From positions 1 to 39,311 of the forward strand of contig CASEIJ010000050.1 in NCBI GenBank assembly GCA_949288035.1: DNA of 39,311 nucleotides, written 5' to 3'. This DNA is from an uncultured Mycoplasmatota bacterium (lineage in GTDB: Bacteria > Bacillota_I > Bacilli_A > RF39 > UBA660). The position numbers were made by a program, and so were the translations under genes. The notes beneath the pieces are model-generated. The model saw only the letters and a program-made list of their open reading frames with translations. It searched no databases and was not told where the DNA came from. Within the stretch, counting starts at the first letter, position 1. Every line of letters starts with the position of its first letter. This document shows positions 1 through 39,311 of the stretch, one piece after another.

Positions 1-960
1 TCGTGCTGTATAAATCTTTTCTTCGGAAATGGAGAAACTTTTCCCCAAAAAATCTATGATTTCTAAAACAAATAACTCTAAATCTTGCGATTTATTTTTG
101 ATATATTCTTTTTGTTTTAAATCCAATAACTGATAAAATGGTTCAAAATATTTATGTATTATTTTTTTCAATTCTCCACGATAAAAAGTATAGTAATTAC
201 CTTCTAATTTATGAAAAGTTTTCAGCGTATCTAAATATCCTAAACGCATCGCACGACGAGCTAATGTTTTATCAAATACAAGAAACGATCCTAAATCACA
301 ACGTGGTGTAATATAAGTAATAGGAATAGAACAATCTTTCACTTTCTTTTTTAAACCAATTGCTTTTAAATCAACTGCAATAATTTCATCGGCGCCTAAA
401 TCAAGTGCTAAATGAATTGGAATATTATCATAATAACCACCATCTATATATTTTTTACCATGAATTTCTTTTACAGGAAAAGCTGGAAAACATGAAGCAG
501 AAGCGATTAAATAGTCTTTCAATTCTTCAGGCTTTATATTTTTTTTACAAATTGATACTGGTTTCATGTCGCTTAAATTCACTGTAATTAAACCAAAATC
601 AATTGGGGAACGATAAAAACGTTTCACACTTAAATATTTGTCTAATGTTTCTTCTAAGCGAGTAATATCCATACCACCATTTAATATACCTTTCGCATAT
701 GTTAACAAAATATTCTTTTTTCCCTCTAAAGTGTGGTAATCTCCATCCATATGTTCAAAAACATGTGAGAAACTCATATGATACCACATATGAACTGCTT
801 TTAAATAATCTTTTTGAACAAAGAATGCACCATTTAAAGCACCAACACTTGTACCAGTAACAATTGAATAATCTAATTTTAATTTTCGGAGGGCTTTCCA
901 TACTCCAATCTGATAAGCACCTTTAGCACCTCCACCAGATAACACAATTGCTCGTTTCAT
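1..960 (-). CDS. Patatin-like phospholipase (3' end outside window)
   Basis: Translating the minus strand from the ATG at 960 gives an open frame of 320 codons that runs off the left edge, so the C-terminus is missing. The protein opens with MKRAIVLSGGGAKGAYQ, which carries the glycine-rich oxyanion loop of patatins. It then has GTSVG (nucleophile Ser about residue 38) and, near residue 173, the DGG of the Ser-Asp dyad in YIDGGYYDNIP. It has no signal peptide, so it probably acts as a cytoplasmic or membrane-peripheral lipid acyl hydrolase (RssA/YchK-like). The physiological lipid cannot be read from sequence. It lies 16 bases downstream of the glutamine amidotransferase, and its ribosome site falls in a hairpin with the end of that gene, suggesting translational coupling. 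Confidence 0.85.
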   Translation of the reverse strand, partial: MKRAIVLSGGGAKGAYQIGVWKALRKLKLDYSIVTGTSVGALNGAFFVQKDYLKAVHMWYHMSFSHVFEHMDGDYHTLEGKKNILLTYAKGILNGGMDITRLEETLDKYLSVKRFYRSPIDFGLITVNLSDMKPVSICKKNIKPEELKDYLIASASCFPAFPVKEIHGKKYIDGGYYDNIPIHLALDLGADEIIAVDLKAIGLKKKVKDCSIPITYITPRCDLGSFLVFDKTLARRAMRLGYLDTLKTFHKLEGNYYTFYRGELKKIIHKYFEPFYQLLDLKQKEYIKNKSQDLELFVLEIIDFLGKSFSISEEKIYTAR

Positions 961-963
961 ACT

Positions 964-990
964 ACCACCATTTTTATTATATATGGTGGT
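964..990 (-). promoter_or_regulatory. Hairpin sequestering the patatin ribosome site
   Basis: ACCACCAT (964-971) and ATGGTGGT (983-990) form an 8-bp perfect inverted repeat around an 11-base loop. On the minus strand one arm lies in the last codons of the upstream amidotransferase and the other is the GGTGGT ribosome site in front of the patatin ATG at 960. Ribosomes finishing the upstream gene would open it. The structure is seen; the coupling role is inferred. Confidence 0.45.
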
Positions 991-1681
991 TATGATAATG
1001 TAAAGAAGCTTCTATAAATGCCTCTAATATTTTTTGACTGTTCATATCAGAATCAATATTTAATTCCGGATGAAACTGAACACCAAGACAAAAATGACAC
1101 TTTGGATATTCAATTGCTTCAATCACACCATCTGAACTAATAGCAGCAATTTTAAACTGATCATCTTTTTGAACCTCATAATGATGAATACTGTTTACTT
1201 CTATTTTTTCTTGTTTTATAATTTCATATAATTTAGATTTTGTATCAATAAAAGTTTGATGTACATATTTTTTCTTACGATTAAAGTGACTACTTTCTTT
1301 TGTAATTTTTTTCAAATTTGGTTGTTTGTTATAAAAAGTCATGACTTGCATTCCCATACATATTCCAAGTAATGGTATATCTTTTTCTATTGCTTTTCTA
1401 ACAACATAACGATCATATTCATAACTAATATCCCCACCAGGTAGTAAAATACCATCTGCAACTTCTAATTGTTTATCTATTATCTTTTTTTCTTCTGTGG
1501 TTAATTTTGATAGCTCTCGTGGAATACTGTGACGATATTCAACTGTCTGTGGAGGAAGTATTAAAAAAGGAATTCCTCCAGATTTTATAACTGCCATTCT
1601 TTCTTTTTCTTGTACTGATATTAATGGCATTTCTGTTTTAGATTCTTCACTACGCCCTAAAATTCCTATGAGTGGTTTCAT
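977..1681 (-). CDS. Class I glutamine amidotransferase, peptidase C26 (PuuD-like)
   Basis: 234 residues starting MKPLIGILGR. The start at 1681 is chosen because GGAGGT sits seven bases upstream; a longer frame to 1750 has no such site. The triad of the gamma-glutamyl-gamma-aminobutyrate hydrolase family is visible: nucleophile Cys108 in GICMGMQ, and His204 and Glu206 in GVQFHPE. The PGGDI oxyanion segment and the NSIHHYEV family motif are also present. The reaction is expected to be hydrolysis of a gamma-glutamyl amide in the cytoplasm; the substrate is unknown because no putrescine-pathway neighbours are present. It is probably co-transcribed with the patatin gene that follows. A CATATAGTA box at 1697-1705 resembles a sigma-K -10 element, but its -35 match is weak. 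Confidence 0.85.
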   Translation of the reverse strand: MKPLIGILGRSEESKTEMPLISVQEKERMAVIKSGGIPFLILPPQTVEYRHSIPRELSKLTTEEKKIIDKQLEVADGILLPGGDISYEYDRYVVRKAIEKDIPLLGICMGMQVMTFYNKQPNLKKITKESSHFNRKKKYVHQTFIDTKSKLYEIIKQEKIEVNSIHHYEVQKDDQFKIAAISSDGVIEAIEYPKCHFCLGVQFHPELNIDSDMNSQKILEAFIEASLHYHNHHI

Positions 1682-1750
1682 ATTGTACCTCCATTTTACT
1701 ATATGTATTTTTCTTTTGTTTGGTTCTATAAAACTAGGTAAATCACTCAC

Positions 1751-1777
1751 ACATCAAATAATTCATCGCATATGTTA
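1751..1777 (+). promoter_or_regulatory. Candidate sigma-K promoter of the coat gene
   Basis: ACA (1751-1753), a 15-base spacer and CATATGTTA (1769-1777) fit the sigma-K pattern AC ... CATANNNTA. The same ACA-N15-CATANNNTA arrangement precedes the five-LysM amidase. CATANNNTA is not rare in AT-rich DNA, so the support comes from matching spacing and gene type. Confidence 0.5.
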
Positions 1778-1806
1778 TATTGAAAACAAATAAAGGGGTG
1801 GATAAT

Positions 1807-2259
1807 ATGTGTAATAACAATGATGCTTCAAATAACAATGACTGCCGTTGTATTGCTGAAATACTTACAGTCATCTGCATTCTACAACAAAATGCAAATT
1901 GTAAAGCTGATAACTGCCTAGATACTTGTGACAGAGGCTTCTTAGGTTGTGGCGTTACAACACCACTAAGTTGTAATACAAGACCAGTTATCTTATATAC
2001 TTGTTGTGGTAATGGAACACCATGGAGTATGCCAACAACAAAAGAAGATGTCACTTGTGGAGATGTAGGTGCGACTTGTTCTAACGTTTTCCGTGTAGAA
2101 AAAATCGACGGTTGCTGTGCAACATTCCGTGTTCTAGCACCTAATCCAGATACAGCTGACACACTCAATCCATATGTAGCAACAAATTCATTCTTTACTA
2201 TGAATTTAAACTGTGTATGTGCATTACGTTGTTTAAACGATACATTTGTCTGTATCTAA
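1807..2259 (+). CDS. CotY/CotZ-family spore coat (crust) protein
   Basis: 150 residues with about 18 cysteines. The start at 1807 follows an AAGGGGTGG ribosome site; the TTG at 1780 is less likely. The C-terminal half follows the CotY/CotZ pattern closely: a FRVEKIDGCCATFRVL block, then LNCVCALRCLND near the end, where Bacillus CotZ has a similar Cys-rich LDCFCAINC segment. Length also agrees (CotZ 148 residues). In Bacillus these proteins form disulfide-rich lattices in the outer coat/crust; the same role is inferred here. It is a single gene with a sigma-K-like promoter and a bidirectional terminator, facing a gene that resembles CotO, whose Bacillus gene neighbours cotZ. Whether it is closer to CotY or CotZ cannot be told by eye. 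Confidence 0.85.
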   Translation: MCNNNDASNNNDCRCIAEILTVICILQQNANCKADNCLDTCDRGFLGCGVTTPLSCNTRPVILYTCCGNGTPWSMPTTKEDVTCGDVGATCSNVFRVEKIDGCCATFRVLAPNPDTADTLNPYVATNSFFTMNLNCVCALRCLNDTFVCI

Positions 2260-2281
2260 AAAAGAACCTTTGGTTCTTTTT
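2258..2281. terminator. Bidirectional rho-independent terminator
   Basis: AAAAAGAACC / GGTTCTTTTT stem with a TTT loop, with A and T tracts on both sides, between the converging coat gene and the CotO-like gene. Confidence 0.85.
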
Positions 2282-2606
2282 ATTTGTGAAAATAAATATC
2301 CTGTATCTGACTAATGGGAATAAATTCATTTTCAATAGTAATTAACTGACCTTGATGACTACCAATTACTTTTCTTATAATATGCTCTCCATTTGTAAGT
2401 ACAATTTCTACATCTATTTTATAAACATATGTAGGAGAAGAAAACATATTCTGTATTTTCTCATAAACTGTATTACCACGTATAGAATGAATATTTCGGT
2501 CTTCTAAAGCATTTGATTCCTTCATTTTAGAATAATAAACATCACGATTATTTTGTACAGGATGCGTGAAATGATTTTGAAATACTTTTGGTAATTTTTT
2601 ATCCAT
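2280..2606 (-). CDS. Small protein resembling the CotO spore coat C-terminal domain
   Basis: 108 residues; the ATG at 2606 is chosen because GGAGGC lies six bases upstream. The N-terminal half is polar and probably disordered. The C-terminal half has an aliphatic beta pattern: FSSPTYVYKIDVEIVLTNG, then IRKVIGSHQGQLITIENEFI and a final PISQIQDIYF. By eye this resembles the C-terminal domain of Bacillus CotO (YjbX), a coat morphogenetic protein, where a 'lp.fv.k.pvei.t..g' stretch is followed by an 'i..I..I' strand. Context supports it: in Bacillus subtilis cotO neighbours cotZ, and here the gene faces a CotY/CotZ gene. It follows popT by 25 bases, so it probably shares the sigma-E-like promoter at 3480-3507. 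The identification is an inference from pattern and neighbourhood. Confidence 0.5.
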   Translation of the reverse strand: MDKKLPKVFQNHFTHPVQNNRDVYYSKMKESNALEDRNIHSIRGNTVYEKIQNMFSSPTYVYKIDVEIVLTNGEHIIRKVIGSHQGQLITIENEFIPISQIQDIYFHK

Positions 2607-2631
2607 AATTGCCTCCACTATATTTATATGC

Positions 2632-3462
2632 CTATGTATCAAACTTATGTCCTAAAATATATCCAACAACAAGACACATTAACCCAGCAACGATATCAGT
2701 TACTGTATAATTTCTAGATAAAGTTTCTAAAAATAAATACAACAAAGAAGAGATAGAAAAACCTAAAATTCCACAATAAGTAATCTTATAATGTTTCGTT
2801 AAAAGATAATCCATAAGCCATACCATCATAAAAATACCAAATAATAAACCAACTCCATATGGAAAAAAAGTTCCCATTGATTGGAATACAAAAGATAAAT
2901 TTCCTATTTTTTGAATCAAACTCAAATACATAGGATATAAACCTAAAATCATAAAAACTGCAGTTCCACTAATACCAGGTATTACCATAGTAATCGCATC
3001 AATAAATCCAATCAATAACATTAGTAAAAACATTATAGTTGGAGATCCTGTTTGTAACTGTACATCACTCATTTGAAACTTACTTAAACAGAATACAAAA
3101 GAAAATGATAAAAAAAAGACAAGCAAATAAGAAATGTGGAAAATATCTTTTTCCATTTTGTGATAAATACTAGGAATACCTCCTAAAATCAAACCAATAA
3201 ATAATAACATCGTCGTCAAATAATAATGTTCTAAACAAAAAGCCACTAAATGACTACAACATACCATCGCCAAAATAATACCTAACGCTAAACTTCCTAA
3301 AAATAATGTATTTTTTAAAATATCTTTTCGATAATGTCGTAAGGCATGGATCGCTTGATCATAAATCCCGAAACTCATGGCTATCATTGCTCCACTCACT
3401 CCGGGTAAAATTTTACCAATTCCAATGAAACAACCTTTTACGATATCAATGAAATATGCCAT
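2632..3462 (-). CDS. popT: DUF368 polyprenyl-phosphate translocase (PopT family)
   Basis: 276 residues, strongly hydrophobic with about eight to nine membrane segments. The two inverted-repeat signatures of DUF368 are visible: KGCFIGIGKILPGVSGAMIAM near the N-terminus (a 21-residue stretch with PGVSG at its core) and a second copy in mid-protein with VIPGISGTA. DUF368 members (PopT) are reported to return undecaprenyl phosphate from the outer to the inner leaflet, recycling the carrier for peptidoglycan and other glycans. The ATG at 3462 is preferred over the GTG at 3471, which lies inside the GAGGTG ribosome site. A sigma-E-like promoter precedes it and a coat-like gene follows, suggesting a mother-cell copy serving cortex or coat-glycan synthesis. 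That specialisation is inference. Confidence 0.8.
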   Translation of the reverse strand: MAYFIDIVKGCFIGIGKILPGVSGAMIAMSFGIYDQAIHALRHYRKDILKNTLFLGSLALGIILAMVCCSHLVAFCLEHYYLTTMLLFIGLILGGIPSIYHKMEKDIFHISYLLVFFLSFSFVFCLSKFQMSDVQLQTGSPTIMFLLMLLIGFIDAITMVIPGISGTAVFMILGLYPMYLSLIQKIGNLSFVFQSMGTFFPYGVGLLFGIFMMVWLMDYLLTKHYKITYCGILGFSISSLLYLFLETLSRNYTVTDIVAGLMCLVVGYILGHKFDT

Positions 3463-3479
3463 GGATTTCACCTCAATTC

Positions 3480-3507
3480 ATTATATGAACGAAAAGTCAA
3501 GATATGA
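3480..3507 (-). promoter_or_regulatory. Candidate sigma-E promoter of popT
   Basis: On the minus strand TCATATC (3501-3507), a 13-base spacer and CATATAAT (3480-3487) match the sigma-E layout (about TCATATT, 13-14, CATACAAT). The same -10 octamer and spacing precede cwlJ. Confidence 0.55.
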
Positions 3508-3530
3508 AAAAAAAGAGCTATGCTCTTTTT
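3507..3530 (-). terminator. Rho-independent terminator after the P-type ATPase homologue
   Basis: AAAAAGAGC / GCTCTTTTT stem with loop TAT. On the minus strand it ends in a run of eight T. It overlaps the last codons and stop of the ATPase-like gene. Confidence 0.8.
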
Positions 3531-5557
3531 CGATAAAATAAAACGAAGAAACAATCAAATATGAATTCTATCATTGGTATGAAATAAATAGGCAACCAAC
3601 CAATCAATAATAACAATAATGAACAAACATGTATTAACAGAAATAAAATAATACCTATCCATGATTGTTTACGCAAACGATTTGCTGTTTTTTTCACTAC
3701 TTCTAAATCATTTCCATCATAGATTAATATCTCAGCATCATGACAAAAATCATCATCTATGCTTTTCATCATAATATTTAAATCAGCATGATGGTCAGCT
3801 AATAATTTTGGATGATTGGATACAAAAGCAAAACTTTTTTTCTCTTCAAAGCGATATCGTTCTAATGCTCGGTTCTTATCTGACAATGATAGATGACTTA
3901 AATAATTTGAGATTCCTAATTTCTGACAAACCATTTTAACAAAGTTTTCTGATTCACTACTGATTACCTTGATATGACGAAAACCACATTTACGACATTT
4001 ATTTAACCAATGCATGACATCTGGTTTCATTTCATCTCGCACAACAATATAACCAGCATATTCTTGGTCAATGGCAATATGTAAAACTGTTCCAATTTCT
4101 TGTACTTGTTCTTCTACCCAAACACCAAATTTTGTCAATAATTTTTCATTTCCGACTAACACTGTTTGTTTTTCTACATTTACCTTAACGCCTAGACCAG
4201 ATAATTCTTGATAATTACTTAAAATATTAGTTTGGATACGCTTTTTGTAACTATGTTTAATCGCTAAAGCCACAGGATTAATAGAATACTCTTCCGCACA
4301 AGCAACATAATATAATAATTCTTCATCACTATAACGAGTATGATTCACCACTTTAGCTACTATATCACGGCCATAAGTCATAGTATGTTCTAAATCAAAT
4401 ATAATATGTTTGATACGGCTTAATAAATCCAACGGCTCTATCCCTCTTACTAAAATACCTTTTTGTTTTAAACGGTTCCATTCTATATTCCAATATAATA
4501 AAATATATGCAACAATAAAACCACTACGAGATAATAATAACAAAGAACATATCAAAAAAAATGAAATATGGCTCTGTGGATCAATCAAAAAAATACTAAT
4601 AACTAATAGAAGTAATATCGATATCATCATCTTATAAACAAGAATACATTTTTTTATATGTTCTACTGTTCGAACAGACGATAAGGAACAATCCCTTACA
4701 AATTCTTCCATCTGAATCCACTTAGAATGCATAAAATCATGCGTTACTTGGATGGCAATTACTCCATTTATATTTAACATTCCTCCATATACTTCCATAT
4801 GTAAATGAGTTGGCATTTGTTTCTCATGTGGATTTAATTGATCATACATGACATGACTTTTACCATCGATAATAATACCATCCACAGGAATTTTTTCACC
4901 TGGTTTTACATAAATAATATCGTCAACCTGTACTTCCTTTATCGGAACACGAACCACATGATTTTCTCTTTTCATATTAGCAAACAACATAGATTCAGTC
5001 ATAGAAAATTGTTTGTTATATTTATAAGTATATAATATATGTTCAAACAAATTAACTCCATTTATCATGATAACAATCAATATAGAAAAAAACGGAGAAT
5101 GTACTAATAGTAAGACAATAACAACAATGAAAACAAATATACGTTCCTGCCAATCATAAAACTTGGAGAAAAAGTTTTCCTGTGGATAAAATAGTAAAAT
5201 AATGCTAATCACAAGACTTGCTATAAAAAATACTGTGGATAAAACATCTTGAGTTTGAAAAAAGTAATAAAAAGTAAATAAAAGAAGTGAAAAAATAAAT
5301 AAAGCTGTGGATAAAAATATTCTTTGCGGCTTTTTTTTGTGGATCATGATATCTTCATCAATCATTTTTATAATTGCTTTCATTTTCGTAAATAAAGACT
5401 TAGATATTTTCTTCGCTGAGATATTTAAAGTTTCATTCATATAATCTACAGAAACTTGATCCAATTGTGTTACTTTTTTTAATTCATTTTCAATTTTGAT
5501 AGCATCTTCTATCGTTTTTAATCCAATTAATTGATATTGTCTCACTATCTCACCCAC
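3518..5557 (-). CDS. Catalytically degenerate P1B-type (heavy-metal) ATPase homologue
   Basis: 679 residues with the full P1B layout: an N-terminal ferredoxin-like metal-binding fold (residues 8-70), membrane segments near 78-172, an actuator domain (195-275), two more segments (305-355), P and N domains (360-630) and two final segments (633-675). The fold is recognisable from PGEKIPVDGIIIDG, KGILVRGIEPLDLLSRI and LVGNEKLL. Yet the catalytic motifs are lost. DKTGT reads DLEHT (Asp388 kept; Lys, Thr and Gly gone). The CPC membrane motif reads RSG, TGES is replaced by LNPHEK, TGDN by SSESEN, GDGxND by VSNHPK, and the N-terminal CxxC by KTIED. The frame is intact over 2 kb, so it is a maintained pseudo-ATPase rather than a decaying gene. 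The start is uncertain: GTG at 5557 or GTG at 5545. Confidence 0.8.
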   Translation of the reverse strand: MGEIVRQYQLIGLKTIEDAIKIENELKKVTQLDQVSVDYMNETLNISAKKISKSLFTKMKAIIKMIDEDIMIHKKKPQRIFLSTALFIFSLLLFTFYYFFQTQDVLSTVFFIASLVISIILLFYPQENFFSKFYDWQERIFVFIVVIVLLLVHSPFFSILIVIMINGVNLFEHILYTYKYNKQFSMTESMLFANMKRENHVVRVPIKEVQVDDIIYVKPGEKIPVDGIIIDGKSHVMYDQLNPHEKQMPTHLHMEVYGGMLNINGVIAIQVTHDFMHSKWIQMEEFVRDCSLSSVRTVEHIKKCILVYKMMISILLLLVISIFLIDPQSHISFFLICSLLLLSRSGFIVAYILLYWNIEWNRLKQKGILVRGIEPLDLLSRIKHIIFDLEHTMTYGRDIVAKVVNHTRYSDEELLYYVACAEEYSINPVALAIKHSYKKRIQTNILSNYQELSGLGVKVNVEKQTVLVGNEKLLTKFGVWVEEQVQEIGTVLHIAIDQEYAGYIVVRDEMKPDVMHWLNKCRKCGFRHIKVISSESENFVKMVCQKLGISNYLSHLSLSDKNRALERYRFEEKKSFAFVSNHPKLLADHHADLNIMMKSIDDDFCHDAEILIYDGNDLEVVKKTANRLRKQSWIGIILFLLIHVCSLLLLLIGWLPIYFIPMIEFIFDCFFVLFYRKRA

Positions 5558-5567
5558 TTCTATCTAT

Positions 5568-5597
5568 ATCATAGTCGATGTCAAATTAGAAAGTCAA
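5568..5597 (-). promoter_or_regulatory. Candidate sigma-A promoter of the ATPase-like gene
   Basis: TTGACT (5592-5597), an 18-base spacer and TATGAT (5568-5573) on the minus strand, shortly upstream of the start. Confidence 0.5.
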
Positions 5598-5600
5598 CAA

Positions 5601-5621
5601 AAAAAGCAGAAAACTGCTTTT
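5601..5621 (-). terminator. Terminator after the zinc-ribbon/PH gene
   Basis: AAAAGCAG / CTGCTTTT stem with AAAA loop, followed on the minus strand by a T run. It overlaps the stop codon. Confidence 0.8.
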
Positions 5622-6198
5622 AATGATGGTTTGCACTATCGATCATATTTTTTACTTGATAGTAGGCTTCTTCTACATTTTTAATATCGTGAATATAAAT
5701 TCCGTAATCTTCACGATTAGAAGTATAGAGTGCTAAAGTACCACGGTGAAACATAGACTCAATCCATGACTGATGGATAGCTATATCACTAATGGTATTA
5801 TAACGAACACTATGCATAATTTTTCTTCCAAAACGTTCATGGTATTCTAAATGATCTTTGTAAAAACAATATTCAATTTTTTGAAAACGTAATTTTTTCA
5901 CAATAGCTTTCATGTCATACCATAAAAAGACTACAATATATAAAATCCAAATATAGTTTGGGCTATAATACTCATTCATCAATAAAAAATCTTGGAAATA
6001 AAAATTAATAAATGTTAAAAGTACTAAAATTAAAATTGTTTTTAAATCTGGTATTAATTCTGTCCATACACTACAAGTAGGATAAATTTTATATTCTATT
6101 TCGTTTTCCATATATTGGCTCTTATCTAAGAAGTCACCACAATATGGACAGTACTCAAACTTCTCATTCACATATTCTCCACAATTTTTACAAACCAT
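5620..6198 (-). CDS. Zinc-ribbon, PH-domain membrane protein
   Basis: 192 residues. The ATG at 6198 follows AAGGGGGAA; a longer frame to 6258 lacks a ribosome site. An N-terminal zinc ribbon has Cys3/Cys6 (CKNC) and Cys17/Cys20 (CPYC). Two hydrophobic segments lie near residues 55-75 and 85-105. The rest (about 110-190) is a beta-rich region with YCFYKDHLEYHERFG and the ISDIAI, LALYT and GIYIHDI strands, resembling bacterial PH domains (bPH2/YdbS type). Proteins of this type are common in Bacillota and their function is unknown. It has its own promoter and terminator. Its ribosome site GGGG can pair with CCCC in the leader (6207-6211 with 6223-6226). Confidence 0.7.
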   Translation of the reverse strand: MVCKNCGEYVNEKFEYCPYCGDFLDKSQYMENEIEYKIYPTCSVWTELIPDLKTILILVLLTFINFYFQDFLLMNEYYSPNYIWILYIVVFLWYDMKAIVKKLRFQKIEYCFYKDHLEYHERFGRKIMHSVRYNTISDIAIHQSWIESMFHRGTLALYTSNREDYGIYIHDIKNVEEAYYQVKNMIDSANHH

Positions 6199-6229
6199 AT
6201 AAAGTTCCCCCTTTTGTTTAACGGGGCAT

Positions 6230-6258
6230 ATTATAACATAAGTAACAAAAAAAGGCAA
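6230..6258 (-). promoter_or_regulatory. Sigma-A promoter of the zinc-ribbon gene
   Basis: TTGCCT (6253-6258), 17 bases, TATAAT (6230-6235), preceded by TGT as an extended -10. It overlaps the terminator of the neighbouring gene. Confidence 0.5.
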
Positions 6259-6272
6259 ATTAACTTGCCTTT
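6251..6272 (-). terminator. Terminator after the glucosaminidase-like gene
   Basis: AAAGGCAA / TTGCCTTT stem with a six-base loop; seven T follow on the minus strand. It overlaps the stop codon at 6260. Confidence 0.8.
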
Positions 6273-6886
6273 ATTTGTTCGATATAACGGTTTACAGCTA
6301 CATGCCAATTTGGGTTTTCCGCATATTTACTATTCATTGTTTCTGCAGTTGTTAAACCATATCGTACATAATTTCTACTCAAATTATCGATAAAAGCTCT
6401 GATTCCTTCATCGATCGTTGCGAAGTATAAATATCCATTACTACCTCTCATACCTCCAACGTTATGATTTACTTGTGTTAATGAACTACAACTCCAAGCA
6501 CATCCAGTCTCATGTAGCATAATAGCAAGTGCTAAATATGGATCTACTCCTTGTTGTAAAGAATAACTAGCAATCAAATAACCTTTACCGATTAACGTTG
6601 AATTTAAGTTACGTTCTATCTTTTCTGCTAATTGTTCTAAAGTCATATCATCGTATACAGTACTAACACCAGCACCTAATTTTATTTGCTGACCTGATAC
6701 GATCATTTCTTCGCTTTTCTCAATCAAACTTTTATGAGTTGTCTTGATTGAAGATGTAAATGTATTATCCTTATCAGATTCTTTTAAAGAATCCATTTTT
6801 GGGGTTGTCCCAATTGTAGAAGCACCTAACAAGAAAATAGATACTCCTAATCCGATAATGGCATTTACATACCGTTTTTCTTTCAC
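6260..6886 (-). CDS. Exported glucosaminidase/lysozyme-like peptidoglycan hydrolase
   Basis: 208 residues from a GTG at 6886 with GAGGTG six bases upstream. Residues 7-26 (VNAIIGLGVSIFLLGASTIG) form a signal peptide or N-terminal anchor. A polar linker leads to the catalytic region (100-205): DPYLALAIMLHETGC with Glu126 as likely general acid, NHNVGGMRGSNGYLYF, and a helical end with IDNLSRNYVRYGL and WHVAVNRYI. This is the pattern of the glucosaminidase/lysozyme-like superfamily (the endo-beta-N-acetylglucosaminidase group), which cuts the glycan strand outside the cell. Which bond is cut cannot be read. It is preceded by a near-consensus sigma-A promoter and followed by a terminator, so it is a one-gene unit. 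The start context (GAGGTG, then AATTGTGAAA) is almost identical to that of the lipoprotein at 7887. Confidence 0.75.
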   Translation of the reverse strand: MKEKRYVNAIIGLGVSIFLLGASTIGTTPKMDSLKESDKDNTFTSSIKTTHKSLIEKSEEMIVSGQQIKLGAGVSTVYDDMTLEQLAEKIERNLNSTLIGKGYLIASYSLQQGVDPYLALAIMLHETGCAWSCSSLTQVNHNVGGMRGSNGYLYFATIDEGIRAFIDNLSRNYVRYGLTTAETMNSKYAENPNWHVAVNRYIEQIKAS

Positions 6887-6927
6887 AATTTTCACCTCAT
6901 CAAAAATTTTTTCGGAAAACATGTTCG

Positions 6928-6956
6928 ATTTTAACAAAAAAGTCGAAATATGTCAA
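6928..6956 (-). promoter_or_regulatory. Sigma-A promoter of the glucosaminidase-like gene
   Basis: TTGACA (6951-6956), 17 bases, TAAAAT (6928-6933) with TGT directly before the -10. Close to consensus. Confidence 0.7.
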
Positions 6957-7000
6957 ATTGAGGTGTAATTATATCACTTTAAAATTATTAAAACATATTG

Positions 7001-7026
7001 AAAAATAAGGGATATCCCTTATTTTT
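7001..7026. terminator. Perfectly palindromic terminator
   Basis: AAAAATAAGGGAT mirrored by ATCCCTTATTTTT, 26 bases without mismatch, with flanking T tract on the minus strand. It overlaps the stop of the 59-residue gene. Confidence 0.8.
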
Positions 7027-7198
7027 TCATTCTATTAGAATATTCATAAATAATGATAAAAAGAGCAAGTCCAATTAAAATAGTAGCAAGTCCAATTAAT
7101 AAAAAACTAATATCATTCATGAGAAATATCCCTAATGTAATGAGTATGATTGCCACTACAAAAAATGTTATAATTAATATTTTACTTCTTTTACTCAT
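7019..7198 (-). CDS. 59-residue two-helix membrane protein
   Basis: A short frame from the ATG at 7198 with AGGAG eight bases upstream. The product starts MSKRSKILIITFFVVAII, has a first hydrophobic helix at residues 7-26, a short MNDIS turn and a second helix at residues 32-50 containing LLIGLATILIGLALF, then ends EYSNRMKK. The positive start and end suggest both termini lie inside. No family is recognised. The good ribosome site and the terminator right at the stop support a real gene; the overlapping plus-strand frame is a shadow. Confidence 0.65.
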   Translation of the reverse strand: MSKRSKILIITFFVVAIILITLGIFLMNDISFLLIGLATILIGLALFIIIYEYSNRMKK

Positions 7199-7281
7199 AC
7201 TAACTGCTCCTTTTATGATAGCTAACTATATTATACATCAAAATTGTCATAATTAAAACATTTCCCTATTTTCGTGAATAA

Positions 7282-7887
7282 TTATTCATAATTTTCCGGA
7301 AAATAAGTATCTAACCATTCATTTGCCTTATCTTTAATTGCTTTTCCTTCATTATCTTTAAATCGTTCCCAACCATTTTTTCCACGTTCTATGATTTTTT
7401 GTGTTCCACTTTTTATTTTTTCTTTTAATTCATCATAAGAACTAATATGTTCACTAAAATAACGATCAATACTATGATATAAATCTTTTGCTTTACTTTG
7501 AGCTTCTTCCGATAATTCACTTAATGTATATCCACCATATGTTGCACTTGGATCATTTTGTAAGAAACGCTTAAAATAATCAATTTTTAATGCCCATTCT
7601 TCTTTAAAATCTTCTAATGAAGATGTATCAAAAGCCCCTTCAAAACTATCTTTCATATCCTCAAAAGCAGCTCGATCACGATCATTATAAATTGGTAAAT
7701 CCATATATTTATCCATCAATGTTTGTTCTTCTTCACGATTTTGTTCTGAATTGATCTCAGGTGTTACTTCTTCTGTAACATCGGTTGCTATGTTTTCTTC
7801 TTGATTTCCACACCCCACTAAAATAGATGAAAGAGCGATCACGGAAGCACAAGAAAAAATTCGTAATTTTTTAATTTTATTTTTCAC
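7282..7887 (-). CDS. Lipoprotein of unknown function, paralogous to its upstream neighbour
   Basis: 201 residues from a GTG at 7887 (GAGGTG seven bases upstream). The lipobox SILVGC places the lipidated cysteine at residue 26. An acidic spacer follows, then a helical domain containing YGGYTLSELSEEAQSKAK and SIDRYFSEHISSYDELKEKI. The same pattern (GDYTFQQLSDSGKQKV, then NIDGMIESYSPNYKERL) occurs in the protein encoded directly upstream, so the two are paralogues. One is lipid-anchored and the other has a transmembrane helix. The gene begins 13 bases after its partner's stop. The family is not recognised; a surface role is inferred from the anchor. Confidence 0.75.
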   Translation of the reverse strand: MKNKIKKLRIFSCASVIALSSILVGCGNQEENIATDVTEEVTPEINSEQNREEEQTLMDKYMDLPIYNDRDRAAFEDMKDSFEGAFDTSSLEDFKEEWALKIDYFKRFLQNDPSATYGGYTLSELSEEAQSKAKDLYHSIDRYFSEHISSYDELKEKIKSGTQKIIERGKNGWERFKDNEGKAIKDKANEWLDTYFPENYE

Positions 7888-7900
7888 AATTATCACCTCT

Positions 7901-8686
7901 CTATTCTTGTTTCCATGATTGATACCAATCATTCCATTTATCTTTTAATTTTCCTGCCGCTTCTTTTCCTTGTTGATATATATCCTTTGATTTATCTACA
8001 ACTTTATCTTTCACAGAATTTGCTTTTTCTTTTACTTCACGATAAACATTTCCCGCTTGTTCATAATTTTCTTCACCAATCACTGATTTTACATCAGCAA
8101 AATATTGATTTTTATACTCAGTTAATTTGTCTGAAACGGTTTGATAAGTTCTTTTACCTTGAGAAACAAGTCTTTCTTTATAATTTGGAGAATATGACTC
8201 AATCATTCCATCTATATTAGTTGCTATTTGAATAACTTTTTGCTTTCCAGAATCACTTAATTGTTGGAACGTATAATCACCGATCTTTCCATCATAAAAG
8301 ATAAAATCAATCACTGTGATAAACAACTTTTTGGCTTTAACTTTCCAATCATTCGTATCTTTTTCACTAGAATTTATAACAGAATTCTCCATACTTTCCA
8401 TGTATTCTATCACATCTTGCTCATTTTGAATTCCATTCGCTGGTGTAGGAACAATATCTGTTACTGTAACTTCGTCAATTTGTCTATTTTCATCATCTGC
8501 AGTTTCTTTTATTACTTCTTGATTATCATCTTTCTTCTTTAATTCAGTAATAGAATTTTCTTCTTTCTTTGTTTTATTTGATGAAACTTCACTTAAACTC
8601 TGTACATAAATAAAACCACCCAAAAAGAATAAAATTAAAAATACTACAAGAATCATCATGATATAATCATTGTGTTTTTCTTTCAT
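7901..8686 (-). CDS. Membrane-anchored surface protein with LEA-like tail
   Basis: 261 residues; the ATG at 8686 has AAGGGA upstream. One N-terminal helix (residues 9-29, IMMILVVFLILFFLGGFIYV) is an uncleaved anchor, followed by a long charged linker (30-95). The central domain (about 95-190) is paralogous to the lipoprotein downstream. The tail (about 205-261) is a lysine/glutamate-rich amphipathic helix with repeating steps: VYREVKEKANSVKDKVVDKS, then KDIYQQGKEAAGKLKDKWND. This recalls LEA-type desiccation proteins or an apolipoprotein-like membrane-binding helix. Function is unknown. It is transcribed from a near-perfect sigma-A promoter that overlaps the oppositely oriented cwlJ promoter. 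Confidence 0.7.
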   Translation of the reverse strand: MKEKHNDYIMMILVVFLILFFLGGFIYVQSLSEVSSNKTKKEENSITELKKKDDNQEVIKETADDENRQIDEVTVTDIVPTPANGIQNEQDVIEYMESMENSVINSSEKDTNDWKVKAKKLFITVIDFIFYDGKIGDYTFQQLSDSGKQKVIQIATNIDGMIESYSPNYKERLVSQGKRTYQTVSDKLTEYKNQYFADVKSVIGEENYEQAGNVYREVKEKANSVKDKVVDKSKDIYQQGKEAAGKLKDKWNDWYQSWKQE

Positions 8687-8708
8687 TTTAATCCCTTCTT
8701 ATGGAGGT

Positions 8709-8737
8709 ATTGTAGCTTTTTTTACTAGTTTTGTCAA
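8709..8737 (-). promoter_or_regulatory. Sigma-A promoter of the surface-protein pair
   Basis: TTGACA (8732-8737), 17 bases, TACAAT (8709-8714) on the minus strand. Its -35 overlaps the -35 of the cwlJ promoter. Confidence 0.7.
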
Positions 8738-8761
8738 ATTGTGTAATATTATACATATAAT
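8734..8761 (+). promoter_or_regulatory. Candidate sigma-E promoter of cwlJ
   Basis: TCAAATT (8734-8740), 13 bases, CATATAAT (8754-8761), the same -10 and spacing as upstream of popT. A sigma-A reading (TTGTCA, 19 bases, TATAAT) is possible but poorly spaced. Bacillus cwlJ is sigma-E dependent. Confidence 0.55.
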
Positions 8762-8778
8762 AGAAAAAGGAGGGATTT

Positions 8779-9207
8779 ATGGGGATCATTAAAGCAACAT
8801 CAAAAGAGCGAGATTTATTAGCTAGATTAATGCGGGCAGAAGCGACAGGAGAAGGAAATTTAGGGCAACTCATGGTTGGTAACGTTGTTGTAAATAGAGG
8901 CATTGCAAACTGTTTAACCTTTAGTAATGTCAACACAATCAGTGATGTAATTTATCAATCACCAGGAGGATTTACAGGAATAAATAGTCCATTATTTTAT
9001 AGTAATCCTACTACAGCAGAACGTAATCTTGCAGATCGTGTCATACGTGGTGAATATTTTCATCCAGCTACCAATGCATTATGGTTTTATGCCCCAGGAA
9101 CAGGGAATGCATGTCAAACCACTTGGTGGGGACAATATAATACGGGAAAATATAAAAATCATTGTTTTTATGCTCCTGATCCTGGAGAATGTAAAGAAAT
9201 TCACTAA
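8779..9207 (+). CDS. cwlJ: Spore cortex-lytic hydrolase CwlJ
   Basis: 142 residues, the same length as Bacillus subtilis CwlJ, with near-collinear motifs: IIKATSKERDLLARLMRAEA (catalytic Glu21 of the SleB/CwlJ Hydrolase_2 domain), GNLGQLMVGNVVVNR, a central FYSNPTTAER segment and the C-terminal KNHCFYAPDPGEC, where CwlJ has KSHCFYQPTAETC. There is no signal peptide, as expected for a mother-cell protein put into the spore coat. It degrades muramic-lactam cortex during germination. The ribosome site AAAGGAGGG is excellent. The usual partner GerQ is not visible in this window. A sigma-E-like promoter lies directly upstream. Confidence 0.9.
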   Translation: MGIIKATSKERDLLARLMRAEATGEGNLGQLMVGNVVVNRGIANCLTFSNVNTISDVIYQSPGGFTGINSPLFYSNPTTAERNLADRVIRGEYFHPATNALWFYAPGTGNACQTTWWGQYNTGKYKNHCFYAPDPGECKEIH

Positions 9208-9227
9208 AAGCCGGTTATACCGGCTTT
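9207..9227. terminator. Bidirectional terminator between cwlJ and the LysM amidase
   Basis: AAAGCCGG / CCGGCTTT stem with TTATA loop; both genes end into it. Confidence 0.85.
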
Positions 9228-9229
9228 AT

Positions 9230-10606
9230 TTATATTTGTAAAACTTGACCAATCGTCAAATTATTATTCACTAAATTGTTTTTTTCTTTTAATGCATCTA
9301 CTGTCGTTTGAAAACGTTGTGCGATATTCCATAAACTATCTCCAGCTTTTACAATATATGTCTGATTAGAATTTATATTACCTGGTAATTTTAACACTTG
9401 ACCAATATTTAAAATATTACTATTTAATCCATTCAAACGTTTTAACTCATCTACTGTTGTTCCAAAACGATTGGCGATACTCCACAAGCTATCTCCACTT
9501 TTTACTATATATGTATTGATAGAACTATCTGCATTATTTGAATTATTTTGTGGTACCTTTAATACTTGACCTACCTGTAAAGTAGTAGAAGTTAAATTAT
9601 TTAAATTTTGTAATTCACTAACGCTTATATCATATTTGCGGGCTATACTCCATAAGCTATCCCCGCTTTTTACTATATATGTACTTTCTTGGTTAATATT
9701 TGTATTTCCATTGTTGATTGGTAATTTTAATATTTGCCCAATTTGTAAAGTATTGGTATTTAAATTATTTAATGTTTTTAATTCAGGAACAGTTGTATGA
9801 AAACGATTCGCAATACTCCATAAACTATCTCCACTTTTTACTGTATAGGTATTTCCTTGACTATCATTTGTATTCTCATTTCCTGTTGGCAATTTCAAAA
9901 CTTGACCTACTTGCAGTGCATTGGTATTTAAATTATTCAGTCGTTTTATTTCGGCAACAGTCGTATTAAAACGATTGGCGATACTCCATAGACTGTCTCC
10001 ACTTTTGACTGTATAAGTACCTTCTATTTCTCCACCAGAATATGGTTTGCCAATATACTTCATCACACCACGGACAACTGCTTCTGCTAAGATATCATAA
10101 TCTTCTTTTAATTGCTCAGGATCATCTCCAGTACTATCTAAAAAACCATATTCTACAATTACTGGCTCTGTATTCATTCCTGTATCTCTATGAATGAAAT
10201 AATAATCTTTGGCAGTATTACTTGGTAATCTTCTTTGGAATGCTTCTCTCACATTTTGCCCACTTTTTTCTAATTCTGTTAAAATATCATTGGCTAAAGT
10301 TGCATCATCCCGAAGAGCATAAATTACTTCGGCACCATCACCACCCCCAGCATTGATGTGATTAGAAATAATAATGACTCCCTTCTCATCACCATATGCA
10401 TCCATAATACGATTTACACGCTCTGTAGGAGACAATGTTTCATCTGTAGTTCTAGTCATCGTAACAGGAATTCCAAGCTCACGAAAACGATTATACATAT
10501 ATTTAGAAATATCTAAAGTTAAATTTTTTTCTATAATACCATTTCCGGTTGCTCCACCATCCGTACCACCATGTCCTGCATCAATGACAATTCTTGGATT
10601 ATTCAT
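9230..10606 (-). CDS. N-acetylmuramoyl-L-alanine amidase with five LysM repeats, no signal peptide
   Basis: 458 residues; start at 10606 after AGGGGTGAA. An Amidase_3 zinc domain occupies residues 4-185, with ligands His12 (DAGHGG), Glu26 (IIEKN) and His83 (SNHIN) and catalytic Glu152 (VEYGF). Five LysM modules follow at about 197-239, 253-296, 309-352, 365-408 and 416-458, each with a variant of TYTVKSGDSLWSIANRF, joined by Asn/Ser-rich linkers. It cleaves the bond between MurNAc and the stem peptide. The N-terminus is cytosolic in character, so export by Sec is unlikely. Bacillus CwlC and CwlH, which lyse the mother cell under sigma-K, are also leaderless, and a sigma-K-like promoter sits here at 10623-10649. 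A mother-cell lysis or coat-bound cortex role is inferred. Confidence 0.85.
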   Translation of the reverse strand: MNNPRIVIDAGHGGTDGGATGNGIIEKNLTLDISKYMYNRFRELGIPVTMTRTTDETLSPTERVNRIMDAYGDEKGVIIISNHINAGGGDGAEVIYALRDDATLANDILTELEKSGQNVREAFQRRLPSNTAKDYYFIHRDTGMNTEPVIVEYGFLDSTGDDPEQLKEDYDILAEAVVRGVMKYIGKPYSGGEIEGTYTVKSGDSLWSIANRFNTTVAEIKRLNNLNTNALQVGQVLKLPTGNENTNDSQGNTYTVKSGDSLWSIANRFHTTVPELKTLNNLNTNTLQIGQILKLPINNGNTNINQESTYIVKSGDSLWSIARKYDISVSELQNLNNLTSTTLQVGQVLKVPQNNSNNADSSINTYIVKSGDSLWSIANRFGTTVDELKRLNGLNSNILNIGQVLKLPGNINSNQTYIVKAGDSLWNIAQRFQTTVDALKEKNNLVNNNLTIGQVLQI

Positions 10607-10622
10607 GTTTTCACCCCTATAT

Positions 10623-10649
10623 TAAAATATGTAAATGATTATACTTTGT
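10623..10649 (-). promoter_or_regulatory. Candidate sigma-K promoter of the LysM amidase
   Basis: Minus strand ACA (10647-10649), 15 bases, CATATTTTA (10623-10631), matching the layout before the coat gene. Confidence 0.5.
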
Positions 10650-10695
10650 CACAAAAAAACTCTATAAAATAAGAGATTTCAATATATAGGTGAAA

Positions 10696-10722
10696 AAAAA
10701 CTAACCAATAAAGTTAGTTTTT
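10696..10722 (-). terminator. Terminator after htrA
   Basis: AAAAACTAAC / GTTAGTTTTT stem with a seven-base loop and a T run on the minus strand; overlaps the htrA stop. Confidence 0.8.
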
Positions 10723-11812
10723 ATGCTTCTTGATTTAAATGTAATTTTACTTCTTCTGTATTACCATTGCGAATATATTTAATTGTTACTGTATCTCCTA
10801 CTTTATGTTTATATAATAAATATCTAAAATGACTTGTATTTTCTACAGCTGTTCCATCCATTTCCGTAATAACATCTCCTGTTTGTAAACCAGCATCACT
10901 AGCAGGTGTTCCTTTAGATACACTTACTACTACAACACCTTGATCAATATCTTTATCTATCATAATGCCACTACGATATAAAAGATAAGAATTAGATAAA
11001 TCTGTAAATTCAACTCCTAATTTAGGACGTACAATTTCTTTCCCTTGCTCTAAAGACTCTAATTCTGTTTGTACTAATTCAGATGGAATGGCAAAACCCA
11101 TACCTTCGATTTCATCTTCAACAAGTTTTAAAGAATTAACACCAATTACTTCTCCATTGATATTTACAAGTGGACCACCACTATTTCCTGGGTTCATTGC
11201 AGCATCTGTTTGTAATACTTCCATAACAAATCCTCCAGAAGTTGTATCCACTGATACAAGACGATTTTTCCCAGATAAGATACCTTTTGTAACCGTTCCT
11301 TTATATTCATTTCCAAGAGGTGTTCCTACAGTAAACACTGTATCTCCTACCTCTACATCTTCACTCTTTCCAAAGGTTGCAACATCCATAACTGCACTCT
11401 CATCAATTGAAAGAACTGCTAAATCAGATAATTCATCACTACCTAATAATTTTGCATCAACAGATTGATCATTGTTATTTACTACTTTTATTTCATCAGC
11501 ACCATCAATGACATGATGGTTTGTTAACACATAACCTTTTTGATCTTCTTTTTTATAGACAAATCCAGATCCTTGAGATATCTTCTGACCGTTTTTGTAA
11601 GATTCAATCACAACCACTGCATCTTTTATTTTCGCAATCGATTCTTTAATCGTATTGGTTTCCTCAATGCTTACATCTTTTACAGTACGATTCACAACTT
11701 CTTTTGTTCCTGGAACAAATTTTAAGACTAGTATTGTTGCAATCACACCAACAAAAATCGCAATAATAATTGATACAATATAAATTACTTTTTGTTTTGT
11801 ATTCTGTTTCAT
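10721..11812 (-). CDS. htrA: HtrA/DegP-type membrane-anchored serine protease
   Basis: 363 residues; AGGAGGT precedes the ATG at 11812. One N-terminal membrane helix (residues 9-31) anchors the protein with the rest outside. The trypsin-like domain (about 55-250) has the triad His100 (TNHHVI), Asp130 (SDLAVL) and Ser211 (GNSGGP). A single PDZ domain follows at about 262-358 with GTPASDAGLQTGDVI. This is the usual one-PDZ HtrA architecture of Bacillota, which degrades misfolded exported proteins. It starts eight bases after the stop of the Abi_2 gene, so the two are very likely co-transcribed. No HtrA-type regulatory repeats were seen upstream. Confidence 0.9.
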   Translation of the reverse strand: MKQNTKQKVIYIVSIIIAIFVGVIATILVLKFVPGTKEVVNRTVKDVSIEETNTIKESIAKIKDAVVVIESYKNGQKISQGSGFVYKKEDQKGYVLTNHHVIDGADEIKVVNNNDQSVDAKLLGSDELSDLAVLSIDESAVMDVATFGKSEDVEVGDTVFTVGTPLGNEYKGTVTKGILSGKNRLVSVDTTSGGFVMEVLQTDAAMNPGNSGGPLVNINGEVIGVNSLKLVEDEIEGMGFAIPSELVQTELESLEQGKEIVRPKLGVEFTDLSNSYLLYRSGIMIDKDIDQGVVVVSVSKGTPASDAGLQTGDVITEMDGTAVENTSHFRYLLYKHKVGDTVTIKYIRNGNTEEVKLHLNQEA

Positions 11813-11820
11813 AATACCTC

Positions 11821-12753
11821 CTAATCTAAAAGTTCAATATCACGCCAATTATCTGGAAAACCAATTTTATTTAGTATTGTATTTAATGGAACAACATTCA
11901 CAATACCATCCAATCGATCAATCTCATAACTAAGTTCATTCATCATATCGGAAAACTCTTCAGAAGATAACATATATTTCATAATAATAATTAAAGCAAA
12001 TAAATCATTTTTCCCATAATTATATTCATCATCTGTTTTATCTATATGAAGCGCATAATGATATTTATTATCAGGTATGGAACGTTGTGTCCTATGATCA
12101 TATAAAATATCTTCATGAGCACATAAGTTTCTAAAATTAGAAAGAAGTGCTAAAAAGACACCTAATGTTTCTGTATCAATATGATAAAAGTCAGCAATTA
12201 CTAATTGATCTTCTGATTTTAAAATCGTATATAACTCAGAAACAATTCCAAAGGACAATACTTTTACCAAGATCCACATTGGAATATATCCGTAATTTAA
12301 TAGATAGTGAGAGGTCGCAGTATGCTGCTTTCCATTAACGCGAATTTGTCTTTTCATCTTAGACAAAATATCATGTACTTGTCTTGTTTTCATAGAATCT
12401 TGCGTAAAGTTATTTGGGTTTAAGTATTCTTTTTCTTTATATCCATATTTTCTAGATAATTGATAACTTATAATAGATTTTATATTGTTTTCAATAATGA
12501 GCAAATATTTAAACATTAAATTTCTAAGACTACGGTCGAAAGTAAAAGTTGCATATAATTCGTCAAAAGTTGTTCCGGTAATAAATTGATCATTTTTAGG
12601 ACTTTTTGCAAATAAATGACGATATCCATTAATAAAAAAATAATTCTCACGGAATAAAATTGCCTTTGCTTTATCATAGTCCTGAATCACCAAGCCACGT
12701 TCTTCTAAGATAGCAAGTTGTTCATCCAGGGTTTTAAATATCTTGCTCCTCAT
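11821..12753 (-). CDS. Abi_2 (AbiD/AbiF) family protein with HEPN motif
   Basis: 310 residues from the ATG at 12753 (GGTGAG just upstream; the longer frame to 12822 lacks support). Family features appear in order: KTLDEQLAILEERGLVI with YFFINGYRHLF, FDRSLRNLMFKYLLIIENNI (residues 72-91), a PMWILVKVLSFGIVSELY block (158-175) and RNLCAHEDILYDHR (208-221). The last contains the RX4H motif of HEPN RNases (Arg208, His213). Abi_2 proteins include lactococcal AbiD and AbiF, which abort phage infection, and this fold often acts as an RNase. Here it sits between cell-wall genes and is coupled to htrA, not in an obvious defence island, so a phage role is possible but unproven. Confidence 0.8.
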   Translation of the reverse strand: MRSKIFKTLDEQLAILEERGLVIQDYDKAKAILFRENYFFINGYRHLFAKSPKNDQFITGTTFDELYATFTFDRSLRNLMFKYLLIIENNIKSIISYQLSRKYGYKEKEYLNPNNFTQDSMKTRQVHDILSKMKRQIRVNGKQHTATSHYLLNYGYIPMWILVKVLSFGIVSELYTILKSEDQLVIADFYHIDTETLGVFLALLSNFRNLCAHEDILYDHRTQRSIPDNKYHYALHIDKTDDEYNYGKNDLFALIIIMKYMLSSEEFSDMMNELSYEIDRLDGIVNVVPLNTILNKIGFPDNWRDIELLD

Positions 12754-12769
12754 ACTCTCACCTAGGTTA

Positions 12770-12789
12770 ATTATATCACAAAAATTGTG
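12770..12789 (-). promoter_or_regulatory. Extended -10 promoter with adjacent dyad, abi-htrA operon
   Basis: TATAAT (12770-12775) preceded by TGA on the minus strand; no good -35. The spacer holds the inverted repeat CACAA-AAA-TTGTG (12777-12789), a possible operator. Confidence 0.4.
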
Positions 12790-12836
12790 GTGAAATATGT
12801 TTTTTTTATGTTTTATTATCAAATAGAAAAATATAA

Positions 12837-13502
12837 TTATTTTTTATAAAAATAACGGATAATACTATTCGTTAAAATATTAGCAACTTTTTCTTGATAT
12901 TCATTTTGCAATAGTAAATAACGATCATTCGGATTCGTAATATAGCCTATTTCAACTAAAACTCCAGGTTTTTCTAAACGATGAAATAAATACATATCAT
13001 TTTTTTGTTTTGCATCCCTTGTGGTATACAAATACTGCTTTAAATCAGATTGAATGATTTCAGCTATTTTTTTATTTTGTTTTACTTTACTATCATAAAA
13101 GACTTGTGCTCCATGATAAGTAGTAGAAGTATCAGCATTTAAATGAATTGAAATATATAAATCACACTGAGAGCGATTTATCATATTACTTCTTCTTGAA
13201 AGATCACTACGCTTACGATTGACTGTATATGGTACAGATAAATCATAATCACCATCCCGTGTCAAAAAGACTTGTGCACCTTTCTTTTTTAACGCTTGTT
13301 CCAATTTTTTAACAATACTCAAATTAATATCTTTTTCATAAATATTGCGATATAAAGCACCACTATCAGGTCCACCATGTCCTGCATCTAAAAAAATAGT
13401 TTTCTGATATAATGGTTCTTTCACAGTTTTTGCTTGACTAAAAGAAATAAGACAAAGTAATGTCAGAAATGAAAAAAATACATATAATTTGTACTTTAGC
13501 AT
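12837..13502 (-). CDS. cwlD: CwlD, spore cortex muramoyl-L-alanine amidase
   Basis: 221 residues; ATAGGTGA precedes the ATG at 13502. A signal peptide or anchor spans residues 5-24. An Amidase_3 domain fills the rest, with His42 (DAGHGG), Glu56 (YEKDIN), His120 (ISIHLN) and catalytic Glu184 (VEIGYITN). The NRKRSDLSRRSNMINRSQCD stretch and the length, close to the 237 residues of Bacillus CwlD, fit that subfamily. CwlD removes stem peptides so that PdaA can form muramic-delta-lactam, the cortex mark read by CwlJ/SleB enzymes such as the one encoded at 8779-9207. No clear sporulation promoter was recognised upstream. Only weak A/T hairpins follow the gene. Confidence 0.85.
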   Translation of the reverse strand: MLKYKLYVFFSFLTLLCLISFSQAKTVKEPLYQKTIFLDAGHGGPDSGALYRNIYEKDINLSIVKKLEQALKKKGAQVFLTRDGDYDLSVPYTVNRKRSDLSRRSNMINRSQCDLYISIHLNADTSTTYHGAQVFYDSKVKQNKKIAEIIQSDLKQYLYTTRDAKQKNDMYLFHRLEKPGVLVEIGYITNPNDRYLLLQNEYQEKVANILTNSIIRYFYKK

Positions 13503-13548
13503 AGTATCACCTATTAAACTATATGTATTTTTATATAATTTAAAACAA

Positions 13549-13571
13549 AAGAAAGTAATATATACTTTCTT
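13549..13571 (-). terminator. Terminator of the type VII secretion operon
   Basis: AAGAAAGTA / TACTTTCTT stem with ATATA loop just after the CHAP gene stop; T-rich on the minus strand. It separates the operon from cwlD. Confidence 0.7.
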
Positions 13572-14861
13572 CTAATAAATAAATCCTTTAACAGGCATTT
13601 GAACCAAATTACTATATTCTTGAACACTACTATAGGTATTGACACGTGTTAATTGTTCAGCACGAGCCACGGTACTTTCAACGTTATGTGGATCCCCATT
13701 TACATTCGCTTCTGAAATCGTAATAGATGTTACATTTCCAGCAGCATCATATTTTACATCTTCTACAAAAGCAACATGTCCATATTCTGTTCCTCCCAAT
13801 ACCATAACCGAATGTTTTTTTGGAGTACTACTTACATGGCTTTGATCAGCACTATTGATCCAATCAGTTGCATTTCCACTACTGACAGGAACAACACCAT
13901 GTGTTTGATAATATCTTCTTGAAGCAAACCAAGTACACTGTCCAATTAATAAATTATTTCCTACGCCATACTTCTTTACATCTAAATCAGAAAAATTAGG
14001 AATTTGTTCATCCCATTCCGATATAGAAGTAATTGGATAATTGGTATTATTAATTCCAATTGAACCATCTGCCATAATACGGAATAGCTGTCCTCCAGCT
14101 TCTGGACGTAATTGAATCTGTGCCTTATTAATTTTATCTAAATCAGTATATCCATATTGCTCATTCCATAATTTTTTAGAAAGATACACAGCAAGTGTTT
14201 CATAATTAAAATGAATATTTCCATCATCTCCAAAAATATACATTGGAAAACCAAAATCCTTTTCAAACTGTTCTTCTTTTCCTTTATATTTTTCTAACAA
14301 TTGATTTAAAGCACCTTCATAAAGTGAGAAATTATCTCTAATTTTTTGAATAAACTGTTCTTTTTGTTGAGCTGTAGCATTTTTAAATGTATCATTCAAC
14401 AAAGCTTCTATATAATCATTACTATTCAACTGATTGTTAATTTGATATACTTCTGAAGATGCACTGTTTTTAAGATAAATACCATTTTTATCAAATGTAA
14501 ACTCATTTCCAAAAGCATCTTTAATAATACCAGTTGCTTGAGACTGGCTAATTTGTTCATATACTGGTGTTGTATATGTAATCGTCGTACCATTTTTTAA
14601 TTTTATAATATTTCCTTGATAAGATTCAACCATGTCGAAAGTAATTCCAGTTATATTGGCTTTTTTTAAACTCTCTACAGCTTTTTCTTCTGTTGACTTT
14701 AAGAGAGGAATATTTAAGCCCTCAAAAGATACTTCTTCTACTTCTTTCTTTTTATCAGTTCCTGCCTTTGGATATATACTAGAAACATTAGAAGTGGATT
14801 GATTTGTATCAAAATCAATACCTACATTTGCTAATAAAGATGTTTTAATTTTTGTTGCCAT
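13572..14861 (-). CDS. CHAP-domain peptidoglycan hydrolase, probable type VII substrate
   Basis: 429 residues; AAGGAGGAG precedes the ATG at 14861. The C-terminal CHAP domain (about 300-425) has Cys309 in GQCTWFASRRY, His362 in GHVAFVEDV and the polar residue of ISEANVN near 384-386. CHAP enzymes cut peptidoglycan as amidases or endopeptidases. The first 290 residues have no signal peptide or membrane helix and no family I recognise; a beta-like segment (85-140) and an acidic helical region (150-235) are visible. It is the last gene of the operon holding EssC, EsaB and WXG-type proteins, so export by that system is inferred. There is no immunity gene beside it, so it more likely remodels the producer's own wall, as Sec-exported EssH does for the Staphylococcus Ess system. 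Confidence 0.75.
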   Translation of the reverse strand: MATKIKTSLLANVGIDFDTNQSTSNVSSIYPKAGTDKKKEVEEVSFEGLNIPLLKSTEEKAVESLKKANITGITFDMVESYQGNIIKLKNGTTITYTTPVYEQISQSQATGIIKDAFGNEFTFDKNGIYLKNSASSEVYQINNQLNSNDYIEALLNDTFKNATAQQKEQFIQKIRDNFSLYEGALNQLLEKYKGKEEQFEKDFGFPMYIFGDDGNIHFNYETLAVYLSKKLWNEQYGYTDLDKINKAQIQLRPEAGGQLFRIMADGSIGINNTNYPITSISEWDEQIPNFSDLDVKKYGVGNNLLIGQCTWFASRRYYQTHGVVPVSSGNATDWINSADQSHVSSTPKKHSVMVLGGTEYGHVAFVEDVKYDAAGNVTSITISEANVNGDPHNVESTVARAEQLTRVNTYSSVQEYSNLVQMPVKGFIY

Positions 14862-14873
14862 ATTGCTCCTCCT

Positions 14874-15122
14874 TTATAATTTTTTTGAAATCATAGGAAT
14901 GATATCATAAATTAAATGTTTTTTTAAATATGCTTGGTTATCCTGTATCAATTCAAACTCTTTTTCACAACCAATATGATGGTCCACCATAATGCTTTTT
15001 TCAACACTACTTCTAGTTGTTTGATAATCATCTTCTAATTCTTCCATATTTTTTTCAAGCGTTCTCATTTGTTTTAATAACAACTGATATTGTTGCTTTG
15101 TGATCATTTCCTCTGAATTCAT
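14874..15122 (-). CDS. Small helical protein of the type VII locus (82 residues)
   Basis: 82 residues, almost entirely helical and charged. It forms a likely two-helix hairpin: residues 5-45 (QYQLLLKQMRTLEKNMEELE) and residues 50-80, with a VDHHIG turn. The start at 15122 overlaps the end of the gene before it, and AAGGA lies upstream. No enzyme motif. By position (just before the CHAP gene) and form it resembles the small alpha-helical partner proteins that accompany LXG-type substrates of Firmicutes type VII systems and help target them. This role is inferred, not shown. Confidence 0.6.
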   Translation of the reverse strand: MNSEEMITKQQYQLLLKQMRTLEKNMEELEDDYQTTRSSVEKSIMVDHHIGCEKEFELIQDNQAYLKKHLIYDIIPMISKKL

Positions 15123-15123
15123 A

Positions 15124-15417
15124 TTACATCATATCCTTTAACTTATTTTCTACTTTCACTTTTGTCTCTTGATATCCAAAAAGAGCTTTTTCCATAGATG
15201 ATATAGCATACAATTGTTTTTCTTTAATCATACGAAATTTTGTTAATAATTCATTATCTACTGTGTGAAAATCATCGGCATTATCAGAAATATAATCCTG
15301 TGATAACGTTACTAATAACTTGTTCATTGAATCAAATAATAGTGATTCCTCTTTGTAATACATTTTTAACTTTTCGATTGCTTGTGCAAATTTCTCTTCA
15401 TGAATAAATTGTTCCAT
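15124..15417 (-). CDS. Small helical protein of the type VII locus (97 residues)
   Basis: 97 residues, ATG at 15417 after GGGGAA. Predicted all-alpha: a first helix (1-42, EKFAQAIEKLKMYYKEESLL), an acidic turn (SDNADDFHTV) and a second helix (52-97). Size and hairpin form are ESAT-6-like, but there is no W-x-G in the turn. It lies one base from its upstream neighbour and is surely co-translated. Probable partner or adaptor of the secreted CHAP protein; family not recognised. Confidence 0.6.
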   Translation of the reverse strand: MEQFIHEEKFAQAIEKLKMYYKEESLLFDSMNKLLVTLSQDYISDNADDFHTVDNELLTKFRMIKEKQLYAISSMEKALFGYQETKVKVENKLKDMM

Positions 15418-15418
15418 A

Positions 15419-15973
15419 TTAATATTCCCCTTCTATCTCTGATAATTTTTGAATTTGCAATCTATTTATCTCTTTATTTATATGATTTTCTAATTCTTCT
15501 GTTTTATTAAATAATTCTAATAATTGGTCTTTTAGTTTTTGAACTTGTTGTTCCAATTTTATAAATTTACTTTGTTCCTCTGTTAATAATGGAGCAACTT
15601 CTGGATACATATCTAAAGAAATGGCATGAAGTATTTGTATACAACTATGAATTTTTTCTATATATTGATCAAATGAATGAATCACATTTTGTTTTTCACT
15701 TAACTGAATTTGTAATCTAGTTCCAATCTTTTCATATTCACCAATCATATAATCGTAGATACTTTTTAAACTATATAATTCATCAATAACTGTTTTTACT
15801 TGGTTTTTTTCAGTATACATTGCCTCATAAAATTTTTTAGAACGATTATCATTCCAAAAAAAAGAAGAAGAAGAAATTACATGATAAAAATTCATATAAA
15901 TTTCTTCATATTCTTCTATACAATGATTTAATTGTAATACCGTTGTCTTTAATTTATCAATATGAATTTCCAT
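15419..15973 (-). CDS. WXG-like helical protein of the type VII locus (184 residues)
   Basis: 184 residues; AGGTGATA precedes the ATG at 15973. The N-terminal 100 residues are a helical hairpin whose turn reads FFWNDNRSKKFYEAM, with Trp40 where WXG100 proteins have W-x-G and the usual following Ser and Phe. The C-terminal part (110-184) is a coiled-coil-like helix with KLEQQVQKLKDQLLELFNKT. It resembles a WXG100 protein with a coiled-coil extension and may be a secreted partner or chaperone. It starts 28 bases after the double WXG gene and belongs to the same transcript. Confidence 0.6.
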   Translation of the reverse strand: MEIHIDKLKTTVLQLNHCIEEYEEIYMNFYHVISSSSFFWNDNRSKKFYEAMYTEKNQVKTVIDELYSLKSIYDYMIGEYEKIGTRLQIQLSEKQNVIHSFDQYIEKIHSCIQILHAISLDMYPEVAPLLTEEQSKFIKLEQQVQKLKDQLLELFNKTEELENHINKEINRLQIQKLSEIEGEY

Positions 15974-16001
15974 ATTATCACCTGGTATTCTTTATATCAT
16001 T

Positions 16002-16646
16002 TTATCCTTCAGAAGAAAATGCTTGTGATACTTTTCCTTCTGTATCAGAATAACTTTCAACTGTATTGTTGATTGCTGTTCTTGATTGATTTGAAATTTC
16101 TTGAGTAGCATTATCAATCTTAGTTTTAATAACTCCTAGGGAATTAATTAAATTACTTGCTTGATTTCCACCAATAAATCCACAGTTTTGTACAGCTTGT
16201 TGTGCACTTGTTAGTGCTGATTTTGCTGAATCGGCAATTGAAGTTAATTGATTAGCAACTGTTGTTGCTGATGATAAATCAATTCCTCTTACTCCACCAA
16301 TATTTTCGCGAATTACACTAGTATCAATTGTTTTTGAAATTGCTGAGAATGATTGTGGAGAATATGAAGAATCAGTTTGTGCTGCCCAAGCTTGTCCTGC
16401 ACTATTCATTGAAGCTACTACGCTTTCAAAAATTGCATTTGAACTTGTAATTAAATTATCGATTGCTGGCTTAAAAGAATTGTTAAAAAATGTTTGTGCT
16501 TGATTACAAGCCCATTTATCAGCCATTCCATTTACAAAACGTGTTTGCATATCATTCCCTAGTGCTTGAATTAAATTTTCATATGCTGCTTTTACAGAAT
16601 TAATTGATGAATTTACTACATCAGGATTAAATCCAGTTAATGCCAT
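16002..16646 (-). CDS. Double-length WXG100-type (ESAT-6-like) protein
   Basis: 214 residues; AAAGGAGGC before the ATG at 16646 fixes the start. The first half (1-105) is an ESAT-6-like hairpin with ADKWACNQAQTFFNNSF at the turn (Trp45-Ala-Cys in place of W-x-G). The second half (about 115-210), Ala/Ser-rich and helical, looks like another hairpin without the Trp. Near the C-terminus SYSDTEGK contains Y-x3-E, the general type VII export signal. WXG proteins are usually about 100 residues, so this is a double-length variant. It is likely a main secreted substrate or structural component. It has its own strong promoter with a dyad at +1, separate from essC. Confidence 0.75.
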   Translation of the reverse strand: MALTGFNPDVVNSSINSVKAAYENLIQALGNDMQTRFVNGMADKWACNQAQTFFNNSFKPAIDNLITSSNAIFESVVASMNSAGQAWAAQTDSSYSPQSFSAISKTIDTSVIRENIGGVRGIDLSSATTVANQLTSIADSAKSALTSAQQAVQNCGFIGGNQASNLINSLGVIKTKIDNATQEISNQSRTAINNTVESYSDTEGKVSQAFSSEG

Positions 16647-16666
16647 ATCTATGCCTCCTTTAATAA

Positions 16667-16684
16667 TAGATAGTATCCTATCTA
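16667..16684 (-). promoter_or_regulatory. Operator-like dyad at the WXG transcription start
   Basis: TAGATAG-TATC-CTATCTA, a perfect 7-bp inverted repeat just downstream of the -10 and upstream of the ribosome site. It could bind a repressor or fold in the leader RNA. Confidence 0.5.
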
Positions 16685-16689
16685 ATTTC

Positions 16690-16718
16690 ATATTAATATA
16701 AGTTTTTTAAAAAGTCAA
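16690..16718 (-). promoter_or_regulatory. Sigma-A promoter of the WXG-CHAP segment
   Basis: TTGACT (16713-16718), 17 bases, TAATAT (16690-16695). Upstream, 16724-16742 carries GTTTACAATA twice in tandem (second copy ending ATT), a possible activator site or UP-like sequence. Confidence 0.65.
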
Positions 16719-16735
16719 ATATTGTTTACAATAGT

Positions 16736-17005
16736 TTACAATTGACTACGTGCAACAAAAAACAATTCTGTACCATTACGGATATCCGTATTTAATACTA
16801 ATTCATTATTTTGATAAATTTTACCAGTATCTTTATTTAACAATAAATAATTCACATCTGTGGGAAGAGAAAAACTACTTAAATCCGAAATTGATTTCAT
16901 AAACAAAATTTTCAATCTCCATATCACTTCATTAATAGGTACAAAAACATCAAAACTTGTATCTAATTCTGGTACAATTAACCTTACTAATACTTTATTC
17001 TTCAT
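16736..17005 (-). CDS. esaB: EsaB/YukD-like ubiquitin-fold protein of type VII secretion
   Basis: 89 residues from the ATG at 17005 (GGTG six bases upstream; a GTG at 17014 is the alternative). Short beta strands and a helix follow the ubiquitin pattern of EsaB/YukD: KVLVRLIVPELDTSFDVFVP, a helix (IWRLKILFMKSIS), then NYLLLNKDTGKIY and GTELFFVARSQL. EsaB is a small cytoplasmic component or regulator of the Firmicutes ESX machinery. It overlaps the end of essC by 11 bases, so the two are translationally coupled. Confidence 0.8.
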   Translation of the reverse strand: MKNKVLVRLIVPELDTSFDVFVPINEVIWRLKILFMKSISDLSSFSLPTDVNYLLLNKDTGKIYQNNELVLNTDIRNGTELFFVARSQL

Positions 17006-20000
17006 ATTCATCACCCGTATCTTCTGTTACAAAAAAGTCAATCCATTTACAAAGCGTTGCTAAACCATCATCAACAAAATATCCCATGTCATTCTTATAA
17101 GTCTTTGTCATATCACGTGTAACATTTGATAAATGCAATAAACTTTGATCAGAGATACCTCTACCAATCCATACCCCTTGATTTACATTAAATATACTTG
17201 TAAACCATGGTTCAAATACATACTTTTTAATTTTTAATGATGAATCAGCAATTACCAAAGACAAATTCTCATACTCCTTTATCTTCTGTACAAATACCTG
17301 TAGACGATTCGTATCTTTCAATTTTGTCATCCATCTATCAAAATCATAGATAAATACAACAAGTTGAGGTTTCTGAGATAAAGAAGAATATTTTTCTAAT
17401 GATGAAATCATATCATCTAGTATTTCATTCAGGTGTTGATTATAATATTGATGAAAACAAGTTTGATATTTCTCTAAATGAGAAGATGCATCCCATAACA
17501 TAGTATGAACACCTTTCATTTGTTCTAATACAAGTGATAAACTACAAATAAAATGTGTCGTATTTTCTAACTTTGTAGAAGTAACAATATTTCCTAAATT
17601 ATTTAAATAATCAACATAACAAATTTGTAAGTCACTTTTGACAATTCCAATTGGAACACGATGAATATTGGATATATATTCTTGAATATCAGAAAGTGTA
17701 ATAACATCCGGAAGTGTTGGAATTCTTTTTGCACTTACTTGATTTTTATTTTTCTCTCCTTCTACAAACTCTAAAATCTTTTGATTTACATGATCATCTT
17801 CAGGAAAAATATGAGCCACCTGGAATTCATGAATACCATCATTTAATAATAATCCACGGCCGACAATATCACGTGGCATTACTTTTACTCTTTGATTAAA
17901 GATAGATGTATACTCATCATTATCTTTTACATGGAAAGCATAAATATTCCTACAATTTTGCGCTATTTTACTTGGGAGTGAATTAAAGGCATTGACTGTA
18001 AAGATAAAAATAACACCATATCGTTCAGAATCACGTACTAATTCTGGTAACAGTTCATAAATATCTGGATTATTCTCATATATAGAATCAAAATTATTCA
18101 TAATAATTACTTGTATTGGTAAATCATTTTTTCCTGATTCTAAATATGTATGATACTCTCCTCCATAATCACGTAAAATACGTTTTCTATTTTGCAATTC
18201 TTCACGAATCATTTTCAATAAATTATGATATTTTTCATCTTCTGATGCAAAGACCATACCACCAATATGTGGACAAGATAAGTAACTTCTTAACGATTCA
18301 GAACCATAATCAATCATATAGAACTGAATTTGTGATGATAGATAATTCTTCATAGTAGAATACAATAATGTATTTAAGAATAATTCTCTCTCTGCTCCAT
18401 CTGTACCATAAACAATGGTATTACCATCATCTAAATAGTGATATGCAACAATACCCTGTTCTTGTTTTTCTGGGGCATCATATTCACCTATAATAGCCAT
18501 TGGACTATTTTTATCAAATGATATTTGATATTTACTTTGTAAATCACTTTCTAAAATAAAATCAGGAACATTTTCTAACCATAACTTTCTAGTATGTTTC
18601 TTTACTTGATTAGCAACCATAATAATCATATTCATAATTGCTGATAGTTGATCCCCCATAGCAGTTGTTTTATTCCCACTAGAAATTTGCGTATTCTTAA
18701 TATCATTCCCACTATCGTCAATAAAATTAACACTACGATCAATATGTTTTATAATACGTTCTGATGGATAATATTTATCACCACACCACGCAGATTGGCC
18801 GAGCGCAAAATATTCATTATATCCTACTTCCAAATAGAAACGTCCTGTTTGTCTTAAATAAGCAGCATCTGGTACTTTTAATACCTCTTTACTATCTGAC
18901 TCATCTTGTACTTTTAAACAAACACGAAATTTGGTATTAGACCAAATTTGATCATTTACTACACCACTTGGTTTTTGCGTTGCTAAAATAAGATGAATTC
19001 CTAAACTACGCCCGATACGAGCAACACTAATCAAATTATCCATAAATTCGGGTTGCTGTACCTTTAATTCGGCAAATTCATCACAAATAATAAATAAGTG
19101 AGGAACAGGTTCTTGTAATTTACCTTCTTTATAAAATCTTTGATATTTATAAATATCAATTGTACTTTCTCCTAACTGTTCTCTTGCTTGGTTAAATATT
19201 TCTTGTCGTCTTTTAATTTCACTATCAATACTTACCAGAGTACGATTTAACTCTGCCTTATCCAAGTTTGTAATCGTTCCTGCTAAATGAGGTAAAATCA
19301 CATTTGTCGCCTTGTTTTCAAAGGCAAATGCTAATCCTCCACCTTTATAGTCAATTAAAATAAAGGCAACATCATCAGGACTATAATTAATCGCCATAGA
19401 TAAAATATAAGTAATAATAAATTCTGATTTACCACTACCAGTCATACCAGCAATTAATCCATGTGGACCATGTGCTTTCTCATGTAGATCTAAATACATT
19501 AAATTTTCTTGACTATCAACACCAATTTCTGCTTTTAAACTCGTCGTAGAATCATTGGTATTCCAACGATTTAAAATATTCAATTGTTCTACTTTTCCTA
19601 CTTTTTCCATCTCTAAAAATGAAATAGAATCTGGAATAGAAGAAACACCATCTTCAAACTCAATTGGTATATTTGATAACTGTTTTACAACATCCATCAT
19701 ATTGATATCATACTTGATTTCATCTGTAAATGTAACTTGTTCCTGATTTTCATAAGAATTTTTCAAAATACCTGAACTATTTTCTCCTACAGAAATAAAA
19801 TTATTACATTTACTTGGTAACTTACTCAATCTATTTTCTAGGATGACTAAACTAAAACCTAAATTTTCATCAGTTTCTGTAATCAATTTAATTAACTCGT
19901 GATATCTTACTTGATCATAATCATCAATCACAATAAAATAATATGGCTTTAAGGTTACTGAATTATGATTTTCCTTTTGCTGCATACGATTATGAATCTC

Positions 20001-21569
20001 TAACTGTAAATAATCAGCAACATTCTTTGCACTCTCTAAATCATCTGCAAAAAAACGAATACTCTCCTCATTATTAAAACAATGCTTTAAATACCTTAAA
20101 TAATTCCATTGTTCTTTTCTTTCTTGATTCGTAAACAATACAATCTTTACATCTTCATAACTATAAAATGTCATTAATTGTAACAATATATTATGCATTA
20201 AATGCATTACTTTATAACTCGTTCCCATAATGGCAGTTGTCTTATTTTGATAAAATGAGTAACCAATGGGAACATTAGAAATATATTGAAACTCTTCTAC
20301 TAATTGATCTGCTTTTTTACGAAGTTCATCTTCATCTACAGTAAATCCTTCATCAGGATATTCAATTTTAACATCTAAATGTTCTTTTCCAATTCCTAAA
20401 CGTATTACTAAAAAATCACTCTGATCAATACGTTTATCCCAAAAATTAATTCCCTGATGTTTGATAATGTTTAAACACTGATCAACAGTCAATAAATTCT
20501 CATATAAAATATCAGTCTGTAACTTTGCTTCTTGTAATAATTCTTCTTTTTTTTCATTCAAATATTTTGTATATTTTTCCACCGTTTCAATACGTTTTCT
20601 TTTCTTCATTTTACGATTATAAACTTGTGTTACCATAGGCCATACAATCATAGAAATCAACATCGCACCACTTGTAACCAACTGTGGCCATGAAGAAGCC
20701 CAAGTTGCTTCTTTTGCTGAAATCCTCATCAACGTATTCAAAAGCATAGTTCCAGACATAACCCCCATCGTTAACATTGGGCCTACTACTAATGCAATCG
20801 GCATTTCCTCTTTACTTTCATCTCGTGGAGGTGCACTTAACTTCACAACTTTTGTCTCAATCATTCTACGTAAACGTGGTGGTTTCGAAAAATAAGAATT
20901 TTTCGAATATAATTCTAAATTCTTTATTTCAATATTTTCTGGTTCTTCTTCGTTTGGAAATTGATAAACAACTAATTTACTAAGCTCCAAATTTACAAGA
21001 ATCTTTTGATCTAACCGACGAATAAACACAGTACCGTTTAAAAAAATCATTTGTAAACCGTATATATCTATAAAATCGCCATTTTTTATATAATAAGCAT
21101 TTTCTTTTAAGGCAATTCGATTGACATAAATATTACCTTTTCCAATACGTTCTATGATTAAATGATTTTCACGATAATATATTTTAGCAAACATTCCTTG
21201 CATATAAGGAATCAAATATTGAATACTACAATCTTGTTGATTGCCAATCGTAATTTGTAGATCTTTTTGATATGTATATAACTGAAACCCAGGAAATATT
21301 ACTTCTTGAGCATATATCAAATAATTTTTTCCATCTCTTCTCAAAACATAAAATTGGTTTGGCTCTAATTTCGTCTCTTTTACATACTGATTTTGATCGA
21401 TAATTTGAACATCTGAAGTACTGCATAATACCCAAGTTCCATCTTTGGCTTCAATATGAATCAATTTACTTTCTTCTTGCGTATTTTCATCAAAACCAAA
21501 ACTACCAAATACTTGTTGTGGCAATAAAAAATCAATTTTCTTATCATTCAAATACAGTATTATCTTCAT
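16995..21569 (-). CDS. essC: EssC, FtsK/SpoIIIE-family motor ATPase of type VII secretion
   Basis: 1524 residues from the ATG at 21569 (GGGTGAGG upstream). Two FHA-like domains (about 1-90 and 95-195; the second with ITIGNQQDCSI and GNIYVNR) precede two membrane helices (about 257-282 and 293-314). A degenerate ATPase-like region (430-640) follows, then the first canonical FtsK domain with Walker A GMTGSGKS at 708-715, DYKGGGLAF and Walker B LFIICDE (Asp830, Glu831). The second and third ATPase domains are degenerate; the second has GTDGAERE (1055-1062) where a Walker A is expected. This matches EssC of Staphylococcus in order and size. It energises export of WXG and other substrates through the cell membrane. 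It heads the operon; EsaA, EssA and EssB are not seen in this window. Confidence 0.9.
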   Translation of the reverse strand: MKIILYLNDKKIDFLLPQQVFGSFGFDENTQEESKLIHIEAKDGTWVLCSTSDVQIIDQNQYVKETKLEPNQFYVLRRDGKNYLIYAQEVIFPGFQLYTYQKDLQITIGNQQDCSIQYLIPYMQGMFAKIYYRENHLIIERIGKGNIYVNRIALKENAYYIKNGDFIDIYGLQMIFLNGTVFIRRLDQKILVNLELSKLVVYQFPNEEEPENIEIKNLELYSKNSYFSKPPRLRRMIETKVVKLSAPPRDESKEEMPIALVVGPMLTMGVMSGTMLLNTLMRISAKEATWASSWPQLVTSGAMLISMIVWPMVTQVYNRKMKKRKRIETVEKYTKYLNEKKEELLQEAKLQTDILYENLLTVDQCLNIIKHQGINFWDKRIDQSDFLVIRLGIGKEHLDVKIEYPDEGFTVDEDELRKKADQLVEEFQYISNVPIGYSFYQNKTTAIMGTSYKVMHLMHNILLQLMTFYSYEDVKIVLFTNQERKEQWNYLRYLKHCFNNEESIRFFADDLESAKNVADYLQLEIHNRMQQKENHNSVTLKPYYFIVIDDYDQVRYHELIKLITETDENLGFSLVILENRLSKLPSKCNNFISVGENSSGILKNSYENQEQVTFTDEIKYDINMMDVVKQLSNIPIEFEDGVSSIPDSISFLEMEKVGKVEQLNILNRWNTNDSTTSLKAEIGVDSQENLMYLDLHEKAHGPHGLIAGMTGSGKSEFIITYILSMAINYSPDDVAFILIDYKGGGLAFAFENKATNVILPHLAGTITNLDKAELNRTLVSIDSEIKRRQEIFNQAREQLGESTIDIYKYQRFYKEGKLQEPVPHLFIICDEFAELKVQQPEFMDNLISVARIGRSLGIHLILATQKPSGVVNDQIWSNTKFRVCLKVQDESDSKEVLKVPDAAYLRQTGRFYLEVGYNEYFALGQSAWCGDKYYPSERIIKHIDRSVNFIDDSGNDIKNTQISSGNKTTAMGDQLSAIMNMIIMVANQVKKHTRKLWLENVPDFILESDLQSKYQISFDKNSPMAIIGEYDAPEKQEQGIVAYHYLDDGNTIVYGTDGAERELFLNTLLYSTMKNYLSSQIQFYMIDYGSESLRSYLSCPHIGGMVFASEDEKYHNLLKMIREELQNRKRILRDYGGEYHTYLESGKNDLPIQVIIMNNFDSIYENNPDIYELLPELVRDSERYGVIFIFTVNAFNSLPSKIAQNCRNIYAFHVKDNDEYTSIFNQRVKVMPRDIVGRGLLLNDGIHEFQVAHIFPEDDHVNQKILEFVEGEKNKNQVSAKRIPTLPDVITLSDIQEYISNIHRVPIGIVKSDLQICYVDYLNNLGNIVTSTKLENTTHFICSLSLVLEQMKGVHTMLWDASSHLEKYQTCFHQYYNQHLNEILDDMISSLEKYSSLSQKPQLVVFIYDFDRWMTKLKDTNRLQVFVQKIKEYENLSLVIADSSLKIKKYVFEPWFTSIFNVNQGVWIGRGISDQSLLHLSNVTRDMTKTYKNDMGYFVDDGLATLCKWIDFFVTEDTGDEYEE

Positions 21570-21594
21570 AAGCCTCACCCTTATTATCTCTTCC

Positions 21595-21623
21595 ATCATA
21601 TCACAAATCCAAACAAAAAAGAA
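21595..21623 (-). promoter_or_regulatory. Possible promoter of essC
   Basis: TATGAT (21595-21600) with TGA before it (extended -10) and a weak TTCTTT at 17 bases (21618-21623), inside the preceding terminator. Confidence 0.3.
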
Positions 21624-21643
21624 GAGCTACTCAACCCTTCTTT
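21618..21643 (-). terminator. Terminator of the glycan locus
   Basis: Minus strand AAAGAAGGG pairs with CTCTTCTTT (one G-U) around an eight-base loop, followed by a T run; overlaps the last stop of the glycan cluster. Confidence 0.75.
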
Positions 21644-22530
21644 GCATTTTTATCTTGATTAAAAATAAATAATTTACTAAATATATAGTTAATCACAATC
21701 ACAACTACATTCATAATCACTTTTGCAATCATCTTGTTAGCCATCATAACACTTACAAACAAGTACATTCCAACCATATCTACTACATAAGAAAACAAGC
21801 GAGCAGCAAAGAAAGAACTAATTTCTTTCGTAAGTTCCTTACGATTGGTAGTCTTACTCTCAAAAACAAATACTTTATTTGTAACATATGCGAAAACAAC
21901 TGACAATATCCAAGCAATTGTATTATTGACATAAGTATTTATTCCCATTAAATCCATCAAGAAAAAGGAAACAATATTAACAACTGTAGTCAATCCTCCA
22001 AATACTAAATAATTAATCATCTCTCGATACTGATTATACCAACTTGTATGATTGTCTTTTTTAATGTAGTTATCAATTAATTGAATAAATTTCTTTTGGT
22101 TTGAATGAAATTTCTTAGGTTTAAATTTCTTTATTTTTTGAATCACCGTTCCTAATTCATTCAAATCATCGACACCTAATAAATATCCATCTTTTTCAAA
22201 CTCTGTTATAATTTGAATTTGATGATCATTTACATGTTCTTTATATTTTTTTAAACGAGGAACAGCAATTATTTTTTTATTTTTCTTTAAACTATCTAAA
22301 ATGGTTCCTACACCACCATGAGTAATAATATAATCAGCTTGTTCGATATACTGATTAAATTCATCAATGGAAAGAAAATCAATCAATTTCATATGATTTG
22401 ACTTATACTTTGTTTTTCCACTTTGAACAACCACATCTTCTTGGATCATACCTTTTTCTATTTCACTATCAATTGCTTTTAACAATCGTGAAAAATCTTT
22501 ATCATTTGTTCCTAACACTACAAAAACCAT
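21631..22530 (-). CDS. Fusion of Alg13-like glycosyltransferase and GtrA-family membrane domain
   Basis: 299 residues from the ATG at 22530, which shares one base with the stop of the Alg14-like gene (TAATG). Residues 1-155 follow the Alg13/PssE type of GT28 C-terminal half: MVFVVLGTND at the start, ADYIITHGGVGT (His71) and KYKEHVNDHQ. Residues 170-290 are a GtrA-like domain with four membrane helices (YLVFGGLTTVVNIVSFFLM, ending in NVVVIVINYIFSKLFIF). Alg13-like proteins need an Alg14-like membrane partner, which is the preceding gene. GtrA proteins are thought to flip polyprenyl-phosphate sugars made by GtrB, encoded just upstream. The fusion links the catalytic half to a membrane flippase-like part. 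Last gene of its unit; a terminator overlaps the stop. Confidence 0.75.
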   Translation of the reverse strand: MVFVVLGTNDKDFSRLLKAIDSEIEKGMIQEDVVVQSGKTKYKSNHMKLIDFLSIDEFNQYIEQADYIITHGGVGTILDSLKKNKKIIAVPRLKKYKEHVNDHQIQIITEFEKDGYLLGVDDLNELGTVIQKIKKFKPKKFHSNQKKFIQLIDNYIKKDNHTSWYNQYREMINYLVFGGLTTVVNIVSFFLMDLMGINTYVNNTIAWILSVVFAYVTNKVFVFESKTTNRKELTKEISSFFAARLFSYVVDMVGMYLFVSVMMANKMIAKVIMNVVVIVINYIFSKLFIFNQDKNAKKG

Positions 22531-23000
22531 TAGTAAATCCAACCTCCATATTTCGCATCTTTATATAATTTTGTCATATCTTTCCATTGTACAATAAATA
22601 AGTTAGAAATTGGATAAAGTAATTTCCCAGTGGCTGTTTTGGTATGAATATTGGCAAATGATTCAATATATATAATCCGACTACCCATAATTTTTCCAAT
22701 ACAACACATTGGCCCTGCTGTATGTGTACCAGTTGTAATAATATAATCTGGATGTACTTTTAGATAAAAATATACACTTTTAAAACAATTGGCTAATAAT
22801 TTAAACGGGTATGTGATAGGATGAGATTTTGTTCCATAAATTAAAAAATCAATACGTCCTGCATATTTATCTTTTAAACTTTTACTTGCTTTTGTTTTCT
22901 CAGTAATAATATGATAATCATATTTGGAAAACATACTTTCTAGTTGCATCAACTCGTTAAAATGGCCCCCTGTTGATGAAATAAATAATACTCTTTTCAT
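22530..23000 (-). CDS. Alg14/PssD-like glycosyltransferase subunit
   Basis: 156 residues from the ATG at 23000 (GGTGAAG upstream). KRVLFISSTGGHFNELMQL with the GGH loop, then PDYIITTGTHTAGPMCCIG and RIIYIESFANI are the hallmarks of the Alg14/PssD/EpsE membrane-associated half of two-part glycosyltransferases. It would recruit the Alg13-like half encoded directly downstream and transfer a sugar to a lipid-linked acceptor on the inner membrane face. The two genes are coupled by a TAATG overlap and have their own promoter. Confidence 0.85.
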   Translation of the reverse strand: MKRVLFISSTGGHFNELMQLESMFSKYDYHIITEKTKASKSLKDKYAGRIDFLIYGTKSHPITYPFKLLANCFKSVYFYLKVHPDYIITTGTHTAGPMCCIGKIMGSRIIYIESFANIHTKTATGKLLYPISNLFIVQWKDMTKLYKDAKYGGWIY

Positions 23001-23016
23001 GTTCTTCACCATCTTT

Positions 23017-23045
23017 ATTATACAATACTTTCCGGTTTTCGTCCA
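23017..23045 (-). promoter_or_regulatory. Sigma-A promoter of the Alg14/Alg13-GtrA pair
   Basis: TGGACG (23040-23045), 17 bases, TATAAT (23017-23022) on the minus strand. Confidence 0.5.
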
Positions 23046-23050
23046 TGAAA

Positions 23051-23073
23051 AAAGAGCTTTAAATTATAGCTCT
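23051..23073 (-). terminator. Terminator after the GtrB-like gene
   Basis: AGAGCT / AGCTCT stem with a nine-to-ten-base A/T loop and six T on the minus strand; overlaps the stop at 23072. Confidence 0.65.
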
Positions 23074-24034
23074 ATTTTCTTGATTTCGTATGATGAATGA
23101 TATAATTTTCAATAATAAATCTTGGACGACCTTTTGTTTCCATATATATTTTTCCTATATATTCTCCGATGACACCAATGGATAAAATTTGTACACCACC
23201 TAAGAACCATAAAGAAATAATAATAGAACTCCATCCTGCAACTGTAAAACCAAGCACATGTCTTACAATTGTATAAATAAACATAATCACACTAATAACA
23301 GAAATCAAAAACCCAATTGCAGTAATAAAACGAATTGGTTTCACACTGAAAGAAGTAATTCCATCGAGTGCGAAATTTAACATTTTCTTTAATGGATATT
23401 TACTTTCTCCAGCAAATCTTTCATTTCTTTCATATTCTACTACTGTACTTGGAAAACCAATTAATGGCATAATTCCTCTTAAAAATAAATTCACTTCTTT
23501 AAAGTTTTCTAGTGCATTTAAAGCACGTTTACTCATAAGACGATAATCGGCATGATTATAAACAGATTCAACCCCCATACGAGACATTAATTTATAAAAA
23601 GCAAGAGCAGTTGTTCTTTTAAAAAATGTATCTTTTTTTCTTGAAGAACGTACACCATAAACAATATCATTTCCAGCATAATATGCATCTACAAATCGAT
23701 CAACTGCGTCAATATCATCTTGTAAATCCGCATCCATAGAAATAACCATGTCTGCATCTTCTTTTACAGTCATAAGTCCTGCTAATAATGCATTTTGATG
23801 ACCACGATTACGAGATAAATTAATTCCTCCAAATAAATGATCTTTTTCACTATATGAAGAAATTAATTCCCATGTTTTATCTTTAGAACCATCATTTACA
23901 AACACAACATGAGAATCAGGCGAAATTTTTTTAGCTTTTATCAACTGATTCATTTTTGCCTTTAAACGCTTTGATGTTTCTGGCAAAACTTCTTCTTCAA
24001 TATAACAAGGTACTACAATATACAATTTATCCAT
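23072..24034 (-). CDS. GtrB/DPM1-type polyprenyl-phosphate glycosyltransferase
   Basis: 320 residues. A GT2 domain (1-225) begins KLYIVVPCYIEEEVLPET, with VFVNDGSKDKTWE, LSRNRGHQNALLAG, the metal-binding SMDADLQDD and RFAGESKYPLKKM. Two C-terminal membrane helices (about 230-260 and 265-300) follow, with a basic end. This is the architecture of GtrB/YkcC enzymes that load a sugar onto undecaprenyl phosphate at the cytoplasmic face; the sugar is not predictable. It lies downstream of the ABC exporter permease and upstream of a GtrA-domain protein, its usual flippase partner, but a terminator separates the two. Confidence 0.88.
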   Translation of the reverse strand: MDKLYIVVPCYIEEEVLPETSKRLKAKMNQLIKAKKISPDSHVVFVNDGSKDKTWELISSYSEKDHLFGGINLSRNRGHQNALLAGLMTVKEDADMVISMDADLQDDIDAVDRFVDAYYAGNDIVYGVRSSRKKDTFFKRTTALAFYKLMSRMGVESVYNHADYRLMSKRALNALENFKEVNLFLRGIMPLIGFPSTVVEYERNERFAGESKYPLKKMLNFALDGITSFSVKPIRFITAIGFLISVISVIMFIYTIVRHVLGFTVAGWSSIIISLWFLGGVQILSIGVIGEYIGKIYMETKGRPRFIIENYIIHHTKSRK

Positions 24035-24037
24035 AAA

Positions 24038-24811
24038 CTATAACTCCTCTGCAAAATTCTTCTGTAAACGATAGAAAATTCTATAGCCTACATATAACAA
24101 TACCAAACTAAATACAGCGATAATAGCCAACCCTTGTAAATCAGGCATCGTTTGATAATAAAGTGTATCTCTAAATCCTTGAATCACATAAGCCATTGGA
24201 TTAATCTTAAATACCCAATCAAATGCCTTTGGAATCATACTCATAGAATATACGATTGGTGTCGCATAAAACAAAGCTTGAATTACAACACCAATAATAT
24301 GTTCTAAATCTCTTAAATAAACAGTAACAGATGAAAGGATAAATACAAATCCTAAAATCAAAATATATTCAATCAAAACATATAATGGGAAAAAGATCAA
24401 ATATTTACTAAAACCAATTCCTGTAAAAATCAAAAAGATAAAGATAATAATACAAGAAATCAAGAAATTAACAAGGCCACTTGTAACAATTGAAATTGGT
24501 AATATTTCTCTTGGAAAATATACCTTTTTTAAAATATTCGCATTGGCAATTACAACAGCTGCACCTTGTGTAATTCCTGTTGTAAAAAATGTCCAAGGAA
24601 TTAAAGCAGTCATCAAAAACATTGTATAATTTTTTTCCGGTGATTTTAAAATAATCGGGAAAATAATCGCATATACCATTAACATAAGTAATGGATTTAA
24701 AAATGACCATAAAATTCCTAAAAATGATTTTTTATATTTACCGCGAATTTCTTTTCGAATACTAGTTCTAAGAAATTCACGATACTGACTTAATCGTTGA
24801 AATACATTCAT
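24038..24811 (-). CDS. ABC-2 permease of a polysaccharide/teichoic acid exporter (Wzm/TagG)
   Basis: 257 residues with six membrane helices. The ABC2_membrane pattern is clear: REFLRTSIRKEIRGKYKKSF, LGILWSFLNPLLMLMVYAII, a GFVFILSSVTVYLRDLEHII segment and INPMAYVIQGFRDTLYY. It forms the channel for export of a lipid-linked glycan together with the ATPase encoded at 27206-27958. The ATG overlaps the upstream gene's stop (ATGA). In this operon ATPase and permease are split by a large glycosyltransferase gene. Confidence 0.9.
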   Translation of the reverse strand: MNVFQRLSQYREFLRTSIRKEIRGKYKKSFLGILWSFLNPLLMLMVYAIIFPIILKSPEKNYTMFLMTALIPWTFFTTGITQGAAVVIANANILKKVYFPREILPISIVTSGLVNFLISCIIIFIFLIFTGIGFSKYLIFFPLYVLIEYILILGFVFILSSVTVYLRDLEHIIGVVIQALFYATPIVYSMSMIPKAFDWVFKINPMAYVIQGFRDTLYYQTMPDLQGLAIIAVFSLVLLYVGYRIFYRLQKNFAEEL

Positions 24812-27195
24812 TTTCTTCCACTCAACTTTCTTTTTAAGATTCTTTTAATACGACGATATTCTAATGCAATAAATTTAAAGAATAAGCGAACAAGTAACAC
24901 AGGAACCATAATAATTGATTCAAAAAAATGTTTAATTTGTCGTGCAATTTCATAGAAGAAACGGAAACATAATTCTGCCTCCTCTGGAATATGTAATCTA
25001 GCTGCTAATGCTTGTCCTTTTAATAAGAATCTTTCTTTCTTACTTAATTCTTCCATTGGTTTATCCATACCATAAACATCACGATTATATTTGGTAACTA
25101 ACCATTGATATTGTGGTTTATCAGCAAGAAAAAACATAGTAATTAATTCTTTTGTAATATCTAAATGATTTGTAAGATCACTTGTTTTTGGCAACTTTTT
25201 ATTTAATAATTGATCGAATTCACGTTGCATATTTTCAGCCATATTATCGATTGTAAATCCATCTAAAATGCGTTTACGACATGCTTTCTTATATTGATCT
25301 AAATGTTTTGAAATTTTCAAAATACCATTGACATAATTTTGAATATCTTCTTCTTGATAATTAAAATCAAAAATATCTTCTTCATTTTGTAAACATGGTA
25401 CAATGACTCCAGTATCTTTATTAATTAATTCTTTTTGTCCACCCACATCACAAGAAACAACTGGAACTCCCATTGCTAATGACTCGTATGCAGTAAGTGC
25501 TAAACCTTCTTTGATAGAACAGTTTAATGTCATATCACTAATTGCATATAATTCATCTGGTTTATCAGTTTTTCCTAAAAAACGAACATAAGAATCTAAT
25601 CCTTGATCACGAGCAATTCTTTTAATATCTGGAAGTAATGGTCCATCTCCAGCAATTAGGAATAAAACATCCTTTTTCTTTTCAACTGTTTTCTTAATAA
25701 TCTGCATTAATAAAAATGGACGCTTTTGATAATCAATACGGGCAATCAAAGAAATAATCGTACGATTTGATGGAATATGATATTTTTCTTGTAATGACTT
25801 TCTATCATATTTTTCAGGATTAAACTTATCCGCATCTACTCCAATGTAAACAGTTCCTACTGATTCTGGATTTCGCTTAAAGTAATCAACCAAAATACGT
25901 TCACTGTTTTGATTACAAAATAACGTTTTATCAATCACAGAACCAACACCTGCAGAATCCCTTGAATATCCACCGTTACGATTATACCATTCTTCCATAT
26001 GAATATAATCCATAATCGGCATAGATGGATATTTCGCACGAATATATGGCAACATCGCATATCCACTCTGACTATTGGTATTCAATACTAAATCAATATT
26101 TCTAGATTCGATCATATAATTAATAAACGCAAGCCAATCTTTACGATCTATAAAACTAGATAAATCAAACACATCATCACACAGTTCACTATATTGTTGA
26201 CGCCATGCATATTCTGTAGGCTGCATAGATAATACAGTAAAACGATATTTATCTTTATTCACTAAACGAATTAAATCTAAATTAAATTTATCAGCTCCAC
26301 CCAAAACCATCCATGGAATGATAATCAAAATATTTTTTTTGTTATCTTTGTGATACTTTGGAACAACTACTGTATCAATTTTTTCACAAATCGTATCCCA
26401 ATTATAATCATCTTTTGGATATTCAATTGCTTTTACACGATGATTGATTTTATTTGCATACTCCTTCACCATTGATAAATTATCTTTATGATGCTTTCGA
26501 GCACTATTTAATTGCCCTCCCTGCATTCTACGATACCAGAACCCATAATAACTCATATGAATTGGAAATTTATTTTGCGCAATTAATTTTAACCAAAAAA
26601 TCCAATCCTCGTATAAAGCTTTACCTTCTAATTCATATCCACCTACAGAAAGATAATCTTCTTTTTTTATCAAAGCATGAGAAACTAAAATATTCTCATA
26701 TTTCATACGATCACTAGAAAAATTCTTATTCCAAGTATTCTCTTCTTCACCAAAATTAATATTATCGGAATAACACCAACTAGCATCTGGATGCGTATTC
26801 ATAGAAAAATATGAAGTTTCCAAAAAAGTCGGATCCATTAAATCATCGTCGTCAATTAATACAATATATTTTGTTTGTTTATTAGAATGCTCAACACCAT
26901 AATCACGCGCTTTAGCAGGTCCTGCATTCTTTTTATGTAAAACATGAATACGAGAATCCATCTTTTCTAATTTTTTAAAATATTCTAAACTATTCTCATT
27001 CGTAGATTCATCATCTACAATAATCCATTCATAATAAGGATAAGTTTGATTTAAAATACAATTTGCCAATTGAAAAATCTTATCACTTGGATTCCAAGAT
27101 GGAGTAATAATACTAATCACTGGATCGTGTTTTTCAAATTGTCTATATGGCCTTAATGTGCGACCAGGCTCTAAACGATAATCAATATTTGCCAT
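24808..27195 (-). CDS. Bifunctional GT2-GT4 glycosyltransferase
   Basis: 795 residues; AGGAAGTG precedes the ATG at 27195. The N-terminal GT2 domain (about 25-240) has ISIITPSWNPSDKI, EWIIVDDEST, the VLIDDDDLMDP metal site and LYEDWIFWLKL. A GT4 domain (about 290-660) has IPWMVLGGADKFNLDL, LISLIARIDYQKRP, FLIAGDGPLLPDI, IKEGLALTAYESLAMGVPVV and VGGQKELI. The tail (700-795) is helical with a basic hydrophobic end (about 765-795) that may sit on the membrane. It would add two sugars in sequence to the growing glycan on the cytoplasmic side. It is embedded between the ATPase and permease genes of the exporter. Confidence 0.88.
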   Translation of the reverse strand: MANIDYRLEPGRTLRPYRQFEKHDPVISIITPSWNPSDKIFQLANCILNQTYPYYEWIIVDDESTNENSLEYFKKLEKMDSRIHVLHKKNAGPAKARDYGVEHSNKQTKYIVLIDDDDLMDPTFLETSYFSMNTHPDASWCYSDNINFGEEENTWNKNFSSDRMKYENILVSHALIKKEDYLSVGGYELEGKALYEDWIFWLKLIAQNKFPIHMSYYGFWYRRMQGGQLNSARKHHKDNLSMVKEYANKINHRVKAIEYPKDDYNWDTICEKIDTVVVPKYHKDNKKNILIIIPWMVLGGADKFNLDLIRLVNKDKYRFTVLSMQPTEYAWRQQYSELCDDVFDLSSFIDRKDWLAFINYMIESRNIDLVLNTNSQSGYAMLPYIRAKYPSMPIMDYIHMEEWYNRNGGYSRDSAGVGSVIDKTLFCNQNSERILVDYFKRNPESVGTVYIGVDADKFNPEKYDRKSLQEKYHIPSNRTIISLIARIDYQKRPFLLMQIIKKTVEKKKDVLFLIAGDGPLLPDIKRIARDQGLDSYVRFLGKTDKPDELYAISDMTLNCSIKEGLALTAYESLAMGVPVVSCDVGGQKELINKDTGVIVPCLQNEEDIFDFNYQEEDIQNYVNGILKISKHLDQYKKACRKRILDGFTIDNMAENMQREFDQLLNKKLPKTSDLTNHLDITKELITMFFLADKPQYQWLVTKYNRDVYGMDKPMEELSKKERFLLKGQALAARLHIPEEAELCFRFFYEIARQIKHFFESIIMVPVLLVRLFFKFIALEYRRIKRILKRKLSGRK

Positions 27196-27205
27196 AATAC
27201 ACTTC

Positions 27206-27958
27206 CTAACTACATACTTTTAAATATTCATTGACAACATCTTCTGTATTTCCATCCATACGAACACGTCCATTTGACAACCATACAGCACGATCACAGA
27301 ACTTTTTAACAGCACTCATACTATGTGTTACAAATACCATCGTTTTTCCTTCCTTTTTCAGTTCCATCATCTTCTCGTAACAGCGTTCTTGGAAGTGTTG
27401 ATCTCCAACAGCCAAAATCTCATCAATTAATAGAATTTCTGCATCTACATTAATCGCAATAGAAAATGCTAGTCTCATATACATTCCAGAAGAATAAGTA
27501 CGCACAGGATTATCAATATATTCTCCTAATTCTGAAAAAGCAATAATATCATCTAATCTCGCATCTATCTCCTTCTTGGATAAACCAAAAATAGAAGCAT
27601 TAAAATAAATATTTTCACGTCCTGAAAAATCCGGATGAAATCCAGCACCTAATTCAAGTAATGATACCAATTTACCATATGTTTTAATAGTTCCTTTATT
27701 AGGATAAATAATCTGTGTCATTAGTTTTAACAAAGTACTTTTTCCACTTCCATTAATACCAACTAAAGCAACAGTCTCTCCCTTATGAATTGTCAAAGTA
27801 ATATCACTTAATACTTCACGTACCTCATGACGATTACGATTCCAAAAAAGAATTCTTTCCTTTAACGTATTTGCTTTATCGTAATAAACTTTAAATGATT
27901 TATCTACATCATTCACTTCAATGGCGATGTCATTGTTCTTGTCTTTTTTCTTTAGCAT
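27206..27958 (-). CDS. ABC ATPase of the polysaccharide exporter (Wzt/TagH)
   Basis: 250 residues; GGAG precedes the ATG at 27958. Walker A GINGSGKS (67-74), signature YSSGMYMRLAFS, Walker B ILLIDEILAVGD and the H-loop FVTHSMSAVKKF are all intact. It ends soon after the nucleotide-binding domain, so it lacks the C-terminal carbohydrate-binding extension of some Wzt proteins. It pairs with the permease at 24038-24811. It is the first gene of its unit, with promoter and terminator upstream. Confidence 0.9.
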   Translation of the reverse strand: MLKKKDKNNDIAIEVNDVDKSFKVYYDKANTLKERILFWNRNRHEVREVLSDITLTIHKGETVALVGINGSGKSTLLKLMTQIIYPNKGTIKTYGKLVSLLELGAGFHPDFSGRENIYFNASIFGLSKKEIDARLDDIIAFSELGEYIDNPVRTYSSGMYMRLAFSIAINVDAEILLIDEILAVGDQHFQERCYEKMMELKKEGKTMVFVTHSMSAVKKFCDRAVWLSNGRVRMDGNTEDVVNEYLKVCS

Positions 27959-27981
27959 GCTAACACTCCATTTCTCTTTTT

Positions 27982-28010
27982 ATTATAACATAATGCCTAA
28001 TAGAAACCAA
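27982..28010 (-). promoter_or_regulatory. Sigma-A promoter of the exporter unit
   Basis: TTGGTT (28005-28010), 17 bases, TATAAT (27982-27987) with TGT before it (extended -10). Confidence 0.55.
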
Positions 28011-28037
28011 ATAAATCACTGAAAATCAGTGATTTAT
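28011..28037 (-). terminator. Terminator inside the glycan locus
   Basis: ATAAATCACTGA / TCAGTGATTTAT, a perfect 12-bp stem around a three-base loop, overlapping the stop of the GT4 gene. Only three T follow on the minus strand, so read-through is possible. Confidence 0.65.
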
Positions 28038-29122
28038 TTTTTACCACTCACCAAGTTTTCAAAAATATCCAACATCTTATCATTAAACTTTTGCGGATCA
28101 AAAGCATCAGAAATTACAAAGCCATGATCTAAGAATTGTTTCATACCACCATAAATAGCACTGGCATTATTCTCAACTACAATTCCATATCGATTCTCTA
28201 TCTCTCGATAATCAGATACTGCCGTTGTAACAATTGGTTTATTTAAAGTCATTGCTTCTACAAAAACAACAGGATATCCTTCATACTTAGAAGATAATAA
28301 TACCGCATCAGCTAATTTATAATACGGATAAGGATTCTGTTGTTTACCAAAGAAAACAATCATATCATCTAAACCTAATACTTTCACTTGTTCCTTATAT
28401 TTTTTATGATTCACTCCATCCCCAACAAACCACACTTGAAATTGATAACCTTCTCTTTTTAAGCGATCTGTTGCATCAATAATACGCGATAAACGTTTTT
28501 GATGTTCCTCATGTCTTCCAACATTCACAAAAGTAATTCCTTTTTTTTCCACAGAAATCGTTTCGTTTGCCTTTTTTCTAATCGTTTGATAATCTATCAT
28601 ATTATTACAAACCATAGAACGATTTTTATATTGAGGAAAATATTTTAACATACTATTCATATTATCATAAGAAACATATACATGATGCTTAAATTTCTTC
28701 AGTTTGATACGGCGAAAAAATTGTTTCATTTCACGTACATTTCCATTATAAAGTTGATAATAATTATTATGAATCCATAATGCATTATTGAAAGAGGCAT
28801 TTAAAGCAAGATGGGCTCCAGGAACAGAATAGGTTGCAAATGAAATTGCAAAATCATATTTGTTTCTATGTTTGATTTTCCATTTTATCAAATGAAGACG
28901 ATTTTTTATCTTCCTCACAAGGACATTTTTAGAATGATCTAATGAATATTCAATGACATGAATATGTTCTGGTAATTGATCTTGGAAAATACCTTCTTTT
29001 TTTTCTAAAACTAATGTAATATCATATTTTTCTTTATCCAAAACAGTCAATAAATTTACTAAAGCTTTTTCTATTCCCCCTAAAGAAAGAGAATAAGCAG
29101 TAAAAAATAGTTTCTTTTTCAT
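28034..29122 (-). CDS. GT4 family glycosyltransferase
   Basis: 362 residues of GT-B fold. The N-terminal half has FTAYSLSLGGIEKALVNLL and WIHNNYYQLY; the C-terminal half has TFVNVGRHEEHQKRLSRII, VWFVGDGVNHKKY, FFGKQQNPYPYYKLADAVLL and the donor-binding SSKYEGYPVVFVEAMTLNKP. It transfers a nucleotide-sugar residue to the glycan in the cytoplasm. The start overlaps the stop of the preceding GT2 gene (ATGA). It closely resembles the product of 30023-31114 in layout, suggesting duplication. Confidence 0.88.
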   Translation of the reverse strand: MKKKLFFTAYSLSLGGIEKALVNLLTVLDKEKYDITLVLEKKEGIFQDQLPEHIHVIEYSLDHSKNVLVRKIKNRLHLIKWKIKHRNKYDFAISFATYSVPGAHLALNASFNNALWIHNNYYQLYNGNVREMKQFFRRIKLKKFKHHVYVSYDNMNSMLKYFPQYKNRSMVCNNMIDYQTIRKKANETISVEKKGITFVNVGRHEEHQKRLSRIIDATDRLKREGYQFQVWFVGDGVNHKKYKEQVKVLGLDDMIVFFGKQQNPYPYYKLADAVLLSSKYEGYPVVFVEAMTLNKPIVTTAVSDYREIENRYGIVVENNASAIYGGMKQFLDHGFVISDAFDPQKFNDKMLDIFENLVSGKK

Positions 29123-30021
29123 TTATGATCACCAAATCTTTTCTTAGAAGCAATTTTACCAGGAATATATAAACATGTAAATAAGAATTGATTAAGACCA
29201 GAAATATATTTAGACGCTTCTTGAAAAGTACGTTTTGTTAAATATGTAAATAATATATAATGTTTAATCAGATATAATCTTCTATTAAAATGTACTCTCT
29301 TCATATCATAATTTAATGCTTCTTTAAAGAATTCAAAATATCCATATGGATTATTTTTAAATATTTTTTGTAATCCTTTTGTATAACCTGTATCTTGATA
29401 TTCACAAATCATAATAGGAACATTACGAATTAGTAGCCCTTCTTTTTTTTCATCCATTTGATAATACATGCGTGCTTCTGTACTAAATCTTTCTCCATGT
29501 TCTAAACGATATTCAAATTGTTTCCGATAGTCTGCTTTAAAAGTTAATACCATATCAAAATCAGCATTTTCTCGATAGTGTAAATCATATAACTTTCGAA
29601 TCTTACCATTTAATCTATCTGGAATCTTTTGATTATGTTCTGTTAATTCTTTTTCATAAATAATACCATACACTTGATCATTATCTTTTATTTTCTCATA
29701 ATCCTCTACAATCATTTTAAAAATATGAGACATGAAATAATCATCGTCATCCATTTCTATTACAATATCTCCTGAAACGTGAGGAAGTAAATGGTTCAAA
29801 GCTGCCATTTTTCCTTGATTTTCTTGTGTATAAAAATAAATTGGGAAATTCGCTTCCTGTTTCCATACTTCAACCATATCCTTTACAGTAATAGGAGAAC
29901 CATCATCCATAATCAACCATTCTATATTCGAATAATCTTTCGCATTCTCAAAAATACTATCTTTTAATCGTGGCAATAAATCTCTTCTATTATAAGTAGA
30001 AGTAACAATTGATATTTTCAT
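29119..30021 (-). CDS. GT2 family glycosyltransferase
   Basis: 300 residues from the ATG at 30021 (AGGTGAAT upstream, two bases after the preceding stop). The GT2 core (about 3-200) has ISIVTSTYNRRDLLPRL, EWLIMDDGSP, ENQGKMAALNHLL and the EMDDDDYF metal site. The remainder is basic and helical. The family resembles transferases that build surface polysaccharides; acceptor and donor are unknown. Confidence 0.87.
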   Translation of the reverse strand: MKISIVTSTYNRRDLLPRLKDSIFENAKDYSNIEWLIMDDGSPITVKDMVEVWKQEANFPIYFYTQENQGKMAALNHLLPHVSGDIVIEMDDDDYFMSHIFKMIVEDYEKIKDNDQVYGIIYEKELTEHNQKIPDRLNGKIRKLYDLHYRENADFDMVLTFKADYRKQFEYRLEHGERFSTEARMYYQMDEKKEGLLIRNVPIMICEYQDTGYTKGLQKIFKNNPYGYFEFFKEALNYDMKRVHFNRRLYLIKHYILFTYLTKRTFQEASKYISGLNQFLFTCLYIPGKIASKKRFGDHK

Positions 30022-30022
30022 A

Positions 30023-31114
30023 TTATTCACCTAACAATTCTTTTAAATCTTCTAAAATTGTAGCATTAGAAAAAGGTTGTCTTTCATCTGTTGTATCTTT
30101 TTTTTCTATCATCTGTTTTATTCCTTCAATAATTCCCTGTTCTGTATTTTCTACAATCATTCCTTTATCATAATTTAATAAAACTTCTTTCGCCGCACTA
30201 TCTGTAATTAATATATCTTTATTTAATATTTTTGCCTCTAATAACACCATAGGGTAACCCTCATAATAAGAAGCAAGCAAAAAGGTATCAGCATGTTTCA
30301 TGTATGGATAAGGGTTTTCTTTTTGACCTAGTAAGACAAAAGTATCTTCTAATCCATAGTTTGTTATTTTTTGTTGTAACTCTTGTTTTAAAGGACCATC
30401 ACCAATGATATAAATACGATGAAGGTTATTATGTTGAATTAATAAGCGATGGGCATCTAATAATCTCATAACTGCTTTTTGTTCTGTCAAGCGAGATACT
30501 TGTAAGAAATTGGGTAAATCTTGTTTTATTTCTGTAACGGCAAAAGCATTTGCTTTTTCTATCACTTCATGTTCGTTTATATAATTATAAATCACTTGTT
30601 TAGGAAGTTGGTTACGAGGAAAAATCTGTTTGAATTTCTGTAAATTATCTTGCGATACGAAGATTAATTTGTGATATTTTCGATATGCATGTTCACTCAA
30701 TTTTCTTTTTAAAAAATGGTTTTTATAAATACATACTAAATCGTTATGAATCCAAGCATACTTTTTGGTTTGAGATTTACTACTCATAAGCCAAGTAATT
30801 GGTCCTTCTAAAAAAGCAATTTCTAAATCATATTTATTTTTTATATATTTTTTATAAATATGATTGCGAAAAAATGGAAGTACAAATTGCATGGAAAACC
30901 ATATTTTTTTCCACTTTGGATAACTATTATATGTATGTGGATAAAGGGATTGAAAATGTATTTTTTTATCTAATTGTTTTTCGAACTCACCGTCACCATA
31001 GATGGAAAAAATAGTAATCTCATAATCATTTTTAAAATGGTTTACGATATCAATTAAAACACGTTCAGCACCACCAGGTCTTAAACTTGTAATCCCAAAC
31101 ACAATCTTTTTCAT
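30023..31114 (-). CDS. GT4 family glycosyltransferase
   Basis: 363 residues of GT-B fold with GITSLRPGGAERVLIDIV, WIHNDLVCIY, LQVSRLTEQKAVMRLLDA, IYIIGDGPLKQEL, LGQKENPYPYMKHADTFLL and SYYEGYPMVLLEAKILNKD. It overlaps the membrane polymerase-like gene by four bases (ATGA). Cytoplasmic sugar transfer to the glycan is expected; linkage cannot be predicted. Confidence 0.88.
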   Translation of the reverse strand: MKKIVFGITSLRPGGAERVLIDIVNHFKNDYEITIFSIYGDGEFEKQLDKKIHFQSLYPHTYNSYPKWKKIWFSMQFVLPFFRNHIYKKYIKNKYDLEIAFLEGPITWLMSSKSQTKKYAWIHNDLVCIYKNHFLKRKLSEHAYRKYHKLIFVSQDNLQKFKQIFPRNQLPKQVIYNYINEHEVIEKANAFAVTEIKQDLPNFLQVSRLTEQKAVMRLLDAHRLLIQHNNLHRIYIIGDGPLKQELQQKITNYGLEDTFVLLGQKENPYPYMKHADTFLLASYYEGYPMVLLEAKILNKDILITDSAAKEVLLNYDKGMIVENTEQGIIEGIKQMIEKKDTTDERQPFSNATILEDLKELLGE

Positions 31115-32514
31115 ACAACCAACTCTTTTCTTTTTTCATTTAATAAAAGGAATAAAATGGCAATAATAACCATACATGAAACATGAAAGAAAGTATATCC
31201 TGCCATCATAGATAATCCAAATGTTAAAAATGCCCCAAATAAGTAAAATGCGTAAGTAGGGGTTACTTTTTTAAAATAACGTAAAAAATCAAAGACGGCT
31301 AAAATAAAGATCGTTATATAAACTCCCATATATAGTATAAAACCAAAAATTCCAAAATTATATAACATAGCAGGAACTTCCATTTCTAGTGTCATTTCAC
31401 TGTAATTTGCTAAATAGCCATTACCAAATAAGATACGAAGAGGACTATGTTGTTCTTTTACTAAATAAGTATGATATAGAAATTGTTGTACCCGACGATT
31501 AGAATTACTTAAATTCCACTGGTTAGCTGTATGGTACATATCTAGTAATGCTTGTTGTTGGGCTTGATCCATAAAATGTTCATCCATTAATCCATCTTCA
31601 ATTTGGTGAACATAATTTAATGCATCGCCAGTAATATGAGACTCTTCATTGGTAACAGTATCAACTACTTGATTACTTTCCTCTTCTAAGTGTTTTTGAC
31701 GTTCTAATGTATGAGAGCCAAAAATAAATACCCCAATTCCAATTACAACAATACACGTAATACCAATAGCAAGTATTTTTCCGGAAATTATCTTTCTCTT
31801 TTTCGAAAATAATAACATACATAAAAGAAAAGTAATCATAACAAGTGGAAAGCCTAATAATCCTACTCTTGTTCCTAATAAACACATTAAATAAATACCT
31901 GTTAATAATACAAGAATCATTTGATGTTTCTTTTTTTCTTTTATAAATAGAGGTAATGCGATGATAAGACATAATAGCAAGATAGAACCCACTGCATTTC
32001 CTGATGAGTTCCAACCTTTATAACCAATTCCATCAATATAGGTATGTGATGAGGTGCCACTTAATATTGATATATATAAAAGAGCAATATATCCCCACAA
32101 GAAATAAGAAACATAGCGTGGAATATCATCTAATTTCTTTTCTTTACGAAAACAATATAAAATATAAAAGATAACCATCATATAAGTATAGTTTAATAAA
32201 TACTGTATTTCGTGAAAAATAGAACCATATGCACTATTTGTGTGATAAATATAATAACAAATTGTATGACCACATGCATATGAAAAATAAATAAGACCTA
32301 ATACAATCATTTTCATACGATTTTGTTTTTCATGAAGAAATAAATATACAAATAAAACTGTAGGAATCACTAATCGTAATAATACAGTAGGTGATACCGA
32401 TATATTTGAAAACCAATTATGAAATAAAAAACTAAAAGAATCTAAAAAAGGAGATATGATTAAAAAAAGATAAAATAAATATTCAATTTTCCAATTTTCT
32501 TTTATCTTTTTCAT
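31111..32514 (-). CDS. O-antigen ligase/polymerase-like membrane protein (Wzy/WaaL type)
   Basis: 467 residues with about eleven membrane helices; GGAGG precedes the ATG at 32514. A large polar loop spans roughly residues 265-355 (from HTLERQKHLEEESN to FGNGYLANYSE) between late helices, as in the Wzy_C/O-antigen ligase family, where it lies outside and holds the active arginine and histidine residues. A role in polymerising or attaching the lipid-linked glycan on the outer face is inferred. Having such a protein beside an ABC exporter is less usual than the standard ABC-dependent route. Confidence 0.75.
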   Translation of the reverse strand: MKKIKENWKIEYLFYLFLIISPFLDSFSFLFHNWFSNISVSPTVLLRLVIPTVLFVYLFLHEKQNRMKMIVLGLIYFSYACGHTICYYIYHTNSAYGSIFHEIQYLLNYTYMMVIFYILYCFRKEKKLDDIPRYVSYFLWGYIALLYISILSGTSSHTYIDGIGYKGWNSSGNAVGSILLLCLIIALPLFIKEKKKHQMILVLLTGIYLMCLLGTRVGLLGFPLVMITFLLCMLLFSKKRKIISGKILAIGITCIVVIGIGVFIFGSHTLERQKHLEEESNQVVDTVTNEESHITGDALNYVHQIEDGLMDEHFMDQAQQQALLDMYHTANQWNLSNSNRRVQQFLYHTYLVKEQHSPLRILFGNGYLANYSEMTLEMEVPAMLYNFGIFGFILYMGVYITIFILAVFDFLRYFKKVTPTYAFYLFGAFLTFGLSMMAGYTFFHVSCMVIIAILFLLLNEKRKELVV

Positions 32515-32517
32515 AAC

Positions 32518-33495
32518 TTACCTCCAACTCTTAGGAATACGAAGAATAATTTTTCCAAATGCATGAAATAACTTCGCTGACCAATAATAAAAAGTACGAT
32601 TCATATGTCTGTAATAAAAATTACGAATGCCCTTTTTTTTCTTTAAAAATTGATTTTTCTTCCAGTTAGGAAATTTCTCATTTAATAAATCATAACCTTC
32701 TTTTAAATATTGATTACGTAATTTTTTATCTTCCAAACTAGAAATACGGTAAAAACTTCTTCCTAATATATAACGAATAAAAACATATTCTATTTCATCA
32801 TGATATTTCGATAGTAATTTATTTTTCTGATAATAATCTAATACAGTATTTAAAATGTCATATAATTCTCTTACTCTGACATCTTGTGTATTAGCAATGG
32901 AATCATCTCTTTGGATATAGTGATAAAGAGGTTCTTTTACATAACCAATATTTTCTGTCCATGGTAATATTTCATAACAAAAAGCAATGTCTTCATAATG
33001 AAGCCCTACAGGAAATTGTAACTTTTTTTCTATTACTAGTTCAGTTTTATATAGTTTATTCCACGCTGGAACGCGAATATCTGTAAAATAATTATCTTCA
33101 ACATTAGAATGATCAATTACTTTACGATTAGGGTATTCCCAAATAAAATCACATTCTACCATGTCGTATTTTCCACGAATTGCTTCTTGATACAGTTTCT
33201 CATACATGGTTGTTTCAACATAATCATCACTATCTACAAAAGCAATATATTCTCCTTTTACATGTGGTAAAGCATAGTTTCTGGCATCTGATAATCCTCC
33301 ATTTTTCTTTTTAAAAGAAATCACTCTAGAATCCATTTTTACATATTTATCAATTATTTTTTGACTATTATCTTTCGTTCCATCATTTACAACTAGAATT
33401 TCAATATCACGTAAAGTTTGATTTACAAGACTATTTAAACAACGATCTAAATACTTTTCCACATTATATACCGGTACAATAATACTGACTTTCAT
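32518..33495 (-). CDS. GT2 family glycosyltransferase
   Basis: 325 residues with a classic EpsJ/CpsJ-like GT2 start: MKVSIIVPVYNVEKYLDRCL, EILVVNDGTKDNS, KNGGLSDARNYALPH and the FVDSDDYV metal site. GLHYEDIAFCYEIL resembles the motif holding the catalytic acidic residue. The C-terminal 60 residues are very basic and may bind the membrane surface. It is a near paralogue of the next gene upstream and lies in the same transcript. Confidence 0.88.
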   Translation of the reverse strand: MKVSIIVPVYNVEKYLDRCLNSLVNQTLRDIEILVVNDGTKDNSQKIIDKYVKMDSRVISFKKKNGGLSDARNYALPHVKGEYIAFVDSDDYVETTMYEKLYQEAIRGKYDMVECDFIWEYPNRKVIDHSNVEDNYFTDIRVPAWNKLYKTELVIEKKLQFPVGLHYEDIAFCYEILPWTENIGYVKEPLYHYIQRDDSIANTQDVRVRELYDILNTVLDYYQKNKLLSKYHDEIEYVFIRYILGRSFYRISSLEDKKLRNQYLKEGYDLLNEKFPNWKKNQFLKKKKGIRNFYYRHMNRTFYYWSAKLFHAFGKIILRIPKSWR

Positions 33496-33508
33496 ATCAT
33501 CATCCTAT

Positions 33509-34453
33509 CTATTTCACAATTCGTTTCATATAAAAACATAAATGATGTTTTACTAAATATCTTTTTACTTTGCGCATGAAACTATCGTTTTTTAAATATT
33601 TCCATACTTCTCTTTCTTTCAATGCTTGAGCAAATTCTTTCAATGATTGATTAGAAAGAGATTTACCTTTAACCAATAAAGTATTGGTTAGATAGCTCAT
33701 AACATATTGTTTTTCTTTTAAAGTAAGTGTTTCTAACTTATTAATTTCTTCATTTAAGATATCATATTGTTCTAATGTATCATTGGCTTTTTGTATTAAT
33801 TTCATTTCATCATTGGAAGTCATAATACTATTACTACGGACAATGTAGTAATAAAGACTATCAGGAATTGAAGAAACTGTTTTCGCACATAATACAACAT
33901 ATGGTGTTAATCCATAATCTTCATGATATTTTCCTTTTTGATATTGGAATTGATGTTCTAACCAAAATTCACGACGATATGCATAAGACCATGCAGTCAC
34001 GAAATAAGGATCAAAAGATAATTTATAAAAAGCTTGTATCCCCGTTTGATTTGAAAAGCTAGAAGCTTTCATCATAGTATTTGTTTTATCCTGTAATATA
34101 AAACCAAAATGAATCAAGTCAGGTTTATGATCGATCATGACTGTTTCCTCAATAGATTTTAAATAATCAGGTGAAACATAATCATCTCCATCAACAAACA
34201 ATAAATAGTCACCAGTAGCCTTGTTAACCCCATAATTTCTCGCATCCGATAGACCCCCATTTTCTTTTTGATATCCAAAAAAACGGTGATCTTTCTGAAC
34301 AAATTCATCAATAATTACTTGACTTTGATCAGGACTACCATCATTCACGATAATAACTTCAAAGTTTTCATATACTTGTTTTTGTAAACTATCTAAACAC
34401 TGTCTCAAATATTTTTCCACATGATATACGGGAACTATTATACTAAATTTCAT
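33509..34453 (-). CDS. GT2 family glycosyltransferase, first gene of the glycan locus
   Basis: 314 residues with MKFSIIVPVYHVEKYLRQCL, EVIIVNDGSPDQS, ENGGLSDARNYGVNK, the FVDGDDYVSPDY metal site and KYHEDYGLTPYVVL. AGGTGA precedes the ATG at 34453. It heads a six-gene run of tightly packed transferase and membrane genes ending at the terminator 28011-28037, driven by the promoter at 34481-34509. Confidence 0.88.
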   Translation of the reverse strand: MKFSIIVPVYHVEKYLRQCLDSLQKQVYENFEVIIVNDGSPDQSQVIIDEFVQKDHRFFGYQKENGGLSDARNYGVNKATGDYLLFVDGDDYVSPDYLKSIEETVMIDHKPDLIHFGFILQDKTNTMMKASSFSNQTGIQAFYKLSFDPYFVTAWSYAYRREFWLEHQFQYQKGKYHEDYGLTPYVVLCAKTVSSIPDSLYYYIVRSNSIMTSNDEMKLIQKANDTLEQYDILNEEINKLETLTLKEKQYVMSYLTNTLLVKGKSLSNQSLKEFAQALKEREVWKYLKNDSFMRKVKRYLVKHHLCFYMKRIVK

Positions 34454-34480
34454 AGCATCACCTACGATTAATCCATGTTC

Positions 34481-34509
34481 ATTATATCAAATGTATAAAA
34501 GAGACGCAA
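34481..34509 (-). promoter_or_regulatory. Sigma-A promoter of the glycan locus
   Basis: TTGCGT (34504-34509), 17 bases, TATAAT (34481-34486). Confidence 0.6.
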
Positions 34510-34518
34510 GAAACGCAA

Positions 34519-34541
34519 AAAAGTCACTCAGTGTGACTTTT
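34519..34541 (-). terminator. Terminator of the RluA operon
   Basis: AAAAGTCAC / GTGACTTTT stem with a five-base loop and T run on the minus strand; overlaps the RluA stop. Confidence 0.8.
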
Positions 34542-35195
34542 AAATTCATTCCAAGGATAACGACACGGCAGAGGCAATGAAAAGTGTAAGATTTCTTTTG
34601 TAGTTGGGTGTTGAAAGGTAATTGCATGTGAGAAAAGTGCAACTTGTTGCCCAGGTTTTGCTTGTTTTGAATATTTTTGATCACCAAATAACGGGTAACC
34701 ATGATGAGAAAATTGAACACGAATTTGATGAGAGCGACCTGTTTTTAGTTGAATTTTTACAAGACTCATATCTTTTTTATACTGTAAGCGTGTAAAATCT
34801 AATATAGCATGTTTTCCTTGAGGATGAACTGTTACGATGTTCTTTTGCTCATTTTTCAACAAATAATCTTCTAAGTGACCTTTTTCTTCTATTTTACCCA
34901 TAACAATTGCATAATATTCTTTTTTGAATTGATGTGTTCTTATTTGTTCACTGAGACGATTAGCAGCTTTAGAAGTTTTAGCAAATACCATAATCCCTCC
35001 AACAGGTCTATCTAAGCGATGTACAAGTCCCAAATACACATTTCCTGGTTTATGGTACCTTTTTTTTAAATCTAATTTTAAAAGAGTTAATAAATCTAAA
35101 TCATGACTATCATCTGCTTGAACTGGCATATTAATTGGTTTTTCTACAACTAATAAATGATTGTCTTCATAAATAATATTAATCTTTTGATTCAT
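34524..35195 (-). CDS. RluA-family pseudouridine synthase
   Basis: 223 residues starting MNQKINIIYEDNHLLVVEKP at 35195, inside the end of the methyltransferase gene (17-base overlap). The catalytic motif LVHRLDRPVGGIMVFAKT carries the conserved Asp. KEYYAIVMG, KTGRSHQIRVQFSHHGYPLFGD and LFSHAITFQHP are typical of the family. There is no N-terminal S4 domain, as in the short RluA/YhcT-like forms. It isomerises uridines in rRNA or tRNA; the target is unknown. Last gene of a five-gene operon. Confidence 0.88.
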   Translation of the reverse strand: MNQKINIIYEDNHLLVVEKPINMPVQADDSHDLDLLTLLKLDLKKRYHKPGNVYLGLVHRLDRPVGGIMVFAKTSKAANRLSEQIRTHQFKKEYYAIVMGKIEEKGHLEDYLLKNEQKNIVTVHPQGKHAILDFTRLQYKKDMSLVKIQLKTGRSHQIRVQFSHHGYPLFGDQKYSKQAKPGQQVALFSHAITFQHPTTKEILHFSLPLPCRYPWNEFKSHTE

Positions 35196-36051
35196 AACGT
35201 CCATATATACCACAAGGTAATACCAAATGATTTGTTTCAATTGGTAAACCAACTTCTCCTGTATCAATGATACCTTCTGGATATTTCTTTAAAATCGTTG
35301 TTTTTAAAATATTTTCTAAGACTGTACTACTAATACCAGTTGTATAAGAATTGATAAGAACAAACAAAGGTTTATCAGATAATATTTTCATACATGCTTC
35401 TATTAACACATAAATATTATCTTCAAACTTCCATACTTCTCCATTTGGTCCTCTTCCATAGCTAGGAGGATCCATAATAATCACATCGTATTCACGACCT
35501 CTTCGTGCTTCTCTTTCAACAAATTTTAAACAATCATCTACAATATAACGAATATGATGATCTTCTAATCCAGATAGTTTCGCATTTTCTTTTGCCCATT
35601 GAACCATACCTTTTGCAGCGTCTACATGCACTACTTCTTCAGCACCAGCATAAGAACAAGCAATGGTAGCTCCTCCTGTATAAGCAAATAAATTTAATAC
35701 TTTAATTGGGCGTTTGGCATCTTTTATTTTTTGAATCATATAATCCCAATTTGTGGCTTGTTCAGGGAATAAACCTGTATGTTTAAAGTTTGTAGGAGTG
35801 ACTTTAAATGATAAATCTTTATAATGAATTACCCAATATTCGGGTAATTTACGATAAAACTTCCACTCTCCTCCACCTTTATGACTACGATAATATCTAC
35901 CATCTACGTGATTCCATTTAGCATCTTTTTCTGTTTTCCATATAGCTTGTGGATCAGGCCTTCTTAAAACAATATCGCCCCATTTTTCTAATTTTTCTCC
36001 ATTCCCCGCATCAATACAAACATAATCTTTCCATTCATTACTTACTCTCAT
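35179..36051 (-). CDS. RlmI/YccW-like SAM-dependent RNA methyltransferase without PUA domain
   Basis: 290 residues. A beta-rich N-terminus (RRPDPQAIWKTEK, GGGEWKFYRKLPEYWVIHY) leads to the Rossmann core with motif I VLNLFAYTGGATIACSYAGA, motif II VVHVDAAKGMVQWAKENA and motif IV VIIMDPPSYGRGPNGEVWKF. This is the PF10672-type class I fold shared by rRNA cytosine-5 methyltransferases such as RlmI, but the N-terminal PUA domain of RlmI is absent. Target unknown. It sits seven bases after the 122-residue hypothetical gene and overlaps the pseudouridine synthase, suggesting a shared rRNA-modification job. Confidence 0.85.
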   Translation of the reverse strand: MRVSNEWKDYVCIDAGNGEKLEKWGDIVLRRPDPQAIWKTEKDAKWNHVDGRYYRSHKGGGEWKFYRKLPEYWVIHYKDLSFKVTPTNFKHTGLFPEQATNWDYMIQKIKDAKRPIKVLNLFAYTGGATIACSYAGAEEVVHVDAAKGMVQWAKENAKLSGLEDHHIRYIVDDCLKFVEREARRGREYDVIIMDPPSYGRGPNGEVWKFEDNIYVLIEACMKILSDKPLFVLINSYTTGISSTVLENILKTTILKKYPEGIIDTGEVGLPIETNHLVLPCGIYGRYESKD

Positions 36052-36058
36052 ATTATCC

Positions 36059-36427
36059 CTACGCTTTCTGAAATTCTTTTTGTAGTACTTCTAAATTTTC
36101 TTTTATGGTCGAAACTGCGACTTCTCCTTTTAAAGTATCTGGAATTTCTGTCAACACAGAATATTCTTCCAATATTTCTTTTTGTACTTCTTTTAAATCA
36201 TGATTGATTAGTTTCTCTTTTAATTGTTTCATATCATGCATCATAAATAAAAAATAACTTGCACATATAAATTCTAATCTTTCTTGTTTTGTAATTTCTT
36301 CAATTAATTCATAAGATTTATCTATCATATCAGAAAGTGCTTTTTCTTTTAACAAAGCGCTCCCTTTATCTTCGTCGTGAATTAAATATTCTTTTAATTC
36401 TACTAAAATTGTTTCATTTTCTGTCAT
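36059..36427 (-). CDS. Hypothetical helical protein (122 residues)
   Basis: 122 residues, acidic and predicted all-helical, starting MTENETILVELKEYLIHDED with AAAGGAG upstream; that ribosome site overlaps the end of the preceding gene. Segments include KQERLEFICASYFLFMMHDM, which is the only hydrophobic stretch and is not a convincing membrane helix. No family recognised. Its place between an unknown helical protein and an RNA methyltransferase in one operon is the only clue. Confidence 0.65.
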   Translation of the reverse strand: MTENETILVELKEYLIHDEDKGSALLKEKALSDMIDKSYELIEEITKQERLEFICASYFLFMMHDMKQLKEKLINHDLKEVQKEILEEYSVLTEIPDTLKGEVAVSTIKENLEVLQKEFQKA

Positions 36428-36430
36428 GTT

Positions 36431-37234
36431 TTACTCCTTTACTATATGCTTTATTTTTTGCTTTCGTTTGGTTAATCGATAGGCCTGTTCCTCTATACCT
36501 TGTTCCACAAATTGATTGATTAATATATCATTATAACTATTATTTTTTAACCAATGATAATACTGTCTTTTCTCTTGTTCTAAACGTTTTGGAGTAACAA
36601 CACCCCAATAAGCAGTACTCATACAAGTAATATCATGATGACACATACCAAATAAATAAGATAATTTTTCACGATCATATAACTGTTTTTCAAGCATTTC
36701 ATAATTCATATTATCGTAGAAAATTTCTTTTGGTAAGTTAGGATAATAACGTATTAAAAACATAAAATCATCAAAAATTTCATCCTCATGTTTAGAATAT
36801 TCTGGATAAGCACCTACCATTTCTTCGGCCATAAAATCAACATATAATTCTTGCGCTCTAGCAAGAAAAGCATCAAGTACAACTTTTGTATTTAATGTAT
36901 TAGATATTACTAATTTACGATTTTGATACATCCAATTATATGCATCATAATAAGAACAAGACATTAACTTGGTTTCATAATCATGCCATAAATTATCACA
37001 GTTAAGAAAACCATAAATCAATTCAAAATAAGTATTCAATGAAGCAGATGGATCATATTCAATTGATTTATAAAAATACTCTTTTAAAACATTGCAGCAT
37101 TCCTCAAAATTCTCTTCATCTTCCATAATATAATGTTGTTGCAATAACAACCAATATTGATATAACTTTTCTTTACGATTTTGGGACAAAGAAACATTTA
37201 AATCATCTAATTCTTCAAAAAAAACTTGTTTCAT
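36431..37234 (-). CDS. Hypothetical helical protein coupled to the AbiEi-like gene (267 residues)
   Basis: 267 residues, predicted helical and rich in Tyr, Trp and acidic residues; ends in a basic tail (RLTKRKQKIKHIVKE). The ATG at 37234 overlaps the stop of the AbiEi-like gene (ATGA) behind a duplicated GGAGG. No nucleotidyltransferase motif (the GS-x-D-x-D of AbiEii) is present, so it is not the usual AbiE toxin. Repeated helix pairs such as YDAYNWMYQNRKLVISNTLN might form a TPR-like or Abi-like solenoid, but this is speculative. Function unknown. Confidence 0.65.
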   Translation of the reverse strand: MKQVFFEELDDLNVSLSQNRKEKLYQYWLLLQQHYIMEDEENFEECCNVLKEYFYKSIEYDPSASLNTYFELIYGFLNCDNLWHDYETKLMSCSYYDAYNWMYQNRKLVISNTLNTKVVLDAFLARAQELYVDFMAEEMVGAYPEYSKHEDEIFDDFMFLIRYYPNLPKEIFYDNMNYEMLEKQLYDREKLSYLFGMCHHDITCMSTAYWGVVTPKRLEQEKRQYYHWLKNNSYNDILINQFVEQGIEEQAYRLTKRKQKIKHIVKE

Positions 37235-37773
37235 AAAACCTCCGTTAAAATAACCTCCGTTATTTTCTTCTTACTCACAAATTGATTTAAATACCCCTTT
37301 AATTTTCTCATATCTATTATTTCAGGATGACGATGGTAATAATTCTTTATTTCTTGATAATACTCCGGATCTAGCTTTTTGCGATATCGAACCAGTTCAA
37401 TTAACATTCTTTCTTTATCATAAATAGGAATCCAAGTATTATTAACTTGAATTTTAGTAACACCAATATCATAAATCGCCGCATCCATAAAATACTGTTT
37501 AATTTGTGGATCAACAATACGCCATGCCGGTTTTTTTGTTACGACCACATACTTATCTGGCCTTTTACTAGTCATGCCATGATAGAAAAAAGCACTCTCC
37601 AATGTAAAAATAACATTTGGATGTTTGACTAAAAAAGTAGATAATTCAGTCACATTACGACGATTGGAATAAACTCCTTTTTCAATTTTAAACATAATTC
37701 GCTGATCGACTAATCTTTCAATATCTTTATGGGCATAACCCTTTTTTTTCAAATCAGAATATTTATAAAGCAT
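37231..37773 (-). CDS. AbiEi-like winged-helix protein (type IV antitoxin family)
   Basis: 180 residues; AAAGGAGGGG precedes the ATG at 37773. An N-terminal winged-helix region (YSDLKKKGYAHKDIERLVDQ, then FKIEKGVYSN) matches the AbiEi_4-type DNA-binding start. The AbiEi core follows (TLESAFFYHGMTSKRPDKYV, YDIGVTKIQVNNTWIPIYDK, then ERMLIELVRYRKKLD). AbiEi proteins repress their own operon and neutralise AbiEii nucleotidyltransferases. No AbiEii gene is present; the next gene encodes an unrelated helical protein and then RNA-modification enzymes. It may be a domesticated regulator or the control gene of a different system. The last ten residues contain a five-residue duplication. Confidence 0.75.
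   Translation of the reverse strand: MLYKYSDLKKKGYAHKDIERLVDQRIMFKIEKGVYSNRRNVTELSTFLVKHPNVIFTLESAFFYHGMTSKRPDKYVVVTKKPAWRIVDPQIKQYFMDAAIYDIGVTKIQVNNTWIPIYDKERMLIELVRYRKKLDPEYYQEIKNYYHRHPEIIDMRKLKGYLNQFVSKKKITEVILTEVL
37235..37264 (-). repeat. 15-bp tandem duplication carrying a ribosome site
   Basis: Two adjacent copies of a 15-base unit with core TAACGGAGGTT on the minus strand (37235-37248 and 37249-37264). It adds a second TEV(I/L) to the AbiEi-like C-terminus and gives the next gene two GGAGG sites, the nearer at proper distance. Confidence 0.7.
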
Positions 37774-37795
37774 ACCACCCCTCCTTTACATGTTT

Positions 37796-37804
37796 ATTAT
37801 AACA
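37796..37804 (-). promoter_or_regulatory. Extended -10 promoter of the AbiEi-like operon
   Basis: TGTTATAAT on the minus strand (37796-37804); no recognisable -35 at 17 bases. It faces away from the tgt promoter 40 bases further right, which has the same extended -10. Confidence 0.5.
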
Positions 37805-37843
37805 TAATTTGAAAATAAGTATAGGTTTAGTTTGAAAGAAATT

Positions 37844-37872
37844 TCGACAAAATATTTATAATATGTTATAAT
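37844..37872 (+). promoter_or_regulatory. Sigma-A promoter of tgt
   Basis: TCGACA (37844-37849), 17 bases, TATAAT (37867-37872) with TGT before the -10. Confidence 0.65.
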
Positions 37873-37896
37873 GTACCAGTATTTATGGGAGGTCAT

Positions 37897-39117
37897 ATGG
37901 CAAATTATAAGAATAACAACCAATTTTATTTTGAAATAAAAAACAAAATACCAGGAAAACTAGGTCGTACAGGAATTATTCATACTCCTCACGGAGATAT
38001 TGAAACACCTGCTTTTATTGCTGTTGGAACAAGAGGAGAAGTACGTTTTGTATCGATGAATGAACTAAAAGAAATACAAGCACAAGCTATGTTAAGTAAT
38101 GGTTATCATCTTCGTAATGAATGTGAAAACATAAAAAAACATGGTGGCCTTGCATCTTGGTCTAGTTGGAATGGGCCAACTATAACCGATTCTGGTGGCT
38201 TTCAAGTCATGTCTTTAGGATCAGGACTTGGAAAAGTAGTTAGTATGGACCGTGAGCAAGAAGTGATTAATACTGACCCAAAAGATAGATTAGCACGTGT
38301 TACAGAAGATGGTGTCTATTTTTATGATCCGATTTTAAAAAAAGATGATTTTATTGGTCCAGAAGAATCTATGAGAATTCAATGTAATATAGGAGCAGAT
38401 ATTCACATGGCATTTGATGAGTTAACATCTCTTGCTGATAGTTATGAATACAATGTAGAAGCATTAAAAAGAACGGAACGATGGGCAAAAAGAAGCTTAG
38501 AAGAGCATCAAAAACATTGTGATGATTTAGGGTATCATCAAGCGTTATATGGTGTATTACAAGGTGGTAGATGGGAAGACTTGAGACGTTCTACAGCCAA
38601 ACATCTATCTAAAATAGATTTTGATGGTTATGGGCTTGGTGGTGCATTCTTAAAAGAAGACTTAGGTGAAATATTAAGATGGTGTTGTGAAGAGTTACCA
38701 GAAAATAAACCGCGTCACTTACTAGGGTTATCTAGACCAGATGATATTTTAATTGGAGCAGAAATGGGTGCAGATACATTTGATTGTGTTGCTCCAACAA
38801 GAGAAGCAAGACATGGAAGAATCTATACGAAATATGGTAATATTCGACTAGCAAAATATAAAGAAAGTTTAGATGTTTTAGATGAGCATTGTGATTGTCC
38901 TACATGTAAAAGCAAAATCACTAGAAAAGAATTATGTCGTTTATATAAATCACATGATCCAGAAGAAAAAAGAACATACTATAAACTAGCTTCTATTCAC
39001 AACTTAAGATTCATATTAAAATTAACAGAAGAAATTAGAGAGGCAATTAATAACAATTGTTTTGAAGAATATAAAAATAACTTTTTAAAAGATTATTATC
39101 ATACAGAAAAAAAATAG
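37897..39117 (+). CDS. tgt: tRNA-guanine transglycosylase family enzyme with divergent pocket
   Basis: 406 residues; the ATG at 37897 is preferred because GGGAGGT lies just before it, although spacing is short (an ATG at 37885 lacks a site). Core features are kept: Asp98 in TDSGGFQVMSLG, nucleophile Asp296 in FDCVAPTREARHG, and the zinc site Cys332, Cys334, Cys337 with His368. Differences from the usual queuosine enzyme: GGLAVGE reads GGAFLKE (248-254), FDEC reads FDEL (Leu176), GNTYHL reads SNGYHL, and about 22 residues are inserted after MSLG (107-135). It should exchange a guanine for a 7-deazaguanine in tRNA, but the base used may not be preQ1. Single gene with its own promoter and terminator. 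Confidence 0.85.
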   Translation: MANYKNNNQFYFEIKNKIPGKLGRTGIIHTPHGDIETPAFIAVGTRGEVRFVSMNELKEIQAQAMLSNGYHLRNECENIKKHGGLASWSSWNGPTITDSGGFQVMSLGSGLGKVVSMDREQEVINTDPKDRLARVTEDGVYFYDPILKKDDFIGPEESMRIQCNIGADIHMAFDELTSLADSYEYNVEALKRTERWAKRSLEEHQKHCDDLGYHQALYGVLQGGRWEDLRRSTAKHLSKIDFDGYGLGGAFLKEDLGEILRWCCEELPENKPRHLLGLSRPDDILIGAEMGADTFDCVAPTREARHGRIYTKYGNIRLAKYKESLDVLDEHCDCPTCKSKITRKELCRLYKSHDPEEKRTYYKLASIHNLRFILKLTEEIREAINNNCFEEYKNNFLKDYYHTEKK

Positions 39118-39149
39118 TATATATCATTTTTGGATATATACTTTTTTTC
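39116..39149 (+). terminator. Terminator after tgt
   Basis: AGTATATATC / GATATATACT stem with a seven-base loop followed by seven T. Confidence 0.85.
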
Positions 39150-39169
39150 TAAGAAAAAAACTCCAATAA

Positions 39170-39195
39170 GGAGTCTGTAAATAATTTTGTGTAAA
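39170..39195 (+). mobile_element. Probable left terminal repeat of an IS256-family element
   Basis: The 26 bases here, read on the minus strand, begin TTTACACAAAATTATTTACA, the form of IS256-family inverted-repeat ends. It lies 55 bases before the start of a short reading frame that looks like an IS256 transposase N-terminus. The right end is outside the window, so neither the mate repeat nor target duplication can be checked. Confidence 0.5.
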
Positions 39196-39249
39196 GATAA
39201 ATCCTTTCTATGGTAATATAAAAATATATAACCAAGGAAGGATTTTTGT

Positions 39250-39311
39250 ATGAAAGAAAATAAAAATAATGAAGTTATTAAATATTTATTAGAAAATTAT
39301 GATATAAAAAA
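39250..39311 (+). CDS. Start of a probable IS256-family transposase (cut by window edge)
   Basis: The ATG at 39250 follows AAGGAAGGA and opens a frame, MKENKNNEVIKYLLENYDIK, that runs off the right edge. A start of this form (NN-x-x-I-x-x-L, then YDIK) is common in mutator/IS256-type transposases, and the terminal-repeat-like sequence just upstream supports it. Only 20 residues are visible, so the call depends on context. Confidence 0.45.
   Translation, partial: MKENKNNEVIKYLLENYDIK

Follow-up and report, generated by a model that had tools for sequence, protein, structure and literature searches.

The cycle of P-type pumps requires an aspartate nucleophile together with a lysine and the Mg-binding GDGxND motif, the TGE motif for dephosphorylation, and a site within the membrane. 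Pseudoenzymes such as pseudokinases are well documented. PfGCβ of Plasmodium contains a degenerated P4-ATPase-like domain that has lost most signature residues and is fused to a guanylate cyclase (PMC6592433). The N domain of ATP7B H1069Q, in which the histidine of the HP motif is replaced, binds ATP in vitro with a nearly wild-type Kd (76.5 vs 74.3 μM) (PMC3203118), and a His462Gln fragment of CopA was crystallised with AMPPCP-Mg (PDB 3a1e); loss of the HP histidine thus need not abolish nucleotide binding. In a search of the open literature, which included only a minority of subscription papers, no bacterial P-type ATPase turned up that is retained despite the loss of its catalytic motifs. 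A candidate for such a protein is encoded in the window analysed here, a DNA stretch of 39,311 nt in total.

The pseudo-P1B-ATPase gene (P0001) is an open frame of 679 codons, as a first-pass annotation had proposed without naming the strand, which is minus (Table 1). Judged from the orthologue starts, the GTG at codon 5 is likely the real start. The protein matched the Pfam families E1-E2_ATPase (65 bits, cut-off 28) and Hydrolase (42 bits, cut-off 26), both of which were also matched in 4/4 orthologues. The best NCBIfam match was the heavy-metal P-type ATPase family TIGR01525 with 182 bits, below its curated cut-off of 346, and a phmmer search of the PDB gave an E value of 6e-30 against CopA structures. 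Homology to P1B-ATPases, as read from these matches, is beyond chance; the protein is a homologue of ZntA/CadA-type P1B-ATPases that nevertheless falls outside their functional definition. It retains the eight membrane helices and the complete pump domain order (HMA-TM-A-TM-P-N-P-TM), the latter in agreement with the first-pass annotation.

Table 1. Features of the pseudo-P1B-ATPase locus (window positions; residue numbers refer to the 679-residue frame).
Feature	Positions	Strand	Remarks
Pseudo-P1B-ATPase gene P0001	3518..5557	-	679 codons; stop 3518-3520; likely start GTG 5545
HMA-like N-terminal domain, residues 1-70	5348..5557	-	CxxC lost (Cys replaced by Thr/Ala and Asp)
First membrane block, residues 71-190	4988..5347	-	four hydrophobic segments; fast-evolving
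A (actuator) domain, residues 191-290	4688..4987	-	TGE lost; otherwise 49% invariant, four orthologues
Second membrane block, residues 291-372	4442..4687	-	CPC site (344-346, 4520-4528) lost; 1/25 near-invariant pump columns kept
DLEHT replacing DKTGT, residues 388-392	4382..4396	-	invariant in four orthologues
N (nucleotide-binding) domain, residues 401-500	4058..4357	-	most conserved part; E422, S425, G454, G456, G469, N470 kept; HP His lost
P domain second half, residues 501-610	3728..4057	-	GDGxND, TGD lost; D508, K511, K561 kept
C-terminal membrane pair, residues 611-679	3521..3727	-	pump Lys (643), Asp (664) lost
Own promoter TTGACTTT-N10-ATCGACTATGATATA	5565..5597	-	-35 TTGACT, 18 nt, -10 TATGAT
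Intrinsic-terminator-like hairpin ending upstream bPH2 gene	5602..5621	-	from scan; same element by eye in G002, G003, G004
Hairpin and T-run over/after stop codon, probable own terminator	3507..3530	-	by eye; not returned by scan

AlphaFold2, supplied with 29 aligned sequences that included intact relatives, gave a model with a mean pLDDT of 75.8, mostly 80–92 in the N and P domains; with two sequences the pLDDT was 34. The top 15 Foldseek matches of the prediction were all P1B-ATPases, which VIA-align also ranked first. The predicted N domain superimposed on that of CopA (2voy_J) with a Z score of 17.9 and an rmsd of 1.6 Å over 107 residues. Because the alignment contained intact relatives, the model indicates compatibility of the sequence with a P1B fold rather than independent proof of the detailed fold.

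The motifs were compared in an alignment of the 4 pseudo-pump orthologues with 50 intact ZntA-like proteins from the same bacterial family. The phosphorylation motif DKTGT, present in 50/50 intact relatives, reads DLEHT in 4/4 orthologues, with loss of the Lys, Thr and Gly. TGE of the A domain is absent, residues 242-244 being NPH, NPH, NLN and FNS across the four orthologues, and the CPC membrane metal site is absent as well (RSG, HIG, DTE and CVD at 344-346). Neither the membrane Lys nor the Asp of the zinc site is found (HQKQ at 643 and EKEP at 664 across the four). GDGxND is deleted or replaced in 4/4 orthologues, leaving S580-gap-N-H in the window protein, where TGD is replaced by S533-S-E and the HP motif by N427-P (NP, NP, SP and SK in the four orthologues). 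The first-pass readings of SSESEN for TGDN and VSNHPK for GDGxND hold for the window species; these replacements vary among orthologues, unlike DLEHT. Its statement that every catalytic motif had been lost is correct for DKTGT, TGE, CPC, GDGxND, TGD and CxxC, but goes too far in that Asp388, Thr392, Lys561 and the ATP pocket of the N domain remain. Residues D388, T392, G396, E422, S425, E451, G454, G456, G469, D508, K511 and K561 are kept in 4/4 orthologues, and the Glu, GxG and GN of the nucleotide pocket (E422, G454, G456, G469 and N470) are likewise invariant. Among pump columns conserved at ≥95%, the pseudo-pump keeps 6/8 in the N domain, 5/11 in the A domain, 3/8 and 3/19 in the first and second P segments, and 2/47 in all membrane blocks (N vs membrane, Fisher p = 2.5e-5). 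On account of the residues lost and kept relative to the 50 relatives, the machinery for phosphorylation and transport has been lost and the nucleotide pocket is mostly present.

Five genomes of the genus were sampled, including the window's own, and the orthologue was detected in four. The clade sample thus consists of four sequences, at least some of them from metagenome bins. Besides the window protein there are three congeneric syntenic orthologues with 81, 54 and 38% identity, the last from G004. The orthologue was not detected in G001, which is 68% complete and whose contig breaks at the locus beside a transposase-like ORF; this ORF, of the UPF0236 type by eye, opens the contig near the expected pseudo-ATPase region (L114:1-1272). 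The closest orthologue pair gave a dN/dS of 0.177 (95% bootstrap 0.13-0.21), compared with 0.146 for the intact paralogue; the argument rests on this pair, more distant ones being near synonymous saturation. By segment, the same pair gave 0.06 for the first P segment plus N, 0.10 for HMA, 0.13 for A, and 0.29-0.38 for the membrane blocks. Invariant columns make up 57% of the N domain and 49% of the A domain, and 6-17% of the membrane blocks, the reverse of the intact paralogue, whose membrane blocks are 65-83% invariant. Constraint is therefore inverted in the pseudo-pump, with conservation in the N and A domains and drift in the transport helices.

The first-pass annotation had taken the long frame as an argument against decay, and maintenance of the protein was borne out by dN/dS, by the orthologues and by a conserved promoter (see below). 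The contrary case, close orthologues with an intact DKTGT and relaxed selection, was checked; the DKTGT Lys, TGE, GDGxND and CPC are lacking in all four syntenic orthologues at a dN/dS of about 0.18. Dead catalysis combined with purifying selection is strongly supported by these sequence comparisons.

The gene looks like its own transcription unit, because it has a private promoter and hairpins on both sides. All 23 specified bases of the promoter are identical in 4/4 genomes, once per genome and always at the pseudo-ATPase; the match is perfect even in G004, whose protein shares only 38% identity. The promoter was called from sequence, and its assignment is based on this cross-species identity and not on the consensus scan, which by itself yields promoter-like sites no more often than it does in shuffled DNA. 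With two mismatches, its 15-base core recurs at a few further sites per genome, near the level of a reversed-pattern control; the complete element has a single copy in each genome, and a shared promoter regulon was rejected. Upstream, the terminator-like hairpin separates the promoter from the bPH2 gene; downstream, a hairpin with a T-run lies over or just beyond the stop codon in 4/4 orthologues (by eye). The gene is therefore unlike an operon member with PopT, whose gene is only a syntenic neighbour. Searches with Pfam and NCBIfam identified no coat gene among the ORFs scanned, which were all but a few small ones. The link to the envelope or sporulation that the first-pass annotation had drawn from PopT and coat genes is thus not supported, and a cluster or operon function with either was rejected in view of the promoter and the flanking hairpins. 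The upstream gene (5620-6258) encodes a protein with a zinc ribbon and a bacterial PH domain (bPH_2) that is 77-96% identical between species. The bPH_2 protein gene lies directly before popT in G078 (L096), with no ATPase between.

Several other genes in the window were recognised. The ORF at 16995-21599 encodes the type VIIb secretion ATPase EssC (TIGR03928, 950 bits); small ORFs and a CHAP hydrolase (13572-16691) adjoin it, and together they may form a T7SSb locus, in a genome of 1.2 Mb. A SleB/CwlJ-like hydrolase (8779-9207, plus strand) scored 53 bits with TIGR02869, under the cut-off; each of the related loci L074, L075, L076 and L114 has a 142-aa ORF in that position and orientation. 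The ORF at 9230-10606 encodes an Amidase_3 protein with at least five very high-scoring LysM repeats, for which the matching ORFs of relatives at the locus are shorter. An Abi_2 (abortive infection-like) protein (11821-12822; Pfam, 145 bits) is flanked by a trypsin/PDZ protease and an amidase. The region 21631-34453 contains a polysaccharide biosynthesis cluster of the PssD/Cps14F type with several glycosyltransferases, an ABC-2 transporter and an O-antigen ligase-like protein.

Profile searches of 386 genomes from the family, 385 from the order and 395 from the class returned nothing between 1121 bits (within the genus) and 294 bits, and the best relatives outside the genus whose loci were opened (11 and 7) all had intact pump motifs. 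Because these searches yielded only intact P1B-ATPases elsewhere, the pseudo-pump appears confined to one genus, as far as sampled. A 294-aa match beside a glucosaminidase in G051 (L107) was set aside, since it resembles the N-terminal region of a typical P2-type ATPase. Two sister genera of the same family, g2 and g28, carry an ArsR-type regulator (assigned by eye) and an intact ZntA beside or near popT and a homologue of the 2280-2642 gene, and the ZntA proteins of g2 number among the intact proteins that match the pseudo-pump best. The pseudo-pump carries a fused HMA domain, which the proteins of g2 and g28 lack. In the tree, the four pseudo-pumps form one clade (100/100) on a stem of 3.43, outside the intact paralogue of their own genus. 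Descent from a popT-linked ZntA-like pump is suggested with moderate confidence because of this long stem branch. A recent duplication of the same-genome intact paralogue is unsupported, the pseudo clade not being nested with it, although its placement is uncertain given the stem.

Because all elements of the pump cycle but the Asp are gone, catalytic turnover by the protein is very unlikely. Constraint on the A and N domains together with a surviving ATP pocket makes nucleotide binding by the N domain, which is small and probably soluble, plausible as judged from the pocket residues, and indicates that the protein is more than inert. The reading that we put forward, and hold at even chances, is a pseudo-pump that serves as a membrane-anchored scaffold or regulator, its A and N domains responding to ATP/ADP and acting on a putative partner. 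A ZntA/CadA-type pump, probably beside popT, would have been converted to a dedicated pseudo-pump in the genus ancestor. It would bind no metal in the membrane, form no aspartyl-phosphate and undergo no E1/E2 cycle; the eight-helix membrane part would mainly anchor the protein and the cytosolic A and N domains would carry the function. Nucleotide at the N domain would set the arrangement of A and N and hence the contact with the partner protein. That the N domain binds nucleotide, that the protein switches conformation and that there is a partner, whatever its identity, are our inferences. The pseudo-ATPase with a structural, sensory or scaffold role suggested by the first-pass annotation holds in that the protein is maintained and its motif losses are shared, and is here narrowed to constraint in the A and N domains with the ATP pocket kept. 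A metal sensor was rejected because the HMA CxxC, the CPC and the Lys and Asp of the membrane have gone, and no more than two Cys are invariant.

The N and A domains may instead be conserved as protein-binding surfaces of a purely structural scaffold in which nucleotide binding has been lost. Thirteen positions in the A domain and 14 in the N domain are invariant in pseudo-pumps but rare among pumps, as a new interface would predict, and the HP His and both Asp of GDGxND are lost; the pocket glycines and Glu could be kept for folding. We consider this unlikely, if worth serious attention, since E422, G454, G456, G469 and N470 match the ATP pocket of ATP7B and CopA and are kept amid the loss of other signatures. 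Covalent chemistry might also persist, at Asp388 through altered motifs or as a HAD-type phosphatase with D-x-E for D-x-D, given that Asp388, Glu390, Thr392, Ser533 (motif II) and Lys561 (motif III) are invariant in 4/4 orthologues. However, motif I is DLE and not DxD, the DKTGT Lys is Leu, and the acids that bind Mg in motif IV (GDGxND) have been deleted or substituted, with no conservation. An acid in motif IV is required by HAD phosphatases and P-type ATPases alike, and this reading is highly improbable. Equally improbable is a regulatory or dominant-negative subunit in a pair with the intact ZntA paralogue that the same genome encodes (G000 C31:36012-37796). Such a paralogue is present in G000, G001, G002 and G003, but the listing for G004, where the pseudo-pump is retained, shows none of that kind; P1B-ATPases are not known to require pump-pump heteromers. 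A decaying pseudogene or a binning or assembly artefact is scarcely credible and was rejected: the gene does evolve faster than all others in its neighbourhood, with 3.43 changes per site along its stem branch, but the frames are full-length in four species with identical surrounding gene order, dN/dS is 0.18, its bootstrap interval lying well below 1, and the private promoter is the same in four genomes.

A pump of this kind, with the ATP-binding domain conserved and the transport path drifting, would mean that the P-type fold is reusable as a nucleotide switch or scaffold, and that annotation by domain match alone mislabels such proteins as metal pumps. More tentatively, and at somewhat less than even chances, the protein may represent a stand-alone bacterial P-type pseudo-ATPase that serves a single genus as a membrane regulator sensing ATP/ADP, and that has discarded the chemistry and transport path of a pump but kept the nucleotide domain and private promoter.

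Compared with ZntA/CadA-type (Zn/Cd) P1B-ATPases, represented by the zinc pump structures 4umv and 4umw and by the intact family copies L028 and L029, the pseudo-pump shows 26-30% identity and shares the HMA-TM-A-TM-P-N-P-TM order, the eight membrane segments, the ATP pocket of the N domain and Asp388 and Thr392 of the phosphorylation loop. Unlike these pumps, it is without the Lys, Thr and Gly of DKTGT, TGE, GDGxND, CPC, the HP His, the HMA CxxC and the zinc-site Lys and Asp, and its conservation pattern is inverted. The CopA His462Gln P/N fragment and ATP7B H1069Q resemble it in that the HP His is replaced, and nucleotide still binds in those two; they carry a single change in an otherwise normal pump, whereas here the entire machinery for phosphorylation and transport has disappeared. 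PfGCβ is the nearest conceptual precedent that we found, being likewise a P-type ATPase-derived domain kept without catalytic signatures. It belongs to the eukaryotic P4 class and is part of an enzyme fusion, whereas the pseudo-pump is stand-alone, bacterial and P1B-derived, and has its own promoter.
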